Source of the DNA: Synechococcus sp. RSCCF101
Lineage (GTDB): Bacteria; Cyanobacteriota; Cyanobacteriia; PCC-6307; Cyanobiaceae
NCBI RefSeq assembly: GCF_008807075.1
Contig: NZ_CP035632.1
Coordinates: 1,240,001 to 1,304,000 of the forward strand
DNA length: 64,000 nt
Direction: 5' to 3'
This document shows positions 1-64,000 of the stretch, piece after piece. Below the pieces are notes generated by a model. That model was not told the origin of the DNA and ran no database searches. It saw only the letters and a program-made list of their open reading frames with translations. The position numbers were made by a program, and so were the translations under genes. The first letter of the stretch is position 1, and every line of letters starts with the position of its first letter.

Positions 1-3000
1 TGCGTCGTCAGGTCCTCCGTCACCACATCGCCGTCGCTGTCGGTGATCGTCACCGTCGCGGACAGCGCCACCTGACCGGCCAGATCCACCTGGTCGCTCG
101 GGAACACCGCATTCGGATCACTCGGATCCGTATCCACACGATCGTGCGTCAACGCTGCGTTCTGCGTCAGCGTCACCGTCCCCTTGTCGCTGTCCGTCAC
201 CTCAACCGTGAACGACGACGCTCCGGGCGCTGACACATCAAACGCCGCATCCGTCGAGCCATACACCGTCTGGCCATCCGCACTCACGAACAGATAGATC
301 GGCGCATCTGGACTTCCCTCCTCCGTCAGACCCGAATCGATCAGACCAGACGCATTCGGCGTGCCCGTCAGGCTCAGCTCGAAATCATCCGCATCCTTGC
401 TCGCTCCAGCATCGTCATCCGCTCCATAGCTCTCGATCACAGCGTCCTCGAACGCCACCTCGTAATCCGAGCTGTCGCTCGCCGGGAAGCCACCATCGAA
501 GTTGCCGGCATCCGCCGCCGCATCCGATGTCGTCACACCCAGATCGCTGATGTCGATCGCAGCAACGTCATCCACCGCAGGACCGTCATCGGCAAACTTC
601 AGGTTCCCGCCGATCTGCGTCGTCAGGTCCTCCGTCACCACATCGCCGTCGCTGTCGGTGATCGTCACCGTCGCGGACAGCGCCACCTGACCGGCCAGAT
701 CCACCTGGTCGCTCGGGAACACCGCATTCGGATCACTCGGATCCGTATCCACACGATCGTGCGTCAACGCTGCGTTCTGCGTCAGCGTCACCGTCCCCTT
801 GTCGCTGTCCGTCACCTCAACCGTGAACGACGACGCTCCGGGCGCTGACACATCAAACGCCGCATCCGTCGAGCCATACACCGTCTGGCCATCCGCACTC
901 ACGAACAGATAGATCGGCGCATCTGGACTTCCCTCCTCCGTCAGACCCGAATCGATCAGACCAGACGCATTCGGCGTGCCCGTCAGGCTCAGCTCGAAAT
1001 CATCCGCATCCTTGCTCGCTCCAGCATCGTCATCCGCTCCATAGCTCTCGATCACAGCGTCCTCGAACGCCACCTCGTAATCCGAGCTGTCGCTCGCCGG
1101 GAAGCCACCATCGAAGTTGCCGGCATCCGCCGCCGCATCCGATGTCGTCACACCCAGATCGCTGATGTCGATCGCAGCAACGTCATCCACCGCAGGACCG
1201 TCATCGGCAAACTTCAGGTTCCCGCCGATCTGCGTCGTCAGGTCCTCCGTCACCACATCGCCGTCGCTGTCGGTGATCGTCACCGTCGCGGACAGCGCCA
1301 CCTGACCGGCCAGATCCACCTGGTCGCTCGGGAACACCGCATTCGGATCACTCGGATCCGTATCCACACGATCGTGCGTCAACGCTGCGTTCTGCGTCAG
1401 CGTCACCGTCCCCTTGTCGCTGTCCGTCACCTCAACCGTGAACGACGACGCTCCGGGCGCTGACACATCAAACGCCGCATCCGTCGAGCCATACACCGTC
1501 TGGCCATCCGCACTCACGAACAGATAGATCGGCGCATCTGGACTTCCCTCCTCCGTCAGACCCGAATCGATCAGACCAGACGCATTCGGCGTGCCCGTCA
1601 GGCTCAGCTCGAAATCATCCGCATCCTTGCTCGCTCCAGCATCGTCATCCGCTCCATAGCTCTCGATCACAGCGTCCTCGAACGCCACCTCGTAATCCGA
1701 GCTGTCGCTCGCCGGGAAGCCACCATCGAAGTTGCCGGCATCCGCCGCCGCATCCGATGTCGTCACACCCAGATCGCTGATGTCGATCGCAGCAACGTCA
1801 TCCACCGCAGGACCGTCATCGGCAAACTTCAGGTTCCCGCCGATCTGCGTCGTCAGGTCCTCCGTCACCACATCGCCGTCGCTGTCGGTGATCGTCACCG
1901 TCGCGGACAGCGCCACCTGACCGGCCAGATCCACCTGGTCGCTCGGGAACACCGCATTCGGATCACTCGGATCCGTATCCACACGATCGTGCGTCAACGC
2001 TGCGTTCTGCGTCAGCGTCACCGTCCCCTTGTCGCTGTCCGTCACCTCAACCGTGAACGACGACGCTCCGGGCGCTGACACATCAAACGCCGCATCCGTC
2101 GAGCCATACACCGTCTGGCCATCCGCACTCACGAACAGATAGATCGGCGCATCTGGACTTCCCTCCTCCGTCAGACCCGAATCGATCAGACCAGACGCAT
2201 TCGGCGTGCCCGTCAGGCTCAGCTCGAAATCATCCGCATCCTTGCTCGCTCCAGCATCGTCATCCGCTCCATAGCTCTCGATCACAGCGTCCTCGAACGC
2301 CACCTCGTAATCCGAGCTGTCGCTCGCCGGGAAGCCACCATCGAAGTTGCCGGCATCCGCCGCCGCATCCGATGTCGTCACACCCAGATCGCTGATGTCG
2401 ATCGCAGCAACGTCATCCACCGCAGGACCGTCATCGGCAAACTTCAGGTTCCCGCCGATCTGCGTCGTCAGGTCCTCCGTCACCACATCGCCGTCGCTGT
2501 CGGTGATCGTCACCGTCGCGGACAGCGCCACCTGACCGGCCAGATCCACCTGGTCGCTCGGGAACACCGCATTCGGATCACTCGGATCCGTATCCACACG
2601 ATCGTGCGTCAACGCTGCGTTCTGCGTCAGCGTCACCGTCCCCTTGTCGCTGTCCGTCACCTCAACCGTGAACGACGACGCTCCGGGCGCTGACACATCA
2701 AACGCCGCATCCGTCGAGCCATACACCGTCTGGCCATCCGCACTCACGAACAGATAGATCGGCGCATCTGGACTTCCCTCCTCCGTCAGACCCGAATCGA
2801 TCAGACCAGACGCATTCGGCGTGCCCGTCAGGCTCAGCTCGAAATCATCCGCATCCTTGCTCGCTCCAGCATCGTCATCCGCTCCATAGCTCTCGATCAC
2901 AGCGTCCTCGAACGCCACCTCGTAATCCGAGCTGTCGCTCGCCGGGAAGCCACCATCGAAGTTGCCGGCATCCGCCGCCGCATCCGATGTCGTCACACCC

Positions 3001-5926
3001 AGATCGCTGATGTCGATCGCAGCAACGTCATCCACCGCAGGACCGTCATCGGCAAACTTCAGGTTCCCGCCGATCTGCGTCGTCAGGTCCTCCGTCACCA
3101 CATCGCCGTCGCTGTCGGTGATCGTCACCGTCGCGGACAGCGCCACCTGACCGGCCAGATCCACCTGGTCGCTCGGGAACACCGCATTCGGATCACTCGG
3201 ATCCGTATCCACACGATCGTGCGTCAACGCTGCGTTCTGCGTCAGCGTCACCGTCCCCTTGTCGCTGTCCGTCACCTCAACCGTGAACGACGACGCTCCG
3301 GGCGCTGACACATCAAACGCCGCATCCGTCGAGCCATACACCGTCTGGCCATCCGCACTCACGAACAGATAGATCGGCGCATCTGGACTTCCCTCCTCCG
3401 TCAGACCCGAATCGATCAGACCAGACGCATTCGGCGTGCCCGTCAGGCTCAGCTCGAAATCATCCGCATCCTTGCTCGCTCCAGCATCGTCATCCGCTCC
3501 ATAGCTCTCGATCACAGCGTCCTCGAACGCCACCTCGTAATCCGAGCTGTCGCTCGCCGGGAAGCCACCATCGAAGTTGCCGGCATCCGCCGCCGCATCC
3601 GATGTCGTCACACCCAGATCGCTGATGTCGATCGCAGCAACGTCATCCACCGCAGGACCGTCATCGGCAAACTTCAGGTTCCCGCCGATCTGCGTCGTCA
3701 GGTCCTCCGTCACCACATCGCCGTCGCTGTCGGTGATCGTCACCGTCGCGGACAGCGCCACCTGACCGGCCAGATCCACCTGGTCGCTCGGGAACACCGC
3801 ATTCGGATCACTCGGATCCGTATCCACACGATCGTGCGTCAACGCTGCGTTCTGCGTCAGCGTCACCGTCCCCTTGTCGCTGTCCGTCACCTCAACCGTG
3901 AACGACGACGCTCCGGGCGCTGACACATCAAACGCCGCATCCGTCGAGCCATACACCGTCTGGCCATCCGCACTCACGAACAGATAGATCGGCGCATCTG
4001 GACTTCCCTCCTCCGTCAGACCCGAATCGATCAGACCAGACGCATTCGGCGTGCCCGTCAGGCTCAGCTCGAAATCATCCGCATCCTTGCTCGCTCCAGC
4101 ATCGTCATCCGCTCCATAGCTCTCGATCACAGCGTCCTCGAACGCCACCTCGTAATCCGAGCTGTCGCTCGCCGGGAAGCCACCATCGAAGTTGCCGGCA
4201 TCCGCCGCCGCATCCGATGTCGTCACACCCAGATCGCTGATGTCGATCGCAGCAACGTCATCCACCGCAGGACCGTCATCGGCAAACTTCAGGTTCCCGC
4301 CGATCTGCGTCGTCAGGTCCTCCGTCACCACATCGCCGTCGCTGTCGGTGATCGTCACCGTCGCGGACAGCGCCACCTGACCGGCCAGATCCACCTGGTC
4401 GCTCGGGAACACCGCATTCGGATCACTCGGATCCGTATCCACACGATCGTGCGTCAACGCTGCGTTCTGCGTCAGCGTCACCGTCCCCTTGTCGCTGTCC
4501 GTCACCTCAACCGTGAACGACGACGCTCCGGGCGCTGACACATCAAACGCCGCATCCGTCGAGCCATACACCGTCTGGCCATCCGCACTCACGAACAGAT
4601 AGATCGGCGCATCTGGACTTCCCTCCTCCGTCAGACCCGAATCGATCAGACCAGACGCATTCGGCGTGCCCGTCAGGCTCAGCTCGAAATCATCCGCATC
4701 CTTGCTCGCTCCAGCATCGTCATCCGCTCCATAGCTCTCGATCACAGCGTCCTCGAACGCCACCTCGTAATCCGAGCTGTCGCTCGCCGGGAAGCCACCA
4801 TCGAAGTTGCCGGCATCCGCCGCCGCATCCGATGTCGTCACACCCAGATCGCTGATGTCGATCGCAGCAACGTCATCCACCGCAGGACCGTCATCGGCAA
4901 ACTTCAGGTTCCCGCCGATCTGCGTCGTCAGGTCCTCCGTCACCACATCGCCGTCGCTGTCGGTGATCGTCACCGTCGCGGACAGCGCCACCTGACCGGC
5001 CAGATCCACCTGGTCGCTCGGGAACACCGCATTCGGATCACTCGGATCCGTATCCACACGATCGTGCGTCAACGCTGCGTTCTGCGTCAGCGTCACCGTC
5101 CCCTTGTCGCTGTCCGTCACCTCAACCGTGAACGACGACGCTCCGGGCGCTGACACATCAAACGCCGCATCCGTCGAGCCATACACCGTCTGGCCATCCG
5201 CACTCACGAACAGATAGATCGGCGCATCTGGACTTCCCTCCTCCGTCAGACCCGAATCGATCAGACCAGACGCATTCGGCGTGCCCGTCAGGCTCAGCTC
5301 GAAATCATCCGCATCCTTGCTCGCTCCAGCATCGTCATCCGCTCCATAGCTCTCGATCACAGCGTCCTCGAACGCCACCTCGTAATCCGAGCTGTCGCTC
5401 GCCGGGAAGCCACCATCGAAGTTGCCGGCATCCGCCGCCGCATCCGATGTCGTCACACCCAGATCGCTGATGTCGATCGCAGCAACGTCATCCACCGCAG
5501 GACCGTCATCGGCAAACTTCAGGTTCCCGCCGATCTGCGTCGTCAGGTCCTCCGTCACCACATCGCCGTCGCTGTCGGTGATCGTCACCGTCGCGGACAG
5601 CGCCACCTGACCGGCCAGATCCACCTGGTCGCTCGGGAACACCGCATTCGGATCACTCGGATCCGTATCCACACGATCGTGCGTCAACGCTGCGTTCTGC
5701 GTCAGCGTCACCGTCCCCTTGTCGCTGTCCGTCACCTCAACCGTGAACGACGACGCTCCGGGCGCTGACACATCAAACGCCGCATCCGTCGAGCCATACA
5801 CCGTCTGGCCATCCGCACTCACGAACAGATAGATCGGCGCATCTGGACTTCCCTCCTCCGTCAGACCCGAATCGATCAGACCAGACGCATTCGGCGTGCC
5901 CGTCAGGCTCAGCTCGAAATCATCCG
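1..5926 (-). repeat. Tandem array of 615-bp (205-aa) repeats, at least 9.6 copies
   Basis: The sequence at position 1 recurs at 616, 1231 and so on to the break near 5926, and lines compared four periods apart (1, 2461, 4921) are identical. The unit length is a multiple of three, so the adhesin frame is kept. Each unit encodes one T1SS-143/DUF5801-type module, with landmarks ATVTITDSDGDVVTEDL, FADDGPAVDDVAAIDIS, PIYLFVSADG and VTLTQNAALTHDRVDTD. The array continues beyond the left edge, so the copy number is a minimum. A diverged partial unit (about 5927-6111) links it to the next array. Confidence 0.95.
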
Positions 5927-8900
5927 CGTCCAGTTGAGCAGGGCCATCTGTTCCGTAGTCCGGCGTCACCGCGTTCTCGAACGCCAACTCGTAATCCGAG
6001 CTGTCGCTCGCCGGGAAGCCTCCCGGGAAGTTGCCGGTACCGGGTTCCGCCGCCGCATCCGACGTCGTCACTCCAAGTCCGCTGATGTCGATATCGCCGA
6101 TCTCAACAGAGGGACCGTCGTCGTTGAAGTTGAACGTGAACTCACCCGTCTCCGACTGCGGATCCAGGTTCTGCGTCAGATCCACGCTCACCTCAGACGT
6201 GTCGCCGTCCTGATCCGTCACCGTCTGCGTGAACACGATCCCGAACGTCTTTCCGCCTTCTCCGTCGCCTCCTTCTCCGTCCAGCGACACCACATCATCG
6301 TGTTCACCGGCGCTGTCGTCGCCAGCAACCGGATGCCAGATGTTGTTCTCCGTCTGCTCCAGGCGCACCGTCCCGTCAGCATTGCTGATCGTGAAATACA
6401 CCTCATCGCCGATCACGCCCTTGATCACTCCGGCGTCACTCACCACCTGGATCTCTTCCCCGCGGCTCACATCGCCTTCCACCGCATTCAGCGCATACAG
6501 GCCCGAACCCACCTCGATTCCATCCGCCAGCGTTCCGCTCGTTCCAGTCAGCGTCAGGCTGTACTCCACAGACCCAGGACCATCCGTCCCGAAGTCCACG
6601 TCATCTGAACCCTCAGGCGTCGTCTGATCCAGATCGCTGTTGAAATACGCCGTCAGATCCGCTTCCGAAATCCGATCCGCAACGTTGTCCTTCGGATCGG
6701 CCTGCGCTCCGGCGCTCTCATCCACCGTCAGCTGCACTCCCTCCAGGAATGACTCCAGCTCGCCCGGATCGCTCGGCAGTTCAGCAAGCTTCGCTTCAGG
6801 ACCGTCGTCGTTGAAGTTGAACGTGAACTCACCCGTCTCCGACTGCGGATCCAGGTTCTGCGTCAGATCCACGCTCACCTCAGACGTGTCGCCGTCCTGA
6901 TCCGTCACCGTCTGCGTGAACACGATCCCGAACGTCTTTCCGCCTTCTCCGTCGCCTCCTTCTCCGTCCAGCGACACCACATCATCGTGTTCACCGGCGC
7001 TGTCGTCGCCAGCAACCGGATGCCAGATGTTGTTCTCCGTCTGCTCCAGGCGCACCGTCCCGTCAGCATTGCTGATCGTGAAATACACCTCATCGCCGAT
7101 CACGCCCTTGATCACTCCGGCGTCACTCACCACCTGGATCTCTTCCCCGCGGCTCACATCGCCTTCCACCGCATTCAGCGCATACAGGCCCGAACCCACC
7201 TCGATTCCATCCGCCAGCGTTCCGCTCGCTCCAGTCAGCGTCAGGCTGTACTCCACAGACCCAGGACCATCCGTCCCGAAGTCCACGTCATCTGAACCCT
7301 CAGGCGTCGTCTGATCCAGATCGCTGTTGAAATACGCCGTCAGATCCGCTTCCGAAATCCGATCCGCAACGTTGTCCTTCGGATCGGCCTGCGCTCCGGC
7401 GCTCTCATCCACCGTCAGCTGCACTCCCTCCAGGAATGACTCCAGCTCGCCCGGATCGCTCGGCAGTTCAGCAAGCTTCGCTTCAGGACCGTCGTCGTTG
7501 AAGTTGAACGTGAACTCACCCGTCTCCGACTGCGGATCCAGGTTCTGCGTCAGATCCACGCTCACCTCAGACGTGTCGCCGTCCTGATCCGTCACCGTCT
7601 GCGTGAACACGATCCCGAACGTCTTTCCGCCTTCTCCGTCGCCTCCTTCTCCGTCCAGCGACACCACATCATCGTGTTCACCGGCGCTGTCGTCGCCAGC
7701 AACCGGATGCCAGATGTTGTTCTCCGTCTGCTCCAGGCGCACCGTCCCGTCAGCATTGCTGATCGTGAAATACACCTCATCGCCGATCACGCCCTTGATC
7801 ACTCCGGCGTCACTCACCACCTGGATCTCTTCCCCGCGGCTCACATCGCCTTCCACCGCATTCAGCGCATACAGGCCCGAACCCACCTCGATTCCATCCG
7901 CCAGCGTTCCGCTCGCTCCAGTCAGCGTCAGGCTGTACTCCACAGACCCAGGACCATCCGTCCCGAAGTCCACGTCATCTGAACCCTCAGGCGTCGTCTG
8001 ATCCAGATCGCTGTTGAAATACGCCGTCAGATCCGCTTCCGAAATCCGATCCGCAACGTTGTCCTTCGGATCGGCCTGCGCTCCGGCGCTCTCATCCACC
8101 GTCAGCTGCACTCCCTCCAGGAATGACTCCAGCTCGCCCGGATCGCTCGGCAGTTCAGCAAGCTTCGCTTCAGGACCGTCGTCGTTGAAGTTGAACGTGA
8201 ACTCACCCGTCTCCGACTGCGGATCCAGGTTCTGCGTCAGATCCACGCTCACCTCAGACGTGTCGCCGTCCTGATCCGTCACCGTCTGCGTGAACACGAT
8301 CCCGAACGTCTTTCCGCCTTCTCCGTCGCCTCCTTCTCCGTCCAGCGACACCACATCATCGTGTTCACCGGCGCTGTCGTCGCCAGCAACCGGATGCCAG
8401 ATGTTGTTCTCCGTCTGCTCCAGGCGCACCGTCCCGTCAGCATTGCTGATCGTGAAATACACCTCATCGCCGATCACGCCCTTGATCACTCCGGCGTCAC
8501 TCACCACCTGGATCTCTTCCCCGCGGCTCACATCGCCTTCCACCGCATTCAGCGCATACAGGCCCGAACCCACCTCGATTCCATCCGCCAGCGTTCCGCT
8601 CGTTCCAGTCAGCGTCAGGCTGTACTCCACAGACCCAGGACCATCCGTCCCGAAGTCCACGTCATCTGAACCCTCAGGCGTCGTCTGATCCAGATCGCTG
8701 TTGAAATACGCCGTCAGATCCGCTTCCGAAATCCGATCCGCAACGTTGTCCTTCGGATCGGCCTGCGCTCCGGCGCTCTCATCCACCGTCAGCTGCACTC
8801 CCTCCAGGAATGACTCCAGCTCGCCCGGATCGCTCGGCAGTTCAGCAAGCTTCGCTTCAGGACCGTCGTCGTTGAAGTTGAACGTGAACTCACCCGTCTC

Positions 8901-11900
8901 CGACTGCGGATCCAGGTTCTGCGTCAGATCCACGCTCACCTCAGACGTGTCGCCGTCCTGATCCGTCACCGTCTGCGTGAACACGATCCCGAACGTCTTT
9001 CCGCCTTCTCCGTCGCCTCCTTCTCCGTCCAGCGACACCACATCATCGTGTTCACCGGCGCTGTCGTCGCCAGCAACCGGATGCCAGATGTTGTTCTCCG
9101 TCTGCTCCAGGCGCACCGTCCCGTCAGCATTGCTGATCGTGAAATACACCTCATCGCCGATCACGCCCTTGATCACTCCGGCGTCACTCACCACCTGGAT
9201 CTCTTCCCCGCGGCTCACATCGCCTTCCACCGCATTCAGCGCATACAGGCCCGAACCCACCTCGATTCCATCCGCCAGCGTTCCGCTCGTTCCAGTCAGC
9301 GTCAGGCTGTACTCCACAGACCCAGGACCATCCGTCCCGAAGTCCACGTCATCTGAACCCTCAGGCGTCGTCTGATCCAGATCGCTGTTGAAATACGCCG
9401 TCAGATCCGCTTCCGAAATCCGATCCGCAACGTTGTCCTTCGGATCGGCCTGCGCTCCGGCGCTCTCATCCACCGTCAGCTGCACTCCCTCCAGGAATGA
9501 CTCCAGCTCGCCCGGATCGCTCGGCAGTTCAGCAAGCTTCGCTTCAGGACCGTCGTCGTTGAAGTTGAACGTGAACTCACCCGTCTCCGACTGCGGATCC
9601 AGGTTCTGCGTCAGATCCACGCTCACCTCAGACGTGTCGCCGTCCTGATCCGTCACCGTCTGCGTGAACACGATCCCGAACGTCTTTCCGCCTTCTCCGT
9701 CGCCTCCTTCTCCGTCCAGCGACACCACATCATCGTGTTCACCGGCGCTGTCGTCGCCAGCAACCGGATGCCAGATGTTGTTCTCCGTCTGCTCCAGGCG
9801 CACCGTCCCGTCAGCATTGCTGATCGTGAAATACACCTCATCGCCGATCACGCCCTTGATCACTCCGGCGTCACTCACCACCTGGATCTCTTCCCCGCGG
9901 CTCACATCGCCTTCCACCGCATTCAGCGCATACAGGCCCGAACCCACCTCGATTCCATCCGCCAGCGTTCCGCTCGCTCCAGTCAGCGTCAGGCTGTACT
10001 CCACAGACCCAGGACCATCCGTCCCGAAGTCCACGTCATCTGAACCCTCAGGCGTCGTCTGATCCAGATCGCTGTTGAAATACGCCGTCAGATCCGCTTC
10101 CGAAATCCGATCCGCAACGTTGTCCTTCGGATCGGCCTGCGCTCCGGCGCTCTCATCCACCGTCAGCTGCACTCCCTCCAGGAATGACTCCAGCTCGCCC
10201 GGATCGCTCGGCAGTTCAGCAAGCTTCGCTTCAGGACCGTCGTCGTTGAAGTTGAACGTGAACTCACCCGTCTCCGACTGCGGATCCAGGTTCTGCGTCA
10301 GATCCACGCTCACCTCAGACGTGTCGCCGTCCTGATCCGTCACCGTCTGCGTGAACACGATCCCGAACGTCTTTCCGCCTTCTCCGTCGCCTCCTTCTCC
10401 GTCCAGCGACACCACATCATCGTGTTCACCGGCGCTGTCGTCGCCAGCAACCGGATGCCAGATGTTGTTCTCCGTCTGCTCCAGGCGCACCGTCCCGTCA
10501 GCATTGCTGATCGTGAAATACACCTCATCGCCGATCACGCCCTTGATCACTCCGGCGTCACTCACCACCTGGATCTCTTCCCCGCGGCTCACATCGCCTT
10601 CCACCGCATTCAGCGCATACAGGCCCGAACCCACCTCGATTCCATCCGCCAGCGTTCCGCTCGTTCCAGTCAGCGTCAGGCTGTACTCCACAGACCCAGG
10701 ACCATCCGTCCCGAAGTCCACGTCATCTGAACCCTCAGGCGTCGTCTGATCCAGATCGCTGTTGAAATACGCCGTCAGATCCGCTTCCGAAATCCGATCC
10801 GCAACGTTGTCCTTCGGATCGGCCTGCGCTCCGGCGCTCTCATCCACCGTCAGCTGCACTCCCTCCAGGAATGACTCCAGCTCGCCCGGATCGCTCGGCA
10901 GTTCAGCAAGCTTCGCTTCAGGACCGTCGTCGCCAATCAGGAGAGCGGATTGGCCGATGTCGACGCTTTGATCAGCACTGTCGCCATCAGCATCAATCAC
11001 CGTCTTGGTGACGATCAACACATTATCTCCAGTAGTCTGGATGGCCTCATCGTCATCAGGATCTGTGGCATCGCCGTGCCAGATGTTCTGGGGGTTCGAC
11101 TGATCGCTGTAAGCGAAGGTCACCTCACCGGCATCATCCACAGTGATGTCGAAGACTTGCTCACCAGATCCGGCCACGACCCCAGAGACCGTGCCGTCAC
11201 CGTTGTCCACGAGGTCAATCGAAGCCCCTTGACCACCGGGGACGGACTCATCCAGAACAAACAGACCCGAAGGAGCTGTTCCTCCTTGAACGCTGACGCT
11301 GTAGAGCGTCTGGCCCGCAGCATCGGTCCCGTAGTCTTCTGCGCCGAAGGTGGTGGAGAGATCGAGTGTGGCCTCATAAGCACCACCCTCTGTCAGCGGA
11401 GACTCATCAAGAGCTGCCGTGAGCTGGAGCGTGCTGGCATCCGCGATGGAAGGGCCGTCATCACCGATCCGAAGGGCGGATTGGCCGATGTCAATGGACT
11501 GATCAACTGAGTCGCCATCAGCATCGGTCACGGTCTTGGTAACGATGAGAATGTTCTCACCGGATGTCTGAAGAGCCTCTTCATCGTCAGCATCCGTTGC
11601 ATCGGAATGCCAGATGTTCTGCGGGTTGACCTGATCGCTGTAGGCAAAGCTGACCTGACCGGTGGCATCGACGGAAAGTTCAAACACAGTCTGCCCGGTA
11701 CCTGAAACAAGACCAGAGACAGTTCCATCGCCGTTATCAACGAGATTGATGGCCGCACCTTTGCCATTGGGCTCAGTGGCATCAACAACGAACAACCCTG
11801 AGGCTGCAGCATCCCCCTGAACACTCACGGCATAGTCGATCTCGCCAGGCTGGTCATTGCCGAAGTCCTCAGCACCGAAGACATCAGACAGATCCAGGGT

Positions 11901-14900
11901 CGCCACATAGATGCCATCGCCGGCAGTCGGGAGTGGTGATTCATCGAGCGTGGCCGAATCATCCAGCGCACCAGCGTCGGCGATCGAGGGGCCATCATCC
12001 CGGAAACTGAAGGCCTCGCCGATCTCAACCGTTTCACTGTCGCTATCCCCATCGGCATCAGTGATCGTCGCCGTCAGCGTGACCAGGTCCGCTGACGCCA
12101 GGCCAGTCGAATCATCAGGATCCGTCGTATCGGGATGCACCACCGCGCGGTTCTGGGTCAGAGACACCTCGCCGTTCTCCGGATCGACGGTGATGCTGAA
12201 CACCACCTCACCGCTCGTCTCCGTGGTGCCCACCACGTCGCCGTTGACCAGATTCAGCACAACGGCCTCATCGGTCAGCGTGTCCGTCAGTCCACTCAGG
12301 GCATCCGCACCACTGATGCCCAGCTCGTAGCTGATCGCATCCGCATCCTCCTCACCGTCGCCATCACTGTCCTTGAAGTCATCCGCGCCAAAATCCGGAT
12401 TGGCGAACAGGCCTTCGAAGCTGGTCGGACCATCGGTGTCGGTAATGTCGCTGTCGTCCGTGGTCAGGGACGGAATCGCAGCATTGCTCAGCTCGATGCT
12501 CGGGCCATCGTCCTTGAAGATCACCTCACCGCCGATGTCCACCGCCTGACTGGCCTGATCACCATCTCCATCGGTGATCGTGATCCGCGCGCTCAACAGA
12601 CCATCCAGATCCACTGCATCATCCGGATCGCTGGGATCGGGGTGGTTCAAAGCCACGCCCTGCTCCACAGTCAGCACGCCCGTCGCAGCGTCGATCGACA
12701 CGCTGAAAGCCGCATCGGCATTCGGTCCGAACTGACCCTCGAATTCCGTGTCGCTGATCTGAACCAGCTCAATCGACTCACCTGTCGTGGTCTCCAGTGG
12801 CGTCGCACCCGACTGACCGGTCAGTTCCAGGCTGTACTGCGTTGCGTTCGCCGCTGCCGCTGCATCGGCTCCGAACAGAGTCGTGGCCGTCACGGCCGCA
12901 TCTGTGCTGCTCGCGCTGATCGGACCATCAGCAAAGGCCTCACCGGCATCAGTCTCGTCCAGTGTCACGCCAGTCCCGGGCGTTGCACCACTCACCTCCG
13001 GACCGTCATCCCGGAAACTGAAGGCCTCGCCGATCTCAACCGTTTCACTGTCGCTATCCCCATCGGCATCAGTGATCGTCGCCGTCAGCGTGACCAGGTC
13101 CGCTGACGCCAGGCCAGTCGAATCATCAGGATCCGTCGTATCGGGATGCACCACCGCGCGGTTCTGGGTCAGAGACACCTCGCCGTTCTCCGGATCGACG
13201 GTGATGCTGAACACCACCTCACCGCTCGTCTCCGTGGTGCCCACCACGTCGCCGTTGACCAGATTCAGCACAACGGCCTCATCGGTCAGCGTGTCCGTCA
13301 GTCCACTCAGGGCATCCGCACCACTGATGCCCAGCTCGTAGCTGATCGCATCCGCATCCTCCTCACCGTCGCCATCACTGTCCTTGAAGTCATCCGCGCC
13401 GAAGCTGGTATCAAACACACCCTCGAAGCTGGTCGGACCATCGGTGTCGGTGATGTCGCTGTCGTCCGTGGTCAGGGACGGAATCGCATCGTCGCCCAGC
13501 TCGATGCTCGGGCCATCGTCCTTGAAGATCACCTCACCGCCGATGTCCACCGCCTGACTGGCCTGATCACCATCTCCATCGGTGATCGTGATCCGCGCGC
13601 TCAACAGACCATCCAGATCCACTGCATCATCCGGATCGCTGGGATCGGGGTGGTTCAAAGCCACGCCCTGCTCCACAGTCAGCACGCCCGTCGCAGCGTC
13701 GATCGACACGCTGAAAGCCGCATCGGCATTCGGTCCGAACTGACCCTCGAATTCCGTGTCGCTGATCTGAACCAGCTCAATCGACTCACCTGTCGTGGTC
13801 TCCAGTGGCGTCACACCCGACTGACCGGTCAGTTCCAGGCTGTACTGCGTTGCGTTCGCCGCTGCCGCTGCATCGGCTCCGAACAGAGTCGTGGCCGTCA
13901 CGGCCGCATCTGTGCTGCTCGCGCTGATCGGACCATCAGCAAAGGCCTCACCGGCATCAGTCTCGTCCAGTGTCACGCCAGTCCCAGGCGTGGCACCACT
14001 CACCTGTGGGACGTCATCCACGATGTCAATCGAGAGCGTCTGAGTGGTGGTGTTGCCATTGACATCCGTCACCACATAGGTGAAAACATCCGCCTCGACA
14101 ACAAGGTTCTGACCGGGGATGTTGACTGGATCGGTGAAAGGTGAGGTGAGTGTGTAGGTGAACTCTCCTGTCTCCTCATCCAGTTCAAGTGTGCCGTAGG
14201 TGCCATCGACGGTGGTCACTCCGTTGCTGGATGTGCCGCCGGGCACGGAGAAGCTGACATCGGTCGAGCTATCGGCCTTGAGGGTGCCACGTGCCGTCTC
14301 ATCCGGAGAGGACGCATTGGAGCCGGACGGGAGAGCCTCTTCTTCAACCCGGGCAATCTCAGGAAAGGCGCTGATGCCGCTATCACTGACGTCGATGGTG
14401 AGCGTGGTTGTGCTCAGATCACCGTCTGCGTCCTCAATAGTGTATTGGAAGACGTCAAGCACACCATCCGTGATGGTGTTGGGGTTCGACTGGTAGGTGT
14501 AACTACCGTCGGCATTGAGAGTGAGTGTGCCGTACTCACCTTGAATCTGATTACCGACATTAGCTGAGGAGAGCTCCGACGTTGCACTGCCAACGGCCAC
14601 AACACCGCCTGCCGGGGAGGTGCTCACCGGCCCATCGGCACCAAACTCATCGGCCGCATCCCCAGGCGAGGCCGTGTCCCCACCCACAACATTGCCGGTG
14701 ACGACAGCACCCTCGCCCACGGAGTTCAGATCGGCGCGTGCCGTGGGCACGTCGTCAACGACGTCAATCGAGAGTGTGGTGGTGGTGGTGTTCCCGTTCT
14801 CATCGGTCACCACAACCTCAAACTGCTCCGCATCCGGGACGACGTTCTGGCCCGGTTGACCGGGTGCATCAGAAACCGGAGAGGTCAGCGTGTAAGTGTA

Positions 14901-16490
14901 TTCACCGGTTTCCTCATTGATCTCAAGCGTGCCATAGGTGCCCGGCACAGTGGTGACACCGTTTGACGATGTGCTGTTGGGGTCATTGCTGGAGAAGTCG
15001 ACATCGGTGGGGCTCCCAGCCACAAGCGTTCCTGTGGCGACATCACCGAGACTTGTGGGGTTGGATCCGGAGGGAAGGGCCTCTTCCTCAACCTCGGCCG
15101 TCTCATCGTCCGTGAGCAGCAGGGGAACCTCTTCACCGGCCTGCTCGGGGTCAGGAGTCTGCTCAGAGGATGCCGCAGCAACGTTGTCGATGTCGAAGTC
15201 GCCACCTCCAGCGCTGTCGATATCAGCCTGCTGGACTGTGTATTCAGTTTCAAAGCTCTGACTTGCACCAGGAGCCAAGCTGGCGATGGTCTGGTTGAGA
15301 CCCGTCAGCGGATCCGTCACCACGACATCGGTCAGGGTTTGGTTGCCCTCATTGGTCACAGTGATCGTGTAGCTGATCACCTGATCCGCAGCCGTGACCA
15401 CACCGTCCTGGCCATCGGGAATGGCCACGCCATCGATGGCGGTAGCCACCTTCGCGATGGCGAGATCCGGGTTCTGTTCGACAGGGACATTGGCCTCGTC
15501 GGTCTCCGGATCCGGCGTCTGATCGGTGACGACGGTCGCCACGTTCTCAAGGAAACCCGCGAGAAGGTCGTTGGGCTCGAGAGTGCCGTCGCTGTCGATG
15601 TCCTCCTGCGTGACGGTGTAGGTGCCGCTGAAGGTCCAGGTTTCGCCGATGTCAAGCACCCCATTGCTGTTGGTGTCGCCATCCGGCGCACCGAGATCAC
15701 CCAGCAGTGGATCGTTCACCACCACGTTGGTGAGAGCAGTGTCGCCGTCGTTCGTGACGGTGATCAGATACTCGATCTGATCACCAGCACCGGTCACAGA
15801 GCCGTCATCGACCACGGTTCCGTCAGCGCGGATCACCGAAACAACCGACTTGTCGATTCCCACCTGAGGGGTGGTGATCGGGGGTGGGGTTGGGGTTGTT
15901 GTGGTGGGAGGCGGGGTCGGAGTGGTGGGAGGCGGTGGTGTGATCCCGGGGAACTCAGGTGCCGGAGGCAGCGGGATGATGGTTTCCGGTGCCTCCGCCT
16001 CCGGGGCCGGCGTGGGCTCCGGCGTGACCGCCTCGGGCTCTGCAGGAGGTTCGGGCTCCGGTGGCGTCTCCGCTTCCGGTGTCGCAGCGGCCGCCTCCAC
16101 CTCTGGGAGAGCATCGCCATCCGGAGCACCCAGCTCGTCCGCCAGCACCGGTTGATCCTGAAGCGGCTGATCAACGGGCGCCTCGCCCAGCAGTCCCCCC
16201 GTGCCACCGCCTGCCTCGGTGACTTCGGGGTTGCCGCCGGTGGGCGTGGTGACGGGGGTGGTGGCGCCGACCTGACCCGGCGAGGGAATCTCCGTTTCCT
16301 CAACGAAGCTGTCGGGAGTCACCGGGGTGGGGGGAGTGGCTCCCTCGGGGTTGTCCAGCGAACCCGCGCTCTGGTGCTCCGGCACGGACACTCCCTGTTG
16401 GCCTTCCTTCCGGAGCTCCTCGTTGTGCTCGGCCTCGAGCTCGGGATCCAGGCCTTGCTGCAGGAAATCAGCGGGGTTGGAGGAAGCCAT
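1..16490 (-). CDS. Giant repeat adhesin-like protein, N-terminal part (C-terminus beyond left edge)
   Basis: The frame is open from ATG at 16490 to the left edge (about 5,496 residues) with no stop in the parts translated. Residues 1-207 are acidic and end in a Pro/Thr-rich linker. Residues about 208-430 hold two DUF11-like modules (GDQIEYLITVTNDGDT; VISYTITVTNEGN). Residues about 465-830 hold three VCBS/cadherin-like modules (YGTLEINEETGEYTYTLTS). The rest are T1SS-143/DUF5801-type repeats with calcium-ligand-like turns (TITDSDGD, TVTDQDGD) and a recurrent F-x-DDGP junction. Such proteins are exported by type I secretion through a C-terminal signal, which here lies outside the window. No Sec signal peptide is seen. 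Likely roles are surface attachment, a surface layer, motility (as for SwmB of marine Synechococcus) or grazer defence; the choice among them is inference. The secretion genes at 25.7-31.1 kb are plausible partners. Confidence 0.9.
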   Translation of the reverse strand, partial: MASSNPADFLQQGLDPELEAEHNEELRKEGQQGVSVPEHQSAGSLDNPEGATPPTPVTPDSFVEETEIPSPGQVGATTPVTTPTGGNPEVTEAGGGTGGLLGEAPVDQPLQDQPVLADELGAPDGDALPEVEAAAATPEAETPPEPEPPAEPEAVTPEPTPAPEAEAPETIIPLPPAPEFPGITPPPPTTPTPPPTTTTPTPPPITTPQVGIDKSVVSVIRADGTVVDDGSVTGAGDQIEYLITVTNDGDTALTNVVVNDPLLGDLGAPDGDTNSNGVLDIGETWTFSGTYTVTQEDIDSDGTLEPNDLLAGFLENVATVVTDQTPDPETDEANVPVEQNPDLAIAKVATAIDGVAIPDGQDGVVTAADQVISYTITVTNEGNQTLTDVVVTDPLTGLNQTIASLAPGASQSFETEYTVQQADIDSAGGGDFDIDNVAAASSEQTPDPEQAGEEVPLLLTDDETAEVEEEALPSGSNPTSLGDVATGTLVAGSPTDVDFSSNDPNSTSSNGVTTVPGTYGTLEINEETGEYTYTLTSPVSDAPGQPGQNVVPDAEQFEVVVTDENGNTTTTTLSIDVVDDVPTARADLNSVGEGAVVTGNVVGGDTASPGDAADEFGADGPVSTSPAGGVVAVGSATSELSSANVGNQIQGEYGTLTLNADGSYTYQSNPNTITDGVLDVFQYTIEDADGDLSTTTLTIDVSDSGISAFPEIARVEEEALPSGSNASSPDETARGTLKADSSTDVSFSVPGGTSSNGVTTVDGTYGTLELDEETGEFTYTLTSPFTDPVNIPGQNLVVEADVFTYVVTDVNGNTTTQTLSIDIVDDVPQVSGATPGTGVTLDETDAGEAFADGPISASSTDAAVTATTLFGADAAAAANATQYSLELTGQSGVTPLETTTGESIELVQISDTEFEGQFGPNADAAFSVSIDAATGVLTVEQGVALNHPDPSDPDDAVDLDGLLSARITITDGDGDQASQAVDIGGEVIFKDDGPSIELGDDAIPSLTTDDSDITDTDGPTSFEGVFDTSFGADDFKDSDGDGEEDADAISYELGISGADALSGLTDTLTDEAVVLNLVNGDVVGTTETSGEVVFSITVDPENGEVSLTQNRAVVHPDTTDPDDSTGLASADLVTLTATITDADGDSDSETVEIGEAFSFRDDGPEVSGATPGTGVTLDETDAGEAFADGPISASSTDAAVTATTLFGADAAAAANATQYSLELTGQSGATPLETTTGESIELVQISDTEFEGQFGPNADAAFSVSIDAATGVLTVEQGVALNHPDPSDPDDAVDLDGLLSARITITDGDGDQASQAVDIGGEVIFKDDGPSIELSNAAIPSLTTDDSDITDTDGPTSFEGLFANPDFGADDFKDSDGDGEEDADAISYELGISGADALSGLTDTLTDEAVVLNLVNGDVVGTTETSGEVVFSITVDPENGEVSLTQNRAVVHPDTTDPDDSTGLASADLVTLTATITDADGDSDSETVEIGEAFSFRDDGPSIADAGALDDSATLDESPLPTAGDGIYVATLDLSDVFGAEDFGNDQPGEIDYAVSVQGDAAASGLFVVDATEPNGKGAAINLVDNGDGTVSGLVSGTGQTVFELSVDATGQVSFAYSDQVNPQNIWHSDATDADDEEALQTSGENILIVTKTVTDADGDSVDQSIDIGQSALRIGDDGPSIADASTLQLTAALDESPLTEGGAYEATLDLSTTFGAEDYGTDAAGQTLYSVSVQGGTAPSGLFVLDESVPGGQGASIDLVDNGDGTVSGVVAGSGEQVFDITVDDAGEVTFAYSDQSNPQNIWHGDATDPDDDEAIQTTGDNVLIVTKTVIDADGDSADQSVDIGQSALLIGDDGPEAKLAELPSDPGELESFLEGVQLTVDESAGAQADPKDNVADRISEADLTAYFNSDLDQTTPEGSDDVDFGTDGPGSVEYSLTLTGTSGTLADGIEVGSGLYALNAVEGDVSRGEEIQVVSDAGVIKGVIGDEVYFTISNADGTVRLEQTENNIWHPVAGDDSAGEHDDVVSLDGEGGDGEGGKTFGIVFTQTVTDQDGDTSEVSVDLTQNLDPQSETGEFTFNFNDDGPEAKLAELPSDPGELESFLEGVQLTVDESAGAQADPKDNVADRISEADLTAYFNSDLDQTTPEGSDDVDFGTDGPGSVEYSLTLTGASGTLADGIEVGSGLYALNAVEGDVSRGEEIQVVSDAGVIKGVIGDEVYFTISNADGTVRLEQTENNIWHPVAGDDSAGEHDDVVSLDGEGGDGEGGKTFGIVFTQTVTDQDGDTSEVSVDLTQNLDPQSETGEFTFNFNDDGPEAKLAELPSDPGELESFLEGVQLTVDESAGAQADPKDNVADRISEADLTAYFNSDLDQTTPEGSDDVDFGTDGPGSVEYSLTLTGTSGTLADGIEVGSGLYALNAVEGDVSRGEEIQVVSDAGVIKGVIGDEVYFTISNADGTVRLEQTENNIWHPVAGDDSAGEHDDVVSLDGEGGDGEGGKTFGIVFTQTVTDQDGDTSEVSVDLTQNLDPQSETGEFTFNFNDDGPEAKLAELPSDPGELESFLEGVQLTVDESAGAQADPKDNVADRISEADLTAYFNSDLDQTTPEGSDDVDFGTDGPGSVEYSLTLTGTSGTLADGIEVGSGLYALNAVEGDVSRGEEIQVVSDAGVIKGVIGDEVYFTISNADGTVRLEQTENNIWHPVAGDDSAGEHDDVVSLDGEGGDGEGGKTFGIVFTQTVTDQDGDTSEVSVDLTQNLDPQSETGEFTFNFNDDGPEAKLAELPSDPGELESFLEGVQLTVDESAGAQADPKDNVADRISEADLTAYFNSDLDQTTPEGSDDVDFGTDGPGSVEYSLTLTGASGTLADGIEVGSGLYALNAVEGDVSRGEEIQVVSDAGVIKGVIGDEVYFTISNADGTVRLEQTENNIWHPVAGDDSAGEHDDVVSLDGEGGDGEGGKTFGIVFTQTVTDQDGDTSEVSVDLTQNLDPQSETGEFTFNFNDDGPEAKLAELPSDPGELESFLEGVQLTVDESAGAQADPKDNVADRISEADLTAYFNSDLDQTTPEGSDDVDFGTDGPGSVEYSLTLTGASGTLADGIEVGSGLYALNAVEGDVSRGEEIQVVSDAGVIKGVIGDEVYFTISNADGTVRLEQTENNIWHPVAGDDSAGEHDDVVSLDGEGGDGEGGKTFGIVFTQTVTDQDGDTSEVSVDLTQNLDPQSETGEFTFNFNDDGPEAKLAELPSDPGELESFLEGVQLTVDESAGAQADPKDNVADRISEADLTAYFNSDLDQTTPEGSDDVDFGTDGPGSVEYSLTLTGTSGTLADGIEVGSGLYALNAVEGDVSRGEEIQVVSDAGVIKGVIGDEVYFTISNADGTVRLEQTENNIWHPVAGDDSAGEHDDVVSLDGEGGDGEGGKTFGIVFTQTVTDQDGDTSEVSVDLTQNLDPQSETGEFTFNFNDDGPSVEIGDIDISGLGVTTSDAAAEPGTGNFPGGFPASDSSDYELAFENAVTPDYGTDGPAQLDADDFELSLTGTPNASGLIDSGLTEEGSPDAPIYLFVSADGQTVYGSTDAAFDVSAPGASSFTVEVTDSDKGTVTLTQNAALTHDRVDTDPSDPNAVFPSDQVDLAGQVALSATVTITDSDGDVVTEDLTTQIGGNLKFADDGPAVDDVAAIDISDLGVTTSDAAADAGNFDGGFPASDSSDYEVAFEDAVIESYGADDDAGASKDADDFELSLTGTPNASGLIDSGLTEEGSPDAPIYLFVSADGQTVYGSTDAAFDVSAPGASSFTVEVTDSDKGTVTLTQNAALTHDRVDTDPSDPNAVFPSDQVDLAGQVALSATVTITDSDGDVVTEDLTTQIGGNLKFADDGPAVDDVAAIDISDLGVTTSDAAADAGNFDGGFPASDSSDYEVAFEDAVIESYGADDDAGASKDADDFELSLTGTPNASGLIDSGLTEEGSPDAPIYLFVSADGQTVYGSTDAAFDVSAPGASSFTVEVTDSDKGTVTLTQNAALTHDRVDTDPSDPNAVFPSDQVDLAGQVALSATVTITDSDGDVVTEDLTTQIGGNLKFADDGPAVDDVAAIDISDLGVTTSDAAADAGNFDGGFPASDSSDYEVAFEDAVIESYGADDDAGASKDADDFELSLTGTPNASGLIDSGLTEEGSPDAPIYLFVSADGQTVYGSTDAAFDVSAPGASSFTVEVTDSDKGTVTLTQNAALTHDRVDTDPSDPNAVFPSDQVDLAGQVALSATVTITDSDGDVVTEDLTTQIGGNLKFADDGPAVDDVAAIDISDLGVTTSDAAADAGNFDGGFPASDSSDYEVAFEDAVIESYGADDDAGASKDADDFELSLTGTPNASGLIDSGLTEEGSPDAPIYLFVSADGQTVYGSTDAAFDVSAPGASSFTVEVTDSDKGTVTLTQNAALTHDRVDTDPSDPNAVFPSDQVDLAGQVALSATVTITDSDGDVVTEDLTTQIGGNLKFADDGPAVDDVAAIDISDLGVTTSDAAADAGNFDGGFPASDSSDYEVAFEDAVIESYGADDDAGASKDADDFELSLTGTPNASGLIDSGLTEEGSPDAPIYLFVSADGQTVYGSTDAAFDVSAPGASSFTVEVTDSDKGTVTLTQNAALTHDRVDTDPSDPNAVFPSDQVDLAGQVALSATVTITDSDGDVVTEDLTTQIGGNLKFADDGPAVDDVAAIDISDLGVTTSDAAADAGNFDGGFPASDSSDYEVAFEDAVIESYGADDDAGASKDADDFELSLTGTPNASGLIDSGLTEEGSPDAPIYLFVSADGQTVYGSTDAAFDVSAPGASSFTVEVTDSDKGTVTLTQNAALTHDRVDTDPSDPNAVFPSDQVDLAGQVALSATVTITDSDGDVVTEDLTTQIGGNLKFADDGPAVDDVAAIDISDLGVTTSDAAADAGNFDGGFPASDSSDYEVAFEDAVIESYGADDDAGASKDADDFELSLTGTPNASGLIDSGLTEEGSPDAPIYLFVSADGQTVYGSTDAAFDVSAPGASSFTVEVTDSDKGTVTLTQNAALTHDRVDTDPSDPNAVFPSDQVDLAGQVALSATVTITDSDGDVVTEDLTTQIGGNLKFADDGPAVDDVAAIDISDLGVTTSDAAADAGNFDGGFPASDSSDYEVAFEDAVIESYGADDDAGASKDADDFELSLTGTPNASGLIDSGLTEEGSPDAPIYLFVSADGQTVYGSTDAAFDVSAPGASSFTVEVTDSDKGTVTLTQNAALTHDRVDTDPSDPNAVFPSDQVDLAGQVALSATVTITDSDGDVVTEDLTTQIGGNLKFADDGPAVDDVAAIDISDLGVTTSDAAADAGNFDGGFPASDSSDYEVAFEDAVIESYGADDDAGASKDADDFELSLTGTPNASGLIDSGLTEEGSPDAPIYLFVSADGQTVYGSTDAAFDVSAPGASSFTVEVTDSDKGTVTLTQNAALTHDRVDTDPSDPNAVFPSDQVDLAGQVALSATVTITDSDGDVVTEDLTT
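6112..10920 (-). repeat. Seven tandem 687-bp (229-aa) repeats
   Basis: The motif ggaccgtcgtcg begins at 6112 and recurs every 687 bases up to 10921, where the following sequence changes, giving exactly seven copies. The unit keeps frame and encodes 229 residues with landmarks VQLTVDESAGAQ, SVEYSLTLTG, VYFTISNADGTVRLEQ, NIWHPVAGDD, TQTVTDQDGDTSEV and FNFNDDGP. The only variation I saw is one Thr/Ala codon (ACG/GCG in the LTG-T/A-SGTL motif). In protein order the copies read T, A, T, T, A, A, T. This repeat family is clearly distinct in sequence from the 205-residue one. Confidence 0.95.
10937..11998 (-). repeat. Two diverged 531-bp (177-aa) repeats
   Basis: The motif gcggattggccgatgt occurs at about 10945 and again at 11476, 531 bases apart, and the flanking translations align (landmarks IWHGDATDPDDDEA in one copy, a matching IWHSDATD segment in the other, and GQSAL before the DDGP junction). 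The copies differ at many positions, unlike the neighbouring arrays, so this pair is older or escapes homogenisation. Both encode T1SS-143/DUF5801-type modules within the adhesin. Confidence 0.8.
12001..14010 (-). repeat. Two near-identical blocks of about 1011 bp (337 aa)
   Basis: The motif cggaaactgaaggcctcgcc occurs at 12001 and 13012. The two blocks are nearly identical, including silent positions, apart from a short variable patch (about 12385-12415 against 13397-13425) where one copy has one residue fewer, and a few point changes. Each block carries two different T1SS-143/DUF5801 modules, one ending FRDDGP and one ending FKDDGPSIEL, so it is a higher-order duplication of a two-module unit. 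Confidence 0.88.
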
Positions 16491-16836
16491 GACTCAGAAA
16501 CCGGGCAGTACGAACAGGGTCCTGGCAGCAAGCCAGGGTCTGCCATGTACGTACTATGTCCCTGATTCAGGCTGGCATCAGGCGAACAACGCCTGCCGAA
16601 TCACAGCAATCCCCGGGGTCGCATCCATTGGGCGGCATCCAGCGAGGAAAGACGTTGCAGGGGAAGGGATCTGAGCAGTCTGAGAGCTCCCTGAAAGCTG
16701 CACCAATTTGACGGGTGTGTCACCAGGGGACCAGCCAGCCTGGCTGCGTTGATCCAGTGGGTCGCGCTGGCCCAGTCCCGGCGTCGGACTCAGTCGACGC
16801 ACCCGGGTGGCCAGCGGCTCGATCGGGGATTGAGGC
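16491..16836. other. Upstream region of the giant adhesin gene, no gene seen
   Basis: This 346-base gap lies between the giant gene and the small gene at 16837-17070, both on the minus strand. It is the likely place for the adhesin's own promoter and leader. The self-complementary octamer gtacgtac lies at about 16553, some 60 bases before the start codon, next to an AT-richer stretch. I could not assign convincing -35/-10 boxes or an operator. Confidence 0.4.
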
Positions 16837-17070
16837 TCAGCCGTCCTCGGGCAGAGGAGCAATGTCCTGGAGCTTGGCGTTCAGCTGGGCCGCCAATGAT
16901 TGACGTCCAACGGCAAGAACCTTGATCGTGTCTTCGTGCATGCGGAGCTGAGCATCGGCCACCTGCATGCCGCGGACGAGTTGCTTCACTTCATCCGGCA
17001 GAGAATTGAGGTCGTACCGTTTACCCTCGAAGGTGAGCACGGGCGGGGTCGAGGAATCGGAGCTGGTCAT
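16837..17070 (-). CDS. Small conserved protein, DUF6447-like
   Basis: A 77-residue protein without a signal peptide or membrane segment. It has the pattern LTFEGKRYDLNSLPDEVKQL followed by an amphipathic, probably coiled-coil half (RGMQVADAQLRMHEDTIKVL) and an LNAKLQDI tail. From memory this resembles the cyanobacterial DUF6447 family, which has no known function. It starts 24 bases after the stop of the 157-residue gene and lies just upstream of the giant adhesin on the same strand, so it may be co-transcribed with the gene before it. Family name tentative; reading frame well supported. Confidence 0.7.
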   Translation of the reverse strand: MTSSDSSTPPVLTFEGKRYDLNSLPDEVKQLVRGMQVADAQLRMHEDTIKVLAVGRQSLAAQLNAKLQDIAPLPEDG

Positions 17071-17094
17071 GGAGGTACCGGAAGCCGTGTCAGA

Positions 17095-17568
17095 TTAACT
17101 GGGGTCTGGCGGGCTGTCCGCAGGTGCAGGTGCTGAAGCCGGTGCTGGCGTGGGAGTGGTTGCAGCAGCGCCGCGATCGCTGCTTCCGGCCGCTCTCGCT
17201 TCGGAGGCATCCAGCTGCTCCCGCTTGAAGAAGAACATCAGCAGAGCGCCCACCTGGGCTGCTTCGACCATCTCCCAACCCTTGGCGCCCAGAGAATTAA
17301 GGAACACCTGAAGCTGCTCAGCAGGATGCGGGGCGGCCTTCTTCTTCGCGTACAGATCGGGAAACTCCCGCTGCAGAAACTCCGGACTCAATGCGCCATG
17401 CATGTGGCGGCTGGCATCACCCGGTGTGGGTTTGCCGGCATTGGTGTTGATGTTGATATGGATGACTCGGTATTCCCAACGTTTGCGTTCAGGAGCACCC
17501 TCCACGGCGTCCGACGACGCGTCAGTCGACGGCCGACCAGCAGGTGTTGAGGAGTCAGGATCTGCCAT
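17095..17568 (-). CDS. Small soluble protein with DUF4177-like core
   Basis: A 157-residue protein. A low-complexity N-terminus (about 30 residues) is followed by WEYRVIHININ, then AEQLQVFLNSLGAKGWEMVEAAQ and LLMFFFKRE, then an Ala/Pro-rich C-terminal tail. The pairing of WEYRVI with LNSLGAKGWEMV and a closing FFFKR strand is typical of DUF4177-like small domains. Function unknown. It lies 39 bases downstream of the ABC transporter stop and 24 bases upstream of the next small gene, which suggests a three-gene unit preceding the adhesin gene. Confidence 0.7.
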   Translation of the reverse strand: MADPDSSTPAGRPSTDASSDAVEGAPERKRWEYRVIHININTNAGKPTPGDASRHMHGALSPEFLQREFPDLYAKKKAAPHPAEQLQVFLNSLGAKGWEMVEAAQVGALLMFFFKREQLDASEARAAGSSDRGAAATTPTPAPASAPAPADSPPDPS

Positions 17569-17607
17569 GAGAGATGAAGCGCGGGGGTGGCGGAGGCAAC
17601 GACGCCA

Positions 17608-19347
17608 TCAGGAGGCCGCGCGGATCAGCTGGCGGTTGCAGAGGTCGCGATACCGGCCACCACGGGACATCAGGTCATCATGGCTGCCCTGCTCGATCAC
17701 GCGACCCTGCTCAAGCACAACGATGCGATCGGCGCCTTGCACCGTGGAGAGACGGTGGGCGATCACCAGCACCGTGCGACCGCGCATGGCCTGATGCAGA
17801 CCATCCTGCACGGCCTCTTCCGCTTCCGCATCCAGAGCACTGGTGGCCTCATCCAGCAACAGCAGGGCTGGGTCACCCAGCACGGCACGAGCGATGGCGA
17901 TGCGCTGCAACTGACCACCGGACAGGTTGGTGCCGCGTTCCTCAAGAACCGTGCTGTAGCCATTGGGCAGCGCCCGGATGAAGCCATCCGCATTGGCCAG
18001 TCGGGCCGCTGTATGCACCTGCTCCGGGCTGGCCTCACGCCCGAAACGGATCGCTTCGTCCACGGTGCCTGAAAGGACGGTGGGGCGCTGGGGCACCAAC
18101 GCCACCTGCCTGCGCAGGTCCCGCGCTCGCAGCGAGCTCAGGTCCTGGTGATCGAGCCGCACGACCCCTTCCTGAGGCGTGTTGAAGCGAAGCAGCAGGG
18201 AAAACAGGGTGCTCTTTCCTGCCCCGGAGGGACCCACCAGGGCCACCACTTCTCCTGGTTGAATCGAGAGCGTGATGCGGCGGAGCACCGGAGCCTGATC
18301 GTCATAGGCGAAGCAGACGCCCTCGAGATCCACCGCTCCCTGCAGGCGCGGCAGCGGCCTGGCATCGGCCCGGTCGGGTGGATCCACCGGTTCGGCCTCG
18401 ATCGCCCGCAGGCGCCGGAGCGACGCCTGACCCTGCTGAAACTCGTTGAAGTTGCTGGTGAGGTGGCTGATGGGGTCGATCAGCATCAACAGGGCGGCCA
18501 CATAACTGCTGAAGCCGGTTCCATCCAGAGCGCCGCTCTGGATGCGGGCCGCGCCGATGGCCAGAACGGCCAGGATCCCGGCCGCCTCGATGAACCCCAC
18601 AACGGGATGCTGCAACGCCAGCAGTCGCATCGTGGTGAATCGCGCCTGGCGGTGACGATCGATCTCATCCTCGAAACGCGCCTGCAGCCAGGGTTCGGCC
18701 GCATACGCCCGCACAAGCGGCAGGCTCTGGATTGCCTCCCCCAGCAATGCCGCCAGGCGGCTCACCCGCTGCTGACTGCGCTCAGCAGCCTCCATGACGC
18801 GGGCTCCGAACTGACCCACCAGAACCGCCACCATCGGTGCCAGCACGAGAGTCGCCAGGGACAGACGCCAGTCCAGCCAGAGCATGTAACCGAAGACGGC
18901 GACCAGCTGCAGCACGCTGGGCGTGGTGTCCTGAACGGTCTTGTAGATCACCTCGCTCACCCGATCGGCGTCCTCCGTGAGGCGGTACGTGAGATCTCCG
19001 GAGGAGAGGCGCTCCAGTGCCCCGAGGCGAACGGTCTGAAGCCGCCGGAAGAGGTCGCGTCGCAAGCTCTGACCCACCATTAGGGAGGGCTCCGCGAGCA
19101 GGGTGTCCTGGCCGAACTGGGCCAGCTTCTGCAGAAGGAACACGCTGAGGGCGCCTGCGATCACCCGCAGAACCACAGGCAGCTCTCCTGAGCCGATGGC
19201 GGGGATCAGCCGGCCGGCGAGCCAGGCGAGCAGGGGCCAGCAGGCCACGTACACCAGCATGCAGATTCCGCCGGCGATGAGCTGACCGCGGTACGGCGAC
19301 AGCAGGGGGAGCAGCCTCCGGAAGCCTGCGGATGAGACATGGGCCAT
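17608..19347 (-). CDS. MsbA/ABCB-type ABC exporter, permease fused to ATPase
   Basis: A 579-residue half-transporter of normal length that works as a dimer in the inner membrane. Residues about 20-310 form the type IV exporter membrane domain. The nucleotide-binding domain is fully intact: Walker A GPSGAGKS (372-379), signature LSGGQ (475-479), Walker B LLLLDE (495-500) and H-loop His531. It belongs with the MsbA-like lipid or drug exporters; the substrate cannot be read from sequence. It heads the small unit upstream of the giant protein and is divergent from the S4 gene (42 bases between starts). It contrasts with the degenerate ATPases at 27.2-31.1 kb. Confidence 0.9.
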   Translation of the reverse strand: MAHVSSAGFRRLLPLLSPYRGQLIAGGICMLVYVACWPLLAWLAGRLIPAIGSGELPVVLRVIAGALSVFLLQKLAQFGQDTLLAEPSLMVGQSLRRDLFRRLQTVRLGALERLSSGDLTYRLTEDADRVSEVIYKTVQDTTPSVLQLVAVFGYMLWLDWRLSLATLVLAPMVAVLVGQFGARVMEAAERSQQRVSRLAALLGEAIQSLPLVRAYAAEPWLQARFEDEIDRHRQARFTTMRLLALQHPVVGFIEAAGILAVLAIGAARIQSGALDGTGFSSYVAALLMLIDPISHLTSNFNEFQQGQASLRRLRAIEAEPVDPPDRADARPLPRLQGAVDLEGVCFAYDDQAPVLRRITLSIQPGEVVALVGPSGAGKSTLFSLLLRFNTPQEGVVRLDHQDLSSLRARDLRRQVALVPQRPTVLSGTVDEAIRFGREASPEQVHTAARLANADGFIRALPNGYSTVLEERGTNLSGGQLQRIAIARAVLGDPALLLLDEATSALDAEAEEAVQDGLHQAMRGRTVLVIAHRLSTVQGADRIVVLEQGRVIEQGSHDDLMSRGGRYRDLCNRQLIRAAS

Positions 19348-19389
19348 GGCGGCAGATTAGGGGTCAGCATCCATGGAGTTCGGAGCGAC

Positions 19390-19602
19390 GTGAAGCTTGA
19401 TCAGTTCCTCAAGTGGCGGGGGCTCGCACTGACCGGCGGACAGGCGAAACGCTCAGTCCAGGCTGGGGAGGTGCGCGTGAACGGCAGCGTGGAAACGCGG
19501 CGGGGCCGCGAACTCAACCCGGGCGATGCTGTTGAGTGCCATGGGGAGCGGGTGATCGTGCCGGTCGACAACGGGGGCGGCGCCGGTCCGGTCACCCCGT
19601 AA
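19390..19602 (+). CDS. S4-domain RNA-binding protein (YaaA/RlbA-like)
   Basis: A 70-residue S4 domain: [20 protein letters not shown], then [20 protein letters not shown], then [15 protein letters not shown]. This is the single-domain RNA-binding type seen in YaaA/RlbA-like proteins, which usually act with ribosomes or rRNA. I prefer the GTG start at 19390 over the upstream in-frame start at 19339 because a GGAG lies 8 bases before it and the S4 fold begins immediately. The upstream alternative would overlap the divergent ABC gene. It is followed 28 bases later by tpiA. Confidence 0.8.
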
Positions 19603-19630
19603 GTTGGCGGCTGGGAGTGGATGGAGCGTC

Positions 19631-20361
19631 GTGGCGCAGACCGTGATCGCGGGAAACTGGAAGATGCACATGACCTGTGCTGAAGCCAGGTCCTACGTGC
19701 AAGCGTTTCTGCCCCTGCTTGGTGACCTCCCTGCGGATCGCCACGTGGTGCTGGCCCCCCCTTCACCGCCATGGAGGCGGTGGCCCAGGCCCTGAGCGGC
19801 AGCCCTGTGGATCTCTCCAGTCAGAACGTGCACTGGGAGCATGACGGTGCCTACACAGCCGAGATCGCGGCTCCGATGCTGCTGGAACACGGCGTCCGCT
19901 ACGCCATCGTGGGCCACAGTGAGCCTCGCAAGTACTTCAGTGAAGGCGACGAGCAGATCAACCGCCGCGCCCGGGCAGCGCAGCAGGCAGGGCTGATTCC
20001 GATCGTCTGCGTTGGTGAAAGCGACAGCCAGCGGGAGGCCGGCGACACCGAGCGTGTGATCCGGAGGCAGGTGGATCAGGGCCTCGATGGGCTGGACCTC
20101 AAGAAACTGGTGGTGGCCTACGAACCGATCTGGGCCATCGGCACCGGCAAGACGTGCGCGTCCGAGGAGGCCAATCGGGTCTGTGGCCTGATCCGGCGCT
20201 GGAGCTGTGAGGACAATCTCCTCATCCAATACGGAGGGTCGGTGAAGCCCTCCAACATCGACGAGATCATGCAGCAGCCGGAAATCAACGGTGTGCTGGT
20301 GGGAGGGGCATCTTTGCAACCCGAGAGCTTTGCCCGCATCGCCCGGTACGGGGAGGGCTGA
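19631..20361 (+). CDS. tpiA: Triose-phosphate isomerase, reading frame broken by a one-base shift
   Basis: TIM interconverts glyceraldehyde-3-phosphate and dihydroxyacetone phosphate in the Calvin cycle and glycolysis. The start is GTG at 19631 with a GGAG five bases upstream, giving the catalytic GNWKMH. The frame then fails at a run of seven C at 19755-19761 (after VVLAPP); the rest continues in another frame with [14 protein letters not shown], the catalytic His in [10 protein letters not shown], Glu in [12 protein letters not shown] (loop 6) and the phosphate site YGGSVKP. One extra C would give an intact protein of about 243 residues, normal for the family. All key residues are present, so a sequencing or assembly error in the homopolymer is more likely than a true null of a central enzyme. 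Confidence 0.88.
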
Positions 20362-20371
20362 CACCACGCCG

Positions 20372-21211
20372 ATGCGCACGCTGCGCTGGGGAGCCTGCAC
20401 CCATGTGATGGGTGTGATGAATCTCACTCCCGACTCCTTCAGTGATGGCGGAGCGCTGGCGAGCATCGCCGATGCCTGCCGCACCGCAGGCCGCCAGTTG
20501 CAGCAGGGGGCGGCGGTTCTGGACCTCGGTGGCCAGAGCACCCGACCGGGAGCCGTGGAGGTCACAGCCGCGGAGGAGGCCACCAGGCTGTTGCCGGCGC
20601 TTCGGGCCGTGCGGACGCGCTTTCCCGAGGCCATTCTCTCGGTCGACACCTTCCATGCGGCGGTGGCCGAGGCAGCGCTTGACGTCGGGGCCGATTGGAT
20701 CAACGACGTCACGGGGGGAAAGCGTGACCCCGCCATTCTGGATTGCGTGCGGACGAATGGATGCCCCTATGTCCTGATGCACCACAGAGCACCCAGCAGC
20801 GTGATGAATCAGCATGCCCACTACACCGACGTGGTTCGGGAGGTTCACGAGGAATTGCTTTTTGCCACCGAACGAGTGATCAAAGCGGGGGTGAAACAGA
20901 ATCAGATCATCTGGGATCCCGGTATCGGCTTCGCCAAAACGACAGACCAGTCGCTTGCCCTGATGCGCCATCTCTCCACACTGAAACGGGAGGGATTTCC
21001 ACTCTTGGTTGGACCGTCGCGCAAGCGGTTCATCGGAGACGTGCTCAATCAACCCCGGCCAAAAGCGCGAATCTGGGGCACGGCGGCCGCCGTATGCCTC
21101 GCCGTGGCTGAGGGCGCTGACATTGTGCGCGTCCATGACGTTGGAGCCATGGTGGCTACGGTGAAAATGGCAGAGGCCTTGTGGCCCCGAGCCCCTCAGA
21201 CAGCCGCGTAA
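20372..21211 (+). CDS. folP: Dihydropteroate synthase
   Basis: A 279-residue enzyme of folate synthesis that joins p-aminobenzoate to the pterin diphosphate. Signature motifs are present: MGVMNLTPDSFSDGG, LDLGGQSTRPGA, SVDTFHAAVAEAAL, WINDVTGG, DPGIGFAKTTDQSLALM, LLVGPSRKRFIGD and the C-terminal RVHDVGA. The start ATG at 20372 lies 10 bases after the tpiA stop, so the two probably form one transcript. Its end overlaps the 3' end of the convergent gene at 21196 by 16 bases. Base composition falls in its second half (from about 20750) compared with its first. Confidence 0.92.
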   Translation: MRTLRWGACTHVMGVMNLTPDSFSDGGALASIADACRTAGRQLQQGAAVLDLGGQSTRPGAVEVTAAEEATRLLPALRAVRTRFPEAILSVDTFHAAVAEAALDVGADWINDVTGGKRDPAILDCVRTNGCPYVLMHHRAPSSVMNQHAHYTDVVREVHEELLFATERVIKAGVKQNQIIWDPGIGFAKTTDQSLALMRHLSTLKREGFPLLVGPSRKRFIGDVLNQPRPKARIWGTAAAVCLAVAEGADIVRVHDVGAMVATVKMAEALWPRAPQTAA

Positions 21212-21876
21212 GTGAGGTCGCCTTCCTCGGAGAGACGGGCTGTGGAAAAGAAGTCGGCGGTCTTCTCGCTGATGGCTCCGATCCTGACAAGGCACTCTCC
21301 CAGACGACCAGACGTCTGCCTCTGCTCCTTGAGGGCCTGCTGCAGTTGCTCAGGAGTAATCATTCCCACCTCGACCAGCTTCTCTCCCAGGCGGAGAGAG
21401 GAAAAGGATTTGGAGTCAAAGTGGTCTGGGTTCAGAAGCAGATCAAGCAGCGCAGGAGGAACTTCCATGTTGAGTCGCAAGAACTCCCCGAAGCGTTGCG
21501 TGGCCGAAAAAGGTCTGTACTGCTCAAGGAGATCGTCCAGTTGAGCACTATCGATGGCACCAACGTTGACCAACTTGCTTCCCAGAGCCTGGCGTGAGAA
21601 CGGAAGCTCGGTTTCGGTGGAGTTGGCATGGCTTTGGAGATCTCCCTCAATCAGATCAGGCCCCTTGAACTTCTCCTGAACGAAGGGATCGTCGCTGAGA
21701 AAGCGGAAGAGATCAGCTGGATTGAGGTTGAGGGAACCAAACTCCTGCTCCAACAACTCTTCGATGAAACAAGCCTCGGTCACCGGGCCAACGACCTGAA
21801 AGGGCAGCTGTCGTGATGTGCCGTTCGCGATCAGCTCGATCTGAGCATGGTCGGAGCGAAGACGCAGACGGAACAT
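21196..21876 (-). CDS. Protein with two MshEN-like modules (possible c-di-GMP sensor)
   Basis: A 226-residue soluble protein. After an N-terminal domain of about 90 residues it has two copies of the pattern seen in GspE/PilB/MshE N-terminal domains: LGSKLVNVGAIDSAQLDDLL...RFGEFLRLNMEVPPALLDLL, and RLGEKLVEVGMITPEQLQQAL...RLGECLVRIGAIS. MshEN domains can bind cyclic di-GMP through paired RLGxxLxxx...L motifs; whether these copies do is inference. There is no ATPase domain. It lies downstream of the secretion genes on the same strand but is now separated by the nested insertion sequences. It is convergent with folP. Confidence 0.7.
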   Translation of the reverse strand: MFRLRLRSDHAQIELIANGTSRQLPFQVVGPVTEACFIEELLEQEFGSLNLNPADLFRFLSDDPFVQEKFKGPDLIEGDLQSHANSTETELPFSRQALGSKLVNVGAIDSAQLDDLLEQYRPFSATQRFGEFLRLNMEVPPALLDLLLNPDHFDSKSFSSLRLGEKLVEVGMITPEQLQQALKEQRQTSGRLGECLVRIGAISEKTADFFSTARLSEEGDLTYAAV

Positions 21877-22269
21877 GACGCGGCAACTCAGCCAGCTCAG
21901 GGTAGCCCCATGCAGGCCTGATGGCTTCGTGTGACGGAGTTAGGAGGCTGCTGAAAAACCCTGTCAGCTGCGGGAGAATGAGCCAACGGCACCAGGCGAA
22001 TGCGCGGACAGCAGGAGCGGACCGGTCCCCTGTTCTCCTATGTCTCCACCGAGGATCGGATTCCCAAGGCCCATCCCCTGAGGCAGGTGCGGCGTCTTGC
22101 GGATCACGCCCTTGACCGACTGAATCCCACCTTCTGCAGGCTCTATCCCGAGGGTGGTCGTCCCTCCATCCCACCGGAACAGCTGCTGCTGGCCCTGTTG
22201 TTGCCCCCGCTTTCAGGAAAGTTGTCACCCCTCTCAATCGCACACCCGGGGGCTTGATGGAGCAGTTCA

Positions 22270-22776
22270 ATGCGTCGTTACAGCGAGGCCGTCAAGGCTG
22301 ATGTCAAGAGACGAATGAGCCCGCCCGAGCGACAGAGCGTGGCTCGGATTTCCGAGGAGCTGGGCATCCACGTGGTGACCCTCTACAACTGGAGAAAGGC
22401 CTGGCGTCTGCAGGGAGAGGTGGTGCCCGCATCCGAGAGGGAGCCAGAAGGCTGGAGCGCTGCCGACAAGTTCACGGTGGTGCTGGAGACCGCTGGCCTC
22501 AACGACACCGAGCTCGGTGCCTACTGCCGTGAGCGGGGGCTGTTCCCTGAGCAGGTGAGCCGCTGGCGTCAGGCCGCCACCGATGCCAACGCCGCGCCAG
22601 TGCTGACGAGGGCCGAGCAGAAGGATCTGGAGAGGCTCCGCGCCCGGGACCAGCGAGAGATCAAGGCCCTCAAGAAGGAGCTGCAGCGCAAGGAGAAGGC
22701 CCTGGCGGAGGCAGCAGCACTGCTGGTGCTGCGAAAAAAGTGGGAGGCCTTCTGCTCGGAGGACGCGGAAGGCTGA
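22270..22776 (+). CDS. IS3-family transposase OrfA (helix-turn-helix)
   Basis: A 168-residue DNA-binding part of the IS3 transposase. The N-terminal helix-turn-helix is RISEELGIHVVTLYNWRKAW, and a second one is ELGAYCRERGLFPEQVSRWR. A leucine-zipper-like coiled coil (residues about 115-155: LERLRARDQREIKALKKELQ) ends in LLVLRKK, the usual place of the frameshift into OrfB. Start ATG 22270. It overlaps the OrfB frame from 22740 to 22776. Confidence 0.88.
   Translation: MRRYSEAVKADVKRRMSPPERQSVARISEELGIHVVTLYNWRKAWRLQGEVVPASEREPEGWSAADKFTVVLETAGLNDTELGAYCRERGLFPEQVSRWRQAATDANAAPVLTRAEQKDLERLRARDQREIKALKKELQRKEKALAEAAALLVLRKKWEAFCSEDAEG
22734..22740 (+). promoter_or_regulatory. Programmed -1 ribosomal frameshift heptamer (A AAA AAG)
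   Basis: The slippery sequence aaaaaag sits so that the OrfA frame reads cgA-AAA-AAG, the canonical order for -1 slippage in IS3 elements. OrfB lies exactly in the -1 frame relative to OrfA, and the protein motif at the junction (LLVLRKK) is the usual fusion point. Slippage would make the OrfAB transposase. Confidence 0.85.
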
Positions 22777-23861
22777 CGAGTGCCGCGCATCGGCAAAAGG
22801 CGATCGCGTTGATCGGTGAGGCCAAGGCCAGCGGAGCCACCCTCAGCGCTGCCTGCGGGGAGATCGGCATTTCCCTGCGCACCCTCAAGCGCTGGCGGAA
22901 GGCCTTTCTGGGTGATGGGGACGGAGAAGACCGCCGTAGAGGCAGCCCTCGCCATGTCGCCCACCGCCTGAGCGAGGAAGAACGCCAGCGGATCCTGCTC
23001 ACCTGCAACCAACCGGAGTACGCCTCGCTGCCGCCGGGACAGATCGTGCCCGCACTGGCCGATCAGGACCTGTTCATCGGCTCCGAGTCCAGCTTGTACC
23101 GGGTGCTGCACGCGCATGGTCAGGCCCATCGCCGGGGCCGTGCACGACCACCACAGGAGCCACGGCCTGTGCCACGGCTGCGAGCGGATCGCCCCAATGC
23201 TGTGTGGTCGTGGGACATCACCTATCTGCCCACCACGGTGCGGGGTGTGTGGCTGTACCTCTATCTGGTGATCGACGTCTGGAGCCGCAAGGTGGTGGCC
23301 TGGGATGTCGCCGAACGAGAAGACGCGCAGATCGCCGCTGACCTGGTGGGTCGGGCCTGTCTGCGGGAGCGGATCAGCAGAGGCTGCCGCCAACCGCTGG
23401 TTCTCCACGCCGACAACGGCAACGCCATGCGGGCCGCCACCCTCGAGGCCCGGTTGGAAGAGCTGGGGGTGCTGCGTTCGTTCTCCCGGCCCCGGGTGTC
23501 GAACGACAATCCCTACTCGGAATCCCTGTTCCGAACCGTCAAATACCGTCCTGACTACCCGAAAAGGCCATTCACCAGCAAGGCAGAGGCCTGCGAGTGG
23601 GTGGCGTCGTTCGTGGATTGGTACAACCACCAGCACCGCCACAGCGGCATCAAGTTCGTGACGCCGGACCAGCGCCACAGCGGGGATGCGGCCGAACTCT
23701 GCCGGCGTCGTGCCGATGTCTACGAGAAGGCCCGGCAGAAGCACCCGCGTCGATGGAGCCGATCCACCCGCTGCTGGCGTCAGCCAGCGGTGGTGTGGAT
23801 CAACAAGCCACCAGAAGAGCCGCAGAGGGCACTGGCCATACCATTGGGTCAGGCCGCCTGA
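22740..23861 (+). CDS. IS3-family transposase OrfB (DDE integrase core)
   Basis: A 373-residue reading frame. The catalytic core is complete: Asp159 in VWSWDITYLP, Asp225 in LHADNGNAM and Glu261 in SNDNPYSESLFRT, with 35 residues between the second Asp and the Glu, as in IS3 enzymes. The apparent GTG start lies on the frameshift site, so it is probably made mainly as an OrfAB fusion; a separate internal start near LTSAAHRQKAI is possible. No stop or frameshift is seen, so the element may be active. Confidence 0.88.
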   Translation: MGGLLLGGRGRLTSAAHRQKAIALIGEAKASGATLSAACGEIGISLRTLKRWRKAFLGDGDGEDRRRGSPRHVAHRLSEEERQRILLTCNQPEYASLPPGQIVPALADQDLFIGSESSLYRVLHAHGQAHRRGRARPPQEPRPVPRLRADRPNAVWSWDITYLPTTVRGVWLYLYLVIDVWSRKVVAWDVAEREDAQIAADLVGRACLRERISRGCRQPLVLHADNGNAMRAATLEARLEELGVLRSFSRPRVSNDNPYSESLFRTVKYRPDYPKRPFTSKAEACEWVASFVDWYNHQHRHSGIKFVTPDQRHSGDAAELCRRRADVYEKARQKHPRRWSRSTRCWRQPAVVWINKPPEEPQRALAIPLGQAA

Positions 23862-25034
23862 AGAGCAGCCCAGGAGTGACAACTTTCCTGAAAGTCACCG
23901 TTGCAGGCGATCTATGGCATCCGCTCGGAGCGGATGCTGATCGAGCAGCTGGACTACAACCTGCTGTTCCGCTGGTTCGTCGGCCTCAACCCCGACGATC
24001 CCGTCTGGCATCCGACCACCTTCACCAAGAACCGGGATCGGTTGCTCAATGAGGACCTCATGGCCCGGTTCCTTGAGCTGCTGCTGGCCTCGCCCGAGGT
24101 CAAGCCGCTGCTGAGTTCCGAGCACTTCTCGGTCGATGGCACCCTGCTGCGGGCCTGGGCATCCCACAGCTCTCTCGAGCGTCTGGACGGAGTGGATGAC
24201 GGTGACGGTCCACCACCGCCCAGTGGTGGCCATGGATTTGGTGGGGCTCCCGCGAAAGGCCGCAAACGGACCAGAGGTGATTTCAGGGGGCTGCTGCTCT
24301 CCAACCGGACCCATCGATCCGGCAGTGACGCCGATGCGCGGCTGTTCCGCAAATCCAGCGGCACTGGAGCGTTTCTCAGCTATCTGGGTCATTGCCTGAT
24401 GGAGAACCGCCATGGCCTGGTGGTCGCCAGTGAAGTGACCCGGGCGGATGGCCATGGGGAACGAACCGCTGCGCTGCGGATGGCACAGGCTCTGCCGGGT
24501 ACTCACCAGAAGACTCTCGCCGCGGACAAGGGTTATGACACCAGGGATTTCGTGGCAGGTGTTCGCTTTGCCGGCGTCACGCCGCATGTCGCCCAGAACA
24601 GCGGCCCGCGTCGCCGCTCCGCAATCGACGGGCGAACCGTCCGCCATGCCGGCTACGGCCAATCGATCAAGGCCAGGAAGCGGATCGAGCAGGTGTTTGG
24701 CTGGATCAAACAGGCTGCGGGGCTGCGGCAGCTCAAGGCCAGAGGGCGATCCAGGGTCGGGGCAGTATTCCGGCTGCATGTGGCGGCCTACAACCTGATC
24801 CGACTGGCCAACCTGCTCAGCTCACGGGAGGCCATGGCATGAAACGCAGGCAACCGGGTGGTCCGATGCAAATAAGAGCCTTCTCCGACATAGTGCCGGC
24901 TGGCGGCTGCATCAAAGCCGTCACTCCGGCGACTCGGGAATCGCTGCCAGAAGCACCGAGGTGGGAAACAGCAGGACCAGCTCCTGTCTCGGCTGCAATT
25001 TCAGCAGCCTCTTAGGCCATCTGAAGGAGGGGGA

Positions 25035-25514
25035 TCAAACCTCAGGGAAGCCAGGGGCGTCGTCAAGGGGCTCAAAGGCCAATGGATCAGACTGGGTGGT
25101 CAGAGGATCATCGGCACCGGAGAGCTGCTCGAGGCCCAAAAGCACACTCAGGCCGTCATCAGCACCGCCGCTGGGATCATCGGCCTCGGCGGCTTCAAGA
25201 ATGCCGCGATGCTCAAGACTGTGTCGGATGGAGCCGAGAACGTCGTTCTGGAGCTGGGCATGCTCCTCAGGGGAGAGTCCGTGTGTATCAATGAAATCGC
25301 TGATGGCCTGGTCAAGTTCGTAGGCAATCTCGAGGCGCAGAGGGGCGTCGGAAGGCTCCAGCTGCTCGACGGAGCTCATGAACGACTGCGCCAGCCCATC
25401 AATGGACGTTGGACCGATATCCACACTCGGAGCCTCCAACTTGGACAGGCTGTCGACCAGCTGACCGATGTCGGAGAAGAGGGTCGGCCCGTTCTCAGGA
25501 GGGGTTGGTTCCAT
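25035..25514 (-). CDS. Small acidic protein of unknown function, linked to the secretion genes
   Basis: A 159-residue, strongly acidic protein with no signal peptide or membrane segment. The middle part (RLEIAYELDQAISDFIDTHG, then LSPEEHAQLQNDVLGSIRHS) looks helical; the C-terminal third is low-complexity and rich in Asp, Gly and Ser. I do not recognise a family. It lies 186 bases downstream of the HlyD-like gene on the same strand and is the last gene before the IS insertion. A role with the secreted protein (chaperone-like or regulatory) is only a guess from position. Confidence 0.6.
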   Translation of the reverse strand: MEPTPPENGPTLFSDIGQLVDSLSKLEAPSVDIGPTSIDGLAQSFMSSVEQLEPSDAPLRLEIAYELDQAISDFIDTHGLSPEEHAQLQNDVLGSIRHSLEHRGILEAAEADDPSGGADDGLSVLLGLEQLSGADDPLTTQSDPLAFEPLDDAPGFPEV

Positions 25515-25571
25515 GGGATGCGTGGGACGTGCGTCAGACGTGACGGAGTCACCACTGATCCAAACCTACTT

Positions 25572-25606
25572 GCCCTGCCCGGCATGGACGCCTGAAGAGG
25601 CAGGGC
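25572..25606 (-). other. Inverted repeat between the HlyD-like gene and the acidic-protein gene
   Basis: An 8-bp perfect inverted repeat, gccctgcc (25572-25579) and ggcagggc (25599-25606), could form a hairpin in the transcript of the secretion genes. It is not followed by a T-run on the minus strand, so it is not a standard intrinsic terminator. It might be an mRNA stability or attenuation element, or chance. Confidence 0.3.
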
Positions 25607-25700
25607 GCCATGACGCTGCTGGGAGCCAGGGGGACGGCGCCATGGCAAAAGCCAGGCCATGACTGGAGTTGTGCTAGCTGAGAGCTCACTGAGGGAATGC

Positions 25701-27212
25701 TCAGCGCTGCTCACGAAAGGCCGAATCGAGCGTGCGGGTGAAGGGCTGGAACAGGTAGCGGAGCACGGAGCGTTTCGGTCCCTGGAAGTCGGCAACAACA
25801 GGCATGCCGACCTGAATCGGCAACGCGCCTTTCTCACCGCAGCTGGTTTTGCTGTTGTCTCTGGACACAGCTTGGCAGTTCAGAGCGATCTGGGTTGTGT
25901 AGAAATAGGCTCTTGTGTCAGGGTCTTGCACTGTGGATGGAGAAATGCTCTCAACGGTTCCCCAGACCGTGCCGTAGATGTTGGAGTCATACGGTTCCAC
26001 CTTCACTTCAACGGGCTGACCCTCGTAAATGAAGCCGATATCGGTCGCGCGAACACGGGCCTGGACCACTTTGGTGGTGTCATTCGGGACCACCTGAAGG
26101 ACAGTGGCGCCCGGTGCGACCACGGAGTCAGGATTGGGAAAGCGGAGGTCATTGATCACACCCGTAACCGGGGCCTTGATCCGTGTTCGCTCCAGCTGGA
26201 TCTCGACACGATTGATATCGTCGGCAAGAACCTCCTGCTCGTTGATGAGGGCTGCTTTCTCTGAGGTCTGCTCAAACTGAAGGCCCGATTTCAGGCCCTG
26301 CAGCTCGGCTCTAGCCTCCTGAAGCAATTTGACGGCTTCAGCACGGGTCCCTTGAAGCTCAGCCATCTTCGTGAGGGACGAGGCAACATTCTGCTCAGCA
26401 TCGAGGAGATTGAGCTCAGAGGCAGCTCCCTGGTCAACAAGATCCTTGTACATACCCTTTTCCTGGCGGTAAAGCTGTTGCTCGTAGCGGAACTGTCGAA
26501 TTTGATCATCGATCCCACGAATTTCAGCCTCTTTCTGCGCAATCTGTGCTTCTAGCGAGGAAATCCGGTCGCGCCGGTTTTGCTGTCGGACAGCCAGAAG
26601 TTCCAACTGAGCTTGGGCCACAGGGTCATCGTCACCCGCTTCAAAGGCAGTTTCGCCATCAATCGCGGCCTGAAGCTGCCGCTGCTGAAGGGTGAGGTTG
26701 GCGAGCTTCTGCTGCATGGCCCGATATTCGGTCTCGAGGAGGTTGGGCCTAAGGAGGAGGAGCTCCTGGCCTTCAACGACTGTTTCACCATCCTGAACCA
26801 GCACCTCATCAACGATGCCACCCTCAAGGTGCTGAACAACGGACACTTCCCCCTCGGGGATCACCTCACCTGAGGCGTAGGCCACTTGCGTGATCGGGGT
26901 CAACGCGGCCCAGGGAAGGAAGATCAGGAGGGCGGCACCGGCTGCATAGACGCTGTAACGCAAGAAGCGATTATCGGTTTGCTCCTCAAGCTCCAGCGCC
27001 TGACTGAGGCGCTGTCGACCAACCAGTGCGATGGTGTCCCTGTTGTCAATCCCGGGAAGCTTGGAGAGAACACCCTCCGAGATGGGAAGAGCCAGGGAGT
27101 CTGACTTCGGAGAGGAGCTGGAGGGGAAGAGTCGGTCATCGCAGGCGTGGGTCGTGAGACAGATCAGGTCTGAGGAGGTGGAGGGATGGTGCAAGGAAAA
27201 TGCCGGATGCAA
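25701..27212 (-). CDS. HlyD/LapC-like membrane fusion protein of type I secretion
   Basis: Periplasmic adaptor that links an inner-membrane ABC exporter to a TolC-type outer-membrane channel. It has a cytoplasmic N-terminus, one membrane helix (about 86-106, AAGALLIFLPWAAL-like), a biotinyl-lipoyl half (GEVSVVQHLEGGIVDEVLVQ), a long coiled coil and the second lipoyl/beta-barrel part (RIKAPVTGVINDL, GQPVEVKVEPYD). Length is normal. Two Cys near the C-terminus (LNCQ, TSCGE) are unusual. The only in-frame start is TTG at 27212. An ATG at 27139 begins MTDSSP in another frame and would join this protein if the CCCC run (minus strand, 27123-27126) had one more C, so the true N-terminus is doubtful. 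It follows the two ABC genes. Confidence 0.88.
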   Translation of the reverse strand: MHPAFSLHHPSTSSDLICLTTHACDDRLFPSSSSPKSDSLALPISEGVLSKLPGIDNRDTIALVGRQRLSQALELEEQTDNRFLRYSVYAAGAALLIFLPWAALTPITQVAYASGEVIPEGEVSVVQHLEGGIVDEVLVQDGETVVEGQELLLLRPNLLETEYRAMQQKLANLTLQQRQLQAAIDGETAFEAGDDDPVAQAQLELLAVRQQNRRDRISSLEAQIAQKEAEIRGIDDQIRQFRYEQQLYRQEKGMYKDLVDQGAASELNLLDAEQNVASSLTKMAELQGTRAEAVKLLQEARAELQGLKSGLQFEQTSEKAALINEQEVLADDINRVEIQLERTRIKAPVTGVINDLRFPNPDSVVAPGATVLQVVPNDTTKVVQARVRATDIGFIYEGQPVEVKVEPYDSNIYGTVWGTVESISPSTVQDPDTRAYFYTTQIALNCQAVSRDNSKTSCGEKGALPIQVGMPVVADFQGPKRSVLRYLFQPFTRTLDSAFREQR

Positions 27213-27216
27213 TCAA

Positions 27217-29385
27217 CTAGCGGCTTGGCGCGGTAGGTCGATTCTGCATCTTCTGTTTGAGCTCATCAGGGGTACCCATGAAGGCTGTGACACCCTTGTC
27301 GAGGATGCAGATCTGATCACACATCTGAAGCAGGGCCATGTTGTCAGTGGCAAGGATGATGGATCGATCCTGGCCACTTCCAATACAACGGCGAAGATCA
27401 GGCAGGTAAGCAATCACAGACTGAAACTGTGCCGGTGTGAGGCCTCGTGTGATGTCATCGATCAGGAGGATCGGGGCATCTTTGATCACGGCTTGGGCAA
27501 AGGAGATTAGCTTGCGGACACCATTGGGAAGAAAATAGACAGTGCCACTCTCAAGCGGCGTATGGATTCCTTCAGGAAGGCGGTCGATGATCTGCATGAT
27601 GCCGAGGCGAGTGCAGACCTCCCGAACCATGCTTTCGGTGGCATCAGGGTTGACCATCGTGAGGTGGCTCCAGATCGTGCCAGGGAAGAGCTGCGGATCC
27701 TTGAGCAACAGAGAGATGTTTCTCTGAATGTCCTCAAGGCTGAACTGGCGATAATCAATGCCATCAAAAAACAAGCTGCCACTGGCGAGGCTGTTGACCT
27801 GGTCGATGACTCGTAGGGTCGTGGTCTTGCCGGAGCCACTGGCTCCAGTGAGGGCAAGCATGGAGCCTGGATTGACGGACAGGCTCACTCGAGTGATGGC
27901 CAATTGATTCTCGGCGCCCAGTCGGCAGGCCGCTGAATCAAGGATGATGCTGCCGCGGAACCGGCCCAGAGCTGTTCCCGAATCAACGCGGGGCGGTGTG
28001 CGAAGCTTGAAATACTGACTGAGCTGTTGGTACTGATTCCGCATCGAGCTGTAGCGGAGCAGTGCATTCATCAGTTGTTGGAACGGGCTGAAGACACGCC
28101 AAACAAAGAACATGGCAGCAATCAGATTGCCCAGAGCCACAGGGCCTGATGGCTGCTGGAAGGCGACCCACGCACCGAAGGACAACGTCAGAACTCCAGC
28201 CAACTGAGCGGACATGCTGGCAATGATCTGAAGCTGCCCAACCTGTCGGTTGATGTCACGCCCACTGCTGGTGCTCTGGGCCGAGAGTCCTCGCAGACGT
28301 TGCAACCACACCCATTCGAGATTGGCCAGTTTCACCTCGATGAAGCGATTGGCCAGCTCTTCCTGTGTTTGCAGAATGGTTGATCCTGTGGTGATCTGGA
28401 GCTGGGCCGCACCGGTGTACAGGCGAGCAAGCGTCAGCACAACCACAGCACTGACCAGCATCATCACGAGTGGTACCAGCACCAGCCAGCCACCAATGAA
28501 AGCGATGGCCAGGAGGTAGATGATGACAAATGGGAAGTCCAGGCATGCCAGTGCCAACGGCCCCTGCACATAAGCCAGAAGACTGTCAAGGTTTCGGAGA
28601 CGATTGTTCAGGCCCGAGCGGCCGAGAATTTCGACCTGCTTGTAATCGAGGCCGAACAGCTTCTCAAGAATGCTGACACCGATGATCGCTTCAAGCCGAC
28701 CGGTGATTTTCGAGAGTTCACCGGCGCGCCACATCCTCAGCGACCAGTCGAGCGCAAAGAGAACCATCACGCCCAGGAAGAGCCACAGGGCGGACGAGAC
28801 GCTGGAACCGGGTATGGAGATGCTGTAGATGGCCCGCAGGTAAAACGGGAGAGTTAAGGCCAGGAGTGCGAGAACAAAGCTGGTGAAATACAGCAGACGA
28901 ATTCGCTTTGTGAAGCGATAGAAGAGCTGCTGCAGCAGTGAGATCCGCTCCGTGGTGGCTCGCTCCTGCAGCAGAGCCAGTTCCCCACCGGCTTGAACAG
29001 CTTCAAGATCGGCACGACCGTAGGCATTGGCTGCATAAAGCTGGCCGTTGCGGGCCTGAGACACCACGTAGGGTGTGTTATCAGGACTCACATAAAGGCC
29101 CGGTAGGAGCTGTGGGCTGATCTGGGACCATGACTCAACCCTCTCCAAACGGCTGCTGTATCCGAGTCGAAGTAATAAATTGCGTGCATCAACCAGATCC
29201 ATCTCCCTGGGGTCTCGCCGAATCAGCTCGTAGAGCTCTTCCGGTCGCCCCGTCCACATCAACTGCTGCAGGAGAAGACGCACACAGAACGCCATGGGCG
29301 CCTGAGGACTGAGCGTGAGATCCCTGAGGAGCATCTGGCTGGGCGGCCTCTCAGCGGGCGCAGGGCGGTCAGCAGTACTGGTCAT
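27217..29385 (-). CDS. Type I secretion ABC permease-ATPase with altered ATPase motifs (LapB-like)
   Basis: A 722-residue protein: an N-terminal C39-peptidase-like domain (about 1-150) without an evident catalytic Cys/His pair, a membrane domain (about 155-440), then the nucleotide-binding domain. Walker A is intact (GASGSGKT, 514-521), but the signature is FLPNG (618-622) instead of LSGGQ, the residue after the Walker B Asp is Asp644 instead of Glu (LLIDD), and the H-loop reads ATDN (679-682) with no His. It overlaps the preceding ABC gene by four bases (ATGA), so the two are translationally coupled and probably form a heterodimer. It most likely exports a large repeat protein such as the one at 1-16490. 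Confidence 0.85.
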   Translation of the reverse strand: MTSTADRPAPAERPPSQMLLRDLTLSPQAPMAFCVRLLLQQLMWTGRPEELYELIRRDPREMDLVDARNLLLRLGYSSRLERVESWSQISPQLLPGLYVSPDNTPYVVSQARNGQLYAANAYGRADLEAVQAGGELALLQERATTERISLLQQLFYRFTKRIRLLYFTSFVLALLALTLPFYLRAIYSISIPGSSVSSALWLFLGVMVLFALDWSLRMWRAGELSKITGRLEAIIGVSILEKLFGLDYKQVEILGRSGLNNRLRNLDSLLAYVQGPLALACLDFPFVIIYLLAIAFIGGWLVLVPLVMMLVSAVVVLTLARLYTGAAQLQITTGSTILQTQEELANRFIEVKLANLEWVWLQRLRGLSAQSTSSGRDINRQVGQLQIIASMSAQLAGVLTLSFGAWVAFQQPSGPVALGNLIAAMFFVWRVFSPFQQLMNALLRYSSMRNQYQQLSQYFKLRTPPRVDSGTALGRFRGSIILDSAACRLGAENQLAITRVSLSVNPGSMLALTGASGSGKTTTLRVIDQVNSLASGSLFFDGIDYRQFSLEDIQRNISLLLKDPQLFPGTIWSHLTMVNPDATESMVREVCTRLGIMQIIDRLPEGIHTPLESGTVYFLPNGVRKLISFAQAVIKDAPILLIDDITRGLTPAQFQSVIAYLPDLRRCIGSGQDRSIILATDNMALLQMCDQICILDKGVTAFMGTPDELKQKMQNRPTAPSR

Positions 29386-31115
29386 GCGAAAGGTGAAAGA
29401 GCCTGGTCAAGAAGGGGCAGGTCGGCGCTGTGGTCAGACAACTTGCTCAGAACATTGCCGGAGCCAGCGAGGAGAACAGTCGTTCGCCCTCGACAACGTT
29501 TGAGGATCTTTTCCAGCCCGACAATGAATTCCTTACCGAATGAGCTGTTGTAAAGGTTCAGGAGAAGAACATCAGGGCCCGTGGTCAGAGCACGGATGAT
29601 CTGAAACAGACCTTCCACGTCCGAAGACAGACCACTCGGGACGCTCGAGCCCATTGTCGTTGCGTAGCCTTGAGGAAGTGACCTCACTTTGCTATCGAGG
29701 CCTGTGAGAAACGACCAGAAGAGTGCGTGGCGTCGGTAAACAGCTGGCTGAAAGCTGGTGATGTTCTGGAGAAGAGACCCCTCGAAAAAGTCAAGCGAGG
29801 GATCGGCGTAGGCAATGCTCTGACGAAGTGAGTAGCGATTGAACTCATGGATCGGACGCCCTCCGATCTGAAGGTCATCGACAGTCTCGATCTGGAGAAG
29901 CCCCATGAAGAGGTGCCGAACGTCCGTCCCATAATTGCTGTCGCGCAGAAGAAGACATCCTCCCGTTGGAACAGTTGCGATCTGGCGCGATCCCATCGAC
30001 ACAGCGAACACATCCCCAATCTCAAACTTGATGGAGCCGCCCTCATCTTCCGTGGGAGTATTCATGAGGTGCTCGTACTCTGAGCGAGAATGGGTGAAGC
30101 GGCGGTAACTATTCCAAAGGGACATGGCTTGCTGCCATGGCGACAGCACCTTCCCCGCCAGGAGAAGGCATGCCGCCAAGGCCCCAACAAGCAGCCTGTC
30201 ATTGATGACGAGAATGCCTCCCCAGGTCACGGTGGCAGCCAAGGTGATCTGGCTCATCAAAGACGAAAACGACTGATACTTGGCTGCAATCGTGTTGCTG
30301 CGGATGCGAACCCGAGACAGGTCTTCCTGACGCTCCTCATTGCCAACCAGAAACTTTCGCCCAAGTCCGTTGGATTTGATCTGGCTGATTGCTCGGACGA
30401 TTTGTCCGTGATAACCAAGCCGATCCTGCTCGAGAAGATCTCGTTGCTTGGCTGCGCTCTCAAGCTGTCGAGCAAACGAGAGAGCCCTCAGCAGATAAAC
30501 AGCGATTGCGATCAAACCGATGAAACCGATGGTGCCACCAATAAGAAAAAGCACCAGGACGAAAAACAGGGAAAAGACAAGATCAATCGATGTCGTCAAG
30601 GCCTGAATGGAGCTTTCATCGCGAAGAATGCTGATCGTGCTGAGCCGATCAGCGTGGGTTGATGGAGACGCTCTGAGATACTCACTCAAACGCAGTTGAG
30701 TGAAGTGGCTCAGCGCGTTCATGCGGCGCGTATGCTCGATATGGGCGCTGTCGTTACCGGTTAACGACAGGCGAAAGATCTTCATCACCCCCGACAGCAG
30801 CAGCAGCAGCAGCACCAACAACGTCAGAACAGCCAGACTGGGGAGAGATCCGGTTGGCAGAACCTGCGTGTAGACGAGATTGATATACAGCGGACTTGCT
30901 AGTTCGAGCAGGTTGATGACGATCGAGGCTGTGATGATCGGACCAATTTGGTATCGACTCCAGTCAGAATCAATGACCGACTGAAAGAAGGGGTGCTGAA
31001 AGAATTCAGCAAGAAGGTCAATATTCTCTTCATTGACGCGTCGAAACTGCCCCAGCGGATCCCGCCACCAGCTTCTAAGGCCTTGGCTGTCGTCGGCCCT
31101 GGCTGCTTCGGTCAC
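29382..31115 (-). CDS. ABC exporter subunit with a dead ATPase domain
   Basis: A 577-residue partner with membrane segments from about 57 to 330 and a C-terminal domain that follows the ABC ATPase fold in outline. The ATP-site motifs are gone: the Walker A position reads LRDSNYGTDVRH (390-401, no GKS/T), the Q-loop Gln is absent (AYADPS), the signature is VPSGLSSD, and Walker B is VLLLNL with no acidic pair. The frame is open and of full length, so this is conserved degeneration rather than a recent pseudogene. It probably pairs with the 722-residue subunit in the inner membrane. It is the first gene of the secretion unit. Confidence 0.82.
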   Translation of the reverse strand: MTEAARADDSQGLRSWWRDPLGQFRRVNEENIDLLAEFFQHPFFQSVIDSDWSRYQIGPIITASIVINLLELASPLYINLVYTQVLPTGSLPSLAVLTLLVLLLLLLSGVMKIFRLSLTGNDSAHIEHTRRMNALSHFTQLRLSEYLRASPSTHADRLSTISILRDESSIQALTTSIDLVFSLFFVLVLFLIGGTIGFIGLIAIAVYLLRALSFARQLESAAKQRDLLEQDRLGYHGQIVRAISQIKSNGLGRKFLVGNEERQEDLSRVRIRSNTIAAKYQSFSSLMSQITLAATVTWGGILVINDRLLVGALAACLLLAGKVLSPWQQAMSLWNSYRRFTHSRSEYEHLMNTPTEDEGGSIKFEIGDVFAVSMGSRQIATVPTGGCLLLRDSNYGTDVRHLFMGLLQIETVDDLQIGGRPIHEFNRYSLRQSIAYADPSLDFFEGSLLQNITSFQPAVYRRHALFWSFLTGLDSKVRSLPQGYATTMGSSVPSGLSSDVEGLFQIIRALTTGPDVLLLNLYNSSFGKEFIVGLEKILKRCRGRTTVLLAGSGNVLSKLSDHSADLPLLDQALSPFA

Positions 31116-31268
31116 TGAGCTGAGCTATAAACCGTCCTACGCTAGCCATCCTGGGTGGATTGACATCGCCCATCAAGGAATGGAAGACATAACACCAAAG
31201 TGGTTCCATATGTCGCAGCGGGAGACAATCGCAGGTCGTTTCCCATACACGATTGAAGCCACTGGGTT

Positions 31269-32663
31269 CTAATCCGACATAAACCGATACGATCGGGTCA
31301 GGTTGAACACAGTTCCTGAGAGCAGCAGCAGGGCGATCAGGTTGGGCAGCGCCATCAGGCCGTTGAGGGTGTCGGCCACGGCCCAGACCGCGCCGCGATC
31401 GCCCGCCACCGAGCCGATCACCACCACCGCCACCCAGACCAGGCGGAAGGGCAGGATCGCCCGCACGCCGAACAGGTACTCGGTGCAGCGCTCCCCGTAG
31501 AAGCTCCAGCCCAGCACGGTGGTGAAGGCGAACACCACAAGGCCGGCCGTCACCACCCAACCCGTGCCGGCCAGGCCGGTGTTGAAGGCATCGATGGACA
31601 GGTTGGCGCCCGATTCACCCGAGCCGTACACGCCGGTGGTGATGATCACCAGGGCCGTCATCGTGCAGATGACCAGAGTGTCGATGAAGGTGCCGAGCAT
31701 GGCCACGGTGCCCTGGCGGACCGGATCGCGGGTGCTGGCGGCGGCATGGGCGATGGGGGCGCTGCCGAGACCGGCCTCGTTCGAGAAGATGCCGCGCTTG
31801 AAGCCCATCAGGATCACCTGGGCCAGGGTGCCGCCCGCGGCGGCCTTGCCGGTGAAGGCGTTGGAGAAGATGGTGGCGAAGGCGCCGGGTACCTCGGGCA
31901 GATTGCTGATGATGATCACCAGGCAGGCGACCACATAAAGAATCGACATAGCCGGCACCACGGCCGAGGCGGCCTGGGCGATGCGGTGGATACCGCCGAT
32001 GATCACGCTGAACACCAGCGCCCCCAGCACCACGCCGGTCACCAGCCTGGGGATTCCGGCATCGGCCAGGGCACTGGAGACCTCAAAGCACTGAACCCCG
32101 TTGCCGATGCCGAAGCCGGCCAGCATGCCGAACAGGGCGAAGAGCGCGCCGAGCCAGGCCCAGCGGGGCCCGAGGCCATTGCGGATGTAGTACATCGGCC
32201 CGCCCACGTGGTTGCCGAGGGAATCGACCTCCCGGAAGCGAACCGCCAGCACCGCCTCCGCGTATTTGGTGGCGATGCCGAAGACGGCGATCAGCCACAT
32301 CCAGAACACCGCCCCGGGGCCCCCCACCGCGATGGCACTGGCCACTCCGGCGATGTTGCCGGTGCCGATCGTGGCCGAGAGGGAGGTCATCAGGGCCTGG
32401 AAGGGGGTGATCTCCCCGTCCCTGGAACTGCCGGCATGGCCGAGCATCATCCGCACGCCGTAGGGAAGGCGAAGCAGGGGCATGAAGCCCAGGCCCACCA
32501 TCAGCACGAGCCCCGTGCCGGCGATCAGGATCACGGTGGGCCAGCCCCAGGCGAAGCTGTTGATCGGCCCGTTGATGGCGCTGATCAGGTCCTCCACGCC
32601 CGTTGGGGCCTGAGCCAGAAGGGGGAGGAGAGCCGGAGGTCCGCCGGCAGGGGCCGTGATCAC
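31269..32663 (-). CDS. Alanine/glycine:cation symporter (AGCS family)
   Basis: A 464-residue inner-membrane transporter of the AlsT/AgcS type, with about 11 hydrophobic segments. Family landmarks are SATIGTGNIAGVASAIAVGG, GGPMYYIRNGLG, FKRGIFSNEAGLGSAPIAHA and GWSFYGERCTEYLFG. Such proteins take up alanine or glycine with sodium or protons. It is separated by 153 bases from the secretion genes downstream and is much richer in GC than they are, so it marks the start of the core-like part of the window. Confidence 0.93.
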   Translation of the reverse strand: MITAPAGGPPALLPLLAQAPTGVEDLISAINGPINSFAWGWPTVILIAGTGLVLMVGLGFMPLLRLPYGVRMMLGHAGSSRDGEITPFQALMTSLSATIGTGNIAGVASAIAVGGPGAVFWMWLIAVFGIATKYAEAVLAVRFREVDSLGNHVGGPMYYIRNGLGPRWAWLGALFALFGMLAGFGIGNGVQCFEVSSALADAGIPRLVTGVVLGALVFSVIIGGIHRIAQAASAVVPAMSILYVVACLVIIISNLPEVPGAFATIFSNAFTGKAAAGGTLAQVILMGFKRGIFSNEAGLGSAPIAHAAASTRDPVRQGTVAMLGTFIDTLVICTMTALVIITTGVYGSGESGANLSIDAFNTGLAGTGWVVTAGLVVFAFTTVLGWSFYGERCTEYLFGVRAILPFRLVWVAVVVIGSVAGDRGAVWAVADTLNGLMALPNLIALLLLSGTVFNLTRSYRFMSD

Positions 32664-32719
32664 CGCGGTTCAGTCATAATTTGGCGGATGGTGTCACACC
32701 TGAACCGGGCCGGCAACGC

Positions 32720-33415
32720 TCAGAGGGCCTGCAGGTCGCTGAAGCGGAAGGTCTGACTGGCGGCCGGCTGATCGTTGTGGGCGTCCGTGTCGATCCGACG
32801 TTCGGCTAGCACCCACACATCGGAACCGGGCAGCTGCACGAACGTGTCAGTGAAGGCACTCTGGCCACCGCGGGGTGCGCCGCTGGCCGGGTCGGCGTAA
32901 CGGCTGGTGTAGGTGCGGCTGAGGTAGCCGGAGCCGGTGTCGGTGATCGAGCCGGTGTGGATGGTCACCACGGTGCCGTGAATGTGGCGGTGCACCATCG
33001 TCACCACGTTGTCGCGGATGCGGTAGCGGTCGCCCTCACCCTTGCCGGAGATCAGCACCTCCAGGCCCTCATCGGTGCGATCGCCCGCAGTGAAGCCGTT
33101 CTCGCCGTGCACCTGATCGAAGGGGCGGCGCACGCGGTGGATGCACACCTCCCAGAGCTGGGAACCGATCGCCTTGCTCACCTCGGCATCATCAACACCC
33201 TCCACCACACCCTTGAGGTCGGCGCCCACACGGAAACGACCCTCCACGCTGCGCTCACCCTGCTGCCACTGGCACGTGCCGGCATACCCCTGGAAGCCGG
33301 GTGCCCAGGTGTAGCGGTTCTCATAGGCGGCACGGAACAGCTCCCGCACGTCGCTTCCCGGAACGACGGCGGTCGGCTCGGTCCGTTCCCCTGCAGGGCT
33401 GGCAGTGGTGGTCAT
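32720..33415 (-). CDS. DUF3386 family protein
   Basis: A 231-residue soluble protein typical of cyanobacteria (and plastids), function unknown. Landmarks are VRELFRAAYENRYTWAPGF, the QGYAGTC segment and the C-terminal RRIDTDAHNDQPAASQTFRF. I chose ATG at 33415 rather than the GTG two codons upstream. It lies between the AGCS symporter and carB, all on the minus strand. Confidence 0.82.
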   Translation of the reverse strand: MTTTASPAGERTEPTAVVPGSDVRELFRAAYENRYTWAPGFQGYAGTCQWQQGERSVEGRFRVGADLKGVVEGVDDAEVSKAIGSQLWEVCIHRVRRPFDQVHGENGFTAGDRTDEGLEVLISGKGEGDRYRIRDNVVTMVHRHIHGTVVTIHTGSITDTGSGYLSRTYTSRYADPASGAPRGGQSAFTDTFVQLPGSDVWVLAERRIDTDAHNDQPAASQTFRFSDLQAL

Positions 33416-33478
33416 GGGCACGCAGCGTCGGGTCCATGACCCTACCCAGCGCAGGCGCGGGGACGCTGACGCATGGCC

Positions 33479-36400
33479 TCAGGCGAGATGGGGAGCGGCC
33501 TGGTCGTGCAGATCCTGCAGGGCGGCGATCGAGAGCGGCTGGGTCTGCAGTGCCTCGATGCCGGCCACCGCAGAGCGGGCGCCCGCCAGGGTGGTGACGG
33601 TGGGCACGGCGTAGTCGAGCGCGGCCCGCCGCAGATAGCGGTCGTCGTGGGCGGCCTGGCGGCCGATCGGGGTGTTGATCACCAGCTGGATGCGGCCGGA
33701 GCGGATCGCGTCCTCGATGTTGGGGCGCCCCTCATGCACCTTGAGCACCGGCTCCACGGGCAGGCCCGCATCGGCCAGCGACTGGGCCGTGCCACTGGTG
33801 GCGACCAGGGAGAAGCCGAGATCCACCAGGCGGGCGGCCACGGGCACCAGCGCCGGCTTGTCCCGGTCGTGGGTGGAGAGAAACACGCGACCCTCCACCG
33901 GCAGGGCCTCACCGGCCCCCTGGGCGGCCTTGGCATAGGCCATGCCGAAGGCGGCCGCGGAGCCCATCACCTCGCCGGTGGAGCGCATCTCCGGGCCGAG
34001 CACCGAGTCGCAGCCCGGGAAGCGCTTGAAGGGCAGCACGGCCTCCTTCACCGCCTGCAGCGGTGGCCGGGGTTCGGCCGTCAGGCCCAGCTCCCTGAGG
34101 GTGCGGCCGGCCATGACCAGGCTGGCCAGACGGGCCAGGGGCACCCCCGTGGCCTTGGAGACGAAGGGCACGGTGCGCGAGGCACGGGGATTGGCCTCGA
34201 TGATGTACACCACGTCGTTCTGCACGGCGAACTGCAGATTCATCAGGCCGCGCACCTGCAGGCTCACCGCCAGGGCCGCCGACCACTCGCGGATGGTGGC
34301 CAGAGCCGAGTCGCTGAGCGACACCGAGGGCAGGCAGCAGGCGGAGTCGCCCGAGTGAATGCCGGCGGGCTCGATGTGCTCCATCAGCCCGCCGATGATC
34401 ACCTGCTCGGTGCTGTCGCAGAGGGCATCCACGTCCACCTCGATCGCGTTCTCGAGGTAGTGATCGATGAGCACGGGATGATCCGGCTCCACCTGAACCG
34501 CCTCCCGCATGTAGCGGTTGAGTTCGGCTTCGTCGTACACCACCTCCATCGCCCGGCCGCCGAGCACGTAGCTGGGCCGCACCACCACCGGATAGCCGGC
34601 CGAGGCCGCCACCCGGCGGGCATCCTCCTCGCTCCGGGCCAGGCCGTTGCGTGGCTGGCGGATGTCGAGCTGGCGCAGGATCGCCTCGAACTGCTCCCGG
34701 TCCTCGGCCCGGTCGATCGACTCCGGCGAGGTGCCCCAGATGCGGGTGCCGGTGGCCAGGCCCTCGGGCCCCGCCAGCCAGCGCAGCAGCGGAATCGCCA
34801 GCTTGAGCGGCGTCTGCCCTCCGAACTGCACGATCACGCCCTCGGGGCGCTCGGCCTCGATCACATTGATCACGTCCTCCAGCGTCAGAGGCTCGAAGTA
34901 GAGGCGATCGCTGGTGTCGTAGTCGGTGGAGACCGTCTCCGGATTGCTGTTCACCATCACCGTGGCGAAGCCGGCATCGCGCAGCGAGAAGGAGGCGTGG
35001 CAGCAGCAGTAGTCGAATTCGATGCCCTGACCGATGCGATTGGGCCCGCCGCCGAGGATCATCACCTTGCGGCGCGTCTCGGGGGCCACCTCGTCGGCAC
35101 CGGCGGTCTCCAGCGTGAGGCCGCCCTCCGCATCGAGCCGCTCCACCGGGCGCTCGTAGGAGGAGTAGTGATAGGGCGTGCTGGAGGCGAATTCGGCCGC
35201 GCAGGTGTCGACTGTCTTGTAGACGGGCCGGATGCCCAGATCGAGCCGGTGCCGGCGCACCTCGAGTTCACTGCTGCCGGTGGCCCAGGCGATCTGGCGA
35301 TCGCTGTAGCCGAGCCGTTTGAGAGCCAGGAGAGCCGATCCATCCAGCTCCTCGAGCGCTCTGCCCTGCAGCAGGCGGCGCTCGCTCTCGATCATCCGGC
35401 GCCACTTGGCGATGAACCAGGGATCGATGGCGCTCAGCTCATGGATCTCCTCGTCGCTGCGGCCGAGGCAGAGCGCGGCCCGCACCGCGAACAGACGATC
35501 GGGCGAGGGGGTGCGCAGCCGGCGTTCCAGCTCGGGAGCCGGCCAGTCGGGCTCCGGGCGGTCGCAGCCCCAGCCGGCATGCCCCGTCTCCAGCGAGCGC
35601 ACCGCTTTCTGGAAGGACTCCTCGAAGTTGCGGCCGATGGCCATGGCCTCGCCCACCGACTTCATCGAGGTGGTGAGCAGCGGCGGGCTGCCGCGGAACT
35701 TCTCGAAGGCGAAGCGGGGGATCTTCGTGACCACGTAATCGATGGTCGGCTCGAAGCAGGCCGGCGTCTTGCCGGTGATGTCGTTGATGATCTCGTCGAG
35801 CGTGTAGCCCACGGCCAGGCGGGCGGCGATCTTGGCGATCGGGAACCCGGTGGCCTTGCTCGCCAGGGCGGAGCTGCGGCTCACGCGGGGATTCATCTCG
35901 ATCACCACCACCTCGCCGTCGGCGGGATTGATGGCGAACTGCACGTTGCTGCCGCCGGTGTCGACGCCGATCTCGCGCATGATCGCGATGGCCTGATCGC
36001 GCAGGCGCTGGTACTCGCGGTCGGTGAGGGTCTGGGCCGGGGCGACCGTGATCGAATCGCCGGTGTGAACCCCCATCGGGTCCACGTTCTCGATGCTGCA
36101 GATGATCACCACGTTGTCCGCGGTGTCGCGCATCACCTCCAGCTCGAATTCCTTCCAGCCCAGCAGCGACTGCTCGATCAGGATCTGGGAGACGGGGCTG
36201 GCCTCGAGGCCGCTCTTGCAGATCGCGAAGAATTCCTCCGGGTTGTAGGCGATGCCGCCGCCGGAGCCACCGAGCGTGAAGGCCGGGCGGATGATGCGAG
36301 GGAAGCTGCCGATGGCCGCCCCCACCGCCTCCGCCTCCTCCAGGGTCGAGGCGATGCCGGAGGGGCACACCTTCACCCCGATGCGCTCCATCGCCTGCTT

Positions 36401-36796
36401 GAACAGCAGCCGGTCCTCCGCCTTGCGGATCGCCTCGAGATTGGCGCCGATCAGCTCGACGCCGTGCCGCTCGAGGGTGCCGTCCTCAGCGAGGGCCACC
36501 GCCAGGTTGAGCGCCGTCTGACCGCCCATGGTGGGCAGGAGGGCGTCGGGCTTCTCCGCCTCGATCACCCGCCGCACCACCTCGGGCGTGAGCGGCTCGA
36601 TGTAGGTGCGATCCGCCAGGGCCGGGTCCGTCATGATCGACGCCGGGTTGGAGTTCACCAGCACCACCTCGAACCCCTCGGCCCGGAGGGCCTTGCAGGC
36701 CTGGGTGCCGGAGTAGTCGAACTCGCAGGCCTGCCCGATCACGATCGGTCCGGACCCGAGCAGCAGGATGCGGCGCAGATCGGTGCGGCGTGGCAT
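33479..36796 (-). CDS. carB: Carbamoyl-phosphate synthase large subunit
   Basis: A 1,105-residue enzyme that makes carbamoyl phosphate from bicarbonate, ATP and ammonia supplied by CarA, feeding arginine and pyrimidine synthesis. It shows the duplicated ATP-grasp architecture: [20 protein letters not shown] at the N-terminus, the matching [20 protein letters not shown] at the start of the second half, and a C-terminal MGS-like domain ([10 protein letters not shown]...[11 protein letters not shown]). The start [10 protein letters not shown] at 36796 fits other cyanobacterial CarB proteins; an upstream in-frame extension to 36901 is unlikely. Confidence 0.96.
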
Positions 36797-36912
36797 GACC
36801 GGACGGCGGCGGTGAGTCCTGCTTACCCTCTCACGCGCTTCGGAGTCGTTCTCTCCGAACGGCCTGCAGCCGATCGCTAGCGTAGGCCTGTTCCCGCGCA
36901 CCGAATCCGTCG

Positions 36913-37548
36913 ATGAGCGAGCTCCAGCGCCTCAAGGGGCTGCTACCCCCGGAGATGCAGAGCTGGGTGTTCGTGGAAGCCGCCGCCGCTGCCGACCCGC
37001 CCCTGATCAGCATTGAGGAGATCGGTCGCGATGAGGTGGAGATCCAGGTGGATCTCGACCCGTGGGACCAGCTGGCGATCGACCATCGCAACCTTCTCTT
37101 CTGGCACGAGGTGGGCCGCATCCAGAACGACACCGTTCCCCGGGACGGCTGGGAGATGGCCGCCCTGGCCATCGGCCTCGGCGGTGCCATCGGTGAGCTC
37201 TGGGTTCAGGACGGCCTCCTGCTGGTGCTCGCCCTCGGCCTCTCGGGCTTCTCCGGCTATCGCCTCTATCTGAAGAACAACTCCGAGAAGCGCCTCGCCG
37301 ATGCGATCGCCGCCGACGAGCGCGCCATCGACCTGGCCGGCCGCTTCGGCTACAGCCTCCCGAACGCCTACCGCAGCCTCGGCGGAGCCCTCAAGGACCT
37401 GGTCGAGCGCACCCGCAAGAAGAAGAAGCGCTCTTTCTACGAGAACCGGCTCGAGGCTCTGCGCAAGAGCGCCAGCCGCGCCCGGGCCGAAATGGCCCAG
37501 CAGCAGGGCAGCCGCCAGTCGGTCACCAGCGAGAACGTCTATGGATAG
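36913..37548 (+). CDS. DUF3318 family membrane protein
   Basis: A 211-residue cyanobacterial protein of unknown function. It has a soluble N-terminal half ([34 protein letters not shown]), two adjacent hydrophobic helices at about 85-120 and a basic, helical C-terminus ([19 protein letters not shown]). The HEVGRIQ segment resembles the zinc-protease-like HExxxI found in this family, although the classical HExxH is not complete. Its end overlaps the rsfS start by eight bases. Confidence 0.82.
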
Positions 37549-37906
37549 TGAACAGCTGGCCCTGCTGGCCGCCGAGGCCTGCGACGACCGCAAGGCGGTG
37601 GACATTCAGTTGATCCAGGTGGAGGACGTCTCGTCCCTGGCCGACTGGTTCGTGATCGCCGGCGGCCTCTCCGATGTGCAGGTGCGGGCCATCGCCGCCT
37701 CGGTCGAGGACCGCCTCGAAACCATCGGGCGCCAGCCGCTGCGGAAGGAGGGGATCCGGGAGGGGACCTGGGTGCTGCTCGACTACGGCGAGCTGATCGT
37801 GCACATCCTCACGCCGGCCGAACGGCGCTACTACGACCTGGAATCCTTCTGGGCGCACGGCACCCGACGCCCCTTCCTAGGCTCCGTCGAGTCCGCAGCC
37901 GGCTGA
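37541..37906 (+). CDS. rsfS: Ribosomal silencing factor RsfS
   Basis: A 121-residue protein of the RsfS/Iojap (DUF143) family, which binds ribosomal protein uL14 and blocks subunit joining when nutrients are scarce. Family motifs are present: VEDVSSLADWFVIAGGLSDV, VEDRLETIGRQPLRKEG, WVLLDYGELIVHILTPAERR and YYDLESFW. The ATG at 37541 lies inside the last codons of the DUF3318 gene, so translation is probably coupled. Confidence 0.93.
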   Translation: MDSEQLALLAAEACDDRKAVDIQLIQVEDVSSLADWFVIAGGLSDVQVRAIAASVEDRLETIGRQPLRKEGIREGTWVLLDYGELIVHILTPAERRYYDLESFWAHGTRRPFLGSVESAAG

Positions 37907-37932
37907 AGGCCGCCTCATCCATTCCGCACTCC

Positions 37933-38439
37933 ATGGCTGAGGTCAGCCAGCAGGACGACACCTGCCCCGTTCCGCACGAGCAACGCCCGCTCGAGGAATA
38001 CCGCCAGCTGGAGCGGTCCTGGTTCTTCCGCTGGCCCAGCGACGGAGCCGGCCGGCTGCGCACGGCTCTGGTCACCAGCTGGGTGCTGCTGCTGCCCCTG
38101 ACCCTGCTGATCGCCAGCGGCAGCGTGCCCCTGCGCCACAACCTGCCCCGGCTGGTGATCGCCGGGGCCGTGGCGGCCCTGGCGCTGCCCCTGCTGCTGC
38201 TGGTGCGCCAGTGGCTGGGCTGGACCTACGTGCAGCGCCGCCTGATCAGCGAGCGGGTGGCCTACGAGGAATCGGGCTGGTACGACGGGCAGGTCTGGGA
38301 GAAGCCCCTGGCCTGGCGGCAGCAGGATCTGCTGGTGGCCCGCCACCAGGTGCGGCCCGTGCTGATGCGGCTTCAGAGCGGTATGGGCATCCTCGCCGCT
38401 CTGCTCCTGTCGGGAGCCACCCTCTGCCAGGCCCTCTGA
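37933..38439 (+). CDS. CGLD27-like (DUF1230) membrane protein
   Basis: A 168-residue protein of the family conserved between cyanobacteria and green plants (CGLD27). It begins with the typical CPVPHEQRPLEEYRQLERSW followed by FFRWP, has two membrane helices (about 42-60 and 72-93), then the conserved WTYVQRRLISERVAYEESGW segment and a last hydrophobic stretch. The plant homologue has been linked to chloroplast stress and iron response; the role in cyanobacteria is not settled. It lies 26 bases after rsfS. Confidence 0.85.
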   Translation: MAEVSQQDDTCPVPHEQRPLEEYRQLERSWFFRWPSDGAGRLRTALVTSWVLLLPLTLLIASGSVPLRHNLPRLVIAGAVAALALPLLLLVRQWLGWTYVQRRLISERVAYEESGWYDGQVWEKPLAWRQQDLLVARHQVRPVLMRLQSGMGILAALLLSGATLCQAL

Positions 38440-38494
38440 CCGCCGACGCCCGGCCCGGAGGCTCTGCCAGGCTCACCGGACCCCACCCGCACCC

Positions 38495-39481
38495 ATGAGC
38501 CTGCCCTCCGGACTGCGCAGCAGCGGTTCCATCACCGCCATCCCACCGCTGGAGGTTCACCTCAGGCGCAGCGGCATCCTGGAGTCGCGCCATCGGGTGC
38601 ATGCCGTGGTCTGCGACCGGCGCGGCCGCATCCTGATGCGGGCGGGAGATCCCCACTACGAGAGCTTCATCCGCTCGGCCCTGAAACCGTTTCAGGCGAT
38701 GCCCTTCCTGAGCAGTGGCGCCGCCGACCGCTTCGATGCCGGCGATCGTGGCCTGGCCATCGCCTGCGCCTCCCACGCCGGCGAGCCCAGGCAGGCCCGG
38801 GAGGCCTTCCGCCTGCTCTGGAATGCCGATCTGCCCAGCAGCATGCTGCAGTGCCCGGTGCCGGCCGGTGCGCGCAGCGCCCTGGAGCACAACTGCTCCG
38901 GCAAGCATGCGGGCTTCCTGCTGACCTGCCGCCAGATGGGCTGGCCCGAGGCGAGCTACCTGCAGGACGATCACCCTCTGCAGGTCGAGGTGGTGCGCCG
39001 GGTGGGTGAGCTGCTCGGCCTGCCCCCCGCCGAACTGCTCACCGCCCGCGACGACTGCGGCGCACCGACGCTGCGGCTGCAGCTGGCCCAGATGGCCCTG
39101 CTGTTCGCCCACCTCGGAGCCTCCGAGCAGAGTGAGCTCGAGCGCCTCTGCAGGGCGATGCTGGCCCACCCCGACCTGGTGGCCGGAGACGGACGCTTCG
39201 ACACCGAGCTCATGCGCCGCAGCCACCAGCAGGTGCTGAGCAAGGGCGGCGCCGAGGGGGTGCAGTGCCTCAGCCGCCTCGGCGAGGGCCTGGGCATCGC
39301 GATCAAGGTGGAGGACGGCGCCAGGCGGGCCAAGCAGGCCGTTGCCCTCCATCTGCTGCACCAGCTGGAATGGCTCACTCCCATGGGGCTGCAGGAGCTG
39401 GACGAGGCGTTCATGCGCCTGGAGAACGGCCTGGAGCTGGATGTGCAGGGCCAGCTGCGCTTCGCCGACCAGGGAGCCTGA
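38495..39481 (+). CDS. Asparaginase, type II-like family (PF06089)
   Basis: A 328-residue cytoplasmic protein with the family pattern HLRRSGILESRHRVHAVVCD, SALKPFQAMPF, the IACASHAGEPRQ loop, NCSGKHAGFL and DDCGAPTLRLQL. Family members are annotated as thermolabile asparaginases that split asparagine to aspartate and ammonia. Start ATG 38495 (MSLPSG). It is the last gene of the run from 36913 and lies about 80 bases before tRNA-Met. Confidence 0.88.
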   Translation: MSLPSGLRSSGSITAIPPLEVHLRRSGILESRHRVHAVVCDRRGRILMRAGDPHYESFIRSALKPFQAMPFLSSGAADRFDAGDRGLAIACASHAGEPRQAREAFRLLWNADLPSSMLQCPVPAGARSALEHNCSGKHAGFLLTCRQMGWPEASYLQDDHPLQVEVVRRVGELLGLPPAELLTARDDCGAPTLRLQLAQMALLFAHLGASEQSELERLCRAMLAHPDLVAGDGRFDTELMRRSHQQVLSKGGAEGVQCLSRLGEGLGIAIKVEDGARRAKQAVALHLLHQLEWLTPMGLQELDEAFMRLENGLELDVQGQLRFADQGA

Positions 39482-39540
39482 GGGGCAGTCGATGCCCCCT
39501 CAGCCGGCCTGCGCCGGCGGGAGGCACCACCCCCGGCCTG

Positions 39541-39546
39541 TATGAT
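39541..39546 (+). promoter_or_regulatory. Probable -10 box (TATGAT) of tRNA-Met
   Basis: TATGAT lies 12 bases before the first tRNA base and is AT-rich within a GC-rich stretch. No good -35 hexamer is visible at the right spacing. A small GC hairpin (gccggcctgcgccggc) just upstream may end the asparaginase transcript. Confidence 0.45.
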
Positions 39547-39558
39547 TCAACACATCGA

Positions 39559-39635
<77 letters not shown>

Positions 39636-39660
39636 ATTCACCTGCTGTTGTTCAGCACAA

Positions 39661-39684
39661 CCCCCGGCATCTCCGGGGGTTTTT
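39661..39684 (+). terminator. Rho-independent terminator after tRNA-Met
   Basis: A perfect 7-bp GC stem, cccccgg / ccggggg, with the 5-base loop catct is followed directly by ttttt. It lies 25 bases after the tRNA 3' end. Confidence 0.88.
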
Positions 39685-39704
39685 CTTTGTTGCCCCCGTC
39701 CGCC

Positions 39705-39869
39705 GTGGATGAGTTTCAGCGTGCCATCCTCCTGTTCGTGCTCGGAGGCATCGTGACCCTCTCCACGCTGATCATGATCCTGCGGGGACACAACCACTGG
39801 CGCGGCCGCGACCCCTATGACCCCACCCCCGCCACGGGGCGGGATGGGGCCCATCGGGCGGGCCGCTGA
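39705..39869 (+). CDS. Tiny one-helix membrane protein coupled to a symporter
   Basis: A 54-residue protein: VDEFQRAILLFVLGGIVTLS, then TLIMILRGHNHWRGRDPYD. It is mainly one membrane helix with a short basic and aromatic cytoplasmic tail. The start is not certain (GTG at 39705 preferred; no clear ribosome site). Its stop TGA (39867-39869) overlaps the ATG of the symporter gene (tgATG), which suggests translational coupling and a helper role for the transporter. Family not recognised. Confidence 0.55.
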   Translation: MDEFQRAILLFVLGGIVTLSTLIMILRGHNHWRGRDPYDPTPATGRDGAHRAGR

Positions 39870-41293
39870 TGACGACCGACGCTCCCTTCCTGGCCCCTGG
39901 AATCGCCTGGTTCCTGCTGATCAGCTTCTCGGTGCTCTGGATCGCGCTCGGGGTCTGGTGGGGCCGGCGGGGCTCCGGCACGACCGACGATTACCTGCTG
40001 GCCGGACGCAACATCGGCCTCGCCCTCAGCACCGCCACCCTGATGGCCAGCTGGGTGACGGGCAACACCACACTCGCCGCACCGGAGGTGGGCTACACCC
40101 TCGGCCTCTGGGGAATGTTCGGCTACGCCCTGGCCGGCCTCGGCCTGCTGCTGTTCGCCCCGCTGGCCATCCGGATCAAGCGCCTGATGCCATCGGCACG
40201 CACCAGCGGTGACTTTGTGCGGCTGCGCTACGGACGGGCCGTGTGGGTGCTGTTTCTGATCATCACCCTGATCTACACGGCCGGATTCCTGATCACCCAG
40301 GGCATGGGAGCCGGACTGCTGCTCGAATCCCTGTCGGGATTCGATTACCGGCTCGGCATGGTGGCGGTGATCGGCGTGTCAACGATCTACACCCTCTTCG
40401 GGGGCATGCGGGCCGTGATCGGCACGGACTTCATCCAGTCGCTCCTGATCATGGTGGTGCTGATCGTCGTGGCCGTGCTCGGCTACAACCGCTTCGGGGT
40501 GGAGGCGATCTACAGCCGCCTGAGCGTCAATCACCCCGGTCATCTCAACCTGCTGCTGCCGGCCGGTCTGCTGTTCGCCTGGAACACCGGCCTCTTCAGC
40601 ATGGGCGAGGTGTTTCACAACAACATCTGGTGGTCGCGCGTCTTCGCCAGCCGGGAATCGGTGGTGTTCCGCTCCTTCATCTTCGGCGGTCTGGCCTGGT
40701 TCACCGTTCCCATCGTGACCGGCGCCGTGGCCCTGATGGCCCTGGCCCAGGACTTTGACGTCCCCCAGGTGAACATGGTCTTTCCCATCGTCACCGCCAG
40801 GCTGCTGGGCAGCGGCGGGGCGATGATGGTCTTCGTGCTGATCTTCGCCTCGCTCACCTCCACCCTCGATTCCCTGCTGGCCTCCACGGCCGACCTGCTG
40901 GCCGAGGATGTGTACGTGAAGATGCTCCATCCCGGTGCGGATGACGCCCGGGTCAAGCGGGCCGCCCGTGGCTTCGTGGTGCTGCTCGGTGTGGTGACGA
41001 TGCTGCTGTCGTGGCGGTATGTCACCTCCATGTACCAGCTGCTCCTGTTCACCGGCGCCCTGGTGGCCTCCACCATCTGGCCCATCGCCTATGGCCTCTA
41101 CTGGCGCTCCGCCAACCGCTGGGGCGCCCTCGCCGCCATGGCCAGTGGCTCGGCGGTGGGGCTGGCGGCGTACTTCCTGATCGCTCCCTACTGCGCGGCC
41201 CTGCTCTCGGCGGCGGTGTCGGCCGTGGTGATGGCCGCCTGGACCCAGCTGGCCCCTGAAGCGTTCAACTGGCGGGAGCTGGCCGAGGGATGA
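39869..41293 (+). CDS. Sodium:solute symporter (SSS family, possibly urea-type)
   Basis: A 474-residue inner-membrane protein with about 13 helices. SSS landmarks are WWGRRGSGTTDDYLLAGRN, IGLALSTATLMASWVTGNTT, YTLFGGMRAVIGTDFIQSLL and SLTSTLDSLLASTADLLAED. The overall pattern recalls the DUR3-like urea transporters more than proline or pantothenate carriers, but the substrate is inference. It overlaps tiny genes on both sides and is followed by a carbamoyltransferase-like gene and asparagine synthetase, which suggests uptake of a nitrogen-rich compound. Confidence 0.88.
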   Translation: MTTDAPFLAPGIAWFLLISFSVLWIALGVWWGRRGSGTTDDYLLAGRNIGLALSTATLMASWVTGNTTLAAPEVGYTLGLWGMFGYALAGLGLLLFAPLAIRIKRLMPSARTSGDFVRLRYGRAVWVLFLIITLIYTAGFLITQGMGAGLLLESLSGFDYRLGMVAVIGVSTIYTLFGGMRAVIGTDFIQSLLIMVVLIVVAVLGYNRFGVEAIYSRLSVNHPGHLNLLLPAGLLFAWNTGLFSMGEVFHNNIWWSRVFASRESVVFRSFIFGGLAWFTVPIVTGAVALMALAQDFDVPQVNMVFPIVTARLLGSGGAMMVFVLIFASLTSTLDSLLASTADLLAEDVYVKMLHPGADDARVKRAARGFVVLLGVVTMLLSWRYVTSMYQLLLFTGALVASTIWPIAYGLYWRSANRWGALAAMASGSAVGLAAYFLIAPYCAALLSAAVSAVVMAAWTQLAPEAFNWRELAEG

Positions 41294-41562
41294 AGACCTC
41301 CGGAACCCCACGCCTGCTCCGCACCGGGGCCGTGCTCCTGACCTCGGGCCTGGCTGCTCTCACGCCCTGGCTGGCCGGCCGGGCCGGCAGCGAGCCCCTG
41401 CTGATCGCCCAGTCCTCGCCGGAGCCCGCGGCGCCGGTGTGGCTGGCCTCGGAAGGGGTCTACCGGCTGATAGTTCAGGGCAGCCTGCTGGGGCTCGCCG
41501 CCGCCACCCTCACGATCGTGCTGATCTGGCTGCACGAATGGCGGAACGGCAAGGTCTGGTAG
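41290..41562 (+). CDS. Small two-helix membrane protein coupled to the symporter
   Basis: A 90-residue protein. An N-terminal hydrophobic stretch (GAVLLTSGLAALTPWLAG, signal peptide or helix) is followed by a short periplasmic loop and a second helix (LIVQGSLLGLAAATLTIVLI) that ends WLHEWRNGKVW. Its ATG overlaps the symporter stop (ATGA, 41290-41293). I recognise no family. The coupling points to an accessory subunit or a fold-assisting role. Confidence 0.65.
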   Translation: MKTSGTPRLLRTGAVLLTSGLAALTPWLAGRAGSEPLLIAQSSPEPAAPVWLASEGVYRLIVQGSLLGLAAATLTIVLIWLHEWRNGKVW

Positions 41563-41656
41563 GGCGGCCCGATCGGCCGGGTCCGATCCAGGCAGACCCT
41601 GCGTCCATTGGCGAACAACCGCTGCGATCCGGTTGCCGCCCGGGGCGTTCTTCTCT

Positions 41657-42799
41657 ATGGATGTGAGAAGTCGTGCGGCAGCAGACAGCGTGAAGGCACT
41701 TCAGATCCGCCGGCAGGAGCTTGAACCCACCACCCACTTCAAGCGTCAGAGCCCCGACGTCTACGGCAACGCCCACCCCCAGGCCCTGCTGCGCACCATC
41801 AACGAGAACGGCGATGCGCTGCAGCCCCTGGCCACGGAACACATCATCTCCTCCAGCCAGTTCGACGCCGAACTGCTGCTGCAGGTCTTCCGGCTGGCGG
41901 CCAAGTTCGAGAGCAATCCGAAACGCTACATCAACATCAATTCGCCGCTCAACCACAAGGTTCTGATCAACGCCTTCTACGAACCGAGCACGCGAACCCG
42001 CCTCTCCTTCGCCAGCGCCTGGCACCGGCTCGGCGGATCGATCATCACCATCACCGATCGGGCCAGCACCGGCATGGCCAAGGGGGAATCCCTGGAGGAT
42101 GTGGCGGAGATGTTCAACAACTACGGCGACTGTGTGGTGCTGCGCGATTCGCATGCCGAATCGGTCTACACCATGGCGAAGACGCTGCGGATTCCTATCA
42201 TCAATGCCGGCAACGGTGTGGATGAACATCCCACCCAGGCCATGGCCGATCTCTACACGATCTTCAAATGGCGGCCGGAGCTGATCGCCTCCGAGGTACC
42301 GGCCGATCAGCGGGTTCGGATCGGGATCGTCGGCGTTCCCAGTCGCATGCGCACCGTCCGCAGCCTGCTGCGCACCCTGGCCCAGTTCCCCACCATCTCC
42401 AGCGAGATCGTGATCTTCCACGATCCCTCCCTCAGTGAGGAGGAGGTGTTTTCGCCCGGTCAGCTCGAGGAGCTGCAGGAGGTGGGCCTGCGCATCAGCA
42501 TCGCCACCGACCTGCACGGCCAGCTGCCGGAGCTCGATGTGGTGTACATCAACGCCATCGCCTGGGTCGAGGACAGCTTCGAGCGGCTCGGCACCAGCTT
42601 CCGGCTCAGCGCCGATCTGCCGCTGAAGGAGGAGGCGATCGTGCTGCACCCCCTGGCGCGCGGCCCCGAGCTGAGCACCTGTCTCGACGCGACATCGCAC
42701 AACTGGTACTTCGCCCAGGCGCGCGGGGCGGTGTTCATCCGCATGGCGCTGCTCACCTGTCTGGTGGAGCGCATGGATCGCGTCATGGATGTGATCTGA
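41657..42799 (+). CDS. Aspartate-carbamoyltransferase-like enzyme with altered motifs
   Basis: A 380-residue protein of the aspartate/ornithine carbamoyltransferase fold. The carbamoyl-phosphate loop is intact (EPSTRTRLSFASAWHRLGG, KGESLEDVAEMFNNYGD, NAGNGVDEHPTQAMADLYTI). Several amino-acid-side motifs differ from true PyrB: the usual RHPxxGA is RDSHAES, HPLPR is HPLAR, and the segment before it reads YINAIAWVEDSFERLG. It also has about 70 extra N-terminal residues. This may therefore be a paralogue with another acceptor (or one working in the reverse, catabolic direction) rather than the pyrimidine enzyme. The start is taken as ATG 41657; TTG 41633 is possible. Confidence 0.8.
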   Translation: MDVRSRAAADSVKALQIRRQELEPTTHFKRQSPDVYGNAHPQALLRTINENGDALQPLATEHIISSSQFDAELLLQVFRLAAKFESNPKRYININSPLNHKVLINAFYEPSTRTRLSFASAWHRLGGSIITITDRASTGMAKGESLEDVAEMFNNYGDCVVLRDSHAESVYTMAKTLRIPIINAGNGVDEHPTQAMADLYTIFKWRPELIASEVPADQRVRIGIVGVPSRMRTVRSLLRTLAQFPTISSEIVIFHDPSLSEEEVFSPGQLEELQEVGLRISIATDLHGQLPELDVVYINAIAWVEDSFERLGTSFRLSADLPLKEEAIVLHPLARGPELSTCLDATSHNWYFAQARGAVFIRMALLTCLVERMDRVMDVI

Positions 42800-42897
42800 C
42801 GCCAGACGCGGGTCAGCCCGACCCGCCTGTTCACCCGGCCGGGGCAGCCAGCCTTGCGCCGCAGCTCCATTTCTTCCTCCCTCAGCGATCTCCCCTC

Positions 42898-44928
42898 ATG
42901 TGCGGCATCGGCGGCATCCTTCATCGTCACGCGGATCGTGCTGTCGATCCCCAGTTGCTGGTGAACATGGCCGCGATTCAGGTTCACCGCGGCCCGGACG
43001 GCTTCGGCATCGCCACACCGGAGGGTCTCGGGGTGGGCTTCTGCCACGCCCGCCTCTCGATCATCGACCTCAACGAACAGCGGGCCCGCCAGCCGTTCCG
43101 CTCCGAGGACGGCCGGGTTCTCATGGCCCACAACGGCGAGTTCTATGACTTCCAGCGGATCCGGGCCGATCTGATCGCCCGCGGGGTGCGCTTCACCAGC
43201 AAGAGCGATTCGGAGATCCTGCTGCGGCTCTATCAGCAGCAGGGACTGGCGGCCAGCCTGCCCCTGCTCCGGGGCGAGTTCGCCTTCGCCCTCTACGACC
43301 GCGACGAGGACAGTTTGACCCTGGTGCGGGACCGGTTCGGCATCAAACCCCAGTACTGGTGCGAGACCGAGGAAGGCATCGTCTTCGGCTCCGAGCTGAA
43401 GGTGATGTTCGCCCACCCCTCGGTGCAGCGGCGCTTCAGCCCCGAGGGGCTGTACCACCAGCTGATGCAGACGATGGTGCCGGGCACCACCGCCTTCGAG
43501 GGCATCCATCAGGTCAAGCCGGGTCACCTGGTGCGCATCCGCCGCCTGGAGGGCGGCAGGCTCCAGATTGAGGAGGAGCGCTACTGGGATGTGGGCTTCC
43601 CGCGGCTCGGGGAGCGGCGCACCGATCTGGACGAGGACGCGCACATCGACGCGGTGCGCCGCGCTCTGCTCGAGGCAGTGGAGGTGCGGATGGTCGCCGA
43701 TGTACCGGTGGGCTGCTACCTCTCCGGCGGCATCGATTCCTGCTCGATCCTCGGCCTGGCCGGGGCGATCAGTCAGTCTCCGGTGAAGGCCTTCACCATC
43801 GGCTTCGACGACGCCCGCTACGACGAGACCCCGATCGCCCGGGAGATGGCCGACTCCTGCGGCGCCGACCAGGACGTGATCACCCTCTCGGCCGAGGAGC
43901 TCTACGGCCACCTGGAGACCACCCTCTGGCACACCGAGCGCACGATCTACAACACGCTGGCAGTGGCCAAGTACCTGATGAGCCACCGGGTCAACGAGGT
44001 GGACTACAAGGTGGTGATGACCGGCGAGGGCTCCGATGAGCTCTTCGGGGGCTATCCGGCCTTCCGCCGCGACATGTTCCTGCACGGGCTGGACGACCTG
44101 CCGCCGGCGGAGCGGGCCGAATGGCAGGAGTTGCTGCAGCGCAGCAACGCCCTGGTCAAGGGGGCCATGCTGGCGGCCGATGCCGTGGAGGACCCCGCGC
44201 TCGATGCGGTGGTGGGCTTCACCCCCAGCTGCCTGCAACCCTGGCTCGCCTGCGCTCCGCTGGTGCTGCCCCTGCTGCATCCCGAGCTGCGCGAGCAGCT
44301 GCGGGACTACAGCCCTGGCCAGGCGATCGCCGCCACGCTCGACCGCGATCAGCTGGAGGGTCGCCACGCCCTCGACAAGGCCCAGTACGTCTGGATCAAG
44401 ACGATGCTCGAGGGCCAGATCCTCACCTGGGGCGGGGATCGGGTCGACATGGCCAACTCGATGGAGGCCCGGCCCGCCTTCCTCGACCACCACCTGGCGG
44501 AGGTGGCCGTGCAGGTGCCGCCGGAGCTGCGCATCAAGGGGCGGACCGAGAAATACGTGCTGCGTGAGGCGATGAAGGGCCTGCTGCCCGAGGTGCTCTA
44601 CAAGCGCGAGAAATTCGCCTTCATGGCTCCCCCGGCCCACACGGACGCCAGCAAGTGGCGCCGCATGCTCGACCTGGCCGATGAGCATCTGAGCGAGGAG
44701 GCGATCGAGTCCGCCGGACTGCTCAGCAGCGAGGGGGTGCGCCAGCTCTTCGCCCGCCACGAGAATCCGGACACCAGCGACGCGGATCGGGTGCAGATGG
44801 ATGCGGTGATCAACCACCTGCTCGGCGTGCAGATCCTGCACAAGCTGTTCATCGCCAGGGACGTGCCCGCCCTGGCCCGCCGCGAGGCGGATCGTCTGGG
44901 CTGGACCGTGGCCGCCACCGCGGCCTGA
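42898..44928 (+). CDS. asnB: Asparagine synthetase, glutamine-hydrolysing
   Basis: A 676-residue enzyme. The N-terminal Ntn glutaminase begins MCGIGGI with the catalytic Cys2, followed by HRGPDGFG, HARLSIIDL and MAHNGEFYD. The synthetase domain has the PP-loop YLSGGIDS, GEGSDELFGGY and the Lys region GRTEKYVLREAM. It transfers glutamine amide nitrogen to aspartate (or a related carboxylate). Length is at the upper end for AsnB. It follows the carbamoyltransferase-like gene by 98 bases. Confidence 0.93.
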   Translation: MCGIGGILHRHADRAVDPQLLVNMAAIQVHRGPDGFGIATPEGLGVGFCHARLSIIDLNEQRARQPFRSEDGRVLMAHNGEFYDFQRIRADLIARGVRFTSKSDSEILLRLYQQQGLAASLPLLRGEFAFALYDRDEDSLTLVRDRFGIKPQYWCETEEGIVFGSELKVMFAHPSVQRRFSPEGLYHQLMQTMVPGTTAFEGIHQVKPGHLVRIRRLEGGRLQIEEERYWDVGFPRLGERRTDLDEDAHIDAVRRALLEAVEVRMVADVPVGCYLSGGIDSCSILGLAGAISQSPVKAFTIGFDDARYDETPIAREMADSCGADQDVITLSAEELYGHLETTLWHTERTIYNTLAVAKYLMSHRVNEVDYKVVMTGEGSDELFGGYPAFRRDMFLHGLDDLPPAERAEWQELLQRSNALVKGAMLAADAVEDPALDAVVGFTPSCLQPWLACAPLVLPLLHPELREQLRDYSPGQAIAATLDRDQLEGRHALDKAQYVWIKTMLEGQILTWGGDRVDMANSMEARPAFLDHHLAEVAVQVPPELRIKGRTEKYVLREAMKGLLPEVLYKREKFAFMAPPAHTDASKWRRMLDLADEHLSEEAIESAGLLSSEGVRQLFARHENPDTSDADRVQMDAVINHLLGVQILHKLFIARDVPALARREADRLGWTVAATAA

Positions 44929-44978
44929 AGCGGAGGTCGCTCGCGCCGGCAGGCCCCCGCCGCGATCAGGCCACGCGA

Positions 44979-45887
44979 TCAGGCCACGCGGCCGGGGGAG
45001 GAGCGGTCGGGCAGCCCCAGCCAGCGGGGCCGGAGCCAGGCGGTCCAGGGGGAGGAGCGCGGCTTCGCGCTGCCGGCCGACGAGTCCGAGGGCTGGGGGT
45101 CCTCGCCAGCGGCCGCGGTCTCCAGTTCCAGAGCCGAGGCGCCCGTGAGCAGGCGGGTGCTCGGCAGCTGCTCGCGGAATTCCGTGTAGTAGGGCTGGCT
45201 GGCCTCACGGATGATCAGCCGCAGCGTGCTAAGCGGGTCGTCGTGGTGATCCACCCGGTAGTCGTGCAGCGGGTAGCTCTCGTGCTGCATCACCAGCACG
45301 GCGGCCGACTGCCTGCCGCGGCGGTCGCCCCCCGCCGCCTCACCGGCCTCGAGCGCCAGCAGCAGGCGCTCGAGGAACGGCGTGTCGCCGCCATCGCTGT
45401 AGACGCGGGCCATGGCCTCGAGCGGCTCCGGACCGGTGAGGAAGTTGCCCGCGGTCGAGAAGCCGTCGCCGCAGAGATGGCCGGCCCAGGCGCCGCAGAG
45501 GGATCCGGTCCAGGCCGCACAGCGACCGCTGGCATCGACCAGATGCACCTGCCGGCTGTCGCGGCCGGGGTCGTCCTGCAGGAGCGAATCCAGCACCGCC
45601 TGGGCTTCGGAGCCGCTCTCACTCGCCCGCATGCTGTCGCTCTCCTGCACGGCGCTCATCCACGGTCGCCGCGCCGCGGGCAGGGCATCGCGCAGATGGC
45701 CGTGCACCTGCTCCAGACGATCCAGGGCCCAGGGACCCAGGTAGGGATTCGTGCTGGCCTGGGTGGCCACTGCCCCCACGCCGGCGCGGGCATGGGGGAC
45801 CAGCGAACCCACCGCCAGATGCTTGGTGGCCACCGCAACGCCGGTCATCCCCGTGCGGGCATCCCAGGCGACGATGGAATACGTCAT
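44979..45887 (-). CDS. DUF1028 family protein (putative Ntn-hydrolase-like)
   Basis: A 302-residue protein starting TYSIVAWDARTGMTGVAVAT, with GVGAVATQASTNPYLGPWAL, SRQVHLVDASGRCAAWTGSL and CGDGFSTAGNFLTG, the DUF1028 pattern. The family has an Ntn-hydrolase-like fold and often sits near amidohydrolases, but no reaction is established. The C-terminal 70 or so residues are low-complexity. It is on the opposite strand to the other nitrogen genes and divergent from the M20 hydrolase. Confidence 0.85.
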   Translation of the reverse strand: MTYSIVAWDARTGMTGVAVATKHLAVGSLVPHARAGVGAVATQASTNPYLGPWALDRLEQVHGHLRDALPAARRPWMSAVQESDSMRASESGSEAQAVLDSLLQDDPGRDSRQVHLVDASGRCAAWTGSLCGAWAGHLCGDGFSTAGNFLTGPEPLEAMARVYSDGGDTPFLERLLLALEAGEAAGGDRRGRQSAAVLVMQHESYPLHDYRVDHHDDPLSTLRLIIREASQPYYTEFREQLPSTRLLTGASALELETAAAGEDPQPSDSSAGSAKPRSSPWTAWLRPRWLGLPDRSSPGRVA

Positions 45888-46061
45888 GGACGGGGCAGAG
45901 CTGGCCGGGCAGGCCGTGGCCGGGTCACGGCGGGGGCCATGATCATCCCAGGGTGGTGCATGGGTCTTAAAACTGGAGTGCTGTGACCCTCTGTGTCATC
46001 CGCCACCGAATCACCCCCTGGTCATCCGTCCGCTTCCGTCCGCACCGTCGCCGTCACATCC

Positions 46062-47309
46062 ATGACCACCCTCTCCCCTCCCCAGCTGCGCATCGATCCC
46101 GGCCGTCTGATGGGCCGCATCAGCGAGCTCGCGCGGATCGGCGGCCTGCCCTCGGGCGCGGTCAAGCGACTGGCGTTCAGCGATGAGGACGTGGCCGCCC
46201 GGGCCGTGGTGCGCGACTGGATGGAGCAGGCGGGGCTGACGGTGCGCATCGACGCCGCCGGCAACCTGATCGGGCGGCGCGAGGGCAACCGGGCCGCTGC
46301 GGGGGCTCTGGTGACCGGCTCCCACATCGACACCGTCCCCACCGGTGGCCGCTTCGACGGGGCGCTGGGTGTGATCGCCGGCATTGAGGTGGCCCAGTGC
46401 CTGCAGGAGGCCGACCTGCAGCTCGATCACCCGCTCGAGGTGATCGCCTTCGCCGATGAGGAGAACACGATGATCGGCTGCAAGTCGATCGTGGGCACCG
46501 CGGCATCGGATCCCGAACGGTTCCGCACGAATGTGAATCTGCCGATCCGCACCTGCCTGGAGCGGATCGGCGGTGACTGGGACCGCCTGCCCAGCGCCCG
46601 CCGGGGCCCGGCCGATCTGGCCTGCTACCTGGAACTGCATGTGGAACAGGGCGGCGTGCTGGAGGCGGTGAACCGCCAGATCGGAGTTGTGGAGGGCGTC
46701 GTGGGGCAGCAGCGCTACACCCTCACGGTGCACGGCCAGGCGAACCATGCCGGCACCACTCCCATGGGGATGCGGCACGACGCCCTCACCACGGCGGCCC
46801 AGCTGATCCTGGCGGTGGAGGACATGGCCCGCCATTTCCCCGGCGATCCCGTGGCCACCATCGGCAAGCTCTCGGTCTGGCCGAATGCCGCGAACATCGT
46901 GCCGGGACGGGTGGACATGAGCCTGGACATGCGTGATCTGTCCCATGCCGTGATCGATCACATGCGCGCCCACCTGGAGCGCAAGATCGAGAACATCGCC
47001 GTCACCAGCCGCAACAGGATCGAGATGGAGCCCCAGTTCGTGGTGGATCCCACCCCGGCCGACGGCACGATCCAGGACGTGATCGTGGACTGCTGCGATG
47101 GGCTCGGGCTCTCCCACACCCACCTGCCCAGCCGGGCCAGCCACGACGCCCAGGAGATCGGCCGGCTCACGGCGATGGGCATGATCTTCGTGCCCAGCCG
47201 CGACGGCGTCAGCCACTCCGGCGAGGAATACACCTCCGATGAGCAGTGCGCCCAGGGCACCGAGGTGCTGCTGCGCAGCCTGATCGCACTGGATCAGAAG
47301 CTGGCCTGA
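46062..47309 (+). CDS. M20 amidohydrolase, allantoate / N-carbamoyl-amino-acid type
   Basis: A 415-residue zinc (or manganese) hydrolase of the AllC/HyuC/beta-ureidopropionase branch of M20. Metal and substrate motifs are present: GSHIDTVPTGGRFDGALGV, FADEENTMIGCKSI, ELHVEQGGVLE, the dimerisation-domain GQANHAGTTPM, SRASHDAQEIG and VSHSGEEYT. The family cleaves ureido groups (allantoate, ureidoglycolate, N-carbamoyl amino acids) to ammonia and CO2; the exact substrate cannot be read. Start ATG 46062 preferred over the in-frame upstream start at 45993. Confidence 0.9.
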   Translation: MTTLSPPQLRIDPGRLMGRISELARIGGLPSGAVKRLAFSDEDVAARAVVRDWMEQAGLTVRIDAAGNLIGRREGNRAAAGALVTGSHIDTVPTGGRFDGALGVIAGIEVAQCLQEADLQLDHPLEVIAFADEENTMIGCKSIVGTAASDPERFRTNVNLPIRTCLERIGGDWDRLPSARRGPADLACYLELHVEQGGVLEAVNRQIGVVEGVVGQQRYTLTVHGQANHAGTTPMGMRHDALTTAAQLILAVEDMARHFPGDPVATIGKLSVWPNAANIVPGRVDMSLDMRDLSHAVIDHMRAHLERKIENIAVTSRNRIEMEPQFVVDPTPADGTIQDVIVDCCDGLGLSHTHLPSRASHDAQEIGRLTAMGMIFVPSRDGVSHSGEEYTSDEQCAQGTEVLLRSLIALDQKLA

Positions 47310-47339
47310 TCCGGTGGTGGCCCGCGGCGGCAGCGGGCC

Positions 47340-48371
47340 TCAGGCCGGGTCGGTCTTCTGCTGCTGCAGGTAGAGGGTCTGGCTGGGGAAGGCAAACTGG
47401 ATGCCCTCCGCGGCGAAGCGGCGCAGAAGGGCCAGGTTCACCACCTGCTGCAGGTCGAGGGCGTGCACGAAATCGCTGCTGGGCACGGCGTAGACGAACT
47501 CAAACAGCAGGGCGGAATCGGCGAAGCTGATGAAGTGGGCCCGATCGAACTCCACGCCCTCCACTGAAGTGGCGATCTCCTCCATCATCCCGGGAATCGC
47601 CGCCACGGTTTCCGCCGGCGTGTCGTAGGTGACGCCGATGCGATGCACGATGCGCCGACGCGGCAGATCGTCGAGATTCTGCAGTTCATCGGAGAGCAGG
47701 GCGGTGTTGTCCACCACCACCCGCTGGCCGTCGAGGCTGCGGATCTGGGTGAAGCGCACCCCGACCCGCTCCACCACACCGATCAGGTCCTTGTAGCGGA
47801 TCACGCCCCCCACCACGAAGGGCTTGTCCAGCAGGATCGTCACGTACACGATGAAATCCTTCACCGGCCCCTGCAAGGCCAGGCCGAGGCCGATGCCGGC
47901 CCCGGCCAGGGTGGCGAAGATCGCCCCCAGCTGCACCCCCTGGTTCTGCAGGAAGATCAGGGCCCCCAAAATCCAGACGCTGGTGCGGATCAGGGGCGAG
48001 AGCGCCACCAGCGTCTCGGTGGTGACCGAGCTGGGAACGCGGGCCAGCACTCCCCGGAGGAGACGCAGCAGCACGCTGTTGACCAGACGCACCACCAGCA
48101 CCACCGCCAGCAGACGGGTGATGAAGGACACGATCCAGTCGCCGCGGCCCTCGATCGGCAGGCTCTGCCAGGCCCAGTAGGCCACGCCGAGGTAGCCCAG
48201 GGGTTCGGCGGTGGCCAGAACAGCCTTGACCACGAAGTCATCCGCCCTGCTGACCGTGCGTTGGGCCAGGCCCATCAGGACGCGGCGCAGCAGCCGCGTC
48301 ACGAGCCAGACGATCAGGCATCCCAGCACCAGCCTGGCGCTGCTGTCGACCAGGAAATCGGGCACCGGCAT
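47340..48371 (-). CDS. Mechanosensitive ion channel, MscS family
   Basis: A 343-residue inner-membrane protein. Three or four N-terminal helices are followed by the MscS pore helix TM3 (TLAGAGIGLGLALQGPVKDF) and the beta domain with DKPFVVGGVI, VERVGVRFTQIRSLDGQRV and VVDNTALLSDELQN, then the C-terminal alpha/beta domain. It likely opens on membrane tension during osmotic downshock. The start ATG 48371 (MPVPDFLV) is preferred over the much longer frame. It is divergent from the GMC gene with 35 bases between. Confidence 0.92.
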   Translation of the reverse strand: MPVPDFLVDSSARLVLGCLIVWLVTRLLRRVLMGLAQRTVSRADDFVVKAVLATAEPLGYLGVAYWAWQSLPIEGRGDWIVSFITRLLAVVLVVRLVNSVLLRLLRGVLARVPSSVTTETLVALSPLIRTSVWILGALIFLQNQGVQLGAIFATLAGAGIGLGLALQGPVKDFIVYVTILLDKPFVVGGVIRYKDLIGVVERVGVRFTQIRSLDGQRVVVDNTALLSDELQNLDDLPRRRIVHRIGVTYDTPAETVAAIPGMMEEIATSVEGVEFDRAHFISFADSALLFEFVYAVPSSDFVHALDLQQVVNLALLRRFAAEGIQFAFPSQTLYLQQQKTDPA

Positions 48372-48406
48372 CGGGTCGCTCAGACTGGGCGAAGAGATGG
48401 CAGCGT

Positions 48407-50101
48407 ATGGGACCGGCCGGGGGGAAGCGCCGCCTGAGCCTCGCCGAACTGGCCGGCGAGACCTTCGACGCCATCGTGGTGGGGTCCGGGGCCACAGGCG
48501 GTGTGGCCGCGATGGTGCTGACCCGCGGCGGCTGCCGGGTGCTGGTGCTGGAGGCCGGTCCGGCCCTCGCGGCGGCGGAGGCCTTCTCCGGCGAACCGCT
48601 GAACGGTCTGCGCCGGGCGGTGGGTGTGGCCAGTGGTCGCCACCGCCTGCAGGCCCGCCATCCCGGCTACTGGAAGGCCAATCCGCGCCTGTACGTCGAC
48701 GAGCACCGCCATCCCTACGAGACACCGGCCGACGCCCCCTTCCTCTGGACACGGGGCCGCCAGGTGGGCGGGCGCAGCCTCACCTGGGGCGGCATCACCC
48801 TGCGCCTTTCGGACCGGGAGTTCTCCGCCGCCGGCCGCGACGGCATCGGCATCGACTGGCCGATCCGCCACCGGGACCTGGAGCCCCACTACCGCCGACT
48901 GGAGCGACTGCTGGGGGTGCATGGCGGCCGGGATGGCCTGCCGGATCTGCCGGACGGCGATCTGCAGCCGCCGCTGCCCTTCACCCCCGGCGAGCTCTGG
49001 CTGCAGCGCCACTGCCGCGACGCGCTGGGTCTGGCGCTGATCCACTCGCGCGGGTTCCGCCTGGCCCATCCCGGCCTGGCCGGCTGGCCGGGCTCCAGTG
49101 CCCAGGGCGGCGCGCTGGGCCATGCCCTGGCCACTGGGCGCGCCCAGCTGGCCTCCGGCGCCATCGTGGCCCGGCTGCTGCTGAACCGGTCCGGTGAGCG
49201 GGCGGAGGGGGTGCTGGCGCTGGAGCGGAGCAGCGGCCGGCGGCACCGGCTCCGGGCCGATCTGGTGGTGCTGTGCGCCTCCACCATCGAGAGCGTGCGG
49301 CTGCTGCTGGCCTCCCGTGAGGCGGAGGATTCCGGCGGGGTTCTGGTGGACCCCTCCGGCGGCCTGGGGCGACATCTGATGGACCACGTGTCCACCAGCT
49401 GCTTCTTCCGTCTGCCCGTGGGGGCGGTTCCCGATGCGGCGGCGGAGCTCTCGGGCGCTGGCAGCATCTTTCTGCCGGATCCGCTCCTGCCCGGCGAGAT
49501 CGGAGCGCCTCCCTTCCTGCGCCACTACGGCCTCTGGGGAGCGGTGCAGCGGTTCGACCCGCCGGCGGCACTGCGGCGCCACCCCGCCTGTGCCAGTGGC
49601 TTTTTGATCGGCCACGGCGAAGTTCTGCCCGACCCCGCCAATCGGGTGGAGCTGAGCGAGCGGCGCGACGCCTGGGGGCTGCAGGTGCCCCGGATCACCA
49701 TGCGCTGGGGCCCCAATGAAACGCGGATGGTGAGGCACATGGCGCTGCGCATGGGCCAGGTGATCGAGGCGGCGGGAGGGACCCCCGAACGGTTCGAAGA
49801 TCTCTTCCGCCTGCCCCTGGTGGAACCGGTGCTGCGTCGCGCCCAGGGGGGCCGGGACGGCGAGGCCGCGCCGCCCGGCTTCTACATCCACGAACTGGGC
49901 GGAGCGCGCATGGCCGCCAGCGAAGAGGAGGGTGTGCTGGACCCGTGGAACCGGCTCTGGCGCTGCCCGAACTGCCTGGTCACCGACGGCTCCTGCTGGC
50001 CCTCCTCCGGCTGGCAGAGCCCGACCCTCACCTCGATGGCCCTCAGCTGGCGGGCCTGCGAACAGGCGCTGCGGAGGCGCGGGGAGCGGACACCGGCATG
50101 A
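48407..50101 (+). CDS. GMC-family FAD oxidoreductase
   Basis: A 564-residue flavoprotein. The dinucleotide-binding motif is AIVVGSGATGGVAAMVLTRG, followed by LVLEAGP, the active-site/FAD segment QVGGRSLTWGGITLRLSD, the second FAD-side segment LRADLVVLCASTIESVRLLL, HELGGARM and the C-terminal VTDGSCWPSSGWQSPTLTSM. Members oxidise alcohols or sugars; the N-terminal pattern is of the glucose/choline-oxidoreductase type, with the substrate open. No signal peptide is seen. Confidence 0.9.
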   Translation: MGPAGGKRRLSLAELAGETFDAIVVGSGATGGVAAMVLTRGGCRVLVLEAGPALAAAEAFSGEPLNGLRRAVGVASGRHRLQARHPGYWKANPRLYVDEHRHPYETPADAPFLWTRGRQVGGRSLTWGGITLRLSDREFSAAGRDGIGIDWPIRHRDLEPHYRRLERLLGVHGGRDGLPDLPDGDLQPPLPFTPGELWLQRHCRDALGLALIHSRGFRLAHPGLAGWPGSSAQGGALGHALATGRAQLASGAIVARLLLNRSGERAEGVLALERSSGRRHRLRADLVVLCASTIESVRLLLASREAEDSGGVLVDPSGGLGRHLMDHVSTSCFFRLPVGAVPDAAAELSGAGSIFLPDPLLPGEIGAPPFLRHYGLWGAVQRFDPPAALRRHPACASGFLIGHGEVLPDPANRVELSERRDAWGLQVPRITMRWGPNETRMVRHMALRMGQVIEAAGGTPERFEDLFRLPLVEPVLRRAQGGRDGEAAPPGFYIHELGGARMAASEEEGVLDPWNRLWRCPNCLVTDGSCWPSSGWQSPTLTSMALSWRACEQALRRRGERTPA

Positions 50102-50238
50102 GCGGTCCGCCCCGTCAGCCTCCGATCAAGCCACAGCACCCCACAGCAGGCAAGACCCGGGGCCGGAAGCGATCCCAGCCTGAGACCGCAGCAGGATCCC
50201 TGTCCTCGACTGCACGATGGAGGAATGGGAAGGCATGA
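50098..50238 (+). CDS. Possible small basic protein overlapping the GMC stop
   Basis: An ATG at 50098 overlaps the GMC stop (ATGA) and opens 46 codons: MSGPPRQPPIKPQHPTAGK, then TRGRKRSQPETAAG, ending STARWRNGKA. It is strongly basic and Pro-rich. The stop-start overlap and a GGAG about 10 bases before the ATG speak for it. Its short length and low complexity speak against it. Unknown function. Confidence 0.3.
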   Translation: MSGPPRQPPIKPQHPTAGKTRGRKRSQPETAAGSLSSTARWRNGKA

Positions 50239-50402
50239 AGCAGGTCAGAGATGCAGTGCCCGGGATTCTGTCAAGCCAATTGTGAACACCTGAAGAATTT
50301 CCACAGATTCAGCAAACCAAGAAGGTCCTTTGACCGCGGGCTGGGGAAAACAGGCCGGAAACCTGGGGAAAACGTGGTGCCGCCGGGGAAAACGCAGCTG
50401 GA
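50239..50402. repeat. Intergenic region with three ggggaaaac motifs and a DnaA-box-like site
   Basis: Between 50342 and 50395 the motif ggggaaaac occurs three times (ctggggaaaac, ctggggaaaac, ccggggaaaac), spaced about 30 and 21 bases apart. A one-mismatch DnaA-like nonamer (atttccaca) lies at about 50297. The region is at the 3' end of the convergent chelatase gene, so the repeats are unlikely to be promoter operators for it. No gene is seen in the last 160 bases. Confidence 0.45.
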
Positions 50403-51482
50403 TCAGCGTCCCTGATCGATGCGCCGAAGCGTTCGCGGTCCCAGCGGATGGTCGGCATGGGGGTAGGGGGCGTGATGGCTGTGCGGCGCGACGGCGGGCA
50501 CGCCATCCGGCTGACAGGCCCCCGTGCACTCGGCTTCGCAGAGGTTGCAGCTCTCGGCCAGACCCTCCACGTGATGGTGGTGGCTGTGCTGGGGGGAACC
50601 CACCTCGGACTCGAATCCCAGCACCTGATCGCGGTACTTGCACAGGGCGCAGTTCATGGCCGTCTGGCCGGTCACCACCTCCAGCACCCGCTCACGCAGG
50701 GTGGCGATCACTCCGTCGTGGTCGCCGAGGTAGTCGGCATGGCAGAAGTGGACGGCGGGATGGTCGGCGGCCACACGCCCGGTGTGCTGGCGGATGCGGC
50801 TGACCAGCACGCCTGAGAAGAGGAAGTAAGGAAACACCAGGATGCGGCTGTAGCCGAGCCGGGCCACCTGTCTGAGACCCGGTTCCACCAAAGGGAAGGT
50901 GACACCGGAGTAGAGGGTCTCGCCCCAGCCGAAACCGAAGCCCTCCACCAGCAGGCGCGTGATCTTGGCCACATTCGAGTTGGCATCCGGGTCGGAGGAG
51001 CCGCGGCCCACCACCGCCAGCAGGGTCTCCGCCGCAGCCGTGGGCTCGCGTCCCGCCGCCCGGTCCTCCCGGTCGGACCGGTTCAGCGCCTCCTGCAGCC
51101 TGGCCCCGGCCGCCTGCAGCATCAGGCGATCCACCCCGAGCTCGCGGCCGTAGTCCACCGGCACACCCGACTCGAACGCCCACTGGTTCAGCACCGAGGG
51201 GATGTCGTTCTTGGCGTGCCCGGCGGCGAAAAGCATGGCCGGCACCGCCAGGATCCGCCGCACGCCCCTGGCCTTCAGCGCCTCGAGGCCATCGCGCAGG
51301 ATCGGGCGGGCGAATTCCAGGTAGCCGTGCTCCACCGGCACGCCCGGGAACGTCTGCCGCAGGCGGTCGGCCAGAGCGGCGAACTCGTCCACGGCCAGGC
51401 GGTTGCGACTGCCATGGCCGCAGACCATGACCCCCACCGAACCGTCCGAAGGAAGGGAGGCATCCTCCAGCGAGGTGGGCAT
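50403..51482 (-). CDS. Sirohydrochlorin chelatase, long form with metal-binding tail (CbiX/SirB-like)
   Basis: A 359-residue class II chelatase that inserts a metal (iron or cobalt) into sirohydrochlorin for siroheme or cobalamin. It is the duplicated long form: first half GVMVCGHGSRNRLAVDEFAA with the catalytic His and VPAMLFAAGHAKNDIP; second half VVGRGSSDPDANSNVAKITR with RILVFPYFLFSGVLVSRI. The C-terminal 80 or so residues are metal-binding-like: CALCKYRD, HSHHHH, CNLCEAEC and a last His-rich stretch HSHHAPYPHADH. Start ATG 51482. It is divergent from the FAD-oxidase gene (54 bases). Confidence 0.9.
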   Translation of the reverse strand: MPTSLEDASLPSDGSVGVMVCGHGSRNRLAVDEFAALADRLRQTFPGVPVEHGYLEFARPILRDGLEALKARGVRRILAVPAMLFAAGHAKNDIPSVLNQWAFESGVPVDYGRELGVDRLMLQAAGARLQEALNRSDREDRAAGREPTAAAETLLAVVGRGSSDPDANSNVAKITRLLVEGFGFGWGETLYSGVTFPLVEPGLRQVARLGYSRILVFPYFLFSGVLVSRIRQHTGRVAADHPAVHFCHADYLGDHDGVIATLRERVLEVVTGQTAMNCALCKYRDQVLGFESEVGSPQHSHHHHVEGLAESCNLCEAECTGACQPDGVPAVAPHSHHAPYPHADHPLGPRTLRRIDQGR

Positions 51483-51536
51483 CGGCAGGCGCTGAAACGG
51501 CTTCAGCGACCCTAGGGGCACTCCCTGCCCTTGCCC

Positions 51537-52883
51537 ATGACCACCGTGCTCCTGCCGGGTGAGGACGCCTACGAGCGCTGCCTGGCCTCTCTGTTTCACC
51601 CGGTGGCGGCCGCCTCGGCGCCGGAGCGGATCCTGCAGCCGGCCGGCGCCGCAGAGCTCGGCCCGCTGCTGCGGCAGGCCGCCGGCGAGGGGCGGGCCGT
51701 TCACGTCTGCAGCGGTGGCTGCTCGGCCCTCTGCAGCGGCAGCGGGGGCTGGATGCTCGATCTGCGGCCGGGGTTCCGGGGCCTGCGGATGCTCGAGGGG
51801 CGGGAGGGCCGGCCCCAGCAGGTGCGCGTGGAAGCGGGCGTGAGCATGGGAGAGCTGGTGCGTGCCCTGGCCATCCACGGGCGCACCGTGCCCCAGGGGC
51901 TCTCAGGGGCACCGGGCATGGGATACGTGCTGAGCGGCGGCATCGGCCCCCTGGGACGGCGGCATGGGCTGGCCATCGCAGCGGTGCGGCAGATCGAGCT
52001 GGTGCGCGGGGATGGTCAGGCGCAGACCCTCGCGGCAGGCGATGCGGAGGCCTGGGCCCTGACTGGGGCCGCTCCCTTCCTGGCCGTGGTCACGGCCCTG
52101 ACCCTGGAGACGGTTCCCCGCCAGCCCCTGCGCTGCTGGCGGGCCCTGGTGCCGGACGCTCTGCTGGGCCCGCTGCATCGCCTGGCCGCCGGGCTGCCGC
52201 GGGATCTGTGCGTGAACTGGCAGCTGGAGCCTGGGCGGATCTATCTGCATGTGCTGGCCGGCGACAGCGGAAGCGATCTGGATCGCTTCCGGGCCGCGCT
52301 GCTGGCGGGTCCCCGGGGCCGGCTGCTCTGGGAGGAGACGGTGACCGTGGCTGGCCAGGAGCAGCTGCCCCCCTTCCGCTGGCCAAGGCAGGACCGGGGG
52401 GAGTCCGGCCATGGGCCGGCGCCGCGCCGGTCCCGCCCGCAGCAGGCGGTGATCGGGCTGCTCGAGCGGGCGGACCAGAGCCTGAGCGGTTCGGAGGAAC
52501 GCTGCGCCGAGCTGCTGCGATCCCTGATCGCACAGCGTCCGCACCCCGCCTGCCAGATCGCCAGTCAGCAGATGGGCGGAGCCATGGCGGAGCCCGCAGC
52601 GGACAGCCGGGCCTTCCCCCACCACCGCAGTGGCTGGAAGCCCTGGATCACGGCCGTCTGGGAACGCGGCGACGCCGAGGGAGAGGCAAGGGCCCACTAC
52701 TGGCTGGATGGCTGCTGGGACGCTCTGGCGCCGCACTTCGGCGGTGTTCATCTCGCCCAGCACAGACCGGACTCGCCCCGGCACGGGGAGGAGCTGGAAC
52801 GGGCCTTCGGCCCCTGCCTGCCGGAGCTGCACCGGATGAAGACCTCCTGGGATCCCCACGGCGTCCTGCCGCCGCTGGTCTGA
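51537..52883 (+). CDS. FAD-linked oxidase (PCMH-type FAD-binding domain)
   Basis: A 448-residue protein with an N-terminal FAD_binding_4-type domain: VHVCSGGCSALCSGSGGWML in place of the usual SGGH loop, VRVEAGVSMGELVRALAIHG, and VPQGLSGAPGMGYVLSGGIG followed by GRRHGL. The C-terminus WDPHGVLPPL is the usual berberine-bridge-like end (xDPxxVF). It oxidises an unknown small substrate. The unusual Cys pair in the FAD loop is worth noting. Confidence 0.82.
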   Translation: MTTVLLPGEDAYERCLASLFHPVAAASAPERILQPAGAAELGPLLRQAAGEGRAVHVCSGGCSALCSGSGGWMLDLRPGFRGLRMLEGREGRPQQVRVEAGVSMGELVRALAIHGRTVPQGLSGAPGMGYVLSGGIGPLGRRHGLAIAAVRQIELVRGDGQAQTLAAGDAEAWALTGAAPFLAVVTALTLETVPRQPLRCWRALVPDALLGPLHRLAAGLPRDLCVNWQLEPGRIYLHVLAGDSGSDLDRFRAALLAGPRGRLLWEETVTVAGQEQLPPFRWPRQDRGESGHGPAPRRSRPQQAVIGLLERADQSLSGSEERCAELLRSLIAQRPHPACQIASQQMGGAMAEPAADSRAFPHHRSGWKPWITAVWERGDAEGEARAHYWLDGCWDALAPHFGGVHLAQHRPDSPRHGEELERAFGPCLPELHRMKTSWDPHGVLPPLV

Positions 52884-53274
52884 GGGCCGCCGAACGGGGA
52901 TGAAGAGGTGTGTGGCGTCGGCGAGCGACCTGCGACTGATCAGCAGCGCTTAAGCCCCGCTACCACCCCACCTTTTTCCACACGGAACAGGGGTTTTCCA
53001 CAATTCCTGCTGATTTCCTCACAGCAGCGTGACCGAGAACAGCGCGCCAGAACGGGCATTCACCGGGTTGCTGGGGAATCAGCGCTTTCCCCTTGACGCT
53101 GGCGCGATCCACACTCAGGGCAGAGCGCAGGGTTCGGTCCTGTCCTTGAGATCGATTGCCGCGCAGGCATTCTCGAAGGGAGATGGCTGCAGAGGTGCCG
53201 GGCTGCCGCCCTTTGACGGACCCCGCCCCGCCGTGGCGTGATGGTGCTCAGGACCGCAGAGCCACGTCGCCGAG
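52884..53274. other. Intergenic region with two DnaA-box-like nonamers
   Basis: This 391-base gap has no recognisable gene. It holds two copies of TTTTCCACA (52974-52982 and 52994-53002, same orientation, 20 bases apart), the nonamer described as the cyanobacterial DnaA box, in a small AT-richer patch. The second box reads ggggttttccaca, so its gttttcc core resembles the reverse complement of the ggggaaaac motif found at 50.3 kb. The promoter of the DUF2811 gene should lie in the right part. Confidence 0.5.
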
Positions 53275-53517
53275 ATGACCTTGATCCCTGATCACGCCCC
53301 CGTCAGCGTCAGTGTGGAAAATCAGTTCCCGGAAGACCTGTTTCAGGCCATGCGGATCTTCATCCAGAACCATCCGGAGTGGGATCAGTACCGGTTGATG
53401 CAGGCCGCCCTGGCCGGATTCCTGTTCCAGCAGGGCTGCGGCGACCGGGCCGTGGCACGCCACTACCTCGACGGTCTCTTTCGCATTCCGGTGCAGAGCC
53501 GGCCCGAGCGCGGCTGA
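53275..53517 (+). CDS. DUF2811 family protein
   Basis: An 80-residue cyanobacterial protein of unknown function. The pattern VSVSVENQFPEDLFQAMRIF, then IQNHPEWDQYRLMQAALAGF, then LFQQGCGDRAVARHYLDGLF fits the DUF2811 family end to end. It is probably a small helical soluble protein. Start ATG 53275. Its 3' end faces the convergent secreted-protein gene 9 bases away. Confidence 0.85.
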   Translation: MTLIPDHAPVSVSVENQFPEDLFQAMRIFIQNHPEWDQYRLMQAALAGFLFQQGCGDRAVARHYLDGLFRIPVQSRPERG

Positions 53518-53526
53518 GCGGAGCCC

Positions 53527-53883
53527 TCAGAACCCTGGGCCCAGGCGGGGAGGCATCCGCTCCAGGCAGGAGGCCAGATCGCGCTTCAGGCCGCTGAGAC
53601 GATCGCGGATGGCCTGATCGCCCGGTGCACTGATCAGGTACTGAGCCGTCACGTCGTTGCCGATGCTCATGATCAGGCAGGCCGTCTCCTCGTCTCCGCT
53701 CTCCTGGGCGCGCTGCAGGGCGGCCTCCAGCAGCACCACCAGCAGGGCCATCTTGTTGTCGTAGAGCTGGCGGTCACCGTCTCGCCAGCGGCCGGCCTCA
53801 GCGGTCTGGGCGCTGGCGCCAGCCGGAACCCCCAGCGCCAGAGCGACGATCAGCGCGACCAGGGCAGCCGGATGGGGTCGCAT
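53527..53883 (-). CDS. Small secreted protein of unknown function
   Basis: A 118-residue protein with a Sec-type signal peptide (MRPHPAALVALIVALALGV, cleavage likely after ASA). The mature part is helical (LYDNKMALLVVLLEAALQRA, CLIMSIGNDVTAQYLISAPG) with two Cys. I know of no family. ATG 53883 is preferred over 53916 because it puts the signal sequence at the N-terminus. Confidence 0.65.
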   Translation of the reverse strand: MRPHPAALVALIVALALGVPAGASAQTAEAGRWRDGDRQLYDNKMALLVVLLEAALQRAQESGDEETACLIMSIGNDVTAQYLISAPGDQAIRDRLSGLKRDLASCLERMPPRLGPGF

Positions 53884-53979
53884 CGGTGCGGGGGTGACCG
53901 GAGCTACAACGCTCATGATGATGCCGCCGCCGGGGATGGGTGGCGGCCTGTCAAGCTGCCCGCACTGCGGTGATCAACG

Positions 53980-55062
53980 GTGCGGGCACGTCTGTCGAGG
54001 CTGATCGGTCAGCGGCCCCGGCTCCGCCGTGTCATGGCGCCGCTGCTGATGAGCCTCGTTCTCGGCGCCTGCGCCAGCAGCGATGGCGGCGCCGGCCGGC
54101 TGGCGCTGGTGCAGCAGCGCGGGGAGCTGAACTGCGGTGTGAGCGGCCGGATTCCCGGCTTCAGCTTTCTCGAGAGCGACGGCAGCTACGCCGGCATCGA
54201 TGTGGACATCTGCCGCGCCGTGGCCGCGGCCACGCTGGGCGATGGCGACCGCGTGGCCTTCCGCACCCTCACGGCACCGGAGCGATTCACGGCGCTGCGC
54301 AGCGGTGAGATCGATCTCCTCTCCCGCAACACCACCATGAACCTGAGCCGTGATGCCAGTGGCGGCAACGGTGTCAGCTTCGGGCCGGTGGTGTTCCACG
54401 ACGGCCAGGGGCTGATGGTTCAGGCCGGCTCAGGCATCGAGACGATCGAGGATCTCGACGGCGCCACCATCTGCGTCGGCTCGGGCACCACCACCGAGCA
54501 GAACCTCAATGACAGCTTCCAGAGCCGCGGGCTCAGCTACACACCGCTCAAGTTCCAGGAGGTGAGCCAGGTGTCCGCCGGCTACCTGCAGGGCCGCTGC
54601 GACGCCATGACCTCCGATCGGTCGCAGCTGGCCGCCCTGCGCTCCGGCTACGCCGATCCCGGTGAGCACAGGATTCTCGATGTGGTGATGAGCAAGGAGC
54701 CCCTGGCACCGGCCACCGCGGGCGGCGAGCCCTCTCTGACCGACGCCCTGCGCTGGACCGTCTACGCCCTGATCACGGCCGAGGAACTGGGCATCACCCA
54801 GGCCAACGTGGAGGCACGCCGCGATGCCGCCGCCGCCGACCCGGATCAGGCGGCGCTACGACGCTTCCTCGGGGTGGATGGCGGACTCGGGAGCAAGCTG
54901 GGCCTTTCCGACGATTTCGTTGTTGAGACCGTGAAGGCGGTGGGGAACTACGGCGAGATCTACGACCGCCACCTCGGTCCCGAAAGCCCGGTGCCGATCC
55001 CGCGGGGCCAGAACGCTCTCGCCAGCCAGGGGGGTCTCCAGTCCGCCCCGCCCTTCAACTGA
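53980..55062 (+). CDS. Polar amino acid ABC importer, substrate-binding lipoprotein (AapJ/BztA-like)
   Basis: A 360-residue family 3 solute-binding protein. It has a lipoprotein signal with lipobox LGAC (ATG 54034 is an alternative start just before it), then RGELNCGVSGRIPGFSFLES, GIDVDICRAVAAA, ERFTALRSGEIDLLSRNTTM, GATICVGSGTTTEQNL and CDAMTSDRSQLAALR. The length and the C-terminal KLGLSDDFVVETVKAVGNYG pattern match the general amino acid or glutamate/glutamine/aspartate binding proteins AapJ/BztA/NatF. It is first in a four-gene importer operon. Confidence 0.92.
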   Translation: MRARLSRLIGQRPRLRRVMAPLLMSLVLGACASSDGGAGRLALVQQRGELNCGVSGRIPGFSFLESDGSYAGIDVDICRAVAAATLGDGDRVAFRTLTAPERFTALRSGEIDLLSRNTTMNLSRDASGGNGVSFGPVVFHDGQGLMVQAGSGIETIEDLDGATICVGSGTTTEQNLNDSFQSRGLSYTPLKFQEVSQVSAGYLQGRCDAMTSDRSQLAALRSGYADPGEHRILDVVMSKEPLAPATAGGEPSLTDALRWTVYALITAEELGITQANVEARRDAAAADPDQAALRRFLGVDGGLGSKLGLSDDFVVETVKAVGNYGEIYDRHLGPESPVPIPRGQNALASQGGLQSAPPFN

Positions 55063-55070
55063 GGCGGCAG

Positions 55071-55958
55071 ATGGGCTGGAGGCGCTGGGGCCCCCAACTG
55101 ATCCTTGCCGGGGCACTGGCCGGGCTGTTCGCCCTTCTGGCCCACAACCTGCAGGTCAATCTCACCCGCACCGGCCTGGGCCTGAGCTTCGGCTGGCTGA
55201 GCCAGCCGGCCGGCTTCGCGCTGGGGCAGCACTGGTTGCCCTACAGCCCGTCCGACAGCTACGCCTGGGCCCTGCTGGTGGGCTTCACCAACAGCCTGCT
55301 GGTGATCGCGATCGCCCTGGTGCTCGCCACCCTGCTGGGGGCCCTGGCCGGAAGCGCCACCTATTCCACCAACCTGCTGCTGAGGCGCCTGGCCTTCGGC
55401 TACGTGGCGCTCGCCCGCAATGTGCCGCTGCTGCTGCAGCTCCTGTTCTGGTACTTCGTGGCCTTCCTCGGCCTGCCGCGCACGCCGCTGGCTCCGCTGG
55501 GAGAGCTGCTCACCCTCTCCAACCAGGGCATCCGACTGCTGGGCCTTCCCCTGTCGGTGGAGTTCTCGGCCCTGCTGGTGGGGCTGACGGTGTTCACCGG
55601 CTCCACCATCGCCGAGGTGGTGCGCGGCGGCATCAGCTCCGTGCCCCGCGGCCAGTGGGAGGCCTACCGCTCCCTCGGCCTCAGCGACCCGACCGGCCTG
55701 ACGCGGGTGGTGCTGCCCCAGGCCCTGCCGGCGATCCTGCCCGCCCTGACCAGCCAGTACATCAACCTGGCCAAGAACAGCACGCTGGCGATCGCAGTGG
55801 GCTTCGCCGACCTCTATGCCGTCAGCGACACCACCATCACCCAGACCGGCCGGGCGATCGAGGGCTTCCTGATGCTGCTGGCCGGGTTCCTGCTGCTCGA
55901 TCTGCTGATCAGCGGGGCCATGGGGCTGCTCAACCGTCTGGTGCTGCGGCGACGCTGA
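55071..55958 (+). CDS. Amino acid ABC importer, permease (AapQ/BztB-like)
   Basis: A 295-residue inner-membrane permease. It has an N-terminal helix, the HisM-type core starting YAWALLVGFTNSLLVIAIAL, and the EAA loop EVVRGGISSVPRGQWEAYRS followed by LGLSDP, with a conserved VVLPQALPAILPAL. AapQ/BztB proteins carry such an insertion between the first helices. It starts 8 bases after the binding-protein gene and ends 7 bases before the second permease. Confidence 0.92.
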   Translation: MGWRRWGPQLILAGALAGLFALLAHNLQVNLTRTGLGLSFGWLSQPAGFALGQHWLPYSPSDSYAWALLVGFTNSLLVIAIALVLATLLGALAGSATYSTNLLLRRLAFGYVALARNVPLLLQLLFWYFVAFLGLPRTPLAPLGELLTLSNQGIRLLGLPLSVEFSALLVGLTVFTGSTIAEVVRGGISSVPRGQWEAYRSLGLSDPTGLTRVVLPQALPAILPALTSQYINLAKNSTLAIAVGFADLYAVSDTTITQTGRAIEGFLMLLAGFLLLDLLISGAMGLLNRLVLRRR

Positions 55959-55965
55959 TCGCACG

Positions 55966-57012
55966 ATGACCCCATCAACCCCCTCTGCCACCGCCTCCAG
56001 GCCCGGCCGTCGCGCCGGCAGCCTGCTCACCCGGCTGCGGCGGGAGCTCTTCCGCACGCCCCTCGACGCGCTGATCACCCTGGTGCTGCTGAGCGGAATC
56101 GGGTGGGTGCTGGGCGCCACGCTGCAGTGGGCCTTCACCGCCGCCGACTGGCAGGTGGTGAGCGGCAACCTGCCGCTGTACCTGGCCGGCAGCTACCCGC
56201 CGGATCAGCTCTGGCGGCCGTTGAGCTGGATGGCGGCGCTGCTGCTGCTGAGCGGCCTCACCCTGCGGCCGGGATCGGCCGCGGTGGCGCGCTGGCTGCC
56301 GGCGGCCTGGATCGCCCTGCTGCCGGTGGGGCTGGTGATGCTGGCCGGTGGGCTGGGGCTGGAGGGGGTGAGCACGCGCCAGTGGGGCGGCCTCGCCCTG
56401 ACCCTGATGCTCACGGCGGCGAGCGGCGTGATCGCCCTGCCCCTCGGCACGGTTCTGGCCCTGGCCCGTCGCTCGAGCCTGCCCCTGGTGCATGGGACGG
56501 CGAGCGCCTACATCGAGCTGATGCGGGCCGTGCCGCTGATCTCGGTGCTGTTCTTCGGGCAGCTGCTGATCCCGCTCTTCCTCCCCGGCGACTGGGAGGT
56601 GAACCGGGTGCTGCGGGCCGTGCTCACCCTGGCGGCCTTCGCGGCCGCCTATGTGGCCGAGGACGTGCGCAGCGGCCTCCAGGCCCTGCCGCGCACCCAG
56701 TCCGAAGCGGCCCATGCCCTCGGACTGAGCGACTGGCAGGCCACCCGCTTCGTGCTGCTGCCGCAGGCCCTCCGCATCGCCCTGCCGGCCCTGGCCAACC
56801 AGGCCGTCGGCCTGCTCCAGAACACCAGCCTGCTGGCCATCCTCGGCCTGGTGGAACTGCTGGGCATCAGCCGCAGCCTGCTGGCCAACCCCGCCTTCCT
56901 CAGCCGTCACCTGGAGGTCTACTGCTGGCTGGCCCTGCTCTACTGGGCGGTGTGCACCGTGATGGCCCTGATGGCCCGGCGTCTGGAGAACCGCCTCAAC
57001 CGCGGCCAGTGA
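55966..57012 (+). CDS. Amino acid ABC importer, permease (AapM/BztC-like)
   Basis: A 348-residue permease, partner of the one before it. Four N-terminal helices (the AapM/BztC extension) precede the transport core: LALARRSSLPLVHGTASAYI, ELMRAVPLISVLFFG, and the EAA loop YVAEDVRSGLQALPRTQSEA followed by AHALGLSDW. Its stop overlaps the probable GTG start of the ATPase gene. Confidence 0.92.
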   Translation: MTPSTPSATASRPGRRAGSLLTRLRRELFRTPLDALITLVLLSGIGWVLGATLQWAFTAADWQVVSGNLPLYLAGSYPPDQLWRPLSWMAALLLLSGLTLRPGSAAVARWLPAAWIALLPVGLVMLAGGLGLEGVSTRQWGGLALTLMLTAASGVIALPLGTVLALARRSSLPLVHGTASAYIELMRAVPLISVLFFGQLLIPLFLPGDWEVNRVLRAVLTLAAFAAAYVAEDVRSGLQALPRTQSEAAHALGLSDWQATRFVLLPQALRIALPALANQAVGLLQNTSLLAILGLVELLGISRSLLANPAFLSRHLEVYCWLALLYWAVCTVMALMARRLENRLNRGQ

Positions 57013-57803
57013 CGGGCAGGGAGGATGATGCCCAGCCAACGGATGCAAGCCCCTTGAGCGAGAGCTCACCGGTCGTGCGGGCCGAAGCCCTGAGCAAGAC
57101 CTATCCCAATGGCCACCGCGCCCTGACGCGGGTGGATCTGGAGGTGGACCCGGGCGAGGTGGTGGTGGTGATGGGTCCCTCCGGCTCGGGCAAGAGCACC
57201 CTGATCCGCACCTTCAACGGGCTGGAGTCGGTCGACGAGGGTCGGCTGGAGGTGCTCGGCATCGCCCTGGACGCCGACCGGGACATCCGCGCGATCCGTC
57301 GCATCCGCCGGCGGGTGGGGATGGTGTTCCAGCAGTTCAATCTCTTTCCCCACCTGACCATCCTGCGCAACATCACCCTCGCCCCGATGCAGGTGCAGCG
57401 CTGCAGCCGCGCCGAGGCGGAGCAGCGGGCCATGGCGCTGCTGGAGCAGGTGGGAATCGCCGAGCAGGCCCACAAGTACCCCTCCCAGCTGAGCGGCGGC
57501 CAGCAGCAGCGGGTGGCCATCGCCCGGGCCCTCGCCCTGCGGCCGGAGCTGATGCTCTTCGATGAACCCACCAGCGCCCTGGACCCCGAGCGGGTCAAGG
57601 AGGTGCTGGAGACCATCCGTGCCCTCGCCGCCGACGGTATGACCATGGTGGTGGTGACCCATGAGGTGGGGTTCGCCCGCGAGGTGGCCGACCGGGTGGT
57701 GTTCATGGATGCCGGTCAGGTGGTGGAGATCGCCCCGCCGGGCACGTTCTTCAGCACCCCGCAGGAGGAGCGCAGCCGTCTGTTCCTCAGCCGCATCCTC
57801 TGA
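57009..57803 (+). CDS. Amino acid ABC importer, ATPase (AapP/BztD/GlnQ-like)
   Basis: A roughly 264-residue ATPase with every motif intact: Walker A GPSGSGKST, Q-loop MVFQQFNLFPHL, signature QLSGGQQQRVAIARAL, Walker B LMLFDEPTSALDPE and H-loop VVVTHE. The C-terminal segment GQVVEIAPPGTFFSTPQEER is typical of polar amino acid importers. The start is uncertain: GTG 57009 overlaps the permease stop (gTGA); TTG 57054 is closer to the conserved N-terminus VVRAEALSKTY. Confidence 0.9.
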   Translation: MTGREDDAQPTDASPLSESSPVVRAEALSKTYPNGHRALTRVDLEVDPGEVVVVMGPSGSGKSTLIRTFNGLESVDEGRLEVLGIALDADRDIRAIRRIRRRVGMVFQQFNLFPHLTILRNITLAPMQVQRCSRAEAEQRAMALLEQVGIAEQAHKYPSQLSGGQQQRVAIARALALRPELMLFDEPTSALDPERVKEVLETIRALAADGMTMVVVTHEVGFAREVADRVVFMDAGQVVEIAPPGTFFSTPQEERSRLFLSRIL

Positions 57804-57852
57804 CCCCACAGCGCAGCGGGAATAGGCTCCGGCCAGACCGCCGACGGCTTCC

Positions 57853-59256
57853 ATGCCTCTGCATCAACCCCGCTCCGGCCGTGCCAGCGGGGCGACGTCA
57901 GCCGACCAGGACCTGAACCTGCAACTGCTGGTCACTCCGCTCCCCCACGACCGCTTTCCGAGCGAGGGGCGCGATGCCAAGGTCACGATGCAGACCCTGC
58001 GGGCCGAACTGCTGCTGGACGGCAACAGCAAGCAGAACCTCGCCACCTTCTGCCAGACCTACGAAGGCGACGAGGTCAGGGAACTGATGGCCCTGGCCGT
58101 CGACAAGAACCTCATCGACAAGGACGAGTATCCCCAGACCGCCGAGATCGAGCGCCGCTGTGTGGCCTTCCTCGCCGATCTCTGGAATGCGCCCGGGTCC
58201 CCCGTCGGCTGCTCCACGATCGGCAGCAGCGAGGCCGCGATGCTGGGCGGAATGGCGGCCAAATGGCGCTGGCGGGCCCGTCGCCGCGCCCGGGGACTGA
58301 GCACGGACCGGCCGAACATGGTCTGCGGCAGCGTCCAGATCTGCTGGAAGAAGTTCGCCCGCTACTGGGACATCGAGCTGCGCGAGGTGGAGATGGAACC
58401 GGGCCGCCTCTGCCTGGATCCCGAGCGGATGCTGGAGCAGGTGGATGAGAACACGATCATGGTGGTGCCAACCCTGGGGGTCACTTATCACGGCCTCTAC
58501 GAACCGGTGGCGGAGCTCTGCGCCGCCCTCGACGCACTGCAGGAGCGCACCGGCCTGGATGTGCCGGTGCATGTGGATGCGGCCAGCGGCGGTTTCCTGG
58601 CCCCCTTCACCGCTCCCGAGCTGATCTGGGACTTCCGCCTGGAGCGGGTCCGATCGATCAACGCCTCGGGGCACAAGTTCGGGCTGGCGCCGCTCGGGGT
58701 GGGCTGGGTGCTGTGGCGGGACCGGCAGGATCTTCCCGAGGAGCTGGTGTTCCACGTCAGCTACCTCGGTGGCGACATGCCCACCTTCCAGATCAATTTC
58801 TCCCGGCCCGCCGGGCAGGTGATCGCCCAGTACTACGACTTCGTGCGGCTCGGCCGCCAGGGCTACCGCCTGATCCAGCAGGCCTGTGCGGACAATGCCC
58901 GCCATTTCGCCCAACGGCTGACCGCCCTCGGTCCCTTCACGCTGGTGCACGACGGCGACGCCGCGTCAGGGATCCCCGCCGTGGTCTGGACTCTGGCAGA
59001 GGGCGCCGAGACTCGCTTCAGCCTCTACGACCTGGCCGACCGGCTGCGCATGCGCGGCTGGCAGGTGCCGGCCTATCCCTTCACCGGATCGCTGGCCGGG
59101 ACGGCGTACCAACGAATCCTGGTGAAGCGGGACTTCTCGCGCGAGATGGCGGATCTGCTGCTGGAGGACATCCGCCAGGCCCTGGTCTTCTTCCAGGCCC
59201 ACCCGGTGAGCGCACCGCTCACCGCCTCGGAAGCCGCCTCCTTCTCCCACCTCTAG
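57853..59256 (+). CDS. gadB: Glutamate decarboxylase
   Basis: A 467-residue PLP enzyme that turns glutamate into GABA and CO2, consuming a proton. Family motifs are GCSTIGSSEAAMLGGMAAKW, the HVDAASGGFLAPF segment, the PLP-lysine motif NASGHKFGLAPLGVGWVLWR and FQINFSRPAGQVIAQYY. Length matches bacterial and plant Gad. It follows the acidic/polar amino acid importer by 49 bases on the same strand, so imported glutamate may be its substrate (inference). The first 20 or so residues are variable. Confidence 0.94.
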   Translation: MPLHQPRSGRASGATSADQDLNLQLLVTPLPHDRFPSEGRDAKVTMQTLRAELLLDGNSKQNLATFCQTYEGDEVRELMALAVDKNLIDKDEYPQTAEIERRCVAFLADLWNAPGSPVGCSTIGSSEAAMLGGMAAKWRWRARRRARGLSTDRPNMVCGSVQICWKKFARYWDIELREVEMEPGRLCLDPERMLEQVDENTIMVVPTLGVTYHGLYEPVAELCAALDALQERTGLDVPVHVDAASGGFLAPFTAPELIWDFRLERVRSINASGHKFGLAPLGVGWVLWRDRQDLPEELVFHVSYLGGDMPTFQINFSRPAGQVIAQYYDFVRLGRQGYRLIQQACADNARHFAQRLTALGPFTLVHDGDAASGIPAVVWTLAEGAETRFSLYDLADRLRMRGWQVPAYPFTGSLAGTAYQRILVKRDFSREMADLLLEDIRQALVFFQAHPVSAPLTASEAASFSHL

Positions 59257-59298
59257 ACGCGCGGCGCGCCACACGGCGGCATCGACGCGGAGCGCGGC

Positions 59299-59511
59299 TC
59301 AGGAGTCCGCCGGGTTCTCGGCAGCGGCCGCGCCGGCCTCGCTCAGCCCCTGGCGCTTGCTGTGGAGGTAGGCGAGCAGCTCTTCCTGGAGGATGCGCAG
59401 CTCGGCGGAGCAGCCGCGAAAGGCGGCACGGTGGCGGATCTCCTCGTGGCGGGTCTGGAGGTCGCGGATCATGAGCTCGATCGCATCGAGCTTGGCCTGG
59501 TGGGCAGACAT
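59299..59511 (-). CDS. Small coiled-coil protein, unknown function
   Basis: A 70-residue protein: HQAKLDAIELMIRDLQTRHE, EIRHRAAFRGCSAELRILQE, ELLAYLHSKRQGL. It is almost entirely heptad-like helix, with an Ala-rich tail. No family recognised. It lies 41 bases downstream of another tiny helical gene on the same strand. Confidence 0.6.
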   Translation of the reverse strand: MSAHQAKLDAIELMIRDLQTRHEEIRHRAAFRGCSAELRILQEELLAYLHSKRQGLSEAGAAAAENPADS

Positions 59512-59552
59512 GCCGGCGGCAGCGCTGGCCGCACCCTACGCAGAGGCGGGCC

Positions 59553-59762
59553 TCAGATCGCGTCGTCCGCCAGCTGATTCAGAGCCGATTCGGCAGCGCA
59601 GAGCTCCCGCTCGGTCTCCAGCCAGCTGTCATTGCCGCTGGGGAGCAGCTGCACCTGGCGCGACAGGCGCCGGCGCAACAGATCCACCCGCTGGCGGAGC
59701 CGGCTCAGGCGATCCAGCCACTCACCGGACAGGTCATGAGGAGCGGCAACGGAAGCAGTCAT
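59553..59762 (-). CDS. Small helical protein, unknown function
   Basis: A 69-residue protein starting ATG 59762: LSGEWLDRLSRLRQRVDLLR, RRLSRQVQLLPSG, ETERELCAAESALNQLADD. It is basic in the middle and predicted helical hairpin. The frame is open much further upstream, but that part overlaps the Rieske gene in another frame and is rejected. It is probably read together with the gene at 59299. Confidence 0.5.
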   Translation of the reverse strand: MTASVAAPHDLSGEWLDRLSRLRQRVDLLRRRLSRQVQLLPSGNDSWLETERELCAAESALNQLADDAI

Positions 59763-59878
59763 CGGCCCAGGAAGAGGACAGCCGACAGAGTGGCACAGCA
59801 GACCTGGTGTTCCGGTCCGATCCTCCGGGTGCGTGCGGAAGCACCACATTCCGTCACACAGCGGCGGCCAGCCCGGGA

Positions 59879-61228
59879 TCAGCGGTTGCGCGGGGGCAGG
59901 CCCGATCCCCGCAGCAGCCCCTGCTCCTTGCCGCGCATCCAGCGCCAGGCGAGCCACAGGGCCCCGGCCAGGCCCAGATCGAGCCCGCCGCTCCAGGAGG
60001 GGCCCGCCCAGGCCGAGGCCACAAGGGCCAGGGCCAGGGCCACCAGGACGAGCGGCTGCAGCTGCCGCAGGCGGCGCAGCGCTCCCGAGCAGCTGCGGCA
60101 GTGGATCGTGTGGCTGTGGTAACGATCCATCAGGTCCGGAAGCTCGAGCCGCGGCGGCGGGGCCTGGCCGGGGAAGGGAGCCGAACCGGGTCCGTTGAGC
60201 CAGCGGTGCAGGGCCTTCACGTAGAGGTCGCTGCCGGTGGGGAGGTAACAGGCCTGCTCGAACCGCTCGCTGCCGCCCGCCGCGGCGAGGCTGCGCTCCT
60301 GCCAGTGCAGAAACACCTGATCGTCCTCCAGAACGGTGTGGTTGGCCACGTGCTGCAGCCAGCGGGGCCTCAGGCTGAGCAGCCGCCTCGACCAGGGGGA
60401 GGCGAAGCGGAAGGGGAAACGCGCGAACAGCCGGCACTCACCGGGGCGGATCGGCACGGCGTAGACGACGGTGAGAATGCGCGCGAACCCCTTGGCCTCC
60501 AGCTCGTGCCACATCAGCTGGGGCGCCCGGAACGTGGTGTGCTGTGAGCCGAGACGGCCCCGCCTGGGGCCCTCGGCCCATGTGGCCTCGAAGCCGTCCG
60601 GCCCCTCCCGCAGCAGCTCGGCGCGGACCGGAGCCGCGTTGTCGCGCCGGCCGACGGTGCGGTGGTGCGTGAAGTTCACGTGGCTCACATCGAGCACGTT
60701 CTCCAGCAGGGTCACCGCATCCATCGGAAGGTCCCGGAAGGTGTCCTGGATGAGCCAGGCGTCACCCTCCTCCTCCAGCGAGGGGATCAGGGGCAGCGGT
60801 GTGGCGTCGGCCCGGCCCGCCTCTCCGGCGAAGACGAACAGCAGCCCCTGACCCTCCGCCGTGGGAAGCGCCAGGCAGCTGGCACGGCGACTGCCCGGAG
60901 ACACCCCCTCCTCGGCCTGGGGAATGGCCTGGCAGGTGCCGGCCCCATCGAACGACCAGCCGTGATACGGGCACTCCAGCTGGCCGGCTTCGTTGATGCG
61001 CCCCTGGCTGAGGGGCACCAACCGGTGGGGGCAGCGGTCCTCGAAGGCACGCCAGCGGCTGCTCTGCTGATCCCACCAGAGCACCAGATCGCGCCCCAGC
61101 AGCGTGAAGGCGGTGGGTTGGCCCGGATCGAGGTCGCGCAGATAGGCCACCGGGTACCACTGATCGCACCAGACGGGGCCCACGCTCCAGCGGGTCGGCG
61201 CTTCGGCGCGGGTCGGACTGGCAACCAT
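59879..61228 (-). CDS. Rieske oxygenase, pheophorbide a oxygenase (PaO/Tic55)-like
   Basis: A 449-residue protein. The Rieske [2Fe-2S] site is Cys66-x-His68 (RCPHRLVPLS) and Cys86-x2-His89 (CPYHGWSFDG). The mononuclear iron region is LLENVLDVSHVNFTHH. C-terminal PaO-like features follow: YHSHTIHCRSCSGAL (CxxC) and two membrane helices (about 395-435). This matches PaO/ACD1-like proteins that act on chlorophyll breakdown products or related tetrapyrroles at membranes; the substrate is not known here. Confidence 0.9.
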   Translation of the reverse strand: MVASPTRAEAPTRWSVGPVWCDQWYPVAYLRDLDPGQPTAFTLLGRDLVLWWDQQSSRWRAFEDRCPHRLVPLSQGRINEAGQLECPYHGWSFDGAGTCQAIPQAEEGVSPGSRRASCLALPTAEGQGLLFVFAGEAGRADATPLPLIPSLEEEGDAWLIQDTFRDLPMDAVTLLENVLDVSHVNFTHHRTVGRRDNAAPVRAELLREGPDGFEATWAEGPRRGRLGSQHTTFRAPQLMWHELEAKGFARILTVVYAVPIRPGECRLFARFPFRFASPWSRRLLSLRPRWLQHVANHTVLEDDQVFLHWQERSLAAAGGSERFEQACYLPTGSDLYVKALHRWLNGPGSAPFPGQAPPPRLELPDLMDRYHSHTIHCRSCSGALRRLRQLQPLVLVALALALVASAWAGPSWSGGLDLGLAGALWLAWRWMRGKEQGLLRGSGLPPRNR

Positions 61229-61295
61229 GGCGATCGGAGCGTCAGTGCATCAGCTGGCGGCGCGATCCTGGCAAGGCTGCGGGAGTGGTTGTGAG

Positions 61296-61322
61296 ATGGC
61301 CGGAGCCATGGGCTCCGGCCAT
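61296..61322 (-). terminator. Perfect 12-bp inverted repeat after glnN (probable terminator)
   Basis: atggccggagcc and ggctccggccat flank a 3-base loop, 11 bases beyond the glnN stop. There is no T-run on the minus strand, so it may act as a weak terminator, an RNA-stabilising hairpin or a rho-assisted site between glnN and the Rieske gene. Confidence 0.5.
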
Positions 61323-61332
61323 CCCCGCCGCC

Positions 61333-63504
61333 TCAGCGGCTGAACAGCATCTCCTGGTAAGTGGGCAGCGGCCAGAGGTCATCGGCAACGATGATCTCCA
61401 GTCCATCCACCGCCTCGCGGATGCGGGTCATCAGGGGCAGGATCACATCGGCGCAGTGGCGCATGGAGGCTTCCACCCCGTCCTCCGGCGTTTCGGCGAT
61501 GGCCGATTCCAGCGCGGCGCATTCGGCCAGCAGGCTCTGATTGAGCTGGGCCACCTTGCCGGCGCTGCTGCGGTCGGGCGGCAGGCCGAGGTACTCCTGG
61601 TCGCGCAGGGACTGGGCCAGGGCGTCGAGGTACTCCATCACCGCCGGATACACCTGGGTTCGCGTCATGCGCAGCAGCACCTTGGCCTCCACCTCGATGG
61701 CCAGCACGTACTGCTCGCCATAGACCTCAAAGCGGCTCTCCAGCTCCACGGGGCTGAGCACGCCCATGCGGTCGAACAGATCCCGCACCTGGGGCCGGGT
61801 CAGCACCGGCAGGGAGTCGGCGGTGGTGGGCAGGTTCTCCAGATGCCGCTCCTCCACGGCCATCCGGTGCCAGGCCTCGGAATAGCCGTCGCCACCGAAG
61901 ACCACCGCTCCGTGCTCGTTCATGATCTGCTGGATTGTGCCCATGGCCGCCGCGTCGAGGGTGGCTCCACCCGCCATGCGGCTTTCCAGCTGGTCGCAGA
62001 CCCAGCTGATCGAATCCGAGAGCAGGGTGTTCAGCGCGATCAGGGGACCCGCCACCGACTGACCGGAGCCCACCGCCCTGAATTCGAAGCGGTTGCCGGT
62101 GAAGGCGAAGGGGGAGGTGCGGTTGCGATCGCCGGGATCCTTCGGGAACTCGGGCAGGGTGTCGATGCCCAGGCTCATCAGACCACCGTCAGTGGAGGCC
62201 TTGAGATCGCCGGCGCGGATCTGATTGAACACATCCTCCAGCTGGCTGCCCAGATAGACCGAGATGATCGCCGGCGGGGCTTCGTTGGCGCCGAGGCGGT
62301 GGTCATTGCTGGCGCTGGCGATCACGGCCCGCATCAGCGGTCCGTAGAGATGCACCCCGCGGATCACCGCCGCGCAGAACAGCAGGAACTGCATGTTCTC
62401 GTGGGGAGTCTTGCCCGGGTCGAGCAGATTGCCCTGGCTGGAATTACCCAGGGACCAGTTGACGTGCTTGCCGGAGCCGTTGATGCCCTCGAAGGGCTTT
62501 TCATGCAGCAGACAGGTGAAGCCGTGCTTCTTGGCCGTGTTCTTCAGCACGGTCATGATCAGCTGCTGGTGATCGGTGGCCACGTTGGCCGCCTCGAAGT
62601 AAGGCGCGATCTCGAACTGACCGGGCGCCACCTCGTTGTGACGCGTCTTGGCGGGAATGCCGAGCCGGTAGAGGCGGTGCTCCACGTCCTGCATGAACAC
62701 CTGCACCCGCTCCGGGATGGCACCGAAGTAGTGGTCATCGAACTGCTGTCCCTTGGCCGAGGGGGCTCCCAGGAGGGTGCGGCCGGTGAGCATCAGGTCC
62801 TGGCGCAGCGGCAGGAAGGCGCTGTCCACCAGGAAGTACTCCTGCTCGGCGCCGCAGCTGGAGTTGATCGGGGCGATGGTCTCCTCACCCAGCAGACGCA
62901 GCAGACGCTGGGCCTGTTTGTTGAGGGTGGCGTTGGAGCGCAGCAGCGGTGTCTTCTTGTCGAGGGCCTCACCGGTCCAGGAGACGAAGACCGTGGGAAT
63001 GCACAGAGTGATGCCGTTCTCGGTCTCCATCAGGTAGGCCGGACTGGTCACATCCCAGGCCGTGTAGCCGCGGGCCTCGAAGGTGGTGCGGATGCCGCCG
63101 TTGGGGAAGGAGGAGCCGTCAGGCTCGCCCTGCACCAGCAGCTTGCCGGAGAATTCCGCCAGGGCCGTTCCATCGCCCTGGGGCACGATGAAACCGTCGT
63201 GCTTCTCAGCCGTCAGGCTGGTGAGGGGATAGAAGACGTGGGCGTAGTAGAGCGCGCCCCGGTTCATCGCCCAGTCCTTCATGGCCTGAGCCACCATGTC
63301 GGCCACCGAGAGATCCAGCTTGCCGCCGTCGCGGATGGTGCGCTGGATCGACTTGAAGGCCGCCTTGGGCAGCGCATCCTTCATCTTCGCGAGGGTGAAC
63401 ACATCGCGCGCCCAGAGGCTCTCGAGCGACTCCACCTCTGGCGTGGGCACAGGCGGTCTCCCGGCGATCTGCTGAATGGCCGAGAAACGGTTGGGGCTGG
63501 GCAT
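61333..63504 (-). CDS. glnN: Glutamine synthetase type III (GSIII)
   Basis: A 723-residue glutamine synthetase that joins ammonia to glutamate. It is the long type III form rather than the 470-residue GlnA. Landmarks are [97 protein letters not shown] and [23 protein letters not shown] 63504 fits the family length; 63546 is an unlikely extension. In cyanobacteria GSIII is known as a nitrogen-starvation enzyme under NtcA, but I see no exact GTAN8TAC box upstream. Confidence 0.95.
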
Positions 63505-63599
63505 GAAGAGAGGGCGTTGGTGACCAATGGCCGAACCCTCATGCAACGGAACCGAGGTGGATCCCGAATGACGCGATTGTTACCGAATCCCCTTTCGTT

Positions 63600-64000
63600 T
63601 CAATGGCTTTCATCTGAGCGGCCATCGTCCGGCAGACGCAGCTGCGTGGCGTAAGGGCCCTGACCGTCCAGGCAGGCGGAGCCGCAGTGGCAGCCGAGGC
63701 TGATGGCCTCCCGCAGGCTCCAGCCCGCCGCCAGTCCCACCGTCACCCCCGCCGCGAAGCTGTCGCCGGCGCCGTAGGCATCCACGACCGCAGCGGTGCG
63801 CGGCGGCGCCGAGAACCGGCCGCCGGGGAAGACCTCGCCCCCCGCCGCACCGGCCGTGCGGATGACACAAACCGGCGGAGCGGGCAGCTGATCAGCCGCC
63901 AGCGCCTCACCAGGGTCGAGGGCGCTGCCGATCAGGGAATCGAGACGCACCCCCGAGGCCTCGAGAACGGCCTGCCGGACGCGCGGGGTGGCCGTGAGGA
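63600..64000 (-). CDS. PfkB-family sugar kinase, C-terminal part (start beyond right edge)
   Basis: The frame is open to the right edge, with about 133 residues visible. The PfkB signature is complete: VVDAYGAGDSFAAGVTVGLA, with the catalytic Asp in GAGD and the anion hole. The preceding CVIRTAGAAGGEVFPGGRFS is the usual strand before it. It phosphorylates a sugar or nucleoside (ribokinase superfamily); the specificity needs the missing N-terminus. It lies upstream of glnN on the same strand, 95 bases away. Confidence 0.85.
   Translation of the reverse strand, partial: LTATPRVRQAVLEASGVRLDSLIGSALDPGEALAADQLPAPPVCVIRTAGAAGGEVFPGGRFSAPPRTAAVVDAYGAGDSFAAGVTVGLAAGWSLREAISLGCHCGSACLDGQGPYATQLRLPDDGRSDESH

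Follow-up and report, generated by a model that had tools for sequence, protein, structure and literature searches.

Two overlapping genes of Synechococcus sp. RSCCF101 encode ABC subunits of a type I secretion system (T1SS), here called a and b, that form no complete consensus ATPase site in any pairing. The same catalytic motifs are missing from related picocyanobacterial pairs; the losses are real, conserved, and under selection, and they are not decay. We give an even chance to the view that the pair is an ATP-gated, essentially non-hydrolysing gate for a giant adhesin, whose chain is moved by another force. Positions are counted within the window, the 64-kb stretch of DNA that was analysed, where both subunit genes lie on the - strand.

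The a subunit (577 aa; 29382..31115, - strand) combines a TMD (ABC_membrane, PF00664) with a degenerate NBD and has no N-terminal C39-like domain. The b subunit (722 aa; 27217..29385, - strand) is HlyB-like: an N-terminal C39-like domain, a TMD, and an NBD. As the preliminary description had stated, both ORFs are full length and overlap by 4 bases, and the identical overlap occurs in 21 of 24 relatives. With the T1SS permease/ATPase models, their best NCBIfam matches, both subunits score far under the curated cut-offs: a and b reach 111 and 148 bits with TIGR01846 (cut-off 726), 195 and 271 with TIGR03375 (693), and 130 and 180 with TIGR01842 (510), which sets them apart from the curated HlyB, LssB, and PrtD subfamilies. 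The predicted fold of both is nevertheless that of HlyB. The AF2 model of a (pLDDT 85.8) finds its best structural match in HlyB 8dck (Z 26.2, rmsd 4.1, 521 residues aligned), and the model of b (pLDDT 78.8) aligns with the same structure over residues 29-716, C39-like domain included (Z 29.3, rmsd 7.2, 659 residues aligned).

Motifs were read by alignment against the intact ABC exporter of the same window (17608-19347) and compared across 25 picocyanobacterial pairs, the window pair included; counts for b are out of 24. The a subunit had been described as devoid of a Walker A Lys, a proper signature, and an acidic Walker B pair. The first two statements stand: its P-loop reads DSNYGTDVRH (29913..29942, - strand), with the Lys present in 0/25 pairs, and GLSSD replaces LSGGQ at the signature position (29619..29633, - strand), where Ser is kept in 24/25 pairs and Asp occupies the place of the second Gly in all 25. 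The third stands in part. Walker B is VLLLNL (29553..29570, - strand), so that the subunit reads LLLNL where the intact exporter has LLLDE; the change of Glu to Leu is found in 25/25 pairs, whereas that of Asp to Asn is private to this strain, 24 of the 25 pairs retaining the Asp. The catalytic Glu, the D-loop Asp, and the H-loop His are each present in 0/25 a subunits.

For b, the alignment confirms the earlier reading throughout. Walker A is intact (GASGSGKT; 27823..27846, - strand; Lys in 24/24 pairs), and in Walker B (ILLIDD; 27454..27471, - strand) Asp replaces the catalytic Glu in every pair. The signature is FLPNG for LSGGQ (27520..27534, - strand), with Ser changed to Pro in 23/24 pairs, and the H-loop position (27343..27345, - strand) carries Asp for His, within ATDN; across the 24 pairs this residue is D in 20, E in 2, S in 2, and H in none. 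A D-loop Asp is never present, and the A-loop aromatic is apparently also gone. The Q-loop Gln is Lys in the window pair; a Gln directly adjacent to that position in some orthologues (MPQS) shows no conservation. An intact motif hidden by misalignment is ruled out for the H-loop, as the 722-aa protein contains no His between Walker B and its C-terminus.

The residues present exclude a full site through a:a or b:b pairing, and a:b pairing likewise gives no complete consensus ATPase site. The claim that neither composite site is complete therefore extends to all 25 pairs. The one complete site of heterodimeric exporters is absent, and no composite site unites the Walker A Lys, Glu, His, and signature that a competent T1SS ATPase has in at least one. 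The a subunits of the 24 other pairs are 42-60% identical, are encoded by full-length ORFs, and show the same losses. In nine pairs of relatives, dN/dS lies between 0.025 and 0.21 in the NBD of a and between 0.03 and 0.11 in that of b, and purifying selection acts on TMD and NBD alike. The preliminary description would have yielded to intact orthologues or to a lack of homologous pairings; 24 other pairs with the same losses were found instead.

In a quick tree, all a subunits form one clade and all b subunits another (SH-aLRT 99), which indicates that the pairing is ancient. Related pairs of Rhodospirillaceae retain Walker A, Glu, and mostly His, and Cellvibrionaceae contribute intermediates. 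Since the Rhodospirillaceae pairs keep most catalytic residues, catalysis was lost inside a family that is old and linked to HlyD and to giant adhesins. In a second picocyanobacterial clade (clade B), of which this genome carries one copy, a and b alike are devoid of the Walker A Lys; judged by its residues, its loss is more extreme than that of the window pair.

The operon includes an HlyD-family T1SS periplasmic adaptor (503 aa; 25701..27212, - strand; TIGR01843, 293 bits against a cut-off of 208.65), which directly follows b in relatives too; the order a-b-HlyD is conserved. Nearby are a small acidic protein (159 aa; 25035..25514, - strand), which in about six relatives weakly matches small ORFs (E 1e-7 to 1e-5) located close to HlyD or the adhesin, and a 226-aa protein with a weak DUF4388 match (21196..21876, - strand; 42-56% identity in 23 loci). 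The latter sits upstream of the operon in relatives, and insertion sequences intervene in the window. TolC-type outer-membrane proteins (OEP, PF02321) are encoded at three loci of the genome. By contig and coordinates, the strongest HlyD-T1SS matches in 400 picocyanobacterial genomes co-locate with these pairs; where contigs permitted checking, lower-scoring matches mostly adjoin canonical ABC exporters of ~1000 aa. Neither the operon nor the 18 kb around it showed an intact ATPase dedicated to the pair; the nearby canonical ABC genes (17608-19347 and orthologues) were set aside as separate exporters. A proton motive force (PMF)-coupled partner such as SiiAB was not recognised beside the loci examined. 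An ExbB/TolQ/MotA-like partner was also considered beside this genome's clade B operon and rejected, because the 232-aa membrane protein there matches nothing in Pfam and that of 325 aa is MlaD-like.

The pair had been associated with a giant protein, and this association is borne out: orthologous operons adjoin giant repeat proteins. In the window, the probable substrate is an 11,376-aa protein, of which the N-terminal 5,496 aa are encoded at 3..16490 (- strand), the gene extending to G000:C1:1222360. T1SS-143 repeats (TIGR03660) and VCBS exceed their cut-offs in this protein, and RTX nonapeptides (PF00353) lie in its C-terminal part. Its GG-rich N-terminal element recurs in proteins whose genes follow orthologous operons; the idea that it marks every substrate was dropped, only 9/16 candidates having it.

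The preliminary description had offered a very slow exporter, an ATP-gated one, or one helped by another ATPase; from these observations we infer, as the likeliest, a form of the second. The a and b subunits would pair in the inner membrane as the heterodimer of a T1SS-like exporter, together with HlyD and a TolC-type outer-membrane protein encoded elsewhere. Mg-ATP is probably still bound at the composite site of b Walker A/B and the a signature, since Walker A, the Walker B Asp, and the signature Ser all survive there; the second composite site would be unable to bind ATP. Binding would close the NBD dimer and switch the TMDs, much as binding alone can power one translocation stroke in TmrAB (PMC7205462). 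Hydrolysis would be absent or very slow, because b has Asp for the catalytic Glu and no H-loop His or conserved Q-loop Gln, and a has no D-loop Asp; any residual activity may do no more than reset the gate, roughly once for each substrate. The chain itself might be moved by membrane potential or PMF, by the electrostatics of a very acidic chain, or by folding outside. The driving force of T1SS is considered open (PMC5018854). Against the gate stands E. coli HlyB H662A, in which hydrolysis but not ATP binding is blocked and HlyA fails to reach the surface (PMC5018854); a natural exporter without that His thus has no tested precedent. The slow hydrolysis that Asp for Glu can preserve (PMC7756269), the apparent loss of the A-loop aromatic from b, and the lack of a recognised PMF-coupled partner at the loci examined count against it as well. 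More tentatively, and at less than even probability, the giant-adhesin T1SS family may have given up hydrolysis altogether: ATP would only gate in clade A, that of the window pair, and the ABC transporter of clade B would itself use no ATP, export being powered by membrane potential or by chain folding and charge.

Alternative readings must account for the same residues. Strain-specific decay of a normal exporter could invoke the private Walker B change in a, but the other catalytic losses are conserved across the clade, far beyond chance or decay in one strain; 24 pairs with these losses, full-length ORFs, and low dN/dS refute it, and we regard it as virtually inconceivable. A slow but real ATPase at the b Walker A/B site, which could get by on a single hydrolysis event, or a few, for each giant molecule, is a rather unlikely reading but the strongest of the rivals. 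Walker A and both Walker B acids of b are invariant (24/24), and Asp for Glu can preserve slow hydrolysis in degenerate sites (PMC7756269). HlyA-type T1SS moves ~16 aa per second, at a rate independent of substrate size and external Ca2+ (PMC5018854), so that 11,376 aa would need ~12 minutes, and a small number of cycles could be enough. Yet the H-loop His, conserved Q-loop Gln, D-loop Asp, and canonical signature are missing too, one or two ATP per large substrate have been judged unlikely (PMC5018854), and the reading is impossible for clade B, neither subunit having a Walker A Lys.

The work of hydrolysis might instead fall to a canonical ABC exporter encoded elsewhere, with the degenerate pair as substrate channel or scaffold. 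The inner-membrane complex of HlyB-HlyD contains three ABC dimers on six HlyD (PMC11026475), and there are three canonical ~1000-aa exporters in the genome. Each of these, however, has its own HlyD-like gene next door, the class is common in genomes without the pair, which argues against a dedicated partner, and the operon shows no intact ATPase; we find this arrangement improbable. Marginally more improbable still is that the pair no longer exports and serves as anchor, assembly platform, or regulator of an adhesin exported by another system. A kept fold with lost catalytic residues is the typical pattern of pseudoenzymes and speaks for such a role. Against it stand purifying selection on both domains, the constant operon with HlyD and adhesin, and the fact that the genome's only other strong HlyD-T1SS set is the second degenerate pair.

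Known systems share parts of this design. The haemolysin T1SS of E. coli (HlyB/HlyD) resembles it in subunit fold, a TIGR01843 adaptor, TolC-type proteins, and a large substrate, here a candidate with T1SS-143, VCBS, and RTX elements; HlyB is a homodimer, in contrast to two different subunits without a complete site. TM287/288, TmrAB, BmrCD, and TAP likewise join unlike half-transporters with Asp for Glu and an altered signature at one site, but their second site is canonical, whereas here it has no Walker A, Glu, or His. Vibrio MARTX systems (RtxB/RtxE, RtxD, and a TolC-like protein) compare with it in architecture: a four-component T1SS in which two ABC proteins and an HlyD-type adaptor serve a very large substrate (PMC3034196). 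Their gene order is rtxBDE rather than a-b-HlyD, and the candidate substrate here is VCBS/T1SS-143 adhesin-like. Salmonella SPI-4 (SiiF/SiiD/SiiC with SiiAB) exports a giant adhesin, and its proton-conducting accessory SiiAB shows that a system of this kind can make use of PMF (PMC12607715); SiiF hydrolyses ATP, however, and no SiiAB-like gene was recognised beside the operons examined here.

One consensus site remains in the degenerate exporters that PMC7756269 reviews, and beyond that review a literature search of partial coverage returned none with two degenerate sites; the pair would be an ABC exporter without any. The range of the family, from most catalytic residues present to neither Walker A Lys, would allow a direct separation of the steps that need ATP binding, hydrolysis, or neither. 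The pair may thus reveal type I secretion that needs hardly any ATP hydrolysis, or none. It is also relevant to the way in which giant surface proteins of picocyanobacteria, of the size of SwmB of Synechococcus WH8102 (reportedly 10,791 aa), get to the cell surface.

The minus strand of the window, which spans 1.240-1.304 Mb of a 2.98-Mb single-contig genome, carries a tandem of 3 genes (31115-25701): ABC exporter subunits a (577 aa; 29382-31115) and b (722 aa; 27217-29385), which overlap by 4 bases, and an HlyD-family adaptor (503 aa; 25701-27212) that exceeds the TIGR01843 cut-off (NCBIfam). Both subunits match the NCBIfam T1SS permease/ATPase models LssB, PrtD, and HlyB, all far under the cut-offs. 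The pair is known here from sequences and separate subunit models: AlphaFold2 predicts an ABC-exporter fold for a (pLDDT 85.8) and b (pLDDT 78.8). The best structural match of a is HlyB of the HlyB/D complex (8dck; Z 26.2, rmsd 4.1, 521 residues), and the alignment of b with HlyB spans residues 29-716, including the N-terminal C39-like domain (Z 29.3, rmsd 7.2). The genome also encodes TolC-type proteins.

Aligned with the intact exporter at 17608-19347 of the same window, a is missing Lys of Walker A, Gln of the Q-loop, the catalytic Glu, Asp of the D-loop, and His of the H-loop, and its signature reads GLSSD; b has an intact Walker A, but its catalytic Glu is replaced by Asp and LSGGQ by FLPNG, the D-loop Asp is gone, and the H-loop position is occupied by Asp. 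The orthologue alignment proposed in the preliminary description reveals the same substitutions throughout clade A: 25 picocyanobacterial pairs including the window's, or 24 for b, as one relative's frameshifted b was excluded. Most named orthologues belong to Cyanobium, Synechococcus, and Vulcanococcus. In a, Walker A Lys and H-loop His are each found in 0/25, the catalytic Glu (0/25) is Leu in 25/25, and the D-loop Asp (0/25) is Gly in 25/25; the signature Ser is kept in 24/25. Of the losses first described for a, those of Walker A Lys and Glu are thus clade-wide, and that of the Walker B Asp (kept in 24/25) is confined to the window strain, which has Asn. In b, Walker A Lys is present and the second Walker B acid is Asp in 24/24; the D-loop Asp (0/24) and H-loop His (0/24; Asp 20, Glu 2, Ser 2) are absent, and the signature Ser is Pro in 23/24. 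The earlier claim that neither composite site is complete holds, as no pairing of clade A subunits restores a consensus site. Judged from these counts, the site combining b Walker A/B with the a signature looks ATP-binding but non-catalytic, and the opposite site is predicted to be unable to bind ATP.

Two-ABC T1SS are already known from MARTX systems (RtxB/RtxE; PMC3034196). Heterodimeric exporters in which one site is degenerate are also well known (PMC7756269), whereas clade A pairs lack any consensus site; a literature search of partial coverage found no precedent for a clade-wide conserved pair of this kind.

Decay of the window pair is ruled out by low dN/dS of the NBDs in nine pairs of relatives (0.025-0.21 for a, 0.03-0.11 for b), retention in relatives of the order a-b-HlyD, retention of the 4-base overlap in 21/24, and a strongly conserved neighbor, a gene for a 226-aa protein weakly matching DUF4388 (21196-21876, minus strand in the window) that adjoins the operon upstream in 23 relatives' loci. 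Single-strain decay or sequencing error is seen in 2 genomes: a frameshift splits b in G120 (L069 8306-10435), and a TAG interrupts hlyD in G068 (L060 8971-10383).

A second a/b/HlyD set lies at 811-817 kb of the window genome and belongs to another picocyanobacterial clade, clade B. There, Walker A Lys is found in 0/7 a and 0/6 b subunits (Thr 4, Arg 2), a further b has Ser at this position, and the catalytic Glu is missing from both subunits. The window genome's own set (L027, G000:C1:806000-822000) is more degenerate than the window pair; adjacent genes encode an MlaD-like protein of 325 aa and a membrane protein of 232 aa that matches no Pfam family. A second clade B locus likewise has an MlaD-like gene nearby (L086 12389-13237).

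In a T1SS HlyD profile search of 400 picocyanobacterial genomes, the strongest matches (E 6.5e-77 or better) are located with degenerate pairs, as judged by contig and coordinates; for the match on G235 C50, the sequence itself verified membership in clade B. Weaker matches, where checkable, adjoin ~1000-aa exporters, with fully canonical motifs in 4/5 and no Walker A Lys in 1/5 (L182 212-3226 of G136: GQSGSGTST, Lys to Thr, otherwise canonical). The window genome has three canonical ~1000-aa exporters, each paired with its own HlyD-like gene; its only two HlyD genes above cut-off both accompany degenerate pairs.

Relatives of a and b also occur in Proteobacteria. In a quick tree, a of all groups forms one clade and b another (SH-aLRT 99), which makes the pair an old one. 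In Rhodospirillaceae and their kin, both subunits have Walker A and Glu, both signatures are altered, and H-loop His is present in 5/5 b and 3/5 a. In Cellvibrionaceae and a Bradyrhizobium, a is dead, and b keeps Walker A and His, mostly with Asp replacing Glu; in L130-132, a has Asn for Glu and Asp for His, and b retains both residues. These group-by-group states point to one family that has lost catalytic residues to differing degrees. In L130-L134 (e.g., L130 8781-16519), from several genomes of the Gilvimarinus family, genes for a response regulator and for large membrane proteins come after a/b/HlyD. The picocyanobacterial operon also turns up on a contig (L101) assigned to a Flavobacteriales MAG, probably by mis-binning; identity to the window is 42% for a and 49% for b.

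The candidate substrate is an 11,376-aa protein, whose gene starts at 16490 and extends to G000:C1:1222360. T1SS-143 and VCBS domains score above cut-off in this protein, DUF5801 repeats are numerous, and the C-terminal part contains an RTX nonapeptide stretch. Large acidic repeat proteins are encoded by the gene that follows hlyD in relatives. A GG-rich element at about residues 90-125 occurs in 9/16 candidate substrates, the 11,376-aa protein included, and is nearly absent elsewhere in these chains. We infer that this protein is exported by the pair. In the window, the operon stands apart from the giant gene, in an orientation to folP opposite to that in relatives; 2 plus-strand transposase genes, of rve (22740-23861) and DDE_Tnp_1/DUF772 (23901-24842) type, lie between operon and folP. 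Within the giant gene (5934-10749), ORFs repeat every 687 bases (229 codons); such long, near-identical tandem repeats suggest recent expansion. In G194, hlyD and the gene for the large repeat protein flank a GlcNAc-type glycosyltransferase gene (PF11397; L064 10473-11309).

The driving force of T1SS has been termed open (PMC5018854). The H-loop mutation H662A in HlyB blocks hydrolysis and keeps ATP binding, and substrate fails to reach the surface (PMC5018854); TmrAB moves substrate by a single ATP-binding stroke, with hydrolysis serving to reset (PMC7205462); and Asp-for-Glu sites hydrolyze very slowly (PMC7756269). Because of these findings we prefer, at roughly even odds, a clade A exporter that ATP would gate with essentially no hydrolysis. 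Slow hydrolysis, which the Asp-for-Glu sites would also accommodate, ranks behind it as an unlikely though serious contender. The three ABC dimers of the T1SS HlyD complex (PMC11026475) would give room for an ATPase borrowed within the complex, a distinctly improbable arrangement, and a non-export role for the pair is slightly less probable still.

If the clade A pair is indeed ATP-gated and non-hydrolyzing, the boldest reading, somewhat less likely than not, follows for clade B, whose ABC subunits would need no ATP at all.
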